In this document: positions 1 through 64,000 of the stretch, piece by piece
Numbering within the stretch: the first letter of the stretch is position 1
Layout of the letters: each line of letters starts with the position of its first letter
NCBI GenBank assembly: GCA_029378245.1
Contig: JARKIF010000020.1
Coordinates: forward strand, 744,001 to 808,000
Origin: Roridomyces roridus
Lineage: Eukaryota > Basidiomycota > Agaricomycetes > Agaricales > Mycenaceae
DNA length: 64,000 bases
Direction of reading: 5' to 3'
Position numbers and translations under genes: made by a program
Notes under the pieces: model-generated
Databases searched by the model: none
Told to the model about the DNA's origin: nothing
Seen by the model: the letters and a program-made list of their open reading frames with translations, nothing else

Positions 1-357
1 TTCATGCGGGTCAGCTAGGCGGATTGAGTTGGGCGGCGAGAGACCTATTCCGCTGTAAAATTCAACAGCCTTCATCGGGACATGGTCGTTCGGCTTCAAG
101 CGAGTGATGCGATCAATACCCTTCTTCTTTCCACCATCATCATGACCGTCTCGGATGCGGACAGATTCCGAATCGCAGTGGTGCGTTGGTCCTCTTGCAA
201 AATAACAAGAATCGAATGTTTCTAGGCACTAACCGCTTTGAAATTCAAACCTGCCGACCAATCGTGTGCATGTAGGAGCTCAAAATTTTCTCGGTTTGAA
301 CCGAACTCACCGGGTGCAGCCTACGTCTTGCATCTTCGCTCTATCTTTCCTCCATCT

Positions 358-1549
358 GCGCCTGCTGCTCCGACGACTGATGGATCATGGAAAAGCCATG
401 CGTTGGCTCTGGAGAAGGATCTTGAGAAAATGAAGGAGAAGTATCAGGCCGAGCAAATCAGTCAGTGAATTTTCGGTGTATCTATCTCCTCATCTTAACG
501 TCTCTCTTCTTCGGTGCCCGCCACCGAACCCAGCGGAAGTCAGCCCGTTAAACGCAAACCAAAAAAAAAGACGACGGACAAGATACCTGCACGCGCTGAC
601 CTCGAAACCGTTCTTGCAAGCCTTGACGGGCGTAAGTCCAATCTTGTTATTGACATTCTTTTCTTGATTCACCAACAAAGGGCCGGATTTCGTCTGCCTC
701 CCCGATTCAGAGTCGTTGTTCTCCAACTTTTCGGCTCTAAATCAACTCACTTTTGTGCTGGGAGCCTCAGAGACAGCCGTTACCACTGCCCAGCGGTCGC
801 TCCTTGTTTCCACGGCCGTCCGTTGTATCACAACGCTCTCTGTTGTGCTACATCCCATCTTGCGTTCCACCGGAACCACCGCCTCTCAGGCCACGACACT
901 GCATACCTTGACTGTTCTACTACACCATCTTACATCCTCTTCCATCCCCCTTCTCTTCCGCAAGTCCAAGTCGAACGCAAACTCCCTATTAAACAAAGTC
1001 CTTGATGCATTGATCACATTCATATTCAACCCCATCTTGGAATCTTTCTCGCCTCTCTCGCACCGGTACCTTGCGAGTCTTTTTTCGCCCACGTCCTCGG
1101 ATAATCTGCCTACCGACCTCCGCCCAGACGTGTTGCGAATGTTTCAAAGTGGATTCTCTCCGCTTGTATCCATTGCAGCTGCCTACGAACTCGATCTACA
1201 GAGCACACTGGCGCTGACAGCGCTACGCGAGTTGGAAGGTCTGTTCCCGGAAGCGCGCGTTCCTTGGACACACGACAGTCGCGTGAACGCGCTCGCCCGG
1301 AAAGATGCGTTGTGGTATACGTGTACCGCTCTACACACTCTATTCGGACCCATTAAAGATTGTTGGACGTCGTCGGGATCGCCGGGAGCCATTTCCGAAG
1401 GCAGGATAGCGGATGCCTTTTCCCGCATTGTCAGCCGCTGTCGTGGGTGTCGGACTGATCCGGATGTAAATGTTGGCGGGGAAGACATGGATGAGGTAGG
1501 ATATGGGATGATCCTGGGCATTATGGAGCGCTTTTGGGCGATGGTGTGA
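358..1549 (+). CDS. Unrecognised multi-exon protein
   Basis: I do not recognise the family. The last exon begins at 681 and runs open to a stop at 1547-1549. It joins to an upstream exon (about 534-631) through a clear 49-bp intron at 632-680 (GTAAGT...AAAG), which keeps the frame. A further upstream exon, open to about 460, encodes a charged helical stretch (LEKDLEKMKEKYQ). Its donor is uncertain: GTATCA at 441 gives a better frame than GTCAGT at 461. The true start codon lies further 5' and is not resolved. Visible features are a basic Lys-rich segment (KRKPKKK) near the start of the second exon, then a mostly alpha-helical, Leu/Ser/Thr-rich body with no signal peptide or obvious catalytic motif. 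A nuclear or cytosolic location is only a guess from the basic patch. Confidence 0.6.
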
Positions 1550-2559
1550 ATTGCTTTCAGGAAATTATGCAGCGATCCGAATTACAAGATGCTCAGTCAC
1601 ATGAATAGTAACCTGTACGACTTGACGCCCCGCACGAACTTCCGGCCCCACCCGACCAAGGGCCTCCAAATTGTCTTCGCTCTCTTCCTCCTCCCCTTGG
1701 TCCCCGTCGTCCTCTTCACTTTCATCGTCGTCGTCGGCTGCGAAGGTCCTTGTGCTCAGTAAGTTTAGGGTATTCTACCAGCGTCTTTTGGGAGGTCTCA
1801 ACGACTTGTCGGAGGATATCAGACTTATCTTAGGCCGCGGCTCATCCAGAAACTGCTCTCAGCACGGGGTCGAGAACACGGGGGCCCTTTTTGTCAACGA
1901 CCTCAACGCGGTGAGAATTCATTGGATGGATGCTCGAGTCGTCGGGAGCCTGCATCGAAGAAGGAAGCAAGAAAGTTAGTGCTGACAGGGAAGTTGATTC
2001 ACGAGATACTGCTTCGAGCGCTTCTGGGCTCGCTGCCAGCTGGACACGTAACAGGTTGCTGAGTTGAAGGAGCGCGTGCCAGGAACGTCTACTTCTCGCC
2101 GCGGATGCTTCCTAGGAACGATCGAACTCTCTTCCTCCGCGGACTGGGCTGGGTCACATGCTGGCGGCAATTGTTGGACGTTGACCAAACTTGAACCAGA
2201 CCAAATTTGTCTAAACCTAAAGCTGGGGATGGTTTCCTCGATCTCTCTGGTCTTCAGAATTCCAGCTACGGACAAGCTACGGATGTAATGGTTTCGGACT
2301 ACTTTCGACCCGCAGCAAGTAAGTTACTGCGGGTCTACTGCTAGCATGAAGACGGCGTTCACGGTTTCCGTTCGCCTTCTCGACCATCCCTGATGCTTGA
2401 CCGACGGCTCTATCGTCCCCTGCATGCATGGTACCCCGAATTCTAAGCTAGTCGACTGACTCAAGGCTACGCCCCTTATTCTCTTAAACCTAATCGTTGG
2501 TTCAACCCCTGCTTGTTCGCCACAGCAGACCGAATTCATCTCGTCTTCGTCCATGCCTT
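1550..2559. other. Stretch without a supportable gene
   Basis: Only short, mutually incompatible open frames are visible. A Ser-rich open frame at 1671-1979 is low-complexity and lacks convincing splice partners. I see no repeat, RNA gene or transposon ends here. The stretch may contain small exons belonging to the fragment at 2560-3125. Confidence 0.4.
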
Positions 2560-3125
2560 CAAACTGCTCCCGTCGACCACGGAGCGCGTTGATTTCTGGT
2601 GACAGCCCGCATTTGAACTGTGGTGCTGTGGTACCGTGTAGTGATCTGTTTCCCTCAGAAGCCACCGAAGCCCGTATGGCCGACACGATGACATGGATAC
2701 GTCAGGAACCAGGTCATCTTATCTCCTCAATTCTGTTCGGGCGAATCCTGGCAAAAGTGGAGTATCCATGGAGTATTTCGCGCATATGGATTGCGGACTC
2801 AGCGCTCGCCATGCGTCGAGCGGAGCATGTACGAAAACAAGGCGCTAACTAGGCTTTCCAGCTTGAGCAAGATTCTGATTCCCGAGCCCGTTGCCCTCGC
2901 AGGCGACCAAGAAAGGTAATCTCGTGGTCGAAGACGAAGGCTGATCATTTCATTTACAGGCTCGCGAGCATCAGAGCGGGGGTGGGGAGGCCTCAGCAAT
3001 ATGGGCTCACGCGCGCAGCAGCTTCTTTTGCAACTTCTTTGGCCTACGAGCCACTCGGCAAAGGTATTCTGACCAATGTGCCTGTGGACGGACGCGAGCA
3101 GATATCTGTTGGAATTAAGGTGGGT
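2560..3125 (+). CDS. Possible exons of an unrecognised gene
   Basis: Between about 2862 and 3125 two open blocks join in frame through an intron with donor GTAATC (about 2916) and acceptor TTTACAG (about 2960). The joined segment is about 70 residues, rich in Ala, Gly and Leu, and looks like ordinary coding sequence. An upstream block (about 2700-2830) reads in the adjoining frame and could be spliced on. No domain is recognised, no start codon is secure, and the coding signal ends just before the MITE at 3225. It may be the remains of a gene disrupted by that insertion. Confidence 0.25.
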
Positions 3126-3224
3126 GGCCTGTTCATTTCGATGAAAGCCTCGTGAAATTGCAGTTGTTTACGTAGGGTGTGCGGGTCAGCTGCTATCCTC
3201 CTAACTTGGAACCAACAGTTGAAA

Positions 3225-3741
3225 TAGAGCGTATTGGATGTCGACAAAAAGTGGATTTAAGCGAGATTTCGCTTAAAAGTGGAGCGGATCTCACCAAAAA
3301 GTTGGGCTGATGGGACGCGCCCAGTGGGCTCCAGTGGGATCAATCCTGCGAGACTCGCTTAAATCTGTCAAGGATTTCACTTGACAGAATAGAGCGTATT
3401 GGATCTCGAAAAAAGTGGAATTTCTGTCGAACGAAACTCGCTTAGGATTAAGCGAGTTTCGACAAAATTGATGGGGATGATCTCGCCCTGAAGCAAGCTC
3501 GCCACCGTTCTGCGAGTCTTTGCAGAGGACATTCCCAGAGATGAGTGTGTAGACACCTGTTTTGCTTGCACGTCTGCTGGACCTGAAATGAGCAAGAAAC
3601 TCGCGATTTACTGCTCTCCATCAACTTTGGGATTTCACGACATCCGCTCCACTTTACCCGAGATTTCGCTTAAAGTGCACTTTTTTTTCCAAATCCAATA
3701 CGCTCTAATTTCCACTTTTTGTTGACATCCAATACGCTCTA
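3225..3741. mobile_element. Nested TA-flanked MITE
   Basis: The outer ends are inverted repeats. The left end, at 3225, begins TAGAGCGTATTGGATGTCGA; the right end, finishing at 3741, is its reverse complement with one or two mismatches. The same 15-base core also occurs at 3390 (direct) and at 3693-3707 (inverted), so a second copy is nested inside the first. Both start and end in TA, as expected of the TA target duplication of Tc1/mariner elements. The interior has short palindromes (AAGCGAGATTTCGCTT) and no transposase frame, so this is a non-autonomous miniature element. Confidence 0.75.
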
Positions 3742-3791
3742 ATGTGTGGTGTGTATTTCACTGGGAATTGCCGACTTTGGAGCCACCATTA

Positions 3792-4037
3792 CGGTAAGCG
3801 AGACGGTTGAGGTTCGTTTCCAGGTTGAGAGATGTCAGATGTCAAACCTGTCGGATAGATAACCGTGATAATCATCAATCTATCAGCAGCCGGGATGTTA
3901 TCATTGAGGCTACTCGGTAAGCGAGACGGTTGAGGTTCGTTTCCAGGTTGAGAGATGTCAGATGTCAAACCTGTCGGATAGATAACCGTGATAATCATCA
4001 ATCTATCAGCAGCCGGGATGTTATCATTGAGGCTACT
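3792..4037 (-). repeat. Tandem duplication, 2 x 123 bp
   Basis: Two near-identical 123-bp units lie head to tail (3792-3914 and 3915-4037). Both stay open in one frame on the minus strand, but I take that as fortuitous. A third, inverted and partial copy lies at 9021-9131, directly next to the truncated copia element. The unit therefore looks like a dispersed repeat, possibly a fragment of a larger element, not a gene. Confidence 0.8.
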
Positions 4038-4091
4038 CGGCCAACTCAACGGAAGTGATGTGGTATGAGTGCATCGAACATGGTATTCTAG

Positions 4092-5616
4092 CTACGCCAC
4101 AGTCATTGCAACAGTCATATTAACAAACACATCCCAACCTGTTTCCATAGTAAGAGTGGGTTCTCCAATCTCTTCATAAACCCGGCATGCATACACATCA
4201 AACTCTGCCGTGAGGCCTGGCCAGCTTTGAAACTGTGATTTAGGACCTTCCTCACCACTGATCTGATCCCGCAGTGCATCAATTGCAACCTGGGGGACTT
4301 TGATTCGACAGTCAAGCGCCCCAAACAGTTCAGGATACTCCATAGCGTGCGATGGGACATGCCCCGACGGCATTATCTTGTCGTGCTGGTGTCGAACGCG
4401 ATGATTGTTCCACCAGTCGGCAAAATCATCCAGTTCCCGCTGGATGAGAGGAGAAAAGATCCAATAGAAAAGAGGCCTACATTACCCAATGTAAGTCAAA
4501 TCACAGGGCAGGCTGAGTTGATTAAACTTACTCGTGTAATGGATCATGAGGGTTGAACAGATGCTCCGCCCGGCCTCTCAACAGATAATCCTTCAAATTC
4601 AAACCCAACTTCTCCTTCAAGTGCCGCCAAAATCCTTCAATTACAGTGTTATGAACACTCTTGATCAGGACATGGAATGGATATAGTGCTGGATCGATGT
4701 CGGGGGCATACATCTCTCTGACAAAAGAGGGTCAGCGGATGTGCCGCAAATTATGGACCACATACCTCAGTGCCGCCATAAATGCATAGATCCATCCAAC
4801 CTCAGAACCCTTATCCGTCGTCAGTTGGATGGGAATGACTGCGATAAAAGGAATGCTTTGTGAGTGAACGGTCAGACACATCTGAGTTAAAGTACTCACA
4901 TCCGGTGTGCTCAACAAAGTCAAGGAAAATGTGCCCCCCAGCCCCGGCGCTACGTATGTCTGGTAAAACTTTGATGAAAACCAGTGCATCGGTGAATTTG
5001 TCTTTGAATGCGTAGATGGAAAAGCCCACTCCACCCATGCGGAGAGCAGCAGGTGCGAGTTTCTCATGTCCATCACTACTAATTTCATAGTACGGACCAC
5101 TCGCACGCAGAGGAACACGAATTACGCGACGGTTCTTGCGGCCAGGGAAGCGAACTTCGAAGCCACCGGGGTAGTGTTCAACCATGATTTGGCGGATAAG
5201 ATCACTTGCGGATTTTTCAGCTGAATTGCTGTGGAGAAGATAGTAACACACCGGGGAGCAAATAGCATTTTGAGACGAAGTTGGTCTTTGATGAATGCCG
5301 GTCCACGCAGCTGAGCGGGATCCCTCTCCACCACATCAACAACGGCTTGTCTGACCTGGTCCACGGACAGCTTCTGCGTGCGCACACTGGCTTTGATGCC
5401 GAGCCGTTCTTTGAGTTTGCGGAGAGAGCTTAGTCTGAGAAAAAAATCATCAGACAGCCAAAGCGGTAGCGAACATCGAACACACCTAATATGATACTTG
5501 AAATTGGACGCCAAAGCCGAAATCTGGTGCTCGCGACTTAATCCCTGCCGTGCATATTTGAGGAGGGCCTCCCGAAGCTTCTCATCGTCAGGAGCTAAGG
5601 AATTATCAGGATTCAA
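4092..5616 (-). CDS. DDE integrase-core domain protein with introns
   Basis: The gene starts at the ATG at 5616 with an Asp/Lys-rich N-terminus and a helical, DNA-binding-like region (KLKERLGI). It continues into a retroviral-integrase/transposase fold. The three acidic positions of a DDE core are visible: Asp in ISSDGHEKL (about 5085), Asp in TTDKGSEVG (about 4810) and Glu in NTVIEGFWRHLKEKLG (about 4640). The last intron is 4477-4531, with GTAAGT donor and GTAG acceptor. It joins cleanly to a C-terminal exon containing LDDFADWWNNHRV, a Trp-rich motif seen in this Agaricomycete family. No terminal repeats could be assigned, and the many introns fit the domesticated-looking integrase-core genes common in mushrooms. 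It could be a transposon-derived host gene or an old transposase. Confidence 0.7.
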
Positions 5617-5924
5617 CTGGGAGATGTGTCATTGCAAACTCACGGTCTTGAGATGGATGCCCATTTTTGCCAGTAGGATTTGGCATCGTGTTTGGTGGGT
5701 GCGTTATGAAAGGGATATTTTTCTCGCTGAGCTTTTAAGTCACAATATTCCGACGCACCTGGAAACATCATGGAGGTGCCGAGCGGACGATTGTATCGTC
5801 TAATGCACATCCCAACATGCCGGGGCCGTTGGTGGCTGACTGAGCATACAGGTGAGTAATCCTTTCAATTGTTGTTGAACTTGTGTTGAACAGCGGTTAG
5901 TCGATTGGGAAGTAATCATGCTAA

Positions 5925-6080
5925 TCATTCTATTAGTTGTTCCCTGTTCAAGCCCGTTCCAGTCCGTTGTTCAAGCCAAGCCAATTCTTGCAAAGCAATC
6001 CGGTCAAGTCCGTCCACCCGAATCAGTCCGTTCCAGTCCGTTGAATTCCAGTCGGCGGCTCATTCCCGTTCCACTCCGTA
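5925..6080. repeat. Degenerate CCGTTCCAGTCCG repeat upstream of kinase gene
   Basis: A run of imperfect short repeats built on CCGTTCCAGTCCG and GTTCAAGCC lies about 220-370 bp upstream of the alpha-kinase start. It is low-complexity and not convincingly coding. It could be promoter sequence, but no defined regulatory site is recognised. Confidence 0.4.
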
Positions 6081-6296
6081 ATTCACAGTTGGTCCAAGGT
6101 CCGTTCAAGTCCGTCTTTTTTTTCTTTTGCTTTGCACAACCCCGTCGACACTTACTCCGTTCAGCTGAAAGCGCATCACTGGCGCCGCCTAGGATGCTCA
6201 AGCTGCTCAAACTTAACCGACCATTCACGAGATTTAAAAGCACGAAGGTCCCTTCCCAGTCTTTCACTGAACTTCCCCCAAATAACTAACTCTGGA

Positions 6297-8791
6297 ATGA
6301 CCGAGACCGCACCCTCCCAATGTTCCGACTGTGGGACCACTTTCCGTCTCCGCACCGATGACAGTATCTGTCAAAAGTGCGAGAAGTTGTCTCAGTTTAA
6401 ACGCGACACTGCAGACTACCAGCAGCTTGAGGTAAGTGATCTGTGGACCCAACAATACCCATTCTGACTACTGTGTGGCAGGAACAACCGCAGTGCGCCT
6501 TTTGCGGCCTCACACGCCGCAACAACATGCCGTTGATTGGCACCATCCAGACCTGTGGTGCTTCCCGCTGTGTCGACGAGGCTCGGAAGGAGAATGGTAG
6601 TGCCACTTCCGGCACCCAGGGTATGTTTTTCTTCTGTTCCTTTCTTCATTCCTACCTTTGATGACTGGGGCTAAGGCGGATCGACATCCAACAACAACAA
6701 CACAAACAGTGTGCCGGAGACTTATGAGGCCCGCGCTGCTGCCATGAAACAGCGCTTGCGTACTTCTGTGGGCACCACCAGAGCCGGCACTTCGTTGCAC
6801 ACGGCCGCTCTGATCTTCCACGAGGGAGGGACTGGTGGCCAGGCGGAGGATATGATTCGGCTTGCAGTAATGGTATGTTCTTCTCCTCCTCACAGTAACT
6901 GCCTGTTTGTTCAACTGAACATGTTGTAGACTCGCATGAGCGACTCAAAGGCAACCAATACCAAGATTGGCAACCTCATCAAGCTGTACCGGTCGTCCAT
7001 CCCCATGCCAGGTATGTATTTCTCTTGCCAAAAAAAGTTTTCAACTCATCTAATGGTATTTGATAGACCTCGTTCAAGAAATTGTTGATGTTGTGTCGCC
7101 GCAATTTGTCAAGTACAAGCTTGGGATGCTCCCACTTGAGATGTAAGTCCACTGCTCTCGTCTTGCGTACATACCTTTGATCTCATTCCATCTCATGTAG
7201 TGGCGACGTTGATCTACGCTGGTCCGGCAATCGCCTTCCCGAACCCAACTCAATGACCGGCAGTTTGGCCAATTTCTATATGATGCATTCCTCAACAACT
7301 GAGAAAATTGCGACGTACGTTAACAATATTCCCAGTATCTTCCGCACCCTTGCCCGGGGCCATAATACGAAGCTACTCTGCCTCGAGTTGGTGGTGAACA
7401 TGGACTCGGTGCGTGAATGCCTGTCTTATATTGACTCAGGTTTTAACTTTTCTTAGTACGGAGATCGTGAAGAGCTCGATGCGGTGGCACGCAACCTCAA
7501 TGTAGACGAACCAAATTCTACCAGTCGAAAGCGCGCCATCTCGGGTACCAGTTCTGGGGGCCTCAGTAAGCGTCTTCGTGCACTGACCAATTCAAGTATG
7601 TCTATTGCGTGAAATTTCTACGGGCTTTGTCTCATCTTGTTTCTACTTTTTTCTAGACATCGGTTCAACCCTTGGGTCGCGCTTTGGTGCCGCCGGCTCC
7701 AGCCGCACTCCCGCACTTATGACACCCAAGACTCAGTCGCGTGTAACACTTGAGAGATGTGACATCTCCGTCCATCCACCCCAGTACGAGCCAGAACTCA
7801 TCCAGAAGTCTGGGCAAATTGAAGCAGTCATCGACGACGTGCATTTTGCCAAGGGCGGTTCCAAACTTGCATATGATGTGCGTGGTTAATTTGCATGGGC
7901 TGAACTGCAACTCATTTCTCCACCCAGATGACCATCTTTGTCAACGACAAGGAGGAACGCGCTGTTGCCAAGCGTATCTACCGTACATCCGATGACGATT
8001 CTCACTCGCTCTCTAACGGCGTGTCTGTGGTGCATAATCGTGCGCTACTTGAATCCGAGTGCCACCGTCTCGCTCTGGGCAGGGAACTCTTTGGAGATTT
8101 TGTGGCATATTGCAAGGAGATGGATGTTGCAATTTTTAACTGTGCGTCACCGTGACCCTTTCTCAAAGACTGCCCTAAACTATAGTCTAGTCATCGAGTT
8201 TTCCTCAGCCTACCTTGCCCAAGAGATGCTGGTTCAAGTGACCCGCTCACCCAGCGTGGCCTCTGGCCTTGATAGCTTCGAGGATGAGGGAATGACGTGG
8301 ATGGTTGAGCCCAAGCGTGCGGCGGCTGTCATTCAATTCACCTCCGCACTCAACCACAAGGCTCGTGGCTCCGACCTCACGCACCTCACCATTCACAGCT
8401 TTGCACATTATGTGTTCGGTTCCGCCACCGGAACACTTGTTATGGCTGATATTCAAGGAACCCCCGCTACGGTCCGTGGTCATGATGGTTTGGTTTTGTT
8501 TGATGTCATGACCCACACTCAAGACGGGTGAGTGTCTGTCCCTAGTCTCATTGCTCTAAATTAATGTTTTTATACAGGGGTTCCGGCCTTGGAGACTTTG
8601 GTCTCGAGGGTATTGAGTCTTTCATCAACACTCACCAGTGCAACCAGTTGTGCAAACGGCTCGAGTTTGACGACATCTTCCCCTTGGAGCTCCCGGCAGA
8701 TATTCCGGGCCCAGATGCAACTGAGGCTTCTGGATCAGAGGGCGCGGGTCCTGGTGAAGACGGCGATGACCAGGATGTCGGCGATGACTAG
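6297..8791 (+). CDS. Alpha-type protein kinase (MHCK/EF2K family)
   Basis: The protein begins at the ATG at 6297. About eleven exons splice in frame to a stop at 8791, through short introns such as those near 6432-6481 and 8528-8578. Two N-terminal cysteine clusters (CSDCGTTF...CQKC and CAFCGLTRRNN...CGASRC) suggest a zinc-binding ribbon. A Ser/Arg linker leads into an alpha-kinase domain: an ATP-lysine candidate in AVAKRIY, a GTLVMADIQG core strand, a Gly-rich loop (GGSGLGDFGLEGI) and the zinc-module signature THQCNQLC (H-x-C-x3-C). The C-terminus is acidic (GEDGDDQD). Alpha-kinases phosphorylate Ser/Thr and are unrelated in sequence to classical kinases. They form a large, rapidly evolving family in Agaricomycetes. 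All visible catalytic motifs are present, so the gene looks intact; the substrate is unknown. Confidence 0.88.
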
Positions 8792-9020
8792 CTGTACTGA
8801 GTAGCGTGTCCGAACAATTGAGCTCTACCTTTTTGATCTGCTTGTGATTTCATCACTGATTCCAAACTGAGCATTCTGGTATTGCTCAGGCTTACTGTTC
8901 TAATGTAGAGCACTTCAATCAGTGGAACAGTCTTCATTTTACATGATTTGCGCAACAGACATCACATGCAACACACGCTCGGCAAATCATCTTGCCGAGT
9001 ACGGAACAGAGATCATCAGT

Positions 9021-9131
9021 GATAACATCCCGGCCGCTGATAGATTGATGATTATCACGGTTATCTATCCGACAGGTTTGACATCTGACATCTCTCAGCC
9101 TGGAAACGAACCTCAACCGTCTCGCTTACCG
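9021..9131 (+). repeat. Orphan copy of the 123-bp repeat
   Basis: This matches the units at 3792-4037 in reverse orientation with few substitutions. It ends abruptly where copia reverse-transcriptase sequence begins, so the repeat boundary coincides with the truncation point of that element. Confidence 0.8.
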
Positions 9132-10380
9132 TAATCGCCGCTACAAAAGGTTGGGACATAAAGCAGTTCGACGTCAAGACGGCATTCCTCAATGCCGACC
9201 TACCACCCGACGAATACCAGTACGCTCGTCAGCCGAAGCACTATGAGGAAGAAGGAAAAGAGGCGTGGTTGTGGGAGATTGTGAAGTCGATATACGGGTT
9301 AAAGCAGGCGGGAAGGGCATGGAACAAGCACATGCACGAGGCAATGCTGTCATGGGGATTCCGGAGATTGCAGTGTGAATGGTGTGTGTACGTCCGGACC
9401 ATCGACGGAATGACGGTTGTGGTGGCAATACATGTCGACGACATGCTGAGCGCCGCGAGTACTTCCATCGCTAACGACCACTTCAAGTCGCAGCTAGAAT
9501 CAAAGTGGAAGATCTCAGATCCCACTTCTGCCTCGGCATCGGAATCGTACGCGACCCGGAACGTCGGACCATCACTCTCTCACAGACGGCACTCATCGAC
9601 AAGGTCATCGCGCAGTTCCATCAAGCGGATGCCTATCCCGCTTCTACCCCCATGGAACCGAAATACCAGCTTGACCGTCCGTCCCCCACCGAGGCCCTTG
9701 ACCCTGAAGAAGCTGAACGCCTCCATCACACACCCTATCGCTCTCTCGTCTGCTCCCTGATATACATTGCCACTGGAACCCGCGCGGACATCGCACAAGC
9801 TGTGAACAAACTCGCTGGTTTTCTTGACTGCTACCGCACGGCGCACTGGCAAGCAGCGATACGCGTTGTTCGGTATCTGAAGGGAACTAGGGACTACGGA
9901 CTGGTGCTCGGAGGAACAGTACCCATTCTGTTATCCGGATACACGGACGCAGACTTTGCAAACGACGTCGTGGCGAGGAAGTCAATAATGGGATATAACT
10001 TCTCTCTCGGGTCAGGCTCCATCTCATGGGCGTCGCGGAAGCAGAAGGTGGTAACAGTGTCATCCACAGAGGCCGAATACATCGGAGCGTCCGAGGCTAC
10101 AAAAGAGGCCCGTTGGCTGCGTTCCCTCCTCCGCGGAATGGAAATCCCCGTGCTTGGCCCGACACCAATCCTTTGCGACAATGATGGTGCCCGTATTCTC
10201 GCAAACGACCAATCGTTCCACTCCCGTGCAAAACACATTGACGTACGGTATCACCACATTCGCAATTGCGTCGAAAAATCTAAAGTCGAGCTTCCCCGAG
10301 TCCCCTCCCACGACAACGTTGCGGACACACTCACAAAGGCCCTTCCCTACGCCGACTTCGTCCGCCACCGAAAAGCCTAG
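9132..10380 (+). mobile_element. 5'-truncated Ty1/copia retrotransposon (RT-RNase H)
   Basis: The sequence enters in the middle of a copia reverse transcriptase. It shows FDVKTAFLNADL, the copia-typical SIYGLKQAGRAW, and the catalytic YVDD-equivalent HVDDML. A reading-frame change occurs near 9515-9525, just before the conserved HFCLGI motif. The second frame then runs to 10380 and covers the connection and RNase H domains, with SGYTDADFA, VSSTEAEYI and an H-x-D...H-x-I-R segment. Gag, protease, integrase and the 5' LTR are absent. The frameshift and truncation make it non-autonomous. Confidence 0.93.
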
Positions 10381-10441
10381 GCATCGTTCCAAGAGTTCTG
10401 ACGTGAGGGGGTGCATGCACGCGGTTCGCGTCGAGGGGGTG

Positions 10442-10638
10442 TGTCGGAATACGACGCGAACGAAAAGAGCAATGAGATTCGAGAGCGGCCATATATAGTA
10501 ATAGACCCCGTGACGAACTTCCCTCACTCGCGTACCACAACGTCTTGTGAGGGTAAGTCGTCGAATACCTCACCTATAGCGCGTAGACTCACATTAGTTA
10601 CAGTTCTCGTACTTACACTGCGTGTATAGGTTTCAACA
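10442..10638 (+). repeat. Candidate 3' LTR of the copia element
   Basis: About 60 bp after the end of the polyprotein, a G-rich purine tract (GAGGGGGTG) is followed by sequence starting TGTCGG and ending TTTCAACA, giving TG...CA ends 197 bp apart. A TATATA-like stretch and a downstream GT/AG-like region lie inside. No second LTR is present in the window, so the borders rest only on the TG/CA ends and the purine tract. Confidence 0.45.
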
Positions 10639-11410
10639 GGCTCCGATCCAGAAGAAGAGAGTTATCTGGTCCCGGATACCGAGCATCTGGAGCCACGTAG
10701 GCACGGTTCCAGGGAGTGGCGACTCCACACGCTCGGGGCTGCCATGAGAGTCAGGTGTTGTCGTGGCTGAGAGGTATGCAGGAGCGAAGGGTGTTTTGCT
10801 AACGGCGGATCCGGCGAGTTCCCGCGTGTCCATTGGAAACGCGGGCGATCCTGATTCCTCGCAAAAGCGCAACAAAAACTTGACAAAAACGACACGGAGG
10901 AATGGGCGAGTGATGCCGTCACATGTGACTGATCCCCCTCTCTCCGAGTTGTCTCCGAGCCTCTCCGCTTCGGCAACTGACGCTTCAACTGCCCGTACGT
11001 GTTTGAATCTAGACTCGTATCTCGATTGGAAAACTGGCTTCACCCCCATGCGCTCTCATTCGTTCTGGTCCCACGGCGTTGCCTTTCCATCCATTGTGAT
11101 TATGGACCGCATGCTTTCGCATTACCGAATGACTTGAAACAGACGTTGTGGGTCCACGACACAACTTCGCAACTGTCAAAACCGACGTGAGTGTTGTATT
11201 TTCCAAATGATGTGGCACTCACGCTGGCGAGCGTCAAACTGTCTTGAGCGTGGTCCAGCATTCCAGCCGCTATGCCCACATATTCATCGCTCGCACACAG
11301 AGCTAGACTCGAGAACCAGTCTGTCTATGAGATGTCGATAGACACGACAACTCATAGACAGACCAGCTCTGGTCTACCACAGAGCCCGGAGGCGGTGATG
11401 ACCGATATCT

Positions 11411-11563
11411 TCTTGTTCTGCGCTTCGTTTGTGTCTGGAAATTGAATTGAACTTTGAGGCAGCCACAGATGTTCGTTGGGGGTGGAGGAGCAGCGGAAGG
11501 TTCAACTTCCCAAACCGCTGATCTCCAGGTCGTAGGGCGACGGTGAGGCGTGAGAATGAACCC
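11411..11563. repeat. 153-bp direct repeat, copy 1
   Basis: This block recurs almost exactly at 11836-11988, with one clear substitution. It encloses the 168-bp block 11668-11835, which itself recurs at 14812-14979. Together they indicate local copy-and-paste duplication of non-coding or pseudogenic sequence. Confidence 0.85.
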
Positions 11564-11667
11564 CCACCACCGCCCTACCTGTGCGCTGCCCCACATGCCA
11601 AGGGAAGCTGGACATCCCACAAAACAATATTTGTATGAACATAACTTTGAAGGTGAGGGCGGGCGGG

Positions 11668-11835
11668 GAAAGGTTTTGACGATGTTGGAGGGTGGATTCG
11701 TCGAGGCAGGGGATGCATTCCATGAAGTACTGGCAGATTGTCGTGGTGTGATGAGAGAAGCACAGGTCACACGTCACACGTCACTCCGCTGTCACAAGAA
11801 TCAGTACTGCCTTCGCAAGCTCACCAGTACTACAC
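11668..11835. repeat. 168-bp direct repeat, copy 1
   Basis: The block is repeated essentially identically at 14812-14979, 3.1 kb away in the same orientation. Such high identity in apparently non-coding sequence implies a recent duplication. Confidence 0.85.
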
Positions 11836-11988
11836 TCTTGTTCTGCGCTTCGTTTGTGTCTGGAAATTGAATTGAACTTTGAGGCAGCCACAGATGTTCG
11901 TTGGGGGTGGAGGAGCAGCGGAAGGTTCGACTTCCCAAACCGCTGATCTCCAGGTCGTAGGGCGACGGTGAGGCGTGAGAATGAACCC
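11836..11988. repeat. 153-bp direct repeat, copy 2
   Basis: Second copy of 11411-11563. It begins exactly where the first copy of the 168-bp repeat ends, so the two repeat families abut. Confidence 0.85.
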
Positions 11989-12062
11989 AGACACGGAGAC
12001 GCCAGACGAGGGCATCACCGAAGCCCACGGCTAACCCACCAACAAAGCGGCGAAGAGTTGAA

Positions 12063-12797
12063 TCATCTATCCGTGTCAGATCCTCGACCAGTGCCACAAG
12101 AAACCCCGAACGAGTCCCACAGAACAAGCAAATTACGAGGCTTGAAGCTGAAACTGAAGCATGGTAATGATGCCTCGTCCGGAAGACAAGGGAGAGTGCC
12201 AATCCAGGAGTTTGTGTGTTGCAACCCGAATTCGACCGCTGATTCTGAGTAGAACACAAGAATTGTCCTTAGGTCGACGTCCCAGAAACTGGCCGGTATT
12301 GAGCAGGGAAGGTCTCTTTGGTCCTTGGAATTGAGATTGAAAAGCACCGGACAGGTATCATGCAAGAAGGGCAAGCTGTAGACAGAAAGCACCGAGTCTA
12401 AACTCCCCAACCAACTCCGGAAAGATGGTTCATCCAAGGCTCGAGGTGGAATAGTTCTCAACAGTGGAGACATTGCGCCCAGTGCACCCAGTGAGAACTT
12501 GGCAATTGTGCGAATTGTGAGTGCAGATCTGTATATATATGGATCCCGCAGCAAGTACGGCGATGTGTCCCGGGACAAGAAGAATGGAGTAAACAACATG
12601 AAAGTTGACCGAGGAATCAAGCCCGGTGAGGCAGAGAATACGAAGAAGGGCTCCCAAGACTTGAGGTTCGTGCTCGGACGCGCAGGGAAAGGACCAAGAT
12701 TGACGATTGACATGAGGTTTGTACGTCGAGGGTTACGGAGCGACCGAGGCCAAGGATTGGAGCGCGACTGAAGCTGCGGAGTTATGCCGAATCCCAA
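12063..12797 (-). CDS. Single-frame ORF, 244 codons, doubtful
   Basis: A long open frame on the minus strand encodes a Leu/Ser/Pro/Arg-rich sequence with no recognised domain, signal peptide or membrane pattern. It sits inside a repeat-rich block with no other convincing gene. Its length is unusual for chance, but composition and context do not support a conserved protein. It may be a decayed gene or transposon-derived. Confidence 0.25.
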   Translation of the reverse strand: MGFGITPQLQSRSNPWPRSLRNPRRTNLMSIVNLGPFPARPSTNLKSWEPFFVFSASPGLIPRSTFMLFTPFFLSRDTSPYLLRDPYIYRSALTIRTIAKFSLGALGAMSPLLRTIPPRALDEPSFRSWLGSLDSVLSVYSLPFLHDTCPVLFNLNSKDQRDLPCSIPASFWDVDLRTILVFYSESAVEFGLQHTNSWIGTLPCLPDEASLPCFSFSFKPRNLLVLWDSFGVSCGTGRGSDTDR

Positions 12798-12799
12798 CG

Positions 12800-13900
12800 G
12801 TCATCTCCCGACAAAACGAATGAACCGGGAGTCAAGCAAGTTTGGCAATGAAAGAAAACAATTTGAAGGTCGTAGCGAAATTTATCGACCCCAGACATTC
12901 ACGATCTCACGGTCTACCGTCTGAGTTTCGACGCGATGGTGCGCACGATCCGTGATTCTGAAGAGCCAGATTACACACCCGAGTTCGGTTAGGGCAGTGA
13001 ATCCGAAACGCAAAGTATTCCAGACTTCTTGGGTTGCACATGGGACAGTGCTGCAGCCCCTTCAACCCGGTAGCATGGTAAATAGGTAACAGGTCGATTG
13101 TGAAACATAGGAGCCACGGGAAATTGTCAACAGAGAAGACATGAATTCAATTCGCGAAGATGAGCCCAATTCGAACCCTGAGGATATGTGAATGCTCTAT
13201 GGCGACCACGCGGAACTCCAGTGATCAGGACACGGATAAAAAGGGCTGCCTCCGAGGGCAAATTTTCCTCAAAGACAGGCGAGAAGACCGTGCAAAGCGA
13301 CCGCTTTGATACCGGCGGAGATACAGGGCAATCCAGCCCGTTAAGAATACATAAATGCTTGCTTAGAAAGGGCCTTCGATGGCTTAGGAAGAATGAAACT
13401 CGATGCTTTTGATAGCACGAGAACAGGTTGGCCGCCTTCAGTAGCGGACAGATATACAAGTCAAATCGGCGCCCGAGGACCACAGGCGCGAGCGATCAGA
13501 AGAGCCGCGCAATAGCCTGAGGGGAAGAAGTTTAATGGTTTCGATCACAAAGACTGGGGTAAAGCAACGAGTTCAGAGGAAAGTGGTCAGACCGGAGAAA
13601 ATATCTGCCCAGGAGGCCACGGTCAAAGAGGCCGGCTCGATCAGGAGAATAATATTCGCAGTTAGTAGGCCGTGGCATTTATCTTGTGTAGTTCAGGTTG
13701 AAGACGGCGATGCATGAAGCCAGAGTTAAATGCTAGTCGGTTGTTCCACCATTTGTTCTAGCCCGGGCCGTTCTTGAGGTGTAGCCGTAGATAATCGCCC
13801 GAGACCCCAAGTAATAGTGTAAAGATTGTCCAGAGAAGACAGATTCGCCGTATTTCCGAGGGAAGGAAGTGATCTAGCACTATAGGACGTAGATGCATGT
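12800..13900. other. Gene-free repeat-flanking sequence
   Basis: Only short overlapping frames occur on both strands (for example 118 codons at 13127-13483, minus), with no splice-consistent model. No transposon ends or RNA genes were seen. Confidence 0.4.
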
Positions 13901-13949
13901 AAATGAATGGGGACTCAACGCCCGGAGACGGTTTCGCTGTCACAGATGC

Positions 13950-14420
13950 AGGAGAAGTGAATGTCCGAATTGAATATGAGGCAGCTGGATGTCCGAATGT
14001 GTTGAAAAAGAAGAATACTGAATGCTTGAAGAGAGTGAATGGAAATCATGGGAACTGGACTCCCGAATGCAACTCGAATGCTTAAAGGGCACTCGATACC
14101 CGAAAACGAAATAATATCATGGGAACCGGACTCCCGAATGCTTGAAGAGGGACTCGATGCCCGAAAATAAAAGAATGAATGTCATGGGCGTTGAAACCCG
14201 AATGTCATGGGCACCGGACACCCGAATTCTTGAAGAGGGACTCGATGCCCGAAAATGAATGAATGTCATGGGCGTTGAAACCCGAATGCTTGGAGGTCAT
14301 GGGCATCAAAACCCGAATGCTTGAAGGTCATGGGCATCGAAAAACCCGAATGCTTGAGAGGGAGCTCAATCCCCGAATATCTCGAGAACTAGTAGACATC
14401 CGAATGCTATGGGAGTGCGA
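13950..14420. repeat. Degenerate minisatellite with CCGAATGCTTGAAG motif
   Basis: About a dozen imperfect units alternate phrases such as GACTCGATGCCCGAAAAT, GTCATGGGCGTTGAAACC and CCGAATGCTTGAAG. Spacing between CCGAATG motifs is irregular, about 30-60 bp. The array is clearest at 14050-14370 and decays at both ends. No coding role is apparent. Confidence 0.75.
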
Positions 14421-14811
14421 CACCTGAATATGCCTGAAATGAAAGAATGATTCGTAGGAACTCGAGGCCAAGGAACCAGAAGCCCGTAGGGGAAACACAG
14501 CGCTCAGCCGGTAAAAGCAGAAAGACAATCAAGCACCCGAGGTTATAGAGATGTCAAAAGTGTGGAGAGGGCAACCGATAGCCGGAACTATAGCCATCCG
14601 GCAGCAAGCGATGGACGAGTCTTGATGGGTTCAAATGATTGTGATAGGGAAATATATAGCAAGAAAAGCGAGTAGAAGTTAATGGGACCAGCAGAATCAC
14701 CTCCGGCGAAACTCGGAAGGCTGAGCAAGGCAAGTGTATCCGGAAGGAAAATGGGGCAAGACAGGTGATCCAGGTGCTGAAAAAGACAGAAGGTAGACAG
14801 ATGTTGCCAGA

Positions 14812-14979
14812 GAAAGGTTTTGACGATGTTGGAGGGTGGATTCGTCGAGGCAGGGGATGCATTCCATGAAGTACTGGCAGATTGTCGTGGTGTGATGAGA
14901 GAAGCACAGGTCACACGTCACACGTCACTCCGCTGTCACAAGAATCAGTACTGCCTTCGCAAGCTCACCAGTACTACAC
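14812..14979. repeat. 168-bp direct repeat, copy 2
   Basis: Second copy of 11668-11835. It lies about 230 bp upstream of the first in-frame ATG of the kinase-like pseudogene. Confidence 0.85.
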
Positions 14980-15209
14980 ATCCCAAGCTCAGCCAACAGT
15001 GTGTTCTCTCTACAAAGTTCGAGTAAGAATTCTTCAGTGGATTCAGAATGAACAGGGTGTCTACCTTCTTAAACCGGTTTCAAGCTGGTCGAGGATGGCG
15101 GGAGGGTACTTGTGTCCCATGTCTTGGCAGTTGTCCAAAGTGTCGTGGAGTTTCTCCACAATTTCCTTTCCGATCGTGGTTGGGTGAGGCATGTCAATGT
15201 TGTAGTGCT

Positions 15210-16035
15210 ATGGTTATCCCAAATTTTGCAAACAAATTGAAGGAACTGAGCAGGGCCGCTCTGGCTGAATTCACACTTATGCACGGGGTACGGGAGTTGC
15301 AACCGAACATTCCGGGCAGAGAGAAACGATCATGGATCTCAGACGGCGCACCGGTACTTGTCAAATCCGTCTCGAGCAGCGTGCATCCGGAGGAGGTCCG
15401 GATTGCGTGCTTGTTAACGTCTCCTCCGCATGTTGGGAGGCCGCGAAATCACAGTATCCCGATCTGGGATGTCCTGAACGATCCACTGCTCGACGCAGAC
15501 AAGCAACGCATCGTCATGCCCCTATGTGTACGAATAACGCGTCCAGTGTTCGACACCGTGGGGGAGGTTGTGGACTGCATCAGGCAGATTTTCGAGGTAT
15601 GTAATGTGATTTCTCTGCGGTCCCTGCCGAAACGGAATCTAGGGCATTGAATACATGCACGAGCACTTCATCGCGCATCGGTTCGTTTTCCCTATTCACA
15701 ATTGTGGTGATGTTAATTCTCCCCCAGGGATTGTAACTGGCTCAACGTCGTACAGGACGCCACAGGACTTTATCCAGAAGGCTTTCATCCTGTTTCTCCT
15801 TTCTACGACCGCGAGTACAAGCTGCGTGCCCATGTCCTTACGCGTAGATAATGCTGGCCGCGTATCTACATCATCGACTTTGGTCTGTCGCGCCAATATC
15901 GTCCCGAAGATGGTCTACCTGTTGAGCCCATAATCCTCGGTGGCCATAAATCCCCACCGGAGCACGATGAGCAAGAAGAAAACGACGACTGTAACCCGTT
16001 CCCAGCCGACATTTACTTCCTGGATAAAAGCAATT
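15210..16035 (+). pseudogene. Protein-kinase-like gene with a nonsense codon
   Basis: The open frame continues upstream to 15048, but the ATG at 15210 gives a more typical start. Introns at about 15598-15645 and 15698-15747 splice perfectly to give the catalytic-loop signature GIEYMHEHFIAHRDCNWLN (HRD motif). Downstream in the same frame lie YIIDFGLSRQY (DFG motif) and PADIYFL. Between these motifs, at about 15848, an in-frame TAA interrupts the frame. The sequence on both sides still matches the Agaricomycete kinase-like family, so a single point mutation is the simplest explanation. The last lobe after PADIYFL also appears to be missing. It is probably a recently decayed pseudogene; a sequencing error cannot be excluded. 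Confidence 0.75.
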
Positions 16036-16229
16036 TTCACCAAATAAGATGTTTCTCACGTAAACCCCCGGTTGATTTCTTGATTGGCGTCTTTGGGAAA
16101 CGCCTATCCAAAAGAGTCGAATCGCTCCCAGCTGCGATAAGATGAGTGGTGGGTATTCTAGAGCGGAGCGCCGCTCCATTCCGTATAAATTGAAGCTTGG
16201 GGCGACTCACACACCCATACCTGCTCACC

Positions 16230-16679
16230 ATGCCCCACAAAGGATCTTGCCTCTGCGGACAGACTACCATCGAGCTCGCCTCGACTTTTGCCGAGCAGGT
16301 GCGCCACAGTTATCCTCCTCCTCCTTCCAGACTCAACCTCCCATAGATCGTCTGCCACTGCACCGACTGTCGCCAAACCAGCGGCAGCGCCTTCAGCACC
16401 AACGTCCTCGCACCCAAGAAGGACGTGACCATCACCGGCCCCGTCAAGGAGTACAACATCAAGGCTGCCAGCGGCAACACCGTCACCCGCGTCTTCTGTG
16501 ACAACTGCGGCAGCGCCATCACTCATCTCACCCCTGCGTTCGGCGACGCGCAGGCTATCCAGACGGGAAACTTTGCCGATTTTGCGAATATACCCATTTC
16601 GGTTGAGTTGTTTGTCAAGGATAGGTGGACGGGGATTGCGCCGGTTGAAGGGGCCGCACAGATGCAACGCATGACTTGA
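16230..16679 (+). CDS. GFA/CENP-V domain protein
   Basis: Exon 1 is 16230-16298 (23 codons), the intron 16299-16346 (GT...ATAG), and exon 2 is 16347-16679, giving 133 residues. That is the usual size of single-domain members of this family. The zinc-binding cysteines are visible: CLCG near the N-terminus, CHCTDCR just after the intron, and FCDNCGS near residue 78. The fold is that of glutathione-dependent formaldehyde-activating enzymes and CENP-V-like proteins, which bind zinc and in some cases act on S-hydroxymethylglutathione. The exact substrate cannot be told from sequence. All motif cysteines are present and the gene looks intact. Confidence 0.92.
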
Positions 16680-17230
16680 AGGAAGTTCCATCGTGTATTT
16701 GAATACAGAGTTTTGTATGATAAGTACCAATGTACCGTGTATCCTGACTTCAACACTGAACAACCCCGAGGTGGAGTCTCTCGTGCATACTATGCGTCTA
16801 CCGCCTCTACTGGAGGTGCGTCGGCTTGAGCCGTAATCAGTCGTTTTTTTTTCGAATATTCGCAAGTTAGTTGTGTTTCTTCACATGGACAAAAAAGAGT
16901 TGACCTGGAATTGACGTCAACCATAGCCAGCAAGAGCAAGGTTGGGCACAATCAGAAGCGGGACGGGTGGAAGTGGGAGCAAGGTTTGTCACAAAGAATT
17001 GTGTGCCGATGCAAACATCCAAACTCGAACAATGGCGCAGATGCCGAGGAGATGTAAGATTCAAACGTTACTCGGCGTATTTATTCCGGCTGTATTTATT
17101 CGAAGAATCCTGAAACCAAGTTGAGTCGAGAAGGGCGGTGTATACGCAGTCCGGTCACCACACGTTCTGCGAGAAGCGAGTCCCGCGGACACCGTTCTTC
17201 ATGGCAGGTCCATGCTTGCGTCTCCTTCAA

Positions 17231-18181
17231 TCACAGACTGGCGCACTGTCCAAGAGTGAGTTCTCGATAAACGGAAGAAATGTCATCCGTACGATCAATT
17301 TCCCCACTCCTGCACCGACGAATGAAATCTTCGGCTCGAGACCAAAAATCAACACCCGTCAGGGCACCCATATGCCAGTCTTTGATGTGCTCGCCGCACT
17401 CAAGCTGAACAAAACGAGGATCCTCCCAGAGCTCGTCAAGCTCCGGGTAGGGTTCAATCGGCACGCCGTACATGCGGAATATGACGACACGCAGAACTTT
17501 ACACTCTCGCAAGAGTCGCGGTACCTGAAAAGCCCAACCCCTGTCGTGAAAAGCGAGATGGGTCAAGTTTGGAATCAGGGTTAGGCCACGCAGAAGCCAG
17601 TCGGAGAAAATATCGAAGAAGTCGAGATGCGTAAGATGGGCCAATATGGGATGTTTGAACTCGACTTGGTGCCCGTCCGGAAATAACCCCTTGAGATGGC
17701 AGTGAAGTCGTTTGAGACACGTAGGTTGGAAGATGGACGCCAGCGGAGTTTGAGTGAAGTCATGAACGACCCTGAGGTTCTCCAAATCGCAGGTGGTTGA
17801 AAGAATATGCTCCAGGACTGGACCGTATGCGTAGTGAAGGCATAGATTCCGCACAGATTTCTTGAAAATCGACGGCGGTGTAGCCAGGATGCGGGCGAAA
17901 TAGTGGTCGTCCTCATGGGGGAAGCATCCTCGCCCGTTCAATCTCGAGTCAGCGGCGCCCATTAAGATGAGGATTCGATACCGGAATGGTTCCACCCTTT
18001 GACGAAAGGACCATCAGCCGGAGGAGAGCGAGTATCAACGAAGATCTGACCATTCCTTGACGCGGCACGCCACTAGCATAAGTGGAGGCACAGACAGAGG
18101 GTCCGAGTACGCCAAGAGCTCGAATATTTCCTGCTCCAGCTAGCGGGGTAGGATTGGTGTATCCGTGGATGGAATTGCCAT
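17231..18181 (-). pseudogene. F-box-like/LRR-like gene with stop in exon 1
   Basis: The long second exon (about 17990-17231) reads as a helical, Leu-rich protein of about 250 residues, of the type that follows a short F-box-like N-terminus in Agaricomycetes. A short upstream exon ends in GTCAGA. It splices in frame at about 17995, giving a continuous reading from an ELEQEIFELLAYSDP-like F-box start into VEPFRYRIL. However, a TAG at 18140-18142 separates the only plausible initiator (18179-18181) from that F-box sequence. Either the gene is dead, a downstream start is used, or one base is wrong. An open frame on the opposite strand (17138-17584) is a shadow of this gene. Confidence 0.6.
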
Positions 18182-18391
18182 GAGCGGCGGAGGTGACGTG
18201 GCGGTAAGAGTCAAAAGAGGATCAGATGGCTTAGAAATCACTTGATCCGAAGTAAATCACCCGACGTTGTCCTTCTCATGTGCTCGGAGGACGATTGGAA
18301 ATATGCTCGGAAATGTAATACAAAGCAGGGTGAAATAAATACCTAACCATACAGAAAAAGAAGTAAGAGCATCGACAACGAACCCAACCGA

Positions 18392-18640
18392 TCAACGCGC
18401 GCTTTTAAGATGACGCCGCAGCTGAGCCTGGGACGAAAATCCTCCCTGACACCCAACACAGACCAACACCAACCCCAAATGCTGGAACCGGCGATCGTCC
18501 GAATCGTTCCCCTTTATCTCCTGGTCGCACGTCTGACGATCCCCGACTGGGCACCGACACACGTACATCCCTTCGTCCTTGATATCTTTGTTATTAGGGC
18601 ACGTGGCGGCTGCGGGGCATGAAGAAGATATGGGCCCGCC
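18392..18640 (-). CDS. Zinc-finger-like exon, incomplete gene
   Basis: An open block ending at a TGA (18392-18394) contains repeated Cys-x-Cys pairs followed by CVGCQGGFSSQAQLRRH. This resembles the first three-quarters of a C2H2 finger (C-x2-C-x12-H), but the final His is missing. The exon seems to begin after a GCAG acceptor near 18640. No secure upstream exon or start codon was found, so this is either the last exon of a poorly resolved gene or a remnant. Confidence 0.3.
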   Translation of the reverse strand, partial: GGPISSSCPAAATCPNNKDIKDEGMYVCRCPVGDRQTCDQEIKGNDSDDRRFQHLGLVLVCVGCQGGFSSQAQLRRHLKSAR

Positions 18641-19080
18641 AACTGCGAGCCAGGCGTCTCAGCAATGAAAGGATGAGCTCCGTAATAGGCGGGACTTTGT
18701 CAGAAATACGGTGGCAACAGCAGATGAGAGAAAACTCACATAGGATTGAATCGGCGCTCGTGTCGGTTCTGCAGATGGCGAGAAATTATGTCCTGTTGTG
18801 AAGACGATGATGTGGACGACAACAATGAGCGGCTGAGTCGCCGACATCATGTGGTTGGACACATTGAGAACCATTCGTTCACTTCGGGTCTTCAAATGTG
18901 TCATTTACATACCACAAATAAGCGCGCATCCTACCCTGCGAGGAAAGATCTATCCTTTGATTCAACTGTGATTGCGCGATAGGTAGTACCCAGGAAGCTT
19001 GTACGTCGCTACTTCCCATCCACACCGATAGATAATACAGAATTTCCACACAAGACACAGGACTCGGTCGAGGCCATTCC

Positions 19081-21066
19081 TCAAGCAGACGCATAGACGA
19101 ATGTCGGCAGCGGTCCCTCGAACAAAGGGAGAAGTATGGGGCTCGCCAGTCCCGCATTTTCCCTGGCAACACCAAACGGCAGTGTCCTTGCAAGCTCGAC
19201 CAGAGTATCCCTCACCGTCAAATCCGCATGCCATATGAGGACGATGCGGAACACATTAATCGACCCCTCCTCGACTTTGACGGCCGCGACCTGCATCTGC
19301 CCATCGGTCCTGGCCGCGCGCGCGAGGTGATGACGCAGTTGTGCCGAAAACTTCTCGGGGTAGGGATGGGAAAGAAACGGTGTCGCGGAAAGGATCTGCG
19401 ATTGACACTTGCCGTCCTTAAAGTCGAATGTGATGCAGATTTGCTCGTCGGGATGTCGCTGGCGTGTGTCAATCTCCCAGAGGTAGCACATCCCTCTTTG
19501 GCGCCCGTACTCCCGTTGAACGAGGGTACACAAGAATGAGCGATTGCGGGCGGACCAGTGCTCGGGAGCGGCTGAGCGAGCGAGTTATCAGAGAGTACGC
19601 CTGAGAGGGGCATGTCGACTTGCCAATGCGATGTAAACGCAGATCTTCACACTCTGCACGATGCTCCCCATTCAACCAATGGAGACGCTGGCAGGCGTCG
19701 GAGCAATAATAGCAAATGCGGCACGCTAGGCATCGCCTCATCGATTTGGGAGAGAGGAGTGCGCCACACTGTTGGCATGTTCAAACCAGAGTGTACAGAG
19801 CGCTTGTGTGAAAGCTGCTCACCTCCTCGTTAGAACACATCTGAGTCGAACGGGATCGATCAGGATGAGACACGTGGTAAGCCTCCGAAAACATGCGATC
19901 GCTTGCGAGGGAGACAAAATCCTTCCACTCCGGGAACACCGCAGAAGCCTGAAATGCGTGCTCTTTGGACAGAGATAGGCAATCCACCCAGTGATCGGCA
20001 AGCGCAGAGACCACAGGCAGGTACACCATTGCTTGGGGGAGGAAGACGGAGAAAAACCATCTCAAATACTCGACAGTGTCGGGTCTATGTGGGTAGTTTG
20101 TGGCCGCCATTACAAGTGCTTCCAGAAGACCCGCGCGCAGCCCCTCCGCAACCCAACGGAAGGGTTGAGTCGCAAGCGCGCCCCTGGAGAAAGCACTCAG
20201 AAAATCGTCGAGAAAAGGGCCGCCATGGTGTTCCCGGGCGGCGTGCATGGCGATGACGCGGGTGAGCGCGGGTGCCAGCCCGTTGTCAAGCAACGTAGCG
20301 GTAAAATCGTGATTTTCCCGTGTCTTGCAGACAATTTCGAGGGGCGGTCCCAGAAAGTCAATGAGCGCCACCGGGTTGAGATGCCTGACGACGAAATGAG
20401 CATTGAACCCAACCCGCGCCACGGTATGCCCGGTTCCTCGAAGGATTCGGGGAAGCTGAACCATATTCGACCGAGCAGAGTACGGAAGCCAGGTGTTCCC
20501 TCGACGAGCGTCCGAGTCGCATCATCTTTGAGCAGCTCGAAGGCCGCCAAGACGAACGTGCAGGAAAATTGGCGCCGCCTCTGAGCCTGGAGCTCCAGAT
20601 GTACGTCATAGTAGTTGTCAACGTAGCTGACCCAGTCAAAGAGACGCGGCCAAATGAAAGGGTAGGCACCAGACGGGACGCGGTTCTTCTGGATCAAGAC
20701 CGTGAGCATTGCCATGCTGATTGAGACGCGTTCGATCAAGTAATCGGGGAAGGGCGATACAGAGTCTGATGACCGCATGCCGACGACGAGGTCGGAGTCC
20801 AAATTGGCGTATAGGACTGGCAGGATGTGTTTGGGAAGAATTCTGGTGCCAAGTCCCTTGGACAGAAAGCGGAGATTCTCCAAGGCTCGAGCTCCGTCGG
20901 CGCGGACGGCATCCAGCAAAGTTTCCTGGAAAACATGAGAATGGATCGTGGAGTTGTTGCTGAAAAAGATACCCGGCAGAACGGCGGCGCCTGATCGAGA
21001 TTGTGCATCCGCAGAACGGGATGCATGTGGTGAGTGAAAAAGAGAGTGATCGGAGTGATGTGTCAC
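19081..21066 (-). CDS. MYND-type zinc-finger protein
   Basis: A helical N-terminal body of about 430 residues leads to a MYND finger near 19750-19650: CSNEEC, CLAC, YCSDACQRLHW and H...C. The finger is assembled by the intron 19769-19822. A C-terminal domain of about 180 residues ends at 19081. A second intron (19572-19623) only keeps the frame if the donor is GC (GCAAGT), giving a GC-AG intron. Near 20455-20465 the reading frame shifts by one with no possible intron. This is either a base error or a mutation, and it separates two otherwise well-preserved halves. MYND fingers mediate protein-protein contacts, and such architectures are numerous in Agaricomycetes. The start at 21066 is the first ATG of the open frame. 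Confidence 0.75.
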
Positions 21067-21562
21067 ACGTCACAATCAAACACGCTTGCCTCCGCCCACC
21101 ATCATCTCAGCTTTCTCCTTTGTACGAAAAAGCTACACGACTCGGCCAAGTGGAAGGCCACCCGGTCTGCAATCTTTGCCTTGGTGCTTGTCCGACCATC
21201 TAAGTCTACGCATACCATCTCACACGCCGGTATCCTCGGTCTTGTCTCGTCTGGATCCCAACGACTCCGGACTCCCGAAAACCCATACTTGCAAGTCGCC
21301 ACCCCGGATCGGCAGCGCGGAACCATCGGCGTGTCAAGATCCGATTTTTGGCGTCGTGCTGGACCCTGGTCACGATTCAGGATTTCTCTCTTGCCCGAAC
21401 GTCGATCTAAACCACCACGGGGTTCGACTCCCCGTTATGGTTCTGCAAAACCAGTAGCGAAATTTTACCTCTCGCTCCGCTCGACTCTGTTCTTCGTCAA
21501 CTTCTTACTCGCGTCCAAAAAATCCTGATTGATCTCTAATTCTAGGTCTCTTCGAGATATGT

Positions 21563-21657
21563 GCGGGACATGGTGTATGGTTCACGGTCTTCTCCAATTC
21601 GTATACGAGATCTCTGAAGACTAGAAGACAGTTGGGGTTCGATTCCTCGTGTCCGCC
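21563..21657 (+). tRNA. tRNA-Trp(CCA)-like gene with intron
   Basis: The 3' half is clear: a T-arm (TGGGG-TTCGATT-CCTCG) followed by TGTCCGC. The 5' end reads GCGGGACA, which pairs with TGTCCGC if one G is bulged. The D-arm has GTG/CAC pairing around TATGGTT, and the anticodon stem GTCTT/AAGAC encloses CTCCAA, giving anticodon CCA. An intron of about 26 nt lies directly 3' of the anticodon loop, the canonical position. The extra base in the acceptor stem may mean a pseudogene or a sequence error. Confidence 0.5.
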
Positions 21658-21659
21658 TT

Positions 21660-22170
21660 ACTTGCAGCGCTTTCTCTTTTTCCTTCTCGTCCTCGGCTGC
21701 TGAGGTGATGCTTGGCGTACAGGTATGCATCCACTTCACTCACTATTAATGCTCGAAGCTTAATCACCAGGAGCGTATTGACCACTCTGCTCGGGTCGTT
21801 CTCAACTTGGAACACAAGGGGGAACATATGGACTTACTGTACTGCGGGTTTTCTTGCTCAAATCCCCGTCTATTCAAGTAGCTTTTCCTTCTCTCTCGCC
21901 GATATTGACTGATCATACAATAGCCTCAGCATTCGCCAATCCGCCAAGGACAACCGCCGCGCTGTATACAGCCAGGACCGAAAATTATGAGAATGCACCC
22001 CGCAGAGCGAGATGTGCATGAAAACGAGGTATTGGAGTGGCACGGTCTCGTGTGAGCCAGGTCGCGACGTGATCGCATCAGAGCCCGTGATCGCGCAGCA
22101 CCGCGTCATTCATTTTCTTCACTGGCACTCCCACGGCAACCGCCAGCTTTCGTCTTACCACGAAACTACC
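21660..22170. other. Intergenic stretch, no gene seen
   Basis: Only short unsupported frames appear between the tRNA-like gene and the small gene starting at 22171. This interval probably includes the 5' region of that gene. Confidence 0.4.
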
Positions 22171-22630
22171 ATGTCCTCCGAAGAGGCGACCAGGTTCATT
22201 CCCTCCTCACCACCTCCTTCTGTCAACCACTCCACCCGACCCCGGGTCCCAGCAGCCTCAACCTCGAGCACGAGAATCGGGTCCGCGTTCTTGTGAGCAC
22301 TTACTTCTCCGTTGGCAGTGCCCGTACTGACGATGCCCACCAGGAACGTATACCACCTCGTCCACGGTACGCTCAGTACTATGCCAGCACAATCGTCTCC
22401 ATCGCTGACAAACAATAGGCGCGGGCGAAAGCGTACGCGGACGGATCCTCGGGGTCGTCGACGACTTGGAAAACAGAGGCGAGCAGAAGCATCATAGGAT
22501 TTCGAGACAGGGCGAGGATGCGATGCGTACTGCCCTTGCGGGGATACGCCGTAAGGCCAGGAGCAGCACCGCACAACACACGCCGCAGCAAGGTGCGTCG
22601 TTAGACATGTGCACACGGGCGTCGCCCTGA
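22171..22630 (+). CDS. Small CsbD-like protein, 118 aa
   Basis: Three exons, 22171-22292, 22344-22366 (23 nt) and 22419-22630, splice with standard GT-AG introns to a 118-residue frame. The N-terminus is Ser/Pro-rich. The centre, assembled across both introns, reads VYHLVHGAGESVRGRILGVVDDL and is followed by a charged, Arg/Gln-rich helix. This pattern recalls short basidiomycete proteins related to CsbD stress-response proteins. The assignment is tentative because it rests on the GESVRGRILG-like core alone. No signal peptide is visible. Confidence 0.65.
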
Positions 22631-22964
22631 GAAATTAGATTCCGCAGCGGGCCATACGACGCTATGATGCCTCGCCTCTTTTCTATCAGGCGACGGGTGG
22701 TGGATTCCGTCCAGATGCAGAGAGTTGAGCACTTGTGCGACTGTTCCGGGTGATGCATATGGTCTGTGAATGTTATCGAGCTTCCCATTGAAACTACCCC
22801 CGTTTGACCTTTCCACTTCCAATGGAAACGATAGCGAGATGCAACTGAATTCGGACAAGGGCGGAACAAAGAAGTCTGCTAGCACCCACGCACTGATCCG
22901 TCGAGTCCCCTGCCAAAGACATGTCAAAAACGGCGAACGAGGTCAGCAGACACGACACGCACAA

Positions 22965-23917
22965 TCAAGCATTCTCAGACTCGTGCAACAACTCCCATTT
23001 TGGCAACGCAAAGAGGGACGGAAGGACGACCCACAGCTTTTTCACCGCAGCATCATACTCCTTTTTCGCAGTCGCCTTGCACTGAACACATAGTTCCGAA
23101 TCATCCCACCTCCACGAACAGTCGAACAGCTCCGCGAACTTGGGGATGCCATTGTGCAAGACCAACGACAAACGCTCGCGGTCACACTCGTTGGGTGTCT
23201 TGCACAATCTCTTGTCGCTCAAAGACAACATGCCCTGGACGATCTTCCTAGCCCAATTATCCGAAAATCCCTCGGCTGCTGCGACGCACATCTCCTTGGC
23301 GTTGAGGTCAATCTCGGATGCGAAGATGTCGGGGATGGGGGACGTGGAGCACTCCAAGTAGATGCCGGGAAGCGGTGGAAGGATTTGATACTCGGTTGCG
23401 AGGTTGAGTGCGAGAAAGTGGTCGCCGTCCAGTTCTGCGTATCCGGCTGGAGGCGAGCGGACGAGCCACTCAGTCAAAGAGGAAGGATAGATGGCATCCA
23501 ATATCGACACCATGCGCGCTCGGAGATGTTCCACGTCGTACTTGGTCGAGAGGCGTAGAAAACGCGTGACAGTGTCCAAACCATCGACCGGATGATGCGC
23601 AAAGTATCTGAAAATCCGCCGCGTCAGCATAGACAGAAAAGGTAGCCTCGGATGTGCTCGGACCCTGCGTCGTGAAGGGCTGAGAGGAACATCTCAAAGT
23701 CGCGTGCAGAGTCGTGGACTTGCAGTAACGGACAGCCATCGACGGTTTCCTGCTCCTTCGGTTGGGGTATCGAGAAGGTGTCCTTGAATACAGGAGACTG
23801 CGCGGCCAGAACGCCTCGATATGCGCGGAAGAGCGTGTTTTCAGCTTGCAAGATGACGGTTCCGTCGTCAAACCAGAGTTCTGAGGAGCGTACGAGAGGG
23901 CTGGATTCACTGTCCAT
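22965..23917 (-). CDS. BTB/POZ domain protein, 298 aa
   Basis: Exon 1 is 23917-23664 and exon 2 is 23607-22965. The 56-bp intron has donor GTCCGA and acceptor TTTCAG. The BTB fold is recognisable in ELWFDDGTVILQAENTLFRAYRGVLAAQSPVFKDTF, followed by the helices typical of the large Agaricomycete BTB family (LRLSTKYDVEHLRARMV). A C-terminal CVQC pair is present. BTB domains dimerise and often act as Cullin-3 substrate adaptors, but no Kelch, MATH or DNA-binding domain is attached, so the partner is unknown. The frame is intact throughout. Confidence 0.88.
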
Positions 23918-24089
23918 GGTGGAAGAGGAAGAGACGCGTCGATGTCAGATGATCCGTGATCCGATCAAACCTATTTCCTTCATTCACCGCATCCTCTCTT
24001 CGTCCTCTCTTCGTCTTGTCTGTAACGCGTCACGGTGGGAGTTGAATCCTGTTTTTCTCGTCCCTAGGTCGGAAGATTATATTTTTCTG

Positions 24090-25100
24090 GTGAAACGCGT
24101 GCGTGCGAAACAACCACCAAATCAAAACCAATAAAATCTCGGACTAGCCAAGACGAGTGTGTGTGTGTGTGTGGGTGTGGGGTCGATGTGGTTACGTAGC
24201 GCGTAGTCGCAAGTGTGTGTGTGTTCGGGGGGTTCGGATCGAAATATACGACCAAAACTGATTCAGAAACAACGTGGTGTGGGAGGGATCGGCAGGGACG
24301 GCGTATAGCAGTGCAGACGACTAGCGTATGCAGAAAAGTAAACCTAGAAAATCAGAAGTGAGTATGTAAAACCAGGAACCCCAGTGTCGTATGTCGTGTG
24401 TCGCCAGAGAGTGTCGTAGTCGTCGTCGTCGATGGAGAGGCCAGCTCAATATAGTAATGCTAATCTGAAAGTCAGTGTCTTGCGCGGTGCAGGCTGATGA
24501 GAGCGAGTGTGGAATGAAGCAGATAGTGTCGAAAAGCCAGTAGTCGTCGTTGTCGCCGTAGTTCCGTAGTTCCGTAGATTGTTGCCGTAGTTCCCGTAGT
24601 TCCGTCGTTTACCGTATAATCGTAGTGAAATGCGAACGTACGAACCACCAGTAAAATAAACCAATAAAAATACCCTGGACCAGCCGAGAGTACGATGGGG
24701 TGAGGTTGTGGGAAGAGAGTGGTACGCGCGAGCAAGTTGTGTGTGTTCGGGGGGTTCGGGCCGAAGTATACGACCTAATCGAGTTCGGATGAAACAGTGG
24801 GGGTGGGCAAGTAAAAAGCAACGACCAGCGTGTGCAATGTGAAACCTAGAAAATCAGAAATCAACAATCAAATTCAAATGGATGTCGCCAGAGAGCCGTT
24901 GTCGTCGTTGTCGTCAAATTGAGACCAGCTCAATATGAAATGCTATATCCTGTAAGTCAGTGTCTTGCGCGGTTCAGGCTGATGAGAGCGAGTATAGAGA
25001 GAAGCAGAGAGTTGTCGAAACCGTAGTCGTATGTCGTAGTCGTATGCCGAAACCGTAAGTCGTAGTCGTTCCGTAGTCGTAGTTCCGTATAAATCCCGTG
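24090..25100. repeat. Diverged tandem duplication with GTCGTAGTC low complexity
   Basis: Two segments (about 24090-24560 and 24640-25090) share a series of blocks in the same order: AACCAATAAAA, a GT-rich tract, GTTCGGGGGGTTCGG, AACCTAGAAAATCAGAA, and GTCAGTGTCTTGCGCGGT...GATGAGAGCGAG. Each ends in GTCGTAGTC/CCGTAGTTCC runs. They are diverged copies of a unit of roughly 500 bp. There is no coding capacity. The origin could be an old LTR or another non-autonomous element, but no ends are defined. Confidence 0.65.
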
Positions 25101-26125
25101 TTCGTATTCCCCGTTCCAGGTATTCTACTGACACTCTTATACTACTACTATTTGTATTTTGTCCAATCCAGTGCACCATTGTTCTCCCTAACGACTGACT
25201 CTGTCGCTAGGCGCACTGTCTCTCCCCGAGCCATGCCCGAGCCATACCCGAGTCATACTCGAGCTATGCTATTGTTCGCATGCGTCTTGGACGTTCTGAA
25301 TCCTTCCATCGGCTCCGCTGAGCTCCACAGAGCTCCACAAGTCGTGGTAGTTGTAGTGTGGCGGAGTGCAGCGACGCGACTTGGACGCGACGCGACGCGT
25401 TCGGATCACGTGATGATCTGATTGATATCATCACACCTTCTTCAATCCCAACTTTCAGTCTTTCACGCCAATATGAAATTCGCGAAATCTTGGCCTTCTG
25501 GCATGATTTCTCCCGTGGTACGATGGCCCGTACCTCAGTAGCCGTAAAACCGTAGTCCGTAGAATTCTCCCCGAATACATTGTCGTAGGCTACCTTTTAT
25601 ACCCTGACTGTTTGTTTGTTCCCTCCTGTGCAGACCCGAACCTGAACCTTCCAGCAGATTCCATAGTGTTCTGCATCCTTCCCTAGCCTGAGTCACTAGC
25701 CCAAACATTCCAGAACCTTCGCCCATACCCTCTGGAACCTTCCATTCACCACCGGCACGGTCGCCAACTCAAACGAGCCCCGAGACGCGTCCACGACGCG
25801 TCGATCACGTTGACCACGTGACCATGATGCCGCCGTTCGACTTGCTCAAACACCCGTACTCTGAAAAGTCAAAATCTGGGCCTTTGCCCCGTGTTTCCTT
25901 CTTGCTTGCTACGTCCGCTCTTCACTGGCCTACATTGTGATACAATGGCCCTCTCGCCTGCCACCCGAGGTCGTCCTTGGAATGCGTCATAATTGAGCTT
26001 GCCGCTCTGCCGTCGAAAGCCTTCGGACCGGAAAAACGCCTTCTTTTCTGATACCCTCATCGCGAAGCGCGTCAAACACTGATAATCTAGGTTGTTGACA
26101 TTAATCCCTACTTGCATCGTGTTTG
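25101..26125. other. Gene-free stretch with ACGACGCG/CACGTGA motifs
   Basis: No supportable ORF. Two similar pieces (about 25370-25420 and 25780-25830) share GACGCG repeats followed by ATCACGTGATG or GACCACGTGACC, which contain the E-box CACGTG. This stretch lies 3' of the F-box gene ending at 26126. Confidence 0.4.
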
Positions 26126-27685
26126 TCATATGGACGTCAAGTCGCTCAACAAATCCTCCGCCTCGTTCCCCTCAAGCAACTGAGACTTCAACCCGTCCGG
26201 CAGCAAGCCCATTCCCTGCTTCACGCTCTCGACGAATTCCGGGAGAGTTTGGATGGCCACCACGCGGAGCGTCTCGAGAGTCGCACCCCCGGTCTCAAAT
26301 TCGCTGCAGCGCGACTGCACCATGGGGAAGAACGAGGCGTCGATTTCCTCGTGCTCGCCCTTGCATGTATACACAAGCGATCTGAGCACTGGGCAGAGAA
26401 TATCCGCAACCGCCCCACCGCCCTGGATCATCATCGCACTCCAAACCTGCCCCATCTCGCGGGCGCCCCATACACCGCACGAAATCCCCAACGTCCTGAG
26501 AGCCTGAGCTTCTCTGAGGATGTCGATGATTTCCTCCGACGTCGTGCTCGTGTAGTCATCATCCAGGTAAAGGCTTGTCAAGGATCTGCCTGAAGAGGAG
26601 CGGCAGAGGAAAGAGGGGACAGCGGCGTACGGCGCGTAAACGGTGAGGGTTTCGAGTGCAGGCCCCGCGGTGATGTGCGTCAGGAACTCCGGTTCGGACA
26701 TTGCACTGAGCTTCAATCGACGCAGACGGGGGAGGAAGGCGTGCTTGCCAGCATAATACCCGACAGGGGCTTTCGCCCGTAGGAAACCCAGACCGCATTC
26801 GACTAGGTTGGGTGCAGCGAGGACGACGTCGAAATGATGTTGGGTGGTGCACAGGGCGCGATAATGGTTAATCTGGTGCCACGGTGCGGAGGCTATGTAC
26901 GGAGAGCGTACCCCGAGACTCCGGTTTGTGAGGAGTAATTTGCGTAGAGCGGGGGCCTCGGAAAAGTAGTTGTGTATTTCGCCGTGGTACAAACGCCTCG
27001 AACACAAGAGGAACTCGCACAGCTGCGGAATCCGGTTGTACATGCCGTACAACGCGGGCTGGGCGAGCTCCGCAGAACCTCTGAGATGTACATGGAAGAC
27101 GCTACACCGATGAGAGTGCTGAAGGAGTGCGTGGAGCAGGGCTTTAAGGTGGTCAGCCGACCAGCGGAGCTGCACGTTGATACAGATTTCAAGGGTTGCA
27201 TTGCCGGACCGGGCGAGTTGGGTTTCAATCATGGATAGTGGGTAGATTGTGTGGAGAGCAGGGGACTGAGGCTCGTATATTTTGATGCGGCGCCAGAGGA
27301 GGGAGGTTGAGAGGGCCGCATTTCGCCAGGTCTTACAGACATGGCCCAGATGCCACGGTGGTGCATCTTTGTTACGATCTCCGACCTTCCGCTTGTACTC
27401 GGAGAGATGGGTGAAGATCTCGGAGAGCAATTCGCCCGGTACGCGGCGAATGGGAGACAGAAGAGCTGTGTGCGCCTTGATACAGCGTTCCAGCTCGTCG
27501 AGATCCGGGGTGGGATGGGGGACGGCTTCGATTTCGAGCAGCCGTTGGCGGGTTTCGTCTAGCAGTCGGCAGATGAGTACAGCTTCCCCTTCGTCCGGAG
27601 GCTCGTGGGATTCAAGAAGGTAGCCAAATGGGGAGTGCTGCATTCTTTGCCTAATGTCAGATTTGTCCGGAATCGCACTGGCCAT
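26126..27685 (-). CDS. F-box protein, 519 aa, single exon
   Basis: An uninterrupted frame of 520 codons. A coiled-coil-like stretch (residues about 40-75) precedes an F-box (IRRVPGELLSEIFTHLSEY, about residues 79-97), with the conserved CKTWRNAALSTSLLW that closes the motif in Agaricomycete F-box proteins. A long Leu-rich region follows that probably forms LRR-like repeats. F-box proteins recruit substrates to SCF ubiquitin ligases through Skp1. The lack of introns and the length are typical for this expanded family. No defects are visible. Confidence 0.9.
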   Translation of the reverse strand: MASAIPDKSDIRQRMQHSPFGYLLESHEPPDEGEAVLICRLLDETRQRLLEIEAVPHPTPDLDELERCIKAHTALLSPIRRVPGELLSEIFTHLSEYKRKVGDRNKDAPPWHLGHVCKTWRNAALSTSLLWRRIKIYEPQSPALHTIYPLSMIETQLARSGNATLEICINVQLRWSADHLKALLHALLQHSHRCSVFHVHLRGSAELAQPALYGMYNRIPQLCEFLLCSRRLYHGEIHNYFSEAPALRKLLLTNRSLGVRSPYIASAPWHQINHYRALCTTQHHFDVVLAAPNLVECGLGFLRAKAPVGYYAGKHAFLPRLRRLKLSAMSEPEFLTHITAGPALETLTVYAPYAAVPSFLCRSSSGRSLTSLYLDDDYTSTTSEEIIDILREAQALRTLGISCGVWGAREMGQVWSAMMIQGGGAVADILCPVLRSLVYTCKGEHEEIDASFFPMVQSRCSEFETGGATLETLRVVAIQTLPEFVESVKQGMGLLPDGLKSQLLEGNEAEDLLSDLTSI

Positions 27686-28010
27686 GGGCTCTCACCTCGG
27701 CTTGGAGGAAGGAGAGAGAGAAGAAAATTGGGATGACGTGCCCATCACTGATCCGCTCGACGAGTCACATGCCAAGCGATCACGCGCGGAAAGGTTCTTT
27801 CGATATCTTGTCGACATCGGAAACTCGCCGCTGACTCGGACTTGCCTTGAGTCTTGAACGTCTTTCGCTTGACGAAATCAAACCACAAAAAAATCGTTCA
27901 CGCTCAGGGCAGTTGAGCGTCTTTAAATTTGTCGTGCGCGGATAGCTTGATCATGACTCACGGTAGATTTCCCTGCCCTCCGCCACGGCGCGCTACCTCG
28001 CGTCTTCAAT

Positions 28011-29725
28011 TCACTGGTAATACAAGATTCTCATCAACCTCTCTTCCATCAACAATACGGCCGAACTATAAAGACCCAAAGAAGGCCATGGAGAGGACAC
28101 CGGATTCCGTCGAGGCCATTGCATCACTCGTCGGGGACGAGTTTCTCTCTTCGAGCGGTCCCGGATACAACTTTCATCTCGTCCGGGGCATCCTTCGTAT
28201 AACACCACACAATCACTGCTGCTCCCAGCATCGTGACGGCCGTGCACCTTGATGTAATACCTGGACAAAGTTTGCACCCGTTGGTCGAAATTGGGGGTCG
28301 TCGAGTTGAGTGCGAGTGTCGGCGCTGGCACCGAGCCCGCGCCTTTGGCCTGCGACGAAGTGAGAGACAGGGTGTACCTGATTCGCCAGATATTATCAGC
28401 GACAACTGGTTGTTTTCGTCCACGTATCCTACTCCACAGTCCGCAGAATGACCTCGATCGGGCTGCACTTGTAGGAGGCATTTGAGATTGGAATACGTCG
28501 AGCATGACTAGGTGTGCGTCTCTCCGAGTGGGATGTTTGTGTGCCGTGACCTGGGAGCGCGTGATACCGCCGACGTTGGCGAAGGGGAGGATGAGTGACG
28601 CAGCGGGAATGTGAGTGGTGGCAGGGGGAGAGGAGAGGGCCGAGGGCCAGCTAAGGGAATCCAGTGCGTATACAACAAGCTGCAGACTTTGGTCCGCCCG
28701 ATGCACCACAATAAGGTAGTTTCCAACGATTGCTGCCGCTGCCGCGTCAATCTGAGGATCAAATTGTCTAGCGATTTCTGAGTTCCGACTATCAAGGAGA
28801 GGGCTTACCACATTCGTTGAAAACACCAACCGAATACGTGTGTTTTCCCGCCAGTTGATTACTTGCACTTCGTTGATCGCCTCGCGGTAGGAGGAGGTCG
28901 GAAGGAGGAAGTCTCCGGAAAGATCCAGAAACGCGTGGGCGGGATATGAGGGCAACCGAAGCGCCATCAACGACTCCTCGGTTAGCAGGTTGATTTCGAT
29001 GACCTCGATGTACCCTGGCCTGCGCAAATTAAGTGCCTGAGATGCCTCACGGGAACCAAAGTACTTACTGCCCAGCAGTCCGAAAGGCAAAGACAGCAAC
29101 TTCACCCCCATCCTTCACCTCCACAGAGGACGGCAACCAATGCGGGGTTTCATATCGCCATATACGCCGTCTTGTCGCGACTACGCCCAACGAGAAACTG
29201 CGCAAGCCTGCATACATGGTAAAGTGTGTGCCTCCTGGGAGAAGATTAACGGCTGCATCCTCAGTGGGTCCAAAAGACTTGTCTAGAGATACCACGATCT
29301 CTCTACTGAGGGTCGGCGGGACAGCCGAGGCGGGAGACCATGTCCGCGGTCCGAGGACCACAGACTTTGCCATGTCGACCAGAGCTTGGGTCGTATAGGC
29401 ATCTAGCTGAAGCTGTGGATCTCTGTCGCGCAAGCCACGGAACTCGAGATCGCGGATGAGAGAGATCCAGACGTATTTCGAGAAAGCGATGTGCTGGCAA
29501 TATTTATTGACCTGTACGATTCCGTCGCACTCAGAGGGTAGACTTCGGTGTTGGACTCGCCTGGGAGACTCTGAGAACACCCTGTACATCACAGAAGCAG
29601 AGAATTTCGCCCATGACGTGCTCATCGAGGCGGACAACCGACATGGCGATGGGAGTCAGAAGCAAGAGTGCTGACAAAGCCGGTGCTACACTGCCACATT
29701 GCTCTCCTCCGCAGACCACCACCAT
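28011..29725 (-). CDS. F-box protein with predicted GC-AG intron
   Basis: The N-terminal exon (starting at 29725, or more conservatively at the ATG 29644) carries an F-box-like MGEILCFCDVQGVLRVSQ. This joins VNKYCQHIAFSKYVWISL across 29512-29560. No GT donor fits the frame; GCGAGT...ACAG does, giving a GC-AG intron of 49 bp. Further introns with clear signals lie near 29065-29018 (GTAAGT...GCAG) and about 28810-28750. The rest is a beta-rich region that reads like the propeller-type C-terminus of this Agaricomycete F-box subfamily. The C-terminus stays open to 28011, but its last exon boundaries are uncertain. Presumed role: substrate adaptor of an SCF ligase. Confidence 0.75.
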
Positions 29726-29932
29726 CGAGACACATCGCTAGGAAATGCCAGCTCTTTCTCCGTTTGGACGGCGAAATTTTCGTCTACACCAGTACACTGT
29801 CAATCACGGTCGTCCGCACTACTAAAATGCGTCCCAGGCACAAATCGATTCACAAATACATAAAATAAAAAAGTACGGATATAAAGTCCCATTGTCAAAC
29901 ACCCCGCTAAATAAAAATCGCACCCAGGATAC

Positions 29933-31119
29933 TCACATTCTGACACCCTCAGCCCTGATCTTCGAGTACGCGTTGGATACGATAAACGCCAAAACCAAGT
30001 CTTTTGCCGCATCGTCGAGGTTGTTGAAAAAGTAATCCTCGAGCTGCCACACGGTTGAAGACTCGCGGTAGGCGATTGTTGTTTCGAACCCTCGCGGGTC
30101 TCGCGCGACCAGGCTCTACGGGTGCGAGGTCAGATCATCCTTTGTCGCGCCGCTACGGAATCACTTACCAGGTTGATGAGCCGCACCCCATAAACTGTCC
30201 ACGCACTGACATGCCCGATCTTGAACCTCTCCTTCCTCTGGTCCTCGAGGAATCTACGACAACAAAACGGTTACGTCGCGACCGAAAACCCGGACGAAAA
30301 AACTCACTTGGGCAGGTCGAGCGGTAGTCCGCAGCCGTGAATCTGCCCCGCCATGTTCATCACCAGAGTCCGGCGGTGAAGCGGTAACCCGGCTTTGCTC
30401 CCCAAGCAGCTGAGATCGCGAACGAATTGTTCGCCGCTCGCTGTCCAATACGAAAGCGTACAACGCGTGTGGCCGTCGGTCAACATTTCTTGACGAATTG
30501 TGAGTCTGCTCCGGTCATTGGCGGAACCTGAGTCGCCGAGCATAGTGAGAGGTGCAGGAGAGGATGCCCATGGGTGAGTGAGCCCGCCTCCTTTATACAT
30601 TTTCTGGAATGACGCCGATCGAGGGACAACGTGCCTGCAGACCTCCGCCTGTTGGCGCCACAGTTGCTGTGGACCACGCCCATGGCACCGACATCGCACC
30701 CTATACTGTGGGTCCCCCACGTCATGCAGGGCCACGGCCGGTTTCAAGAGCTTGCAGAACCAATATCGCATAAGTACTAACTTCAGCCATCACCTGCCTG
30801 AAAGTGCCTCTCTCCATGCATGAGCGGTGCGTTGAACTCAGTTTTTTAACACAGCGAAAGACAGAGAGACTTACCGGCGACCTACCACACCTCCGTATGT
30901 ACTAGCGACCTTCCCCGCGCCAAGTCTTGAATGAAAACGATGGAAGGTGTCTCGTTCATGGCCAAATGGCGGCAGGAATCCACGAGGCATAGGATCATCT
31001 GACAAGGTGACCACAGGGACTCTGATCATCCGGTCTTTTGCTGCAAACTCCGGTTCTGGGGTTTCGCCTGTGTTCAGCCTCGCGAGTCTCACCCTGAACT
31101 CACCCCGGGGTCCCGGCAC
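29933..31119 (-). CDS. Unrecognised multi-exon protein
   Basis: The 3' exons are well supported. A block ending in GCGLPLDLPK (about 30309) joins FLEDQRKERFKIG through a GTGAGT...GTAG intron, then through GTAAGT...CCGTAG (about 30170-30118) to a final exon ending at 29933. The 5' part, open from 31119 to 30871, ends in a GTAAGT donor at about 30878, but its acceptor is ambiguous, so the link between the halves is provisional. The protein is mixed alpha/beta with no transmembrane or catalytic motif that I recognise. Beta-rich segments around YWTASGEQFVRDLSCLG are vaguely reminiscent of tubby/LURP-like folds, too weakly to assign. Confidence 0.5.
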
Positions 31120-31388
31120 CCGGCGATCATCCGGATGCGGCCCGATTTGAACTCCGACTATGGCCCGCCCGGAGCGACGTGCACGTGGTGCTATTCAACG
31201 AGAAATTTGGGGTTTCCTGGTGAAGGCCACGAGGCGTGCAGAATTTGGTGGCGCGCTACCAAGAATTGATCCATTATTCTATGGTGCCACACTTGCTGAA
31301 GTGCTCAATTGTTCTTTGAGCGTGCCTCTGATCGACAAAGCTACATGTATTCAGGATTTACAATTCACATTCAGTCCTCTCCGGGCAT

Positions 31389-32808
31389 CTACCACCCTCT
31401 GGCCTCCCAATCAGCTACCGTATCCTTCGTCGTCTCTGCAGTAGTCCGATACTTCATCCCAAGCACCTCGACGGACCTGCGCGCGTCGTACATGATATGG
31501 TGAACCACGTTCTTCCCCGAGCCCGGATTCCCTTTCTGGTACTTGTCAGACGGTGGGGCAGCGTCCACTACATGAGCGATGAACACCGTAGGCAAAAAGA
31601 TCAAAACAAAGAGGAGACGAGACGTACACCAATCCTGCCACACCCACGGCCCCTCACTAACAATAATCCTCTGGCCCGCTACTTCGGATTTCAGCAAAGC
31701 CAAGACGTGTGCGCGTCCGAGGTCCCGGACGTCGACCCAGCAAGAGCCGGTGAGGAGGACGCTTGGGTTGGGATTCGGCTTCGTGAGCATGTCGTAGAAC
31801 TGAAGTGCAGAGGTGTTGAGCGTCTCGGGAGTGGGGGTGTCGTGGATCGTTGGCTAACGCGTCGTCGTGACTCGTCAGTGCGATAGTCAAGTTGAAGATG
31901 AGAAGGTGCTTACCCCGAATACGAACGGTGGGTTCAGTACGACGAGGTCCCATCCGATTTTGCCTTTGTTTTCCTCATACAGCGCCCATGCAGCTAAAGA
32001 ACAGAGTATTATTCGTCAAGAAACGTCAACAGCGAGCGACACACGCACCTCGTTCTGCGAGCGTCTTGGACGCGCGGTATTTTGTCATTGTCGGGAGTGT
32101 GTCCGAGGTCCCAGCAGCCTCCGCCTCGCTAACCTCTCTCGGTGCTTGATTATTCCAATCCTTCTCACTAAACAAAGTGGGCTTCGGTTCGTTCTGCAGC
32201 ACAGAGGCACAAGATCCGGTAATGACAATGCGTTTTATGGCGTCGCTGTTGGCAGTACATGAGTGACGTAGATAAAGAGGCATGGAATGGGTACACACCC
32301 GTGCTTGAGCGCACTCTTCAGAATTCCGACAGTTCCTTGAACGGCAGGCACAATGAAATCTGTAGTCCCATCGTTACGATCTAGCGGGGGAAGATGACCA
32401 TGGATACCTTCGGGCTTCGCATCCGCGCGCAAATGAAACGGCGAGGCCGTGTGTTCGATAGCGTCTACCCCTTTAACTGCTTCGTCGAATGCACCTTCCT
32501 TCCGTCGAGTAGCAAGTAAGGAGATGTCATGGGCGCCGCGATACAGCACATACCTGAGTGATGTCGGGCACCACAAGCAGCTCGAACTTATCCCCATACT
32601 CCGCAAACGTAGTACGCAGATGGCTGCACCTGTCTGCGGACCGGACGGTGCCACGCACGGAGAAGCCCTGTTCCAAGAGCGCACGGACGACCCACTAAGT
32701 ACTTGATTGTTGTGAATGTGCTGCGGATGTATGAGCACGGACACGTACGGCTGCTATGAAGCCATTAGCTCCAGAAACGAGGATTTTGCCGGATTGTATC
32801 GCAGGCAT
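31389..32808 (-). CDS. NAD(P)-dependent reductase, extended SDR
   Basis: The protein starts at 32808 with a Rossmann dinucleotide-binding motif, KILVSGANGFIAA (G-x2-G-x2-A). It continues through several short introns to the active-site motif MTKYRASK (Y-x3-K) near 32080. The remaining sequence (WDLVVLNPPFVFG, then DVRDLGRAHVLAL) is typical of dihydroflavonol/cinnamoyl-CoA/aldehyde reductases of the GRE2 type. These enzymes reduce carbonyl compounds with NADPH in the cytosol. Length after splicing (about 340 aa) fits the family. The catalytic Tyr and Lys are present, so the gene appears functional. Substrate unknown. Confidence 0.88.
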
Positions 32809-33258
32809 GGTTATCGTATCTATCGAGGGTGGTGGGAGAAAGAAAGAGACGTCGCGAGAGATCAGCGGTGATCCGACGGCGTTAATGATGCGTCGGAACC
32901 AATGCGGAAGCGGAATCAAATTCGATCAAAGTTGAAATCGATTGGCTAGCGATAATTGGGCTCTGCGAACTCCAGAAGCCCCCCCGGCTTTTGATTCTCT
33001 GTTACCTGGAAAGATGGCCATCATTCCAGAGCAAAGTTGGATCTGTCCCAGTCCCCGGTTTTGCATAGGAAGCAGTTCGGGACCAGACTCCAAAGTTGGC
33101 TTCAAGTGGATTGGCTACGAATATTTGGATCTGCCCATTGATAGAATGAAACTGAGGTACCTAGGTCAGAAGGCCATCCAGAGGACAGTTGGACATGTCG
33201 GATATGTCAACTGTTCTTATCAAGATCCCATGATCATGGGAATGAAACCTGTTACCTG

Positions 33259-33266
33259 TATAAAAA
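33259..33266 (+). promoter_or_regulatory. TATA box of the NLR gene
   Basis: TATAAAAA lies 37-44 bp before the proposed start codon at 33303. It supports that start and leaves a short 5' leader. Confidence 0.45.
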
Positions 33267-33302
33267 CAGTGAGCATGACCCTCAAGTATAATCAGCTCAC
33301 TC

Positions 33303-36300
33303 ATGCCCCCCTTCCCTGCTACTACGGAGACCTCCGGGTTTCACCTTGTAGGCCGACTGCAGCCAGTGCTTGCTCTTCTGCAAGAGATCAATGTGACATT
33401 TGCTCCGCCATTCTTGGAGGCAATCTGCAACACAGTCCGGTCATTGATTGACAGACTCCCGGTGGGACCCATCCATGCAAGTAGACAAGCTTCACTCTAA
33501 CAGAAATTAGCAGGATATCAAAAAGAACAAGGATGAATGTCTGCACCTTATGAGTCATGTCCATGAGGTGCTCTATGGTATCGCAGCCCTGCACATGCAA
33601 TCAGAAACACCGGGGACCCTTTCCCCACAGATCCTTGAACATGTGGGCAATTTTATGAGGTGAACAGTAAATCCAGGGCAGTCACTATGCATTACTCAGC
33701 TCTGTTTGCACTCCTCCAGAACCATGCACAAGATCCATACCTTCATTGAAGCCCAACAACAAGGAACTTTCTTCAAGCAGTTACGTCGACAAGGCCGTCT
33801 CAACAATCTCTTGAAAGACTGTCAGACAGAACTGAACCAAGCTTTGGATATATTCAAGGTAATCTTTTGGTTGTTCCGTGGTTCGGACCCATATTCAAGC
33901 CTTCCAGATCCAGACACTCCCACCAGGCATCACTAATCTCAATGCAAAGGTGGAACAGATGCACACCCAATTAATGGAAATTATTGCGGGCTTCTCTGAA
34001 CAAAACACCGCGGAGGCATTATCTATGGTAAATGAACAACCTTGGTTATAGCCTGTTGCTCACCCATTATCAGGTTTATCCATCCTCCATTGGTTCACAA
34101 TCAAGGTCAATCCCAAAGTTCCAGCCAGCTCACTTTGATTCACTGATGCTTTCCCAAGTTCAACCTCTTTCTCACTGTTACCAGCCAAACCAAAGATATT
34201 CAAAGGAAGACAGGAAGAGCTTGCCAAGATCATTCAGATGTGTTTCGAAGAGTGTGCCCCCAGGATCGCACTTCTAGGTGCCGGTGGGATTGGAAAGACC
34301 AGCCTGGCAAGAGCCGTGTCGCACCATGAAGGAATTCCAACAAAATACCCGCTTAGGCTGTTTATTGGATGTGAATCAGCTACCACAGGCACTGAAATTG
34401 CAGCTCTCATTGCAAGCCACCTATGTCTCAAGCCTAGCCCCAGTGTCACCAGCACAGTCATCAAAAACCTGACCAGGAAATCAGATATTCTTCTGGTGTT
34501 GGATAATTTGGAGACGGCATGGGAGCCTTTGAAGTTCCGCAGTGGAGTTGAAGATTTTCTGGCTCTTCTGGCCAATGTGGACAATGTTTCATTAATAGTA
34601 AGTTATCAAACTGCAAGTTGCATTTCGTTGCTGATGGTTGAATAGATCACTCTGCGAGGCACAGAAAGACCTAGCTCTGTTGGCTGGACCAGACCATTCC
34701 TTCCACCTCTAGGACCACTCTCTGATGAAGCTGCCAAGGAAATATTTGCAGAGCTCACAGACGATATCCATGATACCCAGGAGGTCTCACAGCTTCTCAA
34801 CCTCACAGACAATCTGCCCCTGGCAATAGACCTTATTGCTCATTTGGTGGATGATGATAGCTGTTCAAGTGTCCTCTCTCGGTGGGAAACAGAGAAAACA
34901 GCAGCCCTCTCAAAGGGCTATGACAAGAAATCCAACCTGGACGCATCTATTGGTATTTCACTCAACAGCCCCCGTATGGCTTCAAATCCTGGTGCAAAAG
35001 ATTTGCTAAGACTTCTTTCGGTTCTCCCGGATGGGCTTCAGACTTTGAACTTCTGCAAATGAAAAGCTCTATGCATGGCATTCTTGAATGCAAAACAATA
35101 TTGCTCAGCACATCACTGGCCTTTCTGGATGAAAAGAAACATTTAAAATCTCTGGTCCCAATCCGAGAGCACATGCAGTTGTTTCACCCAGTATCATTCA
35201 AACTTGTGCAGCCCCTGCATACACATTTTCATGCATTGTTAAACTTGTACAAGAAATATGAAGGCTCAGAAGAAGCTGACAAAAGTGGGCGACAACTTTC
35301 CCAAAATTTAGGCAACATGAACCAGGTGTTACTACTGGGATTGACCGCTGAGAATCCAGATCTGGTGGACACTATCAGGTGCACTATGTACCTCAACCAA
35401 TTCAACCGTCAGTTTGGATTTGGTGCAATTGCATTGATAGACAGAATTCCAAATGTGCTTCCGCATCCTACCAATCATGAGCTAGAGGTGGAATTTATTA
35501 CAGAGACCTTCAGGTCCGACCTTTACAGACCAATTCATGATGCAAAAGGGCTGATTGAAAAAGGTCAGCACCATCTTGAACATGCCCACAATCCTACTCT
35601 GGACTGTAAGTACATACACTCTGCCATGCACCTCTAGTGTTCTGACCAACAAATGAATAGTAAAATTCCAGATAGAAGTTGCAAACTATTATTCTTGGCA
35701 TGCAAAAATGCCATTGCCCGAAATAGTTATCCTGCTCGAGAAGGCCCTTGCATTGGCCATCTCCCTAGGAGACCCATATCACAAGGCACGGATTCTGGAA
35801 ACAATGGGAAACATACACTGGAAGTTGCGGCAATTTGACCCTGCCAAAAGATGTGCACAGGAGGCACGGAATGTGGCTCAAGGTGATGCAAACTTCCTAC
35901 GAGAATCATATGCACTGCGAACAGAGGCGATGTGTCTCGTTGCCGCTGGAGACTATAAAAATGCTTCGTCTTTGCTTTCCAGAGGAAGGGAACTCTTGGT
36001 ACTTTCTGGTAACCCTCTGGGTGCTCATAGCCGCAACTTGGCAACTTGGATGGCAGAGATGCACTGGCTCAAGACAGAATACCTTGAAGCCACAATGATT
36101 CATCTGGAGCGCACTCAGGGCATAGTACGAGAGCATGTGGACTATTTGCTGGCATTTGCGTGCCTCGATATTGCACAAATCAACTTGGAAATCAATGAGC
36201 CAGATTCAGAAGTTCAGCTGCATGTTGACAGGGCTCACAAACTGTTTGATAATATGTTGATGACAGACAGAGTGTTCATGTGCCAGTCCGTCCTCGCTGC

Positions 36301-36859
36301 CATGCAGTTGAGACAGGGATCAGCACATGATGCTAAACAGACTTTCGGGAAATGCCTCAACTTTTCTCTGACCAGTGTGAGCCATCGACAGATCACATAT
36401 TACTGCCTGGAAAGACTGGGAGACACAAGGAGATGGGATGATACCGAATTTGAATGGTCCTCCAAGTACACAGTCATCTATCTAGCATTCTCCACAAAAA
36501 CTGAAAGCAAGTTGGACCTGCACAAAGCACTGCGCTGCCTGGGAGATATCCTGCTCAAAGACGGAGATGATCAAACAGCAGAGAATCTTTTTCTGGTGGC
36601 CCTCGAGGGGTTTACCTTCATGGATGTTCATCAAAGCAGGGCAGAGTGCATGCTCCGTCTTGGGGATCTAAGCCAAAAACGCGGGGACACCTCTGCAGCT
36701 GCTCACTTCTGGCAGGACTCCAGGCCACTTTTTGAACGGTCTCTACAGACTACCCGGGTATCATCTATTGATCGAAGGCTTCATGAGCTCCAGACAGCTA
36801 TCGGTGAGGTTCAGATAGGATGTGATGTGGTTGAAAAGGTGAAGGAAATTGCCAAGTAG
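33303..36859 (+). CDS. NLR/STAND-type immune receptor-like protein
   Basis: From the ATG at 33303, short exons encode an amphipathic helical region. It includes SLIDRLP, HLMSHVHEVLYGIAAL, and MHKIHTFIEAQQQGTFFKQL leading to LLKDCQTELNQALDIFK. This resembles the N-terminal four-helix domain of MLKL/HeLo-like fungal NLRs. An NB-ARC/NACHT-like NTPase follows, with Walker A LLGAGGIGKTSLARA (about 34270), Walker B SDILLVLDNLE (about 34490) and a downstream LPLAIDLIAH motif. The C-terminal half (about 35060-36859) is a helical-repeat region resembling TPRs (ALALAISLGDPYHKARILETMGN). Such proteins act in fungal non-self recognition and programmed cell death; here that role is inferred from architecture. 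All NTPase motifs are intact. Exons visibly contain more A/T at third positions than neighbouring genes. Confidence 0.85.
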
Positions 36860-37033
36860 TTTTGATGCTGGTTGAATATGTAATGTAAAGTATGTAGCCT
36901 CGCAAGTACCAAACAGAGATCTTTCATTCACAATAGTAGAAAGTACAAATGATGCACAGGTCAAGCACAGATAGCCCGTCTGATGTTTCATATGTAATCA
37001 AATTCTTCAACCCAGTGGATGTTCAGGTTGGGT

Positions 37034-37474
37034 TCAGGGTGCGGCACAACAATGCGCCTGCCTGGCAACTTTGGACAGTGTTAGGTTCCGATATGCGAAC
37101 AAATGAGGGATTGAAGGCGGCTCACAAGTTTCCGACTCCATCAGCTGCACCACAGCACAGATCACCAGAGGGGCCTAAGCCAGAGATGTAAGATTCAGGT
37201 CGGTTGAGAAAGGATATGAGGTTAGGACATACACGACTGATCCTAGATGGAAGAAAAACGAAAAATTGTCAGAAGCTTTGCCAAACTAAAAGAGTTTCAT
37301 ACGTAAGGAGCACCTGGCAATACACTCAGTATCCTGTTTTATTCAAAAGTTGTAAGCTCAGAGCTCACCGCATGGCACAGGTTGATCTCCGTGGTCGTGT
37401 CCGTGAGGGCTGCTCAGCACACCCTGAGCCAGAATGAGGAAAAAGAATGCGCTTGCAAAGACTTTGTTGAACAT
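37034..37474 (-). CDS. Small secreted Cys-rich protein 1 (11+10-nt microexons)
   Basis: The signal peptide starts MFNKVFASAFFFLILAQGVL and is followed by a His-rich linker (HGHDHGD). Exon 2 is 11 nt and exon 3 is 10 nt, each flanked by GT...AG. Splicing gives about 67 residues with the pattern C-x8-C-x5-CC-x12-CC. It is the most diverged member of the ten-gene family in 37-55 kb: its last two cysteines are adjacent and its linker could bind metal. The gene is convergent with the NLR gene and ends 175 bp from it. Family function is unknown; a secreted, disulphide-stabilised peptide is inferred from the signal peptide and even cysteine number. Confidence 0.75.
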
Positions 37475-37680
37475 GGGGTTTGGAGTCAAATCTCTGGCCG
37501 GCTGCCACTCTTTATATGATTCAGTGCAGTATAATTTTGGCTGGTTCGGATCCAGGAACGCACCACTCGACTTGTGTCACAATTTGCGACGTCTTCGGAT
37601 GCGCTAAGGCCTACAGTGCCTACTCTATACCTCCGCGGCGTAGGGTCATTCCACTCTATGTCCAGATCATCACTTGCTGA

Positions 37681-37804
37681 AGTCTCCCGTGTCTCAACTA
37701 CAGTAAATTCCATCCGTCGGTCCGCAGGTCAATGTAGCTGCTGCAGTTTCCCGCGTTTGAATTACATTAAATTCCATCCGTCGGTCCCTAGGTCAATATA
37801 GCTG
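37681..37804. repeat. Direct repeat, 2 x 60 bp
   Basis: Two 60-bp units (37681-37740 and 37745-37804) share AAATTCCATCCGTCGGTCC and AGGTCAATRTAGCTG. They lie about 210 bp upstream of the small secreted protein 1 start and may be part of its promoter, but no known binding site is recognised. Confidence 0.7.
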
Positions 37805-38370
37805 AAACCGCAGCTCCTGCAATGGTAGACAAGCGATAGCAATCTTGAGGCGCTCGTGCTATTCTACGGGGAGAACATTTGGAAACATATTGGGTACTCA
37901 TCTGAAGTTCAAGTCACTAATGAGACAGCCGAGCTACAGCACTGAGCAGCAGACCATGACATCGGGACTGGAATATGGGATCGGGTTTCTACAGCGGAAG
38001 CAGAAGTACAAGGATGCATTCTTGTGAGTCAAGTTTCATTTCCCGACAATCAACGTTGAATGATGTGGAAAACCCCGATGCACAATTTCGTAGTTGGTGA
38101 GGAGCGATTCTGTATGATTCCAGGCGCGCGCCACGCGCCGGCTGCTGCATCCCGGTGTGTGTCGTCTCAATTGTGGCCTGTGCATCAAGAAGAAGCCCTA
38201 GATTTGGGACGATAATTTGGCGGCGGCCCAGTTGAACGGCGGGTGGGATGGAGAGCAAAGTTGGCTCCGACACCCCGAAAGATCCCGGACGGTCACCAAG
38301 ATCCGTCCATAATCGTTATGGAATACTAGTACAGTTGAACCGTAGTCAGAGAGATAGTCCGTTTGTGGGA

Positions 38371-39510
38371 TCACTCCTCGGCGAAGGTAGCCTGCGCTGG
38401 GAAAAAGGAATGCCCAATCAGAAGTCCCAACTGAAGCTTGAAAGACCTGCACGCACCAATCTCGTCATTGGCCTTATCGACATGCCTCTTGAGTTGCGCT
38501 GCGAAAGTCTCCAAATCTCGATCGGCGTTCCGAGCACAGACCGCACATGCATCGATGACCGCACACTCGGCAGGCGGAACACTCGTGAATACGGCGGTTA
38601 CCGTGGTACCTGCAGGGACGAGCAGGAGCCGCTCCGCCACACGAGCAGTGTGGCTTTTGAACCATTCGCGCACGCAAGCCCTTTGTGGCGATGCCCTGCG
38701 TCGACCGTCGGCCCGAGGCCCGCAGTGCATCCCGTGCCCGGCCTGTACACGCCAAACAAACTCGAGATGGGTGCTTTCGTCCCGCGTGTGTCGTGCCAAC
38801 AAAGTTTTGGAACCTTCTCGGAGGGGACAGGGAAGGTCGAGCACCCCCGCGTTGTACTCTGCGATCCTCCTGGCGTTTCGCGCGCACGCGTGGTGGAAGG
38901 ACTGTAATTTCGCCACCGTCGCCCACGAGATTAGGAACATCTCGGGAAATTCCTCGGGGCCTGGGGAGAGGGGGTAGGCAAGGGTGGCGAGGGCGGCCTT
39001 TGTCACGAGATGCGGAAGATCGCAGAGGCGTGCGAGTGCGAATATGCGGTGCGGGTGGGTACGGAGGAGAAGAGGGTTGTCGAGCATCGTACCAAGAAGG
39101 GTTTGGACGACGATGAATTGGTATTTGTGAGCTGCCTGGAAGACCTGCCAGAAGCCGTCGAGATCTGGTGCGGTGAGTGTGTATTGATCTGCGGATGTAG
39201 CTGGGTAGGCGAGCGAGAGAAGCCGGAGCCATACGGAGCTCGGTTCGGGGAGAACGAGCACTTGGAGCCCTCCCCTGGAAAGATCCCCCTCGCTGCTGAA
39301 ACCAGCCGGGAATGCGAACATGGAGTCGAAGTATTCCGACGCAAACTTGAGGATTTCTTTATGGACATGGAAGTCAACGAGATCAGCGGAGCGCAGGATA
39401 AAGTCGGGAAGACGGTTGTCGTTTCGATCGTCAGGCACGCCAGAGAATGGCGCTGGAGCATCCCGCGGTGAGCTGGCGGTCGTCGACATTGGAGACGGAA
39501 GCAAGAACAC
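38371..39510 (-). CDS. BTB/POZ domain protein, single exon, 379 aa
   Basis: An uninterrupted frame. The preferred start is the second in-frame ATG (39489). The BTB domain is clear: DFILRSADLVDFHVHKEILKFASEYFDSMFAFP (about residues 36-68), followed by the BACK-like helices FWQVFQAAHKYQF and RIFALARLCDLPHLV. The C-terminal half contains CAVCARNAD and long helices. It is only distantly similar to the BTB gene at 23 kb. Cullin-3 adaptor function is possible by family but not shown. Several long frames on the opposite strand are antisense shadows. Confidence 0.85.
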   Translation of the reverse strand: MFLLPSPMSTTASSPRDAPAPFSGVPDDRNDNRLPDFILRSADLVDFHVHKEILKFASEYFDSMFAFPAGFSSEGDLSRGGLQVLVLPEPSSVWLRLLSLAYPATSADQYTLTAPDLDGFWQVFQAAHKYQFIVVQTLLGTMLDNPLLLRTHPHRIFALARLCDLPHLVTKAALATLAYPLSPGPEEFPEMFLISWATVAKLQSFHHACARNARRIAEYNAGVLDLPCPLREGSKTLLARHTRDESTHLEFVWRVQAGHGMHCGPRADGRRRASPQRACVREWFKSHTARVAERLLLVPAGTTVTAVFTSVPPAECAVIDACAVCARNADRDLETFAAQLKRHVDKANDEIGACRSFKLQLGLLIGHSFFPAQATFAEE

Positions 39511-39999
39511 GAGGCGCTCACGTCACCTGTGACAGGGCCGAGATGCCGGCCCCTGCGGTCGGCATCTCGGCCTGTGGTCAGCTGCCTTGTCGATCACAAA
39601 TTAGTTCCTGGATAAAATTAGGCAGATAACTCACCAGGGTGGGATTCATTTCACGCACACAGAGTCGCTAGACGGTCTCCCATGGCCGGGAGAAGCCGGA
39701 GCCGGTAGCACTCAACGACAGTTGCACCCCGGGACCGGGAGGACTTCCATCTTCGTGCCAGCCAGCATGTGTTCACTGTGGAGTTGTGTGGAGAACCTAC
39801 CAAAACTAGATGCTCAGCGTCCCGAAGTCGAATTAGCCAGCACCATTATTGGCGGATTCTCCGTAACTCCGCTCCGAAAGTCACAATTTATTTCCGCGCC
39901 CACGCACGTTTCACGCCGCCAAGCCCAACTTGACCTGCCTGGGAAACATTATAATGCAAGGCCCGCCGTCGTGGACCGTGGTTCCCATCACCCCCCACC

Positions 40000-40344
40000 A
40001 TGGCGCTAGCAGTGCGCATCCTCCTCGTCGAGCTCCTACTCGTGCTCTGCGCTTCCACCCTTCTCGTCTTTGCCGCCCTCCAATTGTTCGCCGTCCAACT
40101 CCCTACGCTGTTAATCCTGCAGATCACAACGGTCTGCACACTCATTGTATTCGCCGCGTGCCGGGCGGCGGGGATGCGCTATCCGAGTCCGATGCAGGCG
40201 TCTACGTTCGGCGAGGGCGTGGAGGACGTTCCAATCCAGTCGACGGAGAAAAGCGAGCCAGCTTCTTCACCTCCGTTCGCAACGACACCTTCGCCAATAC
40301 TGCCAGACAAATACTCGGAGGCGCAGATTTGTAGGATGGTTTGA
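40000..40344 (+). CDS. Small predicted membrane protein, 114 aa
   Basis: A single open frame with two long hydrophobic segments: residues about 5-31 (VRILLVELLLVLCASTLLVF) and about 33-52 (LPTLLILQITTVCTLIVFAA). A polar, Pro/Ser-rich tail follows. The family is not recognised. The start context is good and the composition looks like a genuine membrane protein, but no homologue is known to me. Confidence 0.45.
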   Translation: MALAVRILLVELLLVLCASTLLVFAALQLFAVQLPTLLILQITTVCTLIVFAACRAAGMRYPSPMQASTFGEGVEDVPIQSTEKSEPASSPPFATTPSPILPDKYSEAQICRMV

Positions 40345-40935
40345 ACGAAATTAGGTGCGTCTCAGTCCTTGGTTTCAGAGCATTCAATCTGATCCCGCGT
40401 AGATTGTCGACGAGGCATTACCCTGCAAGTCATTTGGGTCTTCTCGGATGCAATCATGTACCACCATCGCCATGTAACTTAGAAGATAAACCTGGTATTC
40501 CCAAACCTCGCCTTGTGCGAGGCGAGAACAGCCGTCTTGTTGGGCCGTCCTTCCGCCTGGGGGAGTTCGAGGTTAGAAGTTGTGATAAGTACCAACATTT
40601 TGTGGAGGGTCCAGAGATGTGGAGAACAAAGAGATTTGATGGAAATCACTAGTGCATGATCCGGGTGCGTTTTGACTTCGGCATGGACTCGAGTCCCATG
40701 GACTTATCAGTGGCGCTTGAGCCATCTCCGACACCAGATGTCGAACACCGGCATCGGCGCACATATGCGTTAGCTCGACTCCCGCCCTCGGCAACTAGCC
40801 GGCTTTCGTTGTGGAGCATACTATCGGTAACCTGAAGCATATATTATAGGCCGACCATTCAATAACCAAAGAGAACCATCAATGTGACACCAAATCCCCA
40901 CTCCGGCTACGCCCACTCGTCGCCTTTTTTATAAT

Positions 40936-41354
40936 TTAGCACGGAGGAAGGCAGACCCCGCTTTAGTAGTACAACAGCGTCAAGGCGTGAATTCACATAA
41001 ATCGGAGAGACTCACAGGTCGGAGAATATGTGGAGGGTGGTTGAGGGCGGCGCGCAGCAGCCAGTCTCGCCGGGGAGACAGCAGACGGAGCCGGATGCGC
41101 CTTGTGTCAAGTTAGTGCAAGGCAATTGAGGATGTCAAGGACGACGTACAAGCAGGGAACTGAGCCATCGGGGAGGAATCAGAGATCGACGGTGATTCAA
41201 GAAATGGAATGAACTTACGCCGGGACCACCTACGTGTTCGCTCAGTCAGTCTGATTCAAGTGAGAGAGAACGTGTACATACACGTTACAGCCAATGCGCC
41301 CTGGGTGAACAGGACGGTGGCGAGGAGAGTAACGGAGAAGAGCTTGTTGAACAT
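40936..41354 (-). CDS. Small secreted Cys-rich protein 2, 8-Cys form
   Basis: Signal peptide MFNKLFSVTLLATVLFTQGALA. The first Cys codon is completed by an 11-nt exon 2, the second by a 10-nt exon 3 read into exon 4. The last exon starts after a CTAAAG acceptor. The mature peptide pattern is C-x7-C-x5-CC-x6-CC-x15-C-x3-C and it ends in CLPPC. The spacing C...C-x5-CC-x6-CC resembles the first half of a granulin module, a comparison rather than a demonstrated homology. Start and intron choice are fixed by alignment to genes 3, 4 and 6. A TATA-like run lies at about 41408-41417. Confidence 0.85.
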
Positions 41355-41403
41355 TGCCGGTGTGGGTTGGATTTGGCTGGCGGTATGAATTTATGAACTG
41401 GCA

Positions 41404-41440
41404 GTACTTATATATATTTCGAACGCCGGCAAAAAATAGA
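41404..41440 (-). promoter_or_regulatory. Promoter of small secreted protein 2
   Basis: On the minus strand TCTATTTTTTGCCGGC is followed by TATATATAAGTACTGCCAG. The arrangement (pyrimidine run, G/C-core palindrome, TATA, GTACTGCCAGTT) is repeated upstream of genes 3 and 4. Confidence 0.55.
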
Positions 41441-42537
41441 CCAGATGCAGCCCATGTATGTAGTCGTGGTCTGAGTAGTAGGTGAGAGAGCGCTCTCAGC
41501 CATACCAACGTGAAAGTGGTAGGCATCTCTGACTTACCGGTACCTCGGCGTCGGACGGGGGTTGAAATTCTCAAACAACTGTGTCTCTCGGCCGAAACTG
41601 GGAATATACCACTTGAATAGTAGTAGTCCATGTGCCTTCGACTGCAAGGAGAAAACGGACCTCCTCCGAAGCTCCCGCCGTCTGAAACATTGATACCACA
41701 TCTCCTGAGCCTACGGACGTCACCCCGCTGAAGGCCATAGTCACAGTGTGAACTGTCCATGGATGTCACTCCCATCGCCCCAAATAAATGCATGTCTCGG
41801 CTATGCACAAGTCATGAGAAATGTTTGGTTCCTCCCGGAGTCCAGCGTTCCGTGGTCACTGCGGAGTTTGTACGCAGGAACACTAGACTCCCACAGCAGA
41901 GGTGAGCATCCGTCATCCCGCAGTACCTCTTCATTCCAACCCACAAATTAGCTTGAAAGCAGTCTCCCAAGCGGGGATCGAGGCGCCCGCTTCTGCATCC
42001 CGTGGGTTACCCGCCCAGCCACGGGTTCCGGTTTTGCGGCTGCGGGTACTACGGAGTTCCGATGCCGCCCTTTTCCCGCTGGCCGCGGCTTGCAGGTGCC
42101 AGGGTGAATTGCACTTGATACAAATGAATCTATACTAACTAACAATGGGCGCCGTCACAATGGTAAAATGATGCACGGGGGGAGAAAATGAATCAGAGGG
42201 CCTACTGCACTGCGTTTTCCTCTTGCACCTGGTACAATTCCAATTCTTCCCTGGATGTCAGCGTCCAGGATAGATCTTAGAGGTTGGTTTGGTGTGGCGC
42301 ACACGGGATCATCCCGTACATCGACATCGGCGGTCATATGCTTTGGCTCTCGAGTCCCGCCCTCGTCAACTGGTGGCCTGGACCTCACAACTTTTGTGGT
42401 GACTCATGACACTCAGTGAATAAATGGTGGCAATGGTACAGTACATAAAGAAAATATTGTCTTCGAACAAATCCCCGGCCGCCGAACTTACGGATAGCTA
42501 CACCGTGCTCCCACCAATTTTGAGAATTCAACAGGGA

Positions 42538-42951
42538 GGAAGGCAGTGCCCACTTTAGACAGCATCAACCCATGAGATTGCGGCAATAGGGGAGAGACCT
42601 ACAGGTCGGAGAATATATGGAGGGTGGTTGAGGGCGGGGCACAGCAGCCAGTCTCGGAGGGGAGGCAGCAGACCGTGCCGGATGCGCCTTGTGCTTGACG
42701 TTAGGAACATATGGGTAGTGAGGGATGTAGAAGATGACGTACAAGCAGGGGCCTAAATCGGCGGGGAGTATAAGGAATGAACGGTCGGATGCAAGAGAAT
42801 GAACTTACGCCGGGGCCACCTATTCAGGTCGACTTAGTCAGACTGATGCAAGTTGCAGACGTGTATACATACATGTTACATCCTGAGCCAGTGCTCCCTG
42901 GGTAAACAGGAAGGTGGCGAGGAGAGTAAAGGAGAGGAGCTTGTTGAACAT
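42538..42951 (-). CDS. Small secreted Cys-rich protein 3, 8-Cys form
   Basis: Signal peptide MFNKLLSFTLLATFLFTQGALA, then QDVTC. Exon 2 (11 nt) and exon 3 (10 nt, GCCCCTGCTT) supply the Gly/Pro loop and the second Cys. The pattern C-x7-C-x5-CC-x6-CC-x15-C-x3-C is identical to gene 2, with changes concentrated in the loops (ASGTV for ASGSV, LPSETG for LPGETG). The last intron uses GTAGGT...CTAAAG. It is separated from gene 2 by duplicated flanking sequence. The gene looks intact. Confidence 0.85.
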
Positions 42952-42987
42952 TGTCGGCGTGGGTTTGGATCTAGAGGTTCGAACTGG

Positions 42988-43026
42988 CAGTACTTATATG
43001 TTTTGAATGCATGCAAAAAAATAGAT
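42988..43026 (-). promoter_or_regulatory. Promoter of small secreted protein 3
   Basis: ATCTATTTTTTTGCATGCAT, then CATATAAGTACTGCCAG on the minus strand, about 45-75 bp before the ATG. The same order occurs upstream of gene 4. The GCATGCA palindrome is a candidate regulatory site. Confidence 0.6.
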
Positions 43027-43139
43027 TACATCCGGGCAGGTGTAGTAGGTGGGAGCGCCTTCATCCAGTGCCACGACGTTAAGGTGGTAACCATCTCTGA
43101 CTTACCCATGACGGGCGTTGGAATTGTCAGTAGGAGTAC

Positions 43140-43960
43140 ATAAGGTACGTCGCAGGTATGGGTACGGGCCAGCCCGTACGCGGACCCGGCGCTGGGCGGG
43201 CACGAAACCCGTAGGGGCTACCCCCAATCCGTCGGGTTCCACTCGGAAAGATGAATGGTTACACCTTGTTCTATGCCTTGATTCGAATGAAAGCCCAACA
43301 TTAGGTGAAGTTGATTGAATTCGAACTTACTCAACGGTGATCGACGGCGCATAAATGACTTGTGAATGGCCTGAATTTGGAATGGCCTGAATCGTTAAGT
43401 CAAGTTCAATCCCGGCAGGCTGAGTGATCGCCGCAGTCTCCCGTTAGCGTACGGACGTGAACCAGCGGAAGGGCTGTCCCCAGTGGCCGTCGCTGCAATG
43501 CCACTGGGCAAATGATAGAACGGCTCCCCGCTCTGAGTCACTCCTCAAACTTGAACGCATGCATTCCCAACTCCGGTTGGCAATAGAAGTTCCGCGCGAG
43601 TTCGATCTCGTTTGAAGCAGGTTGAAGCAATCAACTAGGCAGGTATTCCCCGTTCAGAAGGCATTTCTGGGTCCAGGAAGACTTCGGCGGGTGTCGATGG
43701 TGCAAAGACTGCGTAGAAATATCGCCCCAACGGAATCAACAATAAGCTCCGGGCTCGTGAATGAATCCCAGTGGAGTCTAAGTGGACAACCATGCCTGAG
43801 ACGATGTTCGATGTTCATGAGCAGCAGAGAATACGACAGTCTGCAGATAGGTGCGTGCCCGTGTGGTCAAAGAAGTGCTCGTGGGGAGCCGTAGTCGGTG
43901 CCGTAGTAGGGATCATGATCGGAGAAACGGATCACGGATCACGGAGCGGAAGTCAATGCG
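43140..43960. other. Intergenic stretch, no gene seen
   Basis: Short unsupported frames only. The sequence lies between the 5' flank of gene 3 and the gag-like remnant, and contains no repeat matching the array. Confidence 0.4.
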
Positions 43961-45546
43961 GTGCTCATCAAATACTGGCGTCAATCTCCTCTTGTCGTCT
44001 ACTCTCATCTTCCTGCCAGAACTCGTTTTCGTTCCACTCTTCCCATGCGTACTCTGGGTATTCGGCTACCTCAAGCTCCATCAAGCTTTCGTACGACGTC
44101 AAACGCGCAAGAGGGAAGGCATCGAGCCAGGAATCTTCGTTGGGAGGCCAGTCGGTATCGCGTGAAGATACGTCGGAGGACAGGAAATCCCATTGAGCGG
44201 GCTCGCCGAATTCGTCGTTTCCGATCTCTGACTCTGCGGGCCATCCGTTCCAGCTTTCAGATACGTGCTTGTGTGATTCCGGGGTGCAGGTAAAGACGGG
44301 GATCTGATTCTCGTCGGGGACACTATCGCGGTGCGTGTACCGTCCCTCGGCGTCAAACATCCATGTCAACTCGTCGGCTGTGTACGTATCCGAGAAGGAA
44401 ACTGATCGGCGGCAGGGAAGTACTCGAGGTGCGTGGAAACATCGTCGATCGCCGGCGGACTCTAAACAAGTGCACTGCTCGATGCAGTTCTCCTCATCTT
44501 CGCTATACGACTGGGGATGGTGTAATCAAGTCCGGTGTATGATTCGCTGGTCGCGTTGTCCATCGGCGGGACAAGGTGCGTCGTATCATCCGCAGCGGTA
44601 TCCGTCTCATCGAATCTCAAGGGTGCGGCTACCACAATCAATACGAGTTTCAGCCAAGCATGAACAAACGCTCAAGAGCGTCGTCGGTGATGCTAGTCGG
44701 TGGTGCATACGGGCTGCGTCGTCTCGTCCCGTCCTCTCCTCCTTGGGATTCATGCGAATTGACCCAGAGAAGGTTGGGTACGAGAAGGCGGGCAGCGTCT
44801 CCTCGTTTGGAGGTTCCGATGCGTACTTCAAGGGTAGAAGAACATGCGGCGCAGGTATGTACGTGGTTCTCGATACTTGAGTTCAGTGCTAATGCCAGTC
44901 ATACAGGTCGTGGTACTCGGGATCGTTGACGTCCATATTCAGCAGCTGCGCGATAAGTCCCGCGACTTCAATGGTATATCGCGTTCGATATAGGGAGGGG
45001 ACGGAGGTGCGTATTGTTGAGCTGTGTTTCTGTGATACTGACTGTCTTTTCACAGATTTCGGGGTATCCTCGTCATGGTCTAACTCGGACTCGGACTCAT
45101 CGGACGTAGAATCAAATTCGTCTGTATAAATCAGCATCGAATCGACCTCGTTTGACATACACATTCAATATGGCGGTTATTTCGACACGCGTGAACGGCT
45201 GGGACATATCTCGGTTGGGGTTCTGTGGCAACAAACGCTTCTCGACGAAGCGGTATGTGCTCGAGTGTAATCCATCCCACAGCTGGCGTGCAATCAGCTG
45301 GTGTTTAACCAACCATCCGGCAATGACGGTGAATTCCTGCAGATACTGACGCCGGTCACTCATGGAACCGAGTCTATGACGGCGCCATCGGTCGGTGAGT
45401 CGTTCCAAGTCGTGTGGGCGGTAACGTTGTTCAGCGCGGTCTGCGTCGAAGATGATCTTCATGTCGGCAACTAGAGTGATCCAGTTCGGGGTAATGTAGT
45501 TCGTCATGCCATCCAAAACCTGAAGCATACAGTATAGGCCGACCAT
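43960..45546 (-). pseudogene. Degenerate retrotransposon gag-like gene
   Basis: The 5' block (45546-45112) reads NYITPNWITLVADMKIIFDADRAEQ and then YLQEFTVIAGWLVKHQLIARQLWDGLHSSTYRF. This is the pattern of Agaricomycete gag-like proteins: a helical capsid-like domain followed by a conserved YLQEF...W-x-G segment. Acidic, low-complexity segments (STSDESESELDHDED; 133 residues open at 43968-44369) follow in other frames or exons. No protease, RT or zinc knuckle was found. The frames do not connect cleanly, so this is a decayed fragment or a domesticated remnant lying between two duplicated units of the secreted-protein array. Confidence 0.5.
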
Positions 45547-45639
45547 TCGATAACCAAAGAGAACATCAATGGGAAACCAAATCCCCCACTCCCGTCGAGC
45601 TTGGAAAAAGCTACGCCCACTCGTCGCCAGTTTGATAAT

Positions 45640-46072
45640 TTAGCAGGGAGGAAGGCAGACCCCGCTTTAGTGGTACACCAGGGTCAGTCCATGAATTCGC
45701 GCAAATCCGAGAGACTCACAGATCGGAGATTATGTGGATGCTGGTTGAGGGCGGGGCGCAGCACCCAGTCTCGCCGGGGAGACAGCAGACGGAGCCGGAT
45801 GCGCCTTGTGTGTCAAGTTAGTGGAATATCAATGAGGAATTGAAGGACGGCGTACAAGTGGGGAACTGAGCCAGCGGGGAGGTGTCAGAGATCGACGGTC
45901 GGAGGGACTTGAACATGGAATGAACTTACGCCGGGGCCACCTATCCAGGTCGATTCGATCAGTGTGATGCAAATTAGAGAGACATGGGCATGTACATACA
46001 CTGTACAGCGAGTGCTCCCTGGGTGAACAGGACGGTGGCGAGGAGAGTGAAGGAGAAGAACTTGCTGAACAT
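45640..46072 (-). CDS. Small secreted Cys-rich protein 4, 8-Cys form
   Basis: Signal peptide MFSKFFSFTLLATVLFTQGALA. The 11-nt (GTGGCCCCGGC) and 10-nt (TTCCCCACTT) microexons are flanked by GTAAGT/GTACGC donors and GATAG/CTCAG acceptors. Mature pattern C-x7-C-x5-CC-x6-CC-x15-C-x3-C, ending CLPPC. It is most similar to gene 2, as expected from the segmental duplication. The gene is divergent from gene 5, whose ATG lies 890 bp away. No defects are seen. Confidence 0.85.
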
Positions 46073-46097
46073 TTTCGGTGTGGAGCTGGAGGTTTGA

Positions 46098-46140
46098 ACT
46101 GGTACTTTTATATGGTTTGAATATGCATGCAAAAATAGAT
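46098..46140 (-). promoter_or_regulatory. Promoter of small secreted protein 4
   Basis: ATCTATTTTTGCATGCATA then CATATAAAAGTACCAG on the minus strand, the same module as upstream of gene 3. The TATA-like core is about 35 bp before the ATG. Confidence 0.6.
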
Positions 46141-46961
46141 TGAACAAGGTCCTGCGTGGTAGGTGAGAGCGCCTTCATTCCTGACGGCGTAAGCATCCCT
46201 GACTTACCCAGTGTCGGACCGACGGGGGTTGAAATTCTCAGACAACTGTGTATTTCGGCCGAAACTCGAAATACCATTTCAATAGTACTATTTACATGTC
46301 CCTTCGACTCCAAGGAGAAAGTGGAGCGAGGCCGTCTGAAACATTGGTACGTACATGTGACATCCCGCTGAAGGTTGAATTGTCCATGTCACTCCCCGTC
46401 GCCGTAAATGAAGGCATGAATTCGCCGCTCGAAGTCACCCCTCAATGCATGTCTCGGCTAAGAAGGTGTTATGGGAAATATTTGGTTCCTCCATTGTTTG
46501 GTGACTGCGGAGTTTGTACGCACTAGACCCTCACCGGGCTAGATCTTCCGTCATCCCGCTGTACCTGGAATGTCATTCCAACCGACAGAAAGGAGTGTCC
46601 CGAGTGGGGATCGAGGCGCCCGGTTGTTCATGGGATTCCGATGCCGCTCTTTCCCCGCTGGCCGCGGCTTGCAGGTTAGGTTAGGGTGAAGTAACAAAGC
46701 AGGTTGGGCAGACCCTGTGCGGCTGGCGCCTAATCGGTAAATCGCTTGGGAGAGGCCGAGTACATACGTCGTTAAGTCCACTCGGCCTCGGGACGCCATT
46801 CAACAGAGGTTGGTTTGGGCGCGGCCACCGCTACTAGTGTCCGGGTACCCCACCATATAGTATTCCGTGCGAAACCCGAAACTCCAGTTGTCCTATCGGT
46901 ATAATATAACCTCGTCCAAAGCGTTTCGCGCAAACTTCCCTCCGTCCAACTCGAAGCAAAT

Positions 46962-47367
46962 ATGTTCAACAAAATTATCTCCATGAGCATCCTCGCTGTG
47001 CTTGTTCTCGGACAGGGTGTCCTCGCAGCGCCTCAGATCCAGGCTATCAGCTGTGAGTGGACTCTGCTGCAAATTAAGTGATCGCTGACGGAAGACGCAG
47101 GCACTACTTCGAGTGTGAGTACTAATTAATTAGAATCAGTGTTCCACCTTGACCTGGAATGGTTGATTTCGTAGGATTGTGAGCAAAGCTAATCTCTAAA
47201 ATGCCGTGTCTCATTCTTGACTTAGGTCCGACCGGCCAGACTTGTTGCGTCGTGGCCTCCATTCCACAGTCGCCCGGCTTGTGAGTCCCCAAAATATTCT
47301 CGTAGTCCATGGTATAATGAACGGACGTTGATACAGGTGCCACCAATTCGCATTCTGCCCTGAGTAG
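46962..47367 (+). CDS. Small secreted Cys-rich protein 5, 6-Cys form
   Basis: Five exons: 46962-47052, 47101-47114 (14 nt), 47175-47178 (4 nt, GATT), 47226-47280 and 47337-47367. Together they total 195 nt and encode 64 residues. Signal peptide MFNKIISMSILAVLVLGQGVLA. Mature pattern C-x5-C-x5-CC-x11-C-x5-C with the motif DCPTGQTCC. Six cysteines in the order C-C-CC-C-C are typical of inhibitor-cystine-knot peptides, and CPxGxTCC also matches granulin starts. The 4-nt exon encodes Asp and begins the second Cys codon, so skipping it would change the frame. A TATA-like TATAATATAAC lies about 55 bp upstream. Confidence 0.88.
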
Positions 47368-47471
47368 TCGATAGATTATTAGATATAAGCCGCGCTACCT
47401 GTTCAAATTCTGTAGTCAACCAATCCATTTCGAACAAATTTCCAATGTTACAAGTGCGAAGTAGATGAAGA

Positions 47472-48985
47472 CTAGACGTCATTCGGGAACGGCTTCGGCA
47501 CAGGGAAAATCTCCGGCGCATCCGTCCGCATCTTGGGCCCAATCAAATGATCAAACGACGGCGAATTTTCAACCCTCTCCGTAAAATCATCAATATCCCA
47601 CAACAGCCCGAGCGTCTTGAGCACCGACGTCGCGCTATACGGCTCCGCATTCCCCGTGACAGGGTTCGTTCCGTAGTTCTCGATGTGCGCTTTGGGCACG
47701 TACGGCGACACGAGCCACGTCGGCGTGCGCCCGCCGTAGCGGTCGAAATGGAACGTATAGTGGTGCGTGTGATCGGTGTAAGTGTCATTAATGCCCGTGC
47801 GCACGGCGAGCGGGGAGGGAACGTGGTCGTAGAAACCGCCACTCTCGTCGTAGGTCAGTACGAAGAGTGTCTGGTCCCACAGCGGGCCTTGCCGAATGGC
47901 GTCATAGATTTGCTTCACGAAGAGCTGTCCGTACGAGACGTTCCCGTTGGGATGCATCGAGTTGGTGTTTTCGTGGCAGCACGATGGGTTGAGATACGAG
48001 AGCTGCGGGAGGAGGCCGAGGTACGCGTCCTGGAAGAAATTTTCAATCGGGACGACGTTCTTTTTGGCATGCTTTTCGGTCCAGGAGTAGAAGAGGGCGT
48101 CGGGGGAAAGGTTCCCGAGTTGATACCCCCATACTCGTTGTTCGAGCCGTCGTAGTTGAGCCACGATATGTCGCGCTCGCTCGCTGCCTCGAAGATGCTC
48201 GTGAAATGCAACCCGGATGTATTGAAGGCCTTGTCGTTTCTGCCGTGGCCGCCGGATGTTCCTGAAACCGCGCAGGCGCGATTGGGGTTTGTGGGCTAGC
48301 ACGTATCAGTCCAAAGACCAAAATTCAATAGTTCAAAACGCACCCCAGGGATGCACGAGAACCAGTAGTTGAAGGTCAGGAATTCATCCACGAGCTTGGC
48401 CATCGTGGGGACTTCCTCCTCCGAGTAATATCCCATGACCTCAGCCGCAGCCCTCTCCGCGGTAATACCCGTCTTGTTCACGTGCGCTTGGATCTGCTTC
48501 TCGATGAAGCCCTGGTTCGTAGCTACCAGCTCCCCACTCTGAATGGCAGCATTGTCGGGGGAAGACTGTCCATAGAATTGGAAACAATTCGAGGCAATGG
48601 AATGCCCGGGGTCGTGAATGATTGAATCAAAGTCCCTGGGTCTGGTGCAGAGCTTCTGGCCCGTCGGGTCGGAGACATCGACAGGATTGCAGGTGTCGCC
48701 CATGTTGGCGGGATTGTCGAGGCCCGGGCGGTGGACGCCGCCCAAAATGTTGTCGAAAGAGCGGTTCTCGAGGAGAAGCCAGACAACGTGCTTGATCTTG
48801 TCTTTCATGTTGGAGACAGATTCAGCCGAACCCGCTTTGTAACCGAACGGAGCAGGACTGATGGCGTGGGGCGGGGAGACTGTGACCACATCCGACGCGT
48901 TGCCAAACAGCGTGTTGCTGACGGTATCGACGACGGCTGTTGTGGTGGCGAAGAAACTGAGGAATGCTGCAGTGGTGTTCACCAT
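47472..48985 (-). CDS. Secreted phosphoesterase / phospholipase C-like protein
   Basis: The N-terminus is hydrophobic (VNTTAAFLSFFATTTAVV), compatible with secretion. A phosphoesterase domain follows, with the metal-binding start HVVWLLLENRSFDNILGG (E-N-R-S-F-D), NYDG/CSCIPG-type segments and TYDESGGFYDHVPSP. These are landmarks of bacterial and fungal non-haemolytic phospholipase C/acid phosphatases. The intron 48296-48343 (GTGCGT...CTAG) splices in frame. Near 48126-48130 a run of five G on the minus strand coincides with a one-base frame change in the middle of well-conserved sequence. The gene is therefore either recently inactivated or carries a base-call error. It sits between small secreted proteins 5 and 6. 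Confidence 0.8.
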
Positions 48986-49029
48986 AGTGATGCAAAAGTG
49001 AGGCGCGACTACTGGGCTTTATAAGGGGC

Positions 49030-49988
49030 GGTAGCGTCGATTATGCGAAGAAATCCAGAAGAAACCAGCGGAGGCGAGTTTGCCCTTTGACCAGATACCT
49101 GGAAGCACGCATAGTCCATCAGAAGTGGCGTTGAAATGGACGAGCTAAGACCGCACCAGGTTTTCACTAGGAGCTTGCCGTCGGAATCTAGTCATCATGT
49201 AGCCGAATGGAAGATATGGTCTTGGAGTTATGGCGGATGCTAGGAGTCAGGAGTCAGAAGAGGGTGAGCCTGATGGCGCCAGAAGAGTTATGCGCCGGTC
49301 AGAAACCATTGATCAATCAGAAGGGACAATGGCCGCGGCTTTCAATGGTAAGAGCCTTTGAAGAGATAGGCCAAGTAATTGTGACCGTCTTGAAGCCGGT
49401 CCCGAGAGGTTGCGACTTCACCTTTGAGGAAAGGTATGAAGGAAAGGTGACGAAGTTGCCGTTGGGAGGGGAGTCATTAGGCTTCCCAGAGCTCTACGGG
49501 GAGGTGCCAGAGCATGGTAGTGCTTAGGAGCACGTATGTGATGCACGGGGACCATTGAGAGCGGCATAACTCGACGGTCAGAGTCGCATGATCCCGCGCA
49601 TCCAGCCAGACTTGGCGTCGGGAGGGATCCGAGTCAGCCGAACGGTGTTGAGCTGGGCGCAGGTATCACGGCCCCTCTAGTGTTTGGGATCAGTTGCAGC
49701 GGGTGCGTCGGCCGAGAGATTGGGTGCCGAAGCTGAGAGTGTGGGACAAACACGACCAAACGCCTGATGAATTGATGAATCGTGCATCCGGCATCACCGC
49801 ATCTCTACCAACCTTCCGGCCCCAACTTCCTCGCCGAATTGATTTGTAGCAAGTCGCGCAGGGATTTGGCAGGGATGCCGAAATGATGCAGGGCATAAAC
49901 TCTCCTCTCAATGCGTGCACAATCATTGTTGACGAAGAAAATTTTCATACATCGCCTGGCTACGTAATTAAGCGGTCCAATACTCGAT
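49030..49988. other. Intergenic stretch, no gene seen
   Basis: An open frame of 106 codons at 49207-49527 (+) has no recognisable features or splice partners. No repeat was recognised. Confidence 0.4.
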
Positions 49989-50428
49989 TTAAGACGAAGG
50001 GCAAGGAGGAAGACAGTGCCCACTGATAATCATATCGACGTCAATCTGTGAAAACTCAGCCACAAAAAGACTGACACGTTGGATGAGCCGCCGAGCTTTG
50101 AGGGCGGCATGCAGCAGACGGTCTCGGAGGGGAGGCAGCATACTGTTCCAGCGGCACCTGGGGTATCAAGTTTGTACGACTCTTTCTTAACACATGAATG
50201 ATGGCGACGTACAGAGCGCGGCCTACAACCGCCGGCGCAGTGAGTCTCGTCGGCCGCGGGAATCAAGACAGCAAGGAACTTACCCCTGGCCCGCCTAAGG
50301 ATGGTCAGTCCAAATCACTAGGAGCGGGACGCAAAGAGACCAAACGTACACGCCACGTCTTGAGCCAGCCCTCCCTGGATGAAGAGAAGCGTTACAAGGA
50401 GAGAAAGAGACAAGACTTTGTTGAACAT
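49989..50428 (-). CDS. Small secreted Cys-rich protein 6, 8-Cys form
   Basis: Signal peptide MFNKVLSLSLLVTLLFIQGGLA then QDVAC. The 11-nt exon GCGGGCCAGGG and 10-nt exon GCCGCGCTCT have perfect splice sites. Mature pattern C-x6-C-x5-CC-x6-CC-x14-C-x3-C, with an extra PSS tail after CLPPC. This is the most diverged 8-Cys copy: its loop between CC pairs is LPSETV and the fourth loop is Gly/Ser-rich. It is divergent from gene 7, with 597 bp between the two start codons. Confidence 0.85.
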
Positions 50429-51025
50429 TGCTGATCTGCGTGGATTCAATTGTCCTTAGCGGTATGAGCTAGCTAACTTATATTCTCTAGAAAAGGCAAG
50501 AGATGAAATGGAACATTTAACCAGCCTCGCGGCCCAGCCCGAGCCTTAATGTAATACTAGTACTCAAAAACCCAATTGAACTATGGAAAGGACTGAGTTC
50601 GCCGATCAGCAACGGGGTTCTCCTCCAGAGGCGCCCCCCATCAATGTGGGGTTCAACGGCCTCCGTTATGCCCCTGGATTACAATTCACGCTTCGATATT
50701 ACATTCGGATGCCGCCCGGCTACTTCGTTGCTAGACCGACCTTCCGAGAGGTATTTCCCACCAAGGTCCGTGTGACGGACTAATATAGTGAAAGTGCCGA
50801 GCTGTCCAGCCGTAGGTCGACCCTGCAATCCTCTGTGTTGATTTCGGTGCGCTCAAGACAAGGCGGGTCGGGGCGCGCCGGTCCAGCTACGTAAGATGGT
50901 TAGATGCGTTGCCAGGGTTCACAACCGGTGCCCGATGGGCCCTACGTATGACCAGTATCCGCGATACTTATTAAGACCCGTCCACTGGCCGTTTGCATCA
51001 AGTTCAAGCTTCCCCGTTCGCACAA

Positions 51026-51449
51026 ATGTTCAGCAAGATCATCTCCATGACCCTTCTCACTTTCCTTGTCTTCGGACAGGGTGCTGTCTGCGCGCCGCAG
51101 ACCAGTGCGATCAGCTGTGAGTTCATTGCCTCAATCCAAGCTAGGTCCTGACCGGGACATGTCTGCAGGCACGGATTCCAGCGTGAGTTGTGTCTAGAAT
51201 TATATTTTCAACCCTTCTCTGAAGCAGCCGATTTGTCGTGACACAGGAATGTGAGCCAAATCTTGGAGTCCCTGATGGCGCGGTGTCTCATACAGGACCT
51301 AGGCCCAACGGGACAGGCTTGCTGCATCTTCAACTCCATCCCCCAGTCGCCTGGCACGTAAGTGTTGTTCCGCAGCCATGGAATGAACGGAGCGTTGATT
51401 TGGGATCTGGTCGAGCAGCTGCAGCACCCTCGGATTTTGTCCCGTCTAG
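51026..51449 (+). CDS. Small secreted Cys-rich protein 7, 6-Cys form
   Basis: Signal peptide MFSKIISMTLLTFLVFGQGA. Exon 2 is 14 nt (GCACGGATTCCAGC) and exon 3 is 4 nt (GAAT); the final exon is 31 nt, as in gene 5. The mature peptide has C-x5-C-x5-CC-x11-C-x5-C with SSECPTGQACC and NSIPQSPG. The spacing is identical to gene 5, but many residues between cysteines differ. It follows gene 6 in divergent orientation. No frame defects. Confidence 0.87.
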
Positions 51450-52278
51450 GCTGGCCGCTGCAGGCATTGTCAGCAAATATATGATGTGTATTAACAGTGC
51501 AAATTTTGAATTTGGGTTCAACTATACGATGCCGAAGCGATGCCGATCGTGATTCAACTGATTGATGTCTTAACTCCCAGATCAGAACGTCTCGGACTTT
51601 GTGAGCAGGTTGTCAGCAAGCGTGCCCTGGCATTCAACATACTGTTTCTGGTCTTACTTAAACGAAATCACATCACCTCTGAGAAACATGTGGTCTGTAG
51701 GTAAACGCGGAGCCACGGTCCACCGATCCCGACGGGAGTTCTGAGATGATGCGGATCAATGTTAACCAACCTGGGCCGCGCCAAGACTGAACTCCCGGCC
51801 ATGAACGGAGTTTTCGTTGTATTCTGCGAGGGCCGGGGTGTATGTACCCGGCAAAACCTGGGCCAGGAGCTTGCTGTGAATGAGACTTCGTCTCAGTATT
51901 CCGGCATCATTAATGAGGTCTCTGCCTGTGCTGCGTGTTGAGCATTGCATTGGAATTCCTAATGCGAGATAGAGCTGGCCAAGAGCTAGACACCTGGTTG
52001 TTAGAGATCGCTACCGTGTTTGACTTCCCACAAGTATGGTCGATGTTCTCATCCCCGTCCTGTTCGTATGCCAAGCTTCTTGGCCCATTGTTTCTGAATG
52101 GTATTTCCAGTTCTCTGTCGAACCGACCCTGGATTCGGGCTAAACACTGAGTCCAGAACTGACAGGGTGTGTCATCTCAGCCCCATGGTATCGCTCTCTC
52201 TCCGAAAGAATGTCTGGGCACTCTACACGTATATAAACGCGCTGTAGACGAGGGGTTTACCTCAAATCGAGTCGAACC
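51450..52278. other. Spacer between genes 7 and 8
   Basis: Short frames only. A TATATAAAC box at about 52230 precedes gene 8. No repeat of the flanking units was recognised. Confidence 0.4.
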
Positions 52279-52664
52279 ATGCTCCACAAACTCATCTCAC
52301 TCACTCTCCTCGCCTTCCTCGTCCTCGGACAGGGAGCGTTGGCTGATCAAATTTGTGCGTCGTAGAATCCCAGCTTTGGGTTACTGACCTGATTCCATAC
52401 AGGCAAGACTGACATTGTATGTATCTCTCCCGTCCAGGCAGATGTTCATTGACCATTGAATTTTCTAGGACTGTACGAATGAAGCCTTGGAGCGATAGAC
52501 ACCCGCAAACTCACCATGTTCGTCGATCTAGGTCCCACCGGGCAAGAATGCTGCAAGCTATTGACCGACCCTCCTCAGCTCACTGGAAGGTGAGCATTGT
52601 GATTCTCATGATAACGGCCGAGCTGACGCCGTACCGTAGCTGCGGAGAGGTCTGTATCGAGTAG
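52279..52664 (+). CDS. Small secreted Cys-rich protein 8, 6-Cys form
   Basis: Signal peptide MLHKLISLTLLAFLVLGQGA. Exon 2 GCAAGACTGACATT (14 nt), exon 3 GACT (4 nt). Pattern C-x5-C-x5-CC-x12-C-x3-C with IDCPTGQECC and end CGEVCIE. The C-x3-C end resembles the 8-Cys proteins (CLPPC), so this gene links the two groups. TATATAAAC lies about 45 bp before the start codon. Confidence 0.87.
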
Positions 52665-52887
52665 TCACCGGTAGCATTCCATGCGTCGAGAGGCAACGAA
52701 CGGTTGAAATGATCTGTTATATGCTAAATTTAAACTGAGTCCCCTTCATAAGTCAAGGTTGTCGAGAGTGACTCCCGCACATTTGGCCACATATGTTCAT
52801 ATTTCCCGTTCGTCCGGTTACGTGCACCACACCCGAGTACAGTATAATAGAATTGTGGCCTCGCATGAATTGCATCCAACTCGCAAC

Positions 52888-53312
52888 ATGTACTTCCCAA
52901 CGCTTTCCGCGACGATTCTTGCGCTCCTTCTCTTCGGGCACAATGTTTTCGCCATCGAGTGTGCGTCCATTGGTCGCGACTTGGAGTGAATCGAGAGACT
53001 GACCGCGGCGCGACATCTTCTCTACGCAGGTACTACCTTCAATGTTTGTCCTTTTAGCTCACCGAGTCGGAGGGGCAAGTACTTAGCTGATTGTCTTGCA
53101 TACAGAACTGTACGATCATCTAGAACGGTCGGATGCGACTGGCAGCAGCTCATCTCATGTTCTCAGGCCCTGGCGGCGGACAGTGCTGCATCCCGATCAT
53201 CGAACCCCCCGAACCCGGCCAGTATGCGTCTGTCTAACCGAGTGAGGAGCGGTTCTGATATTGATTCGGATGTAGCTGCGCGTCGGCCTGCCCTAGATGG
53301 ATGGAGAATTGA
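52888..53312 (+). CDS. Small secreted Cys-rich protein 9, 6-Cys form
   Basis: Signal peptide MYFPTLSATILALLLFGHNV. Exon 2 GTACTACCTTCAAT (14 nt), exon 3 AACT (4 nt). Pattern C-x5-C-x5-CC-x11-C-x3-C with NNCPGGGQCC and a Pro-rich loop. The last exon ends PRWMEN and a TGA at 53310-53312. The signal peptide differs from the MFNK/MFSK type of most other members, suggesting an older duplication. Confidence 0.85.
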
Positions 53313-54654
53313 ACCTGACTTACTTCCTGTTTGGTTCCTCAGAGGTCGGATGTTGTGGACGGGAGTAGCAATAGTAGCAATAACTGGAATAAGATCTGAT
53401 GTAGAGTATTCAGATCAAAATCAGTGGATTGATTCATCTGGTCCGTCTCGGCATTGAAGTCGGACATCGCAATCTGATAATTGTTGCACTGGTACCCCTG
53501 GCTGTTGACCGGGCACTGTCTGGCGCCACTCGTTTGAATGCACGCACTGTCGCCGTAGATGACAATCACTGCATACCGAACCGCCGCGAACTAAAGGAAT
53601 CTCTATTCATATTGGCATGCTCGTTGCCGCGCGGCGCGCAGTGTCGCAACACCATTTCCCGTCGGGATTGGAAAATTCTGAGCCATTGTATTTCCGCGGC
53701 GCACCGGGGGCTCTGCTTCCCGCCTGGAATGAATCAATAATGTACAGTTACCCCACGCCTATTGAGTGCAAATTGAATTCGCGGGATGCCGAATGCGGGA
53801 TCACCTAACGAGCGAGCACTTTTCAAGCAGCGCCGGGATTAATGCATTTTATCGGCCGTGTTTCACTAACAAATCCGGACTTTCGCTCAGGTTCGTTTAT
53901 ACATACCACTCTTGTTAGGCTTCGGATTCACATCGCAAAGGGGTAGCTGCATAAATCCATTGAAATCTGAGCGCCCGGCTAACGAGGCGACCCGTCTTGA
54001 ATTTGTGCCTTCACCGCGTTAGAGCCTAGAGCGAGCGGGAACATTCGACAGCGGACTAGTATCGACGAAGGAGATTGAATTATCAGAGGCTACGCGGTTC
54101 AGGGTGGAAGGTGTACGTATGCATTGGTTGACGCGGCGATCATTATGTTGTTTTGTCGTCGGCCCTTCATCTATTCTTCATCCAGGTTACTTATGTAACA
54201 GGAACCACTGGGGAGCAGGTGCATCCGATGAGGATGGATTGTGTGAAAATACCAACCGCCGAGAGAACAGTTCGGCGGAGTGCTCGTGAGCCATGCATTA
54301 TTACATTATTCGCATATCCACCTCGCGATCCGCCCCCGGGCGGGACATGGAATACCAGGCCGGACACCCGCAGATCTATTCTTTCGACGGAACTTCTCAT
54401 GTCCGGAGCCCTCAGAAGGAGAATATTCAGGTAAAACAGACCCGGCTCCGCCAGCGCCAATACTATCTCGGCGACTCTCGGCTCACACCACCTGGCATTC
54501 AATATTCTACTCAAGCCCGAATACATTCCGTGCCTCAAACCCGTTGCTACCCATCGTCAACACTATTCCAATACCCATTCCTCAAGCGCTTATGTTATTC
54601 TTGGAGAGCTATAAAACAACCAGGACGGCGCTGTGGAAGGACATCGACAAAAAT
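53313..54654. other. Spacer with possible gene remnant
   Basis: On the minus strand, 53760-53340, two open blocks with Cys-rich content (KWCCD; IYGDSACIQTSGARQC) could be exons of a decayed secreted protein. Splice signals are weak. Elsewhere no gene is seen. A TATAAAA at 54610-54616 belongs to gene 10. Confidence 0.3.
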
Positions 54655-55078
54655 ATGTTCAACAACTTCAAGCTCTTCACCGCTGCCCTGTTCGTCCTCG
54701 TCCTCGGAGAGGCGGCCATCGCTATTCCTCAAGGCCCCGCCCAGATTCTCTGTGGGTCTCCTTCTTATTCCGAGTTTCTTGACTTCCCCGCTGACTCGAC
54801 GCACAGGTGGAGCCGGTGTAAGTACTCGCATGTGAGACCGCTGTTCAGATTTGACCCAACACGTTTCTAGTTTGCCGAGTGTAAGCATCCCTGCCTTCCA
54901 ACCTCTTCAACGTGCATGACTGACGCAACCTTTAGGCGGTTCCGGCGAGCTCTGCTGCGGCACCAGCACCCCCGGAGTGAACGTGTGAGTCGTAACGTGC
55001 AGGTTTGGCGAGCGGAGTATAGACTGAACCTGTCAAAGCTGCCAGAACGGTGCCCTCCTCTGCCTCGTCCCCACCTAA
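54655..55078 (+). CDS. Small secreted Cys-rich protein 10, 6-Cys form with 11+10-nt exons
   Basis: Signal peptide MFNNFKLFTAALFVLVLGEA. Exon 2 is GTGGAGCCGGT (11 nt) and exon 3 TTTGCCGAGT (10 nt), the layout of the 8-Cys genes, but the mature pattern is 6-Cys: C-x6-C-x5-CC-x9-C-x6-C with AECGSGELCC. It combines the exon structure of one group with the cysteine number of the other. TATAAAA is 39-45 bp before the ATG. The last exon follows a GTCAAAG acceptor and ends at the TAA 55076-55078. Confidence 0.85.
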
Positions 55079-55503
55079 AGGATTTCACTTGTTGGGCAGA
55101 GTCTGCTATGTACGCACACGCAGATTTGATGTATGCACTCGGGTTATCGTTGAAATTGATTTGCTATTGTGTCTCGATTGCGTCCGGGTTCTATTGACCG
55201 AAGCCGAAGGTTGATCGCCGAACCGGAAAGTATCAGCTCTTTGGCGTGCCAACTTTGTCATGTGACTATCATTCCGGTTTCTTCCTGCCCAAGCCTCCAC
55301 CCTTGCTCCACCGTGCGCTGCTTGCAGTGTCAAAATCCTTCAGCTTTCGGTGGTGATGAGTCTGTGGCACCCAAATCCACGGGCGGGATAGAATCGTTGC
55401 TACTGTTGCCGCTGGTCATTGCTTAGATCTCGGACGTTCTCAAGGGAACCCGCGTCTTTAATATTTATAAGATGGCTTCCTCTGTCGCACGACAGCAATT
55501 AAC

Positions 55504-56817
55504 ATGTCCTTGGAACTTCCCGTGGAACTCTGGCTCACCTGCTGGCTGCAGTGCTCTCAGCGCCAGCTTCGTCGCCTCTCCCTTGTATGCAAGCTCTTCC
55601 GCTCTATCTGCCTTCCGCTCGTGATTCAGGACCAAAGCGCGGATATCGCCGCATTGGATTCGCGGCTTGCTCCAAGGAACTGGATGGAGAAAGCACACCT
55701 GCTACATCGCATGGCGGTTCGGCTCGATCGCTTTGCCGCGCAAGGACCTCAAGGACTGGCTTCGGCCGTTCGGTCGTGGAAGTTCAGCAGACTCCCGTCC
55801 TCCGTTGTCCGAATTCATGCCGGATCAGGCACTCCTGACCTGGTAATCGAGGACAGAAGGAATCTCGAGACTATTGTTCATATCGGCGTATACGATGCGC
55901 TGCGGGACAGAGTGATGACGACGTTCCTCGCCACACTCGGCCTGTATCAGAATCTGCGCTGCATGCATGTTGCAGGGATGACGGTCGATCTCACGTGGCG
56001 CGAGAGACTATGGTCCTTGTCGAATCTGGAGGAACTCGCCCTGGACGGCTGCGAGATTTTGCCGCGGGACGGTACCGTTTTGCGCATCAGTCACTTTACG
56101 CTCGCTCACCCGAGGGCCGGCAGCATAGCACCTCCTCAGGGACAGCTCCGCATTGTTGATCCCGGTACTCACTCAGCTCCACCTACTCTGCGACGTACAA
56201 GCCCGCAACCTCGTCACCGGCTTTTTAGGTGCAGGATTGCCCTCCCTCCTCAGTCTCTCACTACAGGACTTCTCCGTCCGCAATATCCCATCTTTCCTGG
56301 CGCGCTGCCCACAGCTGCAGTCACTGACCGTTCTCTCGCCTACATTGGACGGCCCTCTTGAACTGCTTGGGCACATTGCGCCGGCACTTTCGACTCTTAT
56401 TGCGGAAGCAGAGACAGTGCCACTCTTCGCTGCGAGCCAACACTGATACTCCGCCCGACGACGTCGACGACCCGCACGCTCGAGATTATTTCGGCGGCAC
56501 TCCCGCAGTTGAAATACCTTGCAATGGACCTCCCGGAGAAAGACGCAACACGCCTCCTTAGATTCCGCCAGATTAGGCCGAGAGGTGTGGAAGATACGAG
56601 ATGCCCTGACGTGAACGATGACGACCGGGCGTTCGAGGGTTTGCCCCCGGACGAGTTGTCCGATTGTGAATCGGGCGAAGGTCTGGTCTTTGTTCGGCGT
56701 AGTAAGCCCGCTCTGTGGGCCAGCAACACTCCCTGTCAGTGGACACCAGGCCAGCCACACCGATCCGAAGTGGTGTACCCGCTTCCAGAAAGTCTGAGTG
56801 GGACATATACGGTATGA
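55504..56817 (+). pseudogene. F-box gene with two compensating frame changes
   Basis: The ATG at 55504 starts MSLELPVELWLTCWLQCSQRQL, a clear F-box, followed by a long Leu-rich region with LRR-like periodicity. Around 56130 the conserved reading moves by one frame, to a frame containing LPVLTQLHLLC-like and CPQLQSLTVLSPTLDG repeats. At about 56415 it returns to the original frame (EIISAALPQLKYLAMDLPEKD). No GT-AG intron explains these shifts. Either the gene is degenerate or the sequence has two errors. Without those breaks it would be an LRR-type F-box protein of about 430 aa. Confidence 0.65.
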
Positions 56818-56840
56818 ATACCCTGCTTGCGCAGGAGCCA

Positions 56841-58409
56841 TACACTGACTCGGAAAAAGTAATGGATCACCAGGTCTTGAAAATTGGACGCGGTGTCAAG
56901 CCCGATGGAGGGACATTGGAAACTGGTTGTGGGTGTAGTAGGAGCACTAGGAGGGCTATTATCAGCAGGTACAAATCGGAGTCTGAAATCGGCTTTGTTC
57001 GGCTTCGGTGGCATGTCAAACGCGAACATGTGATCCATTTGTTATTCTGCATTTGGTTGACCCACGCTATTTGGCGTGAAACACTGCAACAATTGGCCCA
57101 AATGAGCTAAAATGTTGTACAACTCCTCTTCACTATCCCATCTTCTATCTGTGACCCAAAGCAGTGCACTTGTGGCCTGCTCAGGGACTCAGAAACATCA
57201 AATGAAGAAATCAGTAAAATAATCCTCCCGTGTGGCCAGGATCCCCTACCTGTATGGTATAACTTGTCAATGGGAGCTCATGGGTGCCAGAAAAGCTTAG
57301 TTGACCTCAAAAAGTGGAAATTCAATGTGCAGAGTCCTCCATTTAATTTTCATTGCCAAGCTGAACATTGGGCTGAAAGTTCAGCACTTGTTCTCAGGTG
57401 TCATGAGTATCAATGCCATACAGAAACTGACCAGGATGAAGCCTAGGATACTCTACTCCATTAATCCAATCTCCCAAGTACAGGAACAGAGCTACATATA
57501 TGCCCCGAGATCAGACAGTGTTGTTTTTCAGGATTGATCTGTGGCCGGATTTTCCCATAGAGTCAACCATCACACCACCAAGTCTGTGCATCTTCTAGGC
57601 ATCTCATATGATCCCAAAGGGGACAACTGATCAATCAAGACCCAGAAATATGGCTTATTGGGGCTGTTGGGAGGCTCCTTGCTCAGGCTTTATATACAGA
57701 TCATGCAAAAATCAACATCAGGCAACCACCCACCATGCATGTCTGCATGAGTTGCCTTTCTTACACTCTAGGTGTAATTCAGTGACCCACATCTACTGTA
57801 TTCAGCCTGATTTTCACACCATGCAAGGCCACATTTCAAGATCAAGGCCACCAAAGAGCCATGGCCAAACGGTAGTTGAACTTCTTTGACCCTAATAGGG
57901 TGTGGGGTGGTCACAGTTACCTCGCCTGTCTAATTGGGGCACTCCTTAGGATTGGAAGAGTTGCCCTATACATGCTTGAGACCTCTCATTAAAGACTACT
58001 GGCAGGCCATGGGCACCTTTGCCGTGTTAGTGGTCACCACTTCATTGACCAAGGGCTTCACAACCAACCCACTTGAGACCGGATTTTTGGGCCCAGAATT
58101 GCTCAACAGACATCAAACTATCATCCAGTCCAATTTCCAGTTGCACCTGCAGCATTAAGTCCAGGTAAAAGATCAAACACGCAGATGTGACAGAAACCAG
58201 ATTTTAAAATGGATCACTTTCATTTTTGTGATCGCTCTGCTACAGCAAGGAGAGGGTCAGGCAACTCAATATTTTATGTTTATATACTAGACCCTGTAAG
58301 CTTCCTTGGAAGACCTTAACATTGCCCAGAAGTGGTGTGGCTGTGAAGCAATGCATCAAACAATTTCGAACCAGGCGTGATCCATTACTTTTTCTGAGTC
58401 AGTGTACGA
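56841..58409. mobile_element. DNA transposon with terminal inverted repeats, no transposase
   Basis: The left end TACACTGACTCGGAAAAAGT continues AATGGATCAC. It is the reverse complement of the right end near 58370-58409, with only one or two mismatches over about 30 bp. The direct flanks contain GAGCCAT on both sides (about 56834 and 58411), a candidate 7-8-bp target duplication. The inside (1.5 kb) is clearly more A/T-rich than the neighbourhood and contains no long frame or transposase motif. It is a non-autonomous class II element. An 8-bp duplication would point to hAT or a KDZ-type family, which I cannot decide. Confidence 0.75.
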
Positions 58410-58516
58410 GCCATTGGATGGCTTTTTTGACGTGCGCGTCATATGGCTAATTTAGGTACAAAAGCCATTCAATGGCTCCAACGAGCCAATTTCCTCATCT
58501 TCACTCCAGCTAATCA

Positions 58517-58756
58517 TTGATTCCTCTTACCATTCAGGATCTACTCCGTCGCATCGCGCTCGGCCTCGTTGACTTTCCGGCTGGTCTTGGGAGTCCCAAG
58601 TTGACGCCACTGGACGTTCCTGGACGGGGCAAGAGGCACCTTTGCTACGGTGCGCAGGAAGAGAGTGCTGCTGCCGCATTTGTAGCTCGTGGGCTGTACG
58701 AGGTGAAGTTTGGCGAGAGGGTGTGGAGAGGCGCTTGGATTAAACGTAGGGTTTAG
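58517..58756 (+). CDS. C-terminal exon-like fragment
   Basis: An 80-codon frame starting within a CATTCAG acceptor context reads QDLLRRIALGLVDFPAGLG, followed by a basic end. It looks like the last exon of a gene whose upstream part is missing. The transposon ends 107 bp upstream, so the fragment could be the 3' remains of a gene separated by that insertion. No family recognised. Confidence 0.35.
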   Translation: MIPLTIQDLLRRIALGLVDFPAGLGSPKLTPLDVPGRGKRHLCYGAQEESAAAAFVARGLYEVKFGERVWRGAWIKRRV

Positions 58757-58956
58757 GGTCGTTTCATGTGGCTCTCCAAAGTGATCTTCAAGATACCAGG
58801 ACCTTCAATCTTTTTCTCTCTCGTGTCTCGTCTCTCCCAGTACACTTGAGAGTAGATCTCCTGCCGCAGAATTCTTTCGCCATCGTGGAAATGCCCGTTA
58901 CACAAGTGTTTATAATAACTGTTGACCTGGTAATCAAACCTTAGCTTCCGCCTTGT

Positions 58957-60142
58957 TCAATGACTTCTCTGCTCTAGCCTGAGTTCGATCAATCGCACCG
59001 ACACGAATGAGAAGGAGGTTGCAAGTAATTGGCTGTAATACAGGGATGTCAGTCCCGAGAGAAAATAGATGACATTGAACGCACGATAATATGGATCATC
59101 TGGGTCAGGGAGGTGAGAATCCAACCACTGAGCACGGGTCAAATGAGAACACACCGAAACAGTTGCAACATATTCAATGTTGCTGCCGGAGAGATAGACA
59201 CCGAGAGATGCGACGACGGAGAGAGAGTAAATCATGCCGGTTTCGAAGAATATCATTGCCGCTCTGTCAAAGAAGTGGGATGGCAATGTATTAGGGGAGG
59301 GAGTTTGTTCCCTCGAATTTCCAGCGGTGAAGAGACGCCGTGTGATGAGATCTGAAGCCACAGGATGTATTAGCGATCCTAACCGAACGAATGGAGTGGT
59401 ACGCACATGTTGTAATCAGGCTGGTTGCCAAGGTCAACAGCAGTGTTGCTGTCAGGAAGGGAAGCACGGATGGGTCATTGAGACTCTGCCCCTTTGACAA
59501 CTGTGTCTCGCGATAGGAACTCAACATGGCCGATACTGGTGGAAAGTCATGATCAGTAAATGCTGCGCATGTCGATATTAGGGAACAGACCGCATAATCC
59601 AAGCCAACACAGCAGGCCCGGGATGGCAATGCAGCGCCAACTCCTGCCATGCAAAACATAGCATCGGTAGATCTTCGGGGACGTTAAAATTGGAAGAAGA
59701 ACAAGGTATTGCCTGCGCATACTGACCAGCATGGCGTCGCCCAGAATGACCTGCGTGGAATCCTCGACTGCCACGAACCAATGCTTCCAGCCACCAATCT
59801 TAGCATTGTAGAATTCCAATGCTCCCCCAGGACCATCATAGTCGATAAAGGCATCGACGACATCATGGAAGGAGAGTATCGCGGCGAACGTTGAAACCAC
59901 AAACATGAGGACCGTGGTGGCCACAATCGGATATTTGATTTCTTGTGACTTTTTGAGACGAAATCTCCCCACGGGGGAGAGGATTAGAGAACGGATAGAG
60001 GGAACGAATGTGGCCGCAAGGATGCCTGAGGGAGGAATGTCAAATTTGAGCCGGTTTTACGTATGTTGAAGAACGTACCATAAAGAATGCAGCTGAAGAA
60101 AAGGGCAATTAGCCGTGCGGTATCCGGACGCACGTCGGCCAT
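58957..60142 (-). CDS. Multi-pass (7TM-like) membrane protein
   Basis: The start MADVRPDTARLIALFFSCILYG (60142) splices through a GTACGT...CTCAG intron to ATFVPSIRSLILSPVGRFRL. Further exons contain hydrophobic helices, for example KYPIVATTVLMFVVSTFAAIL, GLLCWLGLCGLFP and FLTATLLLTLATSLIT. An intron of about 54 bp with donor GTCAGT joins AML to IYRCYVLHG. This architecture, with the YRCY/W motif in the third helix, is typical of a very large family of seven-helix proteins in Agaricomycetes of unknown function, which may act as receptors or transport-related proteins. The last exon ends at 58957. Its near-copy starts at 63550 on the other strand. Confidence 0.8.
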
Positions 60143-60550
60143 GAGAAACAAAGAGCGGAAACCAATCTGTGTGGGACGGAGACTTGGAGTATAAGTACAG
60201 GGCTCGTGTGAATCATCTCACCAGACGACAGATGATCTGTTGACAAGCCGCGAATGTATGGGGCCGAATTGACTGTAGATGTGTATGGTCTTTATCTGGC
60301 ATTTGATTGATTTCAGTCCGCAATGAATTTGAAATAAGTAGATTTTGCGTGGGTACCGTGGCTCCTAAATCTTCGCCCACTGCATGATTAACCTTGGCCA
60401 CTGATCTCGCTGAAAGTTGCCGGTAGGTAAGTATGTACAGCCGGAGGTGTACGACTCCCGAGTTCAATGGGGTAGGTGACCGTGTCTGAGTTCAAGCAGC
60501 GAAATGAGATAGGGCACCCTGCAGAGATCGAGTTGACACCGGTGGCTGGG

Positions 60551-60837
60551 CAACAAAGGAAGATGGGCCAAGATGGGATAAGTAAAAGCTTTCGGAGTCG
60601 TGCGTGGATGTAGGAAGAAAGCGGAGTTTCTAATGAGAACGGCTGGACAGTTTTGCAGCGAGTGAGCTGAGCGGAGACCAGAGGCACTGAGGCAAAGCAT
60701 CGCTAGAGATGGAAGATTGAAACACAGCAAAAGGAGAGAATGGGCCACGATGGGATTATGGCCGGAGAAAGTCCGTCGTGCGTGGATGTGGGAAGAAGGC
60801 GGAGTTTTCCTTGAATGAGAGCGGCTGGAAGGTTTCG
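60551..60837. repeat. Diverged direct repeat, 2 x about 110 bp
   Basis: 60551-60660 and 60727-60837 share GATGGGAT, GTCGTGCGTGGATGT, GGAAGAARGCGGAGTTT and AACGGCTGGA-type blocks in the same order. Non-coding, upstream of the 7TM gene. Confidence 0.6.
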
Positions 60838-60975
60838 CAGCAAGGCACCGGGGAGTACAATAGCCAGAGCATTCGACAGAGAGATGGTATGTAGATGGAA
60901 GAGACGACGGATATAATTGCTCCCGGATCCCGTCACCGTCACGCCCGTGACTCATCCGTCTTTGACACTTGCTCA

Positions 60976-61039
60976 CTTTACGCCTCACACGTGCCGCTCG
61001 ATATGGCAATTTGATGGGGGCAGTGAAAGGCTGTGCTTC
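60976..61039 (+). repeat. Inverted repeat, arm 1 (about 63 bp)
   Basis: This arm (CTTTACGCCTCACACGTGCC and onward to GGCTGTGCTT) is the reverse complement of 62196-62258 with few mismatches. It includes a CACGTG E-box. The arms enclose the GRF zinc-finger gene. Confidence 0.85.
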
Positions 61040-61143
61040 ATCGGCGTGAAAGTTATCAATTGATCACATCACGGCACACATTGAATATTTGCCAAGTCAA
61101 ATCAAAGTCGAATTGTGCTCGAGTACACTAATTAGAGTAGTAG

Positions 61144-62077
61144 CTAGGTATTAGGAGGGTGGGGGTGTGTAATGTAGTTAGTTTGGAATGAATTCGGAGG
61201 GGGATATGGGGGATATTGTGCGGGATAAAGAGGATACGGGTATTGATACGGTGCGGGAGCCTGAGCCTGGTACGGGTAGTGGAAAGCAAACGCCGGCTGT
61301 GGAGGCAGCGACAAGGGTGGGCCGGGCACGGTGGTGGACGGTCCCGGCAGCGGCGTGGCCGATGGTCCTGCGGCAGATGCTGTTGATGGTGCCGCGCGGG
61401 GCTTAGCCGATTCCTTCTCCTTGTGCCCGCTGGCGACGCCAGCTCCATACGAAGGGTCTCCGGTCGCGTTTTGACCTTGGGCATGACCTCATAGGTCATC
61501 TGCTCGCGCGCGCTCTTGTCCTTGACGACAGGCGGAAGTCGTTGCGATGCCGGAAGGATGTCGCGCGTACTCGTGTGCGAAAGCACGTCGTCAAGGGCTG
61601 CATTGAGATCCCGGAGGTCGAGAAGCGAGACGCCCGCAGACGCACGTAAGTGAGCCGAGAGGATGTCGAGCTTGTCGGCTACTTGTATTGCTGTCACGTT
61701 TAGGACGTCTTCCATCAATGAGAGCGGCGACGAGGGTGCCGACGGCGATGGTGGTGCTGGAAGCGGGGAAGCGTGGAGGATGAACTGGACACGGCAGCAG
61801 GTAGGGAGCTCGATTGGGAGGGAGGAGGTGGAGGATGCGGGTTCTGAGCAGCAACGGGCGTCTCGCCGTGGGAGGAAGGGGCCGGATTCCAGCGAAAGAA
61901 GAGCTTCGAGTGCTTTTCTGGTTTGTCGCACTGCGAGCCGTTGAGATTCGTTAATGCAGGGTGGTCGTCGTCACGCACCAGGATGTACTGTTTGCCTTTA
62001 TTCACTCCTTTTCCGCATGTCCGGAGCTCCAGCGTCGCCAGGCACTTGCCGCACTTGTAGACTGAGGCGGGGGGCAT
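61144..62077 (-). CDS. GRF-type zinc-finger protein with Pro/Tyr-rich tail
   Basis: From the ATG at 62077 the protein reads YKCGKCLATLELRTCGKGVN then KGKQYIL. A 48-bp intron (GTGCGT...GCAG) follows, and then CDKPEKHSKLFFRW. The Cys pair, the GVNKGKQY segment and the CxxxxxxxxFFRW end match the GRF zinc finger that binds single-stranded DNA in DNA-repair proteins. Because the intron is a multiple of three, retention would also stay open. A second exon contributes helices (LLDLRDLNAALDDVLSH), and a third a Pro/Tyr/Gln-rich tail (YPYPLYPAQYPPYPPP). Exact downstream junctions are not resolved. The gene is divergent from the AlkB-like gene, with 240 bp between start codons. Confidence 0.65.
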
Positions 62078-62195
62078 CGCTGGGTTGGGTGGTGAGGGGT
62101 GAGAGATGGTGGGAGGAGGGAAGCGCGACGTGATGTGTACGAACAAACAACTGGCGGCCAGCAGCGGCACGACTGACTGCCGCGATATCTGCCGA

Positions 62196-62258
62196 AAGCA
62201 CAGCCCTTCACTGCCCCCATCAAATTGCCATATCGGGCGGCACGTGTGAGGCGTAAAG
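62196..62258 (-). repeat. Inverted repeat, arm 2, in the divergent promoter
   Basis: Reverse complement of 60976-61039, including the CACGTG motif. It lies exactly between the start codons of the GRF-finger and AlkB-like genes, where a shared promoter element would be expected. Confidence 0.85.
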
Positions 62259-62317
62259 TCAGGAGTGGTCTTTGACTCAAACCACCACCATCATCGCCGT
62301 TCTCCCTCCAAAGCCTC

Positions 62318-63365
62318 ATGTCTCACTCTACAACACTCGGCGCAGGCGACTCTCTGGGTGCAAGCGACTCATATCTAACCCTGGACGTCATCCCTGCGGA
62401 TCTTGCTGAAGTGGCATTCGACCGAATGCGCGAGGAAGTCAAATGGGATACGATGCACCATCGAGGTGCGTGTCGTGCCGTGTCGTGTCTCGAACCGAGA
62501 TTGAAAATTTATGATATGATTCAGGCGGAGAAGTCCCCCGTCTGGTGGCAGTTGAAGGCGAAGTCGCAGCTGACGGGAGGTTCGTGTGTATTTTCTTCCC
62601 TGCATTCATTCATTCCCCACCTAAACTCACCTCATTCTCCCCGCTAGCTACCCAATCTATCGCCACCCCTCAGACGAATCACCCCCTCTCCACTCCTTCT
62701 CACCCACAGTCCAGGCAATCCGACACCACGTCCAATCCGTACTGCAACACCCCGTAAACCACGTCCTGATCCAACTCTACCGCACAGGGAAGGATTACAT
62801 CTCGGAGCACTCTGACAAGACGATTGATGTTGTGCGGGGTTCTAATATCGTGAATGTGAGTCTGGGGGCGCAGCGTGTGATGAAGCTGCGACTCAAGAAG
62901 GATCGTTCTTCTTCTTCTGCTTCGGGTTCTGCGGGCGAATCTGAGGCCTCACACCATCCACCCCCACGACAAACTCAACGCATTCCCCTCCCCCACAACT
63001 CAATGTTTGTCATGGGCCCAAAAACAAACGCCCAATGGCTACACGGAATCACACAAGACAACCGCTTCATCACGCTCAAATCCCCGCTGGAGACGATGCA
63101 GGAGGGAGAGCGGATTAGTTTGACGTTCCGGTATATCGGGACGTTCCTCTCTGGCGATGGAATGAGGATTTGGGGTCAAGGAGCGCTGGGCAAGACGCGT
63201 GCGGAGGCGGGGAGGGTCGTTCATGGGGAGAAGGCGAGTGAGGGATTGTTGGAAGCGTTTGGGGTGGAGAATAGGGAGAGTGAGTTTGATTGGGAGGCGT
63301 GGTATGGGAGGGGGTTTGACGTGGTGAATTTCAGAACGGGGGAGGCCGAGGCTGGGGGTGAGTGA
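62318..63365 (+). CDS. AlkB-like 2-oxoglutarate/Fe(II) dioxygenase, 306 aa
   Basis: Three exons, 62318-62465, 62525-62579 and 62648-63365, give 307 codons with correct phase. The Fe(II)-binding His and Asp are in YISEHSDKTID, and the second His in MGPKTNAQWLHGI. The 2-oxoglutarate-binding Arg and substrate Arg are in GERISLTFRYIG (R-x5-R). A nucleotide-recognition lid is suggested by VNHVLIQLYRTGKD. The family removes alkyl groups from DNA or RNA bases by oxidation; the fungal homologues are closest to ALKBH2/3-type enzymes. All catalytic residues are present. A Ser-rich insertion (SSSSASGSAGESE) lies in the middle. Confidence 0.9.
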
Positions 63366-63549
63366 GTGAGTTGTTGGTGTTATGTTACTTCAAGTTGGTA
63401 TCCCATTTGACTTGCGCGCGCATTCGGTCGAATACATTTGCGGGTGATCATCTGCCGTTTTTGTGACAGACGCAACAAAGTATCTCCCGCTGGTACTTAT
63501 ACTCCAACACTCCGTCCCACACCGATTGGTTTCCTCTCTCTACATTCCC

Positions 63550-64000
63550 ATGGCCGACGTACGTCTGGATACCGCACGGCTAATCGCCCTTTTCCTCAGC
63601 TGCATTCTTTATGGTACGTCCTCAACATACTTAAACCGCTGTCAGAGCTGACCTCCTTCCTCGCTCAGGCATCCTTCTCACCACATTCGTTCCCTCACTC
63701 TTCTCTTTAATCCTCTCCCCCGTGGGGAGATTTCGTCTCAAAAAGTCACATGAAATAAAATATCCGATTGTGGCCATCACTATCCTCATGTTTGTGGTTT
63801 CGACGTTCGCCGCAGTGCTCTCTTTGCAGGACGTAGTCGATGCGTTCATCGACTATGATGGTCCTGGGGGGGCTACGGAATTTTACGTTTCCAAGATTGG
63901 TGGCTGGAAGCATTGGTTCTTGGCAGTCGAGGACTCTACACAGGTCATTCTGGGCGACGCCTTGCTGGTCAGTATGCTTTACTAGTCACTTGTTCCTGCT
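63550..64000 (+). CDS. Multi-pass membrane protein, paralogue, cut by window end
   Basis: Exon 1 is 63550-63613 and exon 2 starts at 63669, separated by a GTACGT...CTCAG intron at the same position as in the minus-strand copy at 58957-60142. The encoded MADVRLDTARLIALFLSCIL and VGRFRLKKSHEIKYPIVAIT are nearly identical to that copy. The frame appears to enter the same GTCAGT intron near 63969. The rest lies outside the window. The two genes form an inverted pair around the GRF/AlkB genes. Confidence 0.85.

Follow-up and report, generated by a model that had tools for sequence, protein, structure and literature searches.

Fungal introns are short, and tiny exons may for this reason be tolerated by intron definition. 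Very short internal exons are described, in the accessible parts of two papers, for Xlr2 of the filamentous fungus Trichoderma virens (PMC11121469) and for P450 genes of Phanerochaete chrysosporium, where the shortest exon measures 6 bp (PMC1184071). These microexons sit in transcription factor and enzyme genes, whereas the array described here is made of predicted secreted peptide genes, and the same parts of both papers contain no family of secreted peptides with two microexons in succession and no 4-nt exon. Schistosome micro-exon genes (MEGs), as presented in an excerpt of PMC10526429, resemble the array in being multi-copy and in encoding secreted proteins from very short exons (3-81 bp), but their introns are long (up to 5 kbp), whereas introns in the array measure 47-69 nt and each gene has two microexons; we claim no sequence relation between them. 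In PMC4014442, "microexon" only names an aligner setting. Among the papers listed by searches of the open-licence PMC literature, none was recognised by title or abstract as describing a family such as the one reported below.

We analysed a 64,000-nucleotide stretch of Roridomyces roridus DNA ("the window"), in which a sequence-only reading had proposed ten genes, five per strand, sharing a common five-exon plan. A strict five-exon search identified ten predicted genes (A to J) adjoining one another in the 37-55 kb region, five of them on the minus strand (ATG at 37474, 41354, 42951, 46072 and 50428) and five on the plus strand (ATG at 46962, 51026, 52279, 52888 and 54655):

Gene A, 37023..37474, minus strand: 73 aa, 6 Cys; exons 37474-37369, 37313-37303, 37242-37233, 37174-37126, 37068-37023; microexon 3 at 37233..37242 (10 nt, or 4 nt in a possible variant whose acceptor lies 6 nt downstream).
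Gene B, 40936..41354, minus strand: 67 aa, 8 Cys; exons 41354-41282, 41229-41219, 41159-41150, 41100-41016, 40960-40936; microexon 3 at 41150..41159 (10 nt).
Gene C, 42528..42951, minus strand: 69 aa, 8 Cys; exons 42951-42873, 42819-42809, 42752-42743, 42687-42603, 42552-42528; microexon 3 at 42743..42752 (10 nt).
Gene D, 45640..46072, minus strand: 67 aa, 8 Cys; exons 46072-46000, 45940-45930, 45865-45856, 45804-45720, 45664-45640; microexon 3 at 45856..45865 (10 nt; residues present in the public protein P0001).
Gene E, 46962..47367, plus strand: 64 aa, 6 Cys; exons 46962-47052, 47101-47114, 47175-47178, 47226-47280, 47337-47367; microexon 3 at 47175..47178 (4 nt).
Gene F, 49989..50428, minus strand: 71 aa, 8 Cys; exons 50428-50350, 50294-50284, 50222-50213, 50157-50076, 50022-49989; microexon 3 at 50213..50222 (10 nt).
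Gene G, 51026..51449, plus strand: 64 aa, 6 Cys after the putative signal part; exons 51026-51116, 51169-51182, 51247-51250, 51303-51357, 51419-51449 (exon 5 may also start 3 nt earlier); microexon 3 at 51247..51250 (4 nt).
Gene H, 52279..52664, plus strand: 58 aa, 6 Cys; exons 52279-52354, 52403-52416, 52469-52472, 52532-52589, 52640-52664; microexon 3 at 52469..52472 (4 nt).
Gene I, 52888..53312, plus strand: 60 aa, 6 Cys; exons 52888-52960, 53030-53043, 53106-53109, 53167-53221, 53276-53312 (exon 4 may also be 6 nt longer); microexon 3 at 53106..53109 (4 nt).
Gene J, 54655..55078, plus strand: 68 aa, 6 Cys; exons 54655-54751, 54807-54817, 54871-54880, 54936-54984, 55039-55078; microexon 3 at 54871..54880 (10 nt, or 1 nt in a possible variant).

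All ten genes have GT..AG introns and a frame that stays open through the five exons, and their intron phases are the same (1, 0, 1, 2). The predicted message of gene E, for instance, reads GCACTACTTCGAGT-GATT-GTCCG across the junctions of exons 2, 3 and 4. The lower limit of the array, previously set at 37034, had to be moved to 37023, the end of the last exon of gene A: we placed this exon at 37068-37023 (...NFCQAGALLCRTLNPT) because of its likeness to J and to the Mycena proteins P0004, P0008 and P0011, and rejected the other acceptor, whose product (...NLQAHCCAAP) would fit 37034.

The finder used in this search demands a hydrophobic N-terminus, four introns of 42-75 nt, an exon 2 of 8-20 nt, an exon 3 of 3n+1 nt and at most 16 nt, cysteines at set junctions and a CC in exon 4. 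Applied to the window, it returned exactly the A-J loci (with an additional internal ATG in both E and G), compared to no locus in the reversed window, in 60 windows simulated with a first-order Markov chain (3.84 Mb) or in reversed loci fetched from outside the window; since the finder was written after the genes had been read, these controls measure its specificity only. Four intact paralogues (J2, K, L and M) with the same plan and phases were found elsewhere in the genome, J2 being a near-identical copy of gene J at C113:935536 (-). In a relative at C334, the family plan leaves the CC exon in the wrong frame, and of gene I only a 3' piece is present in an inverted duplicate.

In a very large protein collection, our searches found one correct model for the ten array genes (P0001, identical to the spliced protein of gene D), one garbled model (P0006, gene B) and none for the other eight, so that, within the limits of these searches, the expectation that most of the genes would escape standard gene finders or be mis-modelled by them was borne out. 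Concerning the paralogues, P0007 ends with all of J2, microexon residues included, and P0020 also includes the microexon residues of M; the frame of P0005 (K) and P0027 (L) is, over 28 and 22 residues, respectively, the one that results when exon 3 is skipped. Altogether, the finder with its controls, the four paralogues, the public models (exact for D, through the microexon for J2) and substitutions that follow the spliced frame confirm the ten genes, five per strand, and support their common five-exon plan.

Exons 2 and 3 are both microexons, which the earlier reading had not stressed: in genes A-J, exon 2 is 11 or 14 nt long and exon 3 is 4 or 10 nt long, with pairings of 11+10 or 14+4 nt in the window and also 14+10 nt elsewhere, and the first cysteine loop, of 5, 6 or 7 residues, is encoded by the two jointly. 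We expect all four introns to be removed in the cell. Alternatively, the span between exons 2 and 4 might be spliced out as one long or nested (twin) intron, the microexon being nothing but a chance AG..GT pair. Gene models without a microexon (minimum exon length 18 nt, introns between 35 and 200 nt) do keep the C-x-C-x-CC..C..C pattern in three of the ten genes (F, G and H), the alternative model of gene H still retaining its cysteines, and the public models of K and L lack the microexon. Further points against the proposed splicing are the possible variants of exon 3 in A (4 nt) and J (1 nt) and paralogue K, which has GAG instead of pyrimidine-AG at its microexon acceptor and failed the strict simulated-span candidate count. 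Yet, when exon 2 is joined straight to exon 4, the frame is broken in all 14 intact genes; P0001, P0007 and P0020 contain the microexon residues; and a well-formed microexon candidate lies between the given exons 2 and 4 in 10/10 window genes, compared to 0.7-4.4% of simulated spans depending on the gene. We therefore consider a single or nested intron very improbable. Another idea is that the genes are decaying duplicates without present function, and the out-of-frame C334 relative and the truncated copy of gene I would fit such a process; the window genes, however, are open across five exons with GT..AG introns, and differences favour third codon positions about 2:1 over either other position (65/59/130 differences at positions 1/2/3 in six non-overlapping pairs read in the spliced frame), making decay of the array very unlikely. 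Leaving out exons 2 and 3 together never breaks the frame. A more speculative and rather doubtful proposal is that this frame-neutral pair of successive microexons, down to 4 nt in size, forms an exon cassette coding for precisely the first loop. Loop length would in this case evolve through microexon length, and regulated joint skipping of the pair might yield an isoform with an odd number of cysteines that can dimerise; the array would then belong to a fungal micro-exon gene family with inter-cysteine segments as cassettes.

Cysteine spacing read from the spliced proteins confirmed six or eight cysteines with C...C-x5-CC in all ten genes. The peptides follow the pattern C-x5..7-C-x5-CC-...-C-x3..6-C, with 33-45 residues from the first motif cysteine to the C-terminal end: A, E, G, H, I and J have six cysteines in the order C-C-CC-C-C (9-16 residues from CC to the fifth cysteine), and B, C, D and F have eight in the order C-C-CC-CC-C-C, reading C-x6-C-x5-CC-x6-CC. 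A hydrophobic N-terminal stretch, itself a condition of the finder, is found in all ten and may be a cleaved signal peptide; the peptides are likely secreted, and their cysteines would pair as disulfides. The previously noted signal-peptide-like N-terminus and even cysteine number are likewise supported by the finder with its controls, the paralogues, the public models and the substitution patterns.

Relatives were detected in ten Mycena species by searches of public proteins (nine significant when first found). Nine uncharacterised Mycena proteins (P0002, P0003, P0004, P0008, P0010, P0011, P0013, P0014 and P0019) share two features with the array: an N-terminus that is hydrophobic (in many cases MFxKL...ILAILVLGQGA) and the core C-x-C-x5-CC-...-C-...-C, of which P0013 lacks the second cysteine. 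These relatives, labelled hypothetical proteins only, are known here from protein sequence rather than DNA, and three sequence subtypes of the array recur among them when the alignment is inspected by eye. All ten array genes and J2, K, L and M carry the C-x5..7-C-x5-CC core together with profile similarity, which makes them members of this Mycena six/eight-cysteine family, and P0023/P0031 suggest an intron at the intron-2 position in M. olivaceomarginata. The mature parts appear to be mostly under purifying selection, with dN/dS values of 0.10-0.72 for the eight computable pairs, the near-identical J-J2 pair being left out.

Among known cysteine-rich families, the best Pfam lead was a weak, partial match to WAP (PF00095): gene H shares its C-x5-C-x5-CC core and scores 21.4 bits against a cut-off of 20.8, but only positions 15-31 of 41 (17/41) are covered, and H has six cysteines instead of eight, with 12 residues after CC. 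E and G matched WAP below the Pfam cut-off, the other seven proteins did not match it, and the eight-cysteine WAP spacing is seen neither in the six-cysteine members nor in B, C, D and F, which have another order. The C-x6-C-x5-CC-x6-CC stretch of the eight-cysteine members is close to the start of granulin. Granulin domains have twelve cysteines; compared to the granulin N-terminal module, the array peptides have no second half and at most eight cysteines, carp granulin-1 matches at a non-significant E of 0.35 (PDB match), and no granulin Pfam match was obtained at E up to 10. Knottins, or inhibitor cystine knots, have 1-4, 2-5 and 3-6 disulfides threaded as a knot (granulin and WAP halves pair 1-3, 2-6 and 4-5), and their order C-C-CC-C-C is found directly in A, E, G, H, I and J, and with an extra CC pair in B, C, D and F; the 9-16 residues that follow CC in the six-cysteine members set these apart from knottins. 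The predicted folds are of low confidence (mean pLDDT of 68.8 and 64.0 in two models) and gave no PDB match better than E 1.4, with weak, non-significant Foldseek matches including a Momordica peptide, Evasin-3 and omega-agatoxin IVB; the peptides showed no activity motif.

With roughly even confidence, we propose that the array is made up of ten open copies of a Mycena-wide family, with messages predicted from five exons, two of them microexons encoding the first cysteine loop, and with peptides that are likely secreted, are likely locked by disulfides and probably have a defence or inhibitor role outside the hyphae. We favour such a role because of the small size and even cysteine number, because tandem copying enlarged part of the array while loops varied and selection remained mostly purifying, because Mycena is a mostly saprotrophic genus and because the C-x5-C-x5-CC core is weakly like WAP and granulin modules. 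That the peptides are instead hydrophobin-like surface proteins, as the UniRef name "Hydrophobin" of relatives P0015 and P0020 would have it, is extremely unlikely: the ten proteins, 12 public sequences, P0015 and P0020 gave no hydrophobin Pfam match at E up to 10 (HMMER filters drop most matches above ~0.1), and hydrophobins have the order C-CC-C-C-CC-C, different from both array orders. Possible, though on balance unlikely, is a role other than general defence for the same genes, spliced in the same way: their peptides may be effectors or signals whose target is a living partner (a plant root or other fungi) or the development of the fungus itself. Lineage-specific arrays of small secreted cysteine-rich proteins are indeed a common fungal effector form; against this stand the presence of the family in many Mycena species, one of them regarded as a litter saprotroph, and the mostly purifying selection on mature parts, whereas a diversifying pattern would be expected of many effectors targeted at a host. 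A further point in favour of effectors is the cystine-knot fold of a rust candidate effector, described in the accessible part of PMC6889267.

Because of a single tiny exon, a family of mushroom proteins that are likely secreted can be absent from a public protein collection or appear there in a shifted frame; surveys of fungal secretomes and effectors would be biased by this blind spot. Should the gene models be confirmed by transcripts, the family would also provide a compact natural test of splicing: a 4-nt exon flanked by two ~50-nt introns, presented to the spliceosome in parallel in many copies with microexons of different lengths.

Using a strict five-exon finder that was composed after the genes had been seen, we recovered the array of ten genes, five on each strand, that had been claimed from the sequence-only reading of the window, which lies at 744001-808000 of contig C113 (1,162,843 bases) in the assembly (90.8 Mb in 501 contigs) of R. 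roridus, a member of Mycenaceae (Agaricales) regarded as a litter saprotroph. The same finder returned no locus in the reversed window, in 60 windows simulated with a first-order Markov chain (3.84 Mb) or in reversed loci from the genome. The common five-exon plan and phases were also borne out, since exons 1, 2, 3 and 4 end in phases 1, 0, 1 and 2, respectively, in all ten genes (A, B, C, D and F on the minus strand; E, G, H, I and J on the plus strand). Their 40 introns are all GT...AG and 47 to 69 nt in size. The final exon of gene A was placed at 37068-37023, because the product then resembles that of J as well as P0004, P0008 and P0011 of Mycena.

All ten window genes have a second exon of 11 or 14 nt, followed by a third that measures 4 nt in E, G, H and I and 10 nt in A, B, C, D, F and J. 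Except in gene A, where the first cysteine codon lies whole within exon 1, introns 1 and 3 interrupt the first and second cysteine codons, respectively, and the first cysteine loop is therefore encoded by exons 2 and 3: totals of 18, 21 and 24 nt (the last in the outside paralogues L and M) go with loops of 5, 6 and 7 residues, gene A pairing 21 nt with a 7-residue loop. Omitting exon 3 alone in silico shifted the frame in 14 of 14 intact genes, and omitting both microexons kept it in all 14, leaving one of the two cysteines. A candidate microexon between exons 2 and 4 (pyrimidine-AG, then 3n+1 nt ending in T, then GTNNG) was present in all ten window genes and in 0.7 to 4.4% of simulated spans, depending on the gene; of the outside paralogues, K, with a GAG acceptor, fails this test and the other three (J2, L and M) pass. 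Within set limits, a search for microexon-free models retaining the cysteine pattern succeeded for three of the ten genes: F (eight models, the second exon being 68 nt in the three inspected), G (two, both borrowing a signal-peptide cysteine) and H (one). As the model for H looks natural, its microexon is the least forced.

The finder, applied to genome loci, gave four intact members beyond the array, and a fifth relative was located as well; this count is a lower bound covering the places reached by one DNA query, five protein queries and patterns.

Relatives of the array genes elsewhere in the R. roridus genome (contig handle and position)
C113:935536, minus strand, J2, intact paralogue
C57:328299, minus strand, K, intact paralogue
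C13:1960947, minus strand, L, intact paralogue
C390:91437, minus strand, M, intact paralogue
C334:3556286, minus strand, locus L051, layout kept, CC exon out of frame

J2 lies within an inverted segmental duplicate (window 53184-56332 versus about C113:926358-937078, loci L044 and L045) that is 92 to 99% identical in pieces and carries gene J together with a 3' fragment of I and a portion of the following gene. Since B, C, D and K also have flanking DNA in common, part of the family has grown through copying of longer stretches. In the mature part, differences between paralogues fell on codon positions 1, 2 and 3 in a ratio of 65:59:130 (six non-overlapping pairs pooled), and dN/dS ranged from 0.10 (C-F) to 0.72 (B-K) in the eight pairs with finite dS, excluding the almost identical J-J2; dS was saturated for A-J. 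Of the 14 pairs examined, 11 have a finite dS, and in each of these the spliced frame gives a dN lower than dS; in the two other frames, dN equalled or exceeded dS in 27 of 28 tests. Judged on the sequences, this substitution pattern supports the predicted spliced frame and function, either now or in the recent past.

The proposed search of the spliced proteins against other proteins was productive, as three protein searches matched 31 distinct proteins, six of them from R. roridus (P0001, P0005, P0006, P0007, P0020 and P0027). P0001, annotated as a hypothetical protein, matches spliced D at every one of 67 residues. P0007 has 21 additional residues and then the entire J2 at its end, P0020 tracks M across the microexon and exon 4 and diverges afterwards, P0005 and P0027 track K and L as though exon 3 had been left out (over 28 and 22 residues past exon 2, respectively), and P0006 is a garbled model of B. 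These searches, which miss models more than 1.75 times the query size or sharing no short words with the query, yielded no public model of A, C, E, F, G, H, I or J.

Of the 25 other matches, 22 belong to ten Mycena species and one to Collybia nuda, and two come from metagenomes. A significant match was obtained for P0002, P0003 and P0004 prior to their use in any query (E 7e-9, 6e-8 and 2e-7); among all 31 proteins, E exceeded 0.001 for P0026 to P0031. The sole M. crocata protein, P0008, was non-significant at first match (E 0.07) and its later E-values are circular, so that a significant first match underlies the inclusion of nine Mycena species. The same circularity holds for the Collybia protein P0009 (first E 0.09), making a spread beyond Mycenaceae tentative. 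By eye, on an alignment of the 12 of 31 proteins judged sufficiently complete (two from R. roridus; P0013 without the second cysteine), subtypes A/J (P0004, P0008, P0011), B/C/D/F/K (P0002, P0003) and L/M (P0010, P0014, P0019) recur in other Mycena, and no counterpart of E/G/H/I was seen there. Equal-sized source contigs, shared by P0003, P0011 and P0012 of M. epipterygia, by P0010 and P0019, by P0014 and P0018 of M. sanguinolenta and by P0004 and P0024 of M. galericulata, suggest that the relatives are clustered in other Mycena also. The model of P0012 has two family N-termini in succession, as from fusion of adjacent copies, a sign of tandem copies in M. epipterygia.

No convincing Pfam family was found for the ten array proteins: H scored 21.4 bits against WAP (cut-off 20.8) with only 17 of 41 positions covered, E and G scored below that cut-off, and late nodulin, dumpy and Dickkopf matches stayed under theirs. 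The C-x5-C-x5-CC core also characterises WAP and granulin modules, and the eight-cysteine members have a further CC after six residues, as granulins have one after eight. Structure prediction from 12 public sequences gave, at low confidence, a helix across the signal part and short strands by the cysteines, and these folds had no significant structural match. Based on the domain scores, the core likeness and the predicted structure, we consider with moderate confidence that the array products are secreted miniproteins, locked by disulfides, that act in defence or as inhibitors. The main rival reading is that they are effectors or developmental signals. The UniRef name "Hydrophobin" of P0015 and P0020 looks wrong, as neither matches any Pfam family at E values up to 10.

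Fungal small secreted cysteine-rich proteins are a known kind; we did not find the microexon layout described in the literature searched, where no paper was recognised as describing the array family. According to excerpts, P450 genes of a white-rot fungus have exons down to 6 bp (PMC1184071), schistosome micro-exon genes encode secreted proteins (PMC10526429) and Xlr2 of Trichoderma virens has a very short internal exon (PMC11121469).

A BTB gene, a phosphoesterase gene and NACHT/NB-ARC and TPR reading frames lie beside or inside the array and do not point to a pathway for it.

Neighbouring genes (window positions)
34139-36859, plus strand, NACHT/NB-ARC reading frame, then TPR reading frame, adjoining the array
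47472-49018, minus strand, phosphoesterase-family (PF04185) gene between E and F, in two overlapping frames

The former frames are possibly one NLR-like gene, and the overlap in the latter suggests an intron near 48300. Elsewhere, the 5,344 bases at 3790-9133, which have repeated ends of about 120 bases, have a 100% identical inverted copy about 6.6 kb upstream (L042:1869-7212), the pair being either a young mobile element or an assembly artefact. Copia-like reverse transcriptase/RNase H reading frames were recognised by eye at 9089-10380. Finally, 59717-60198 and 63493-63977 form an inverted pair, 86% identical, that possibly encodes a membrane protein (FVVSTFAA..LS).
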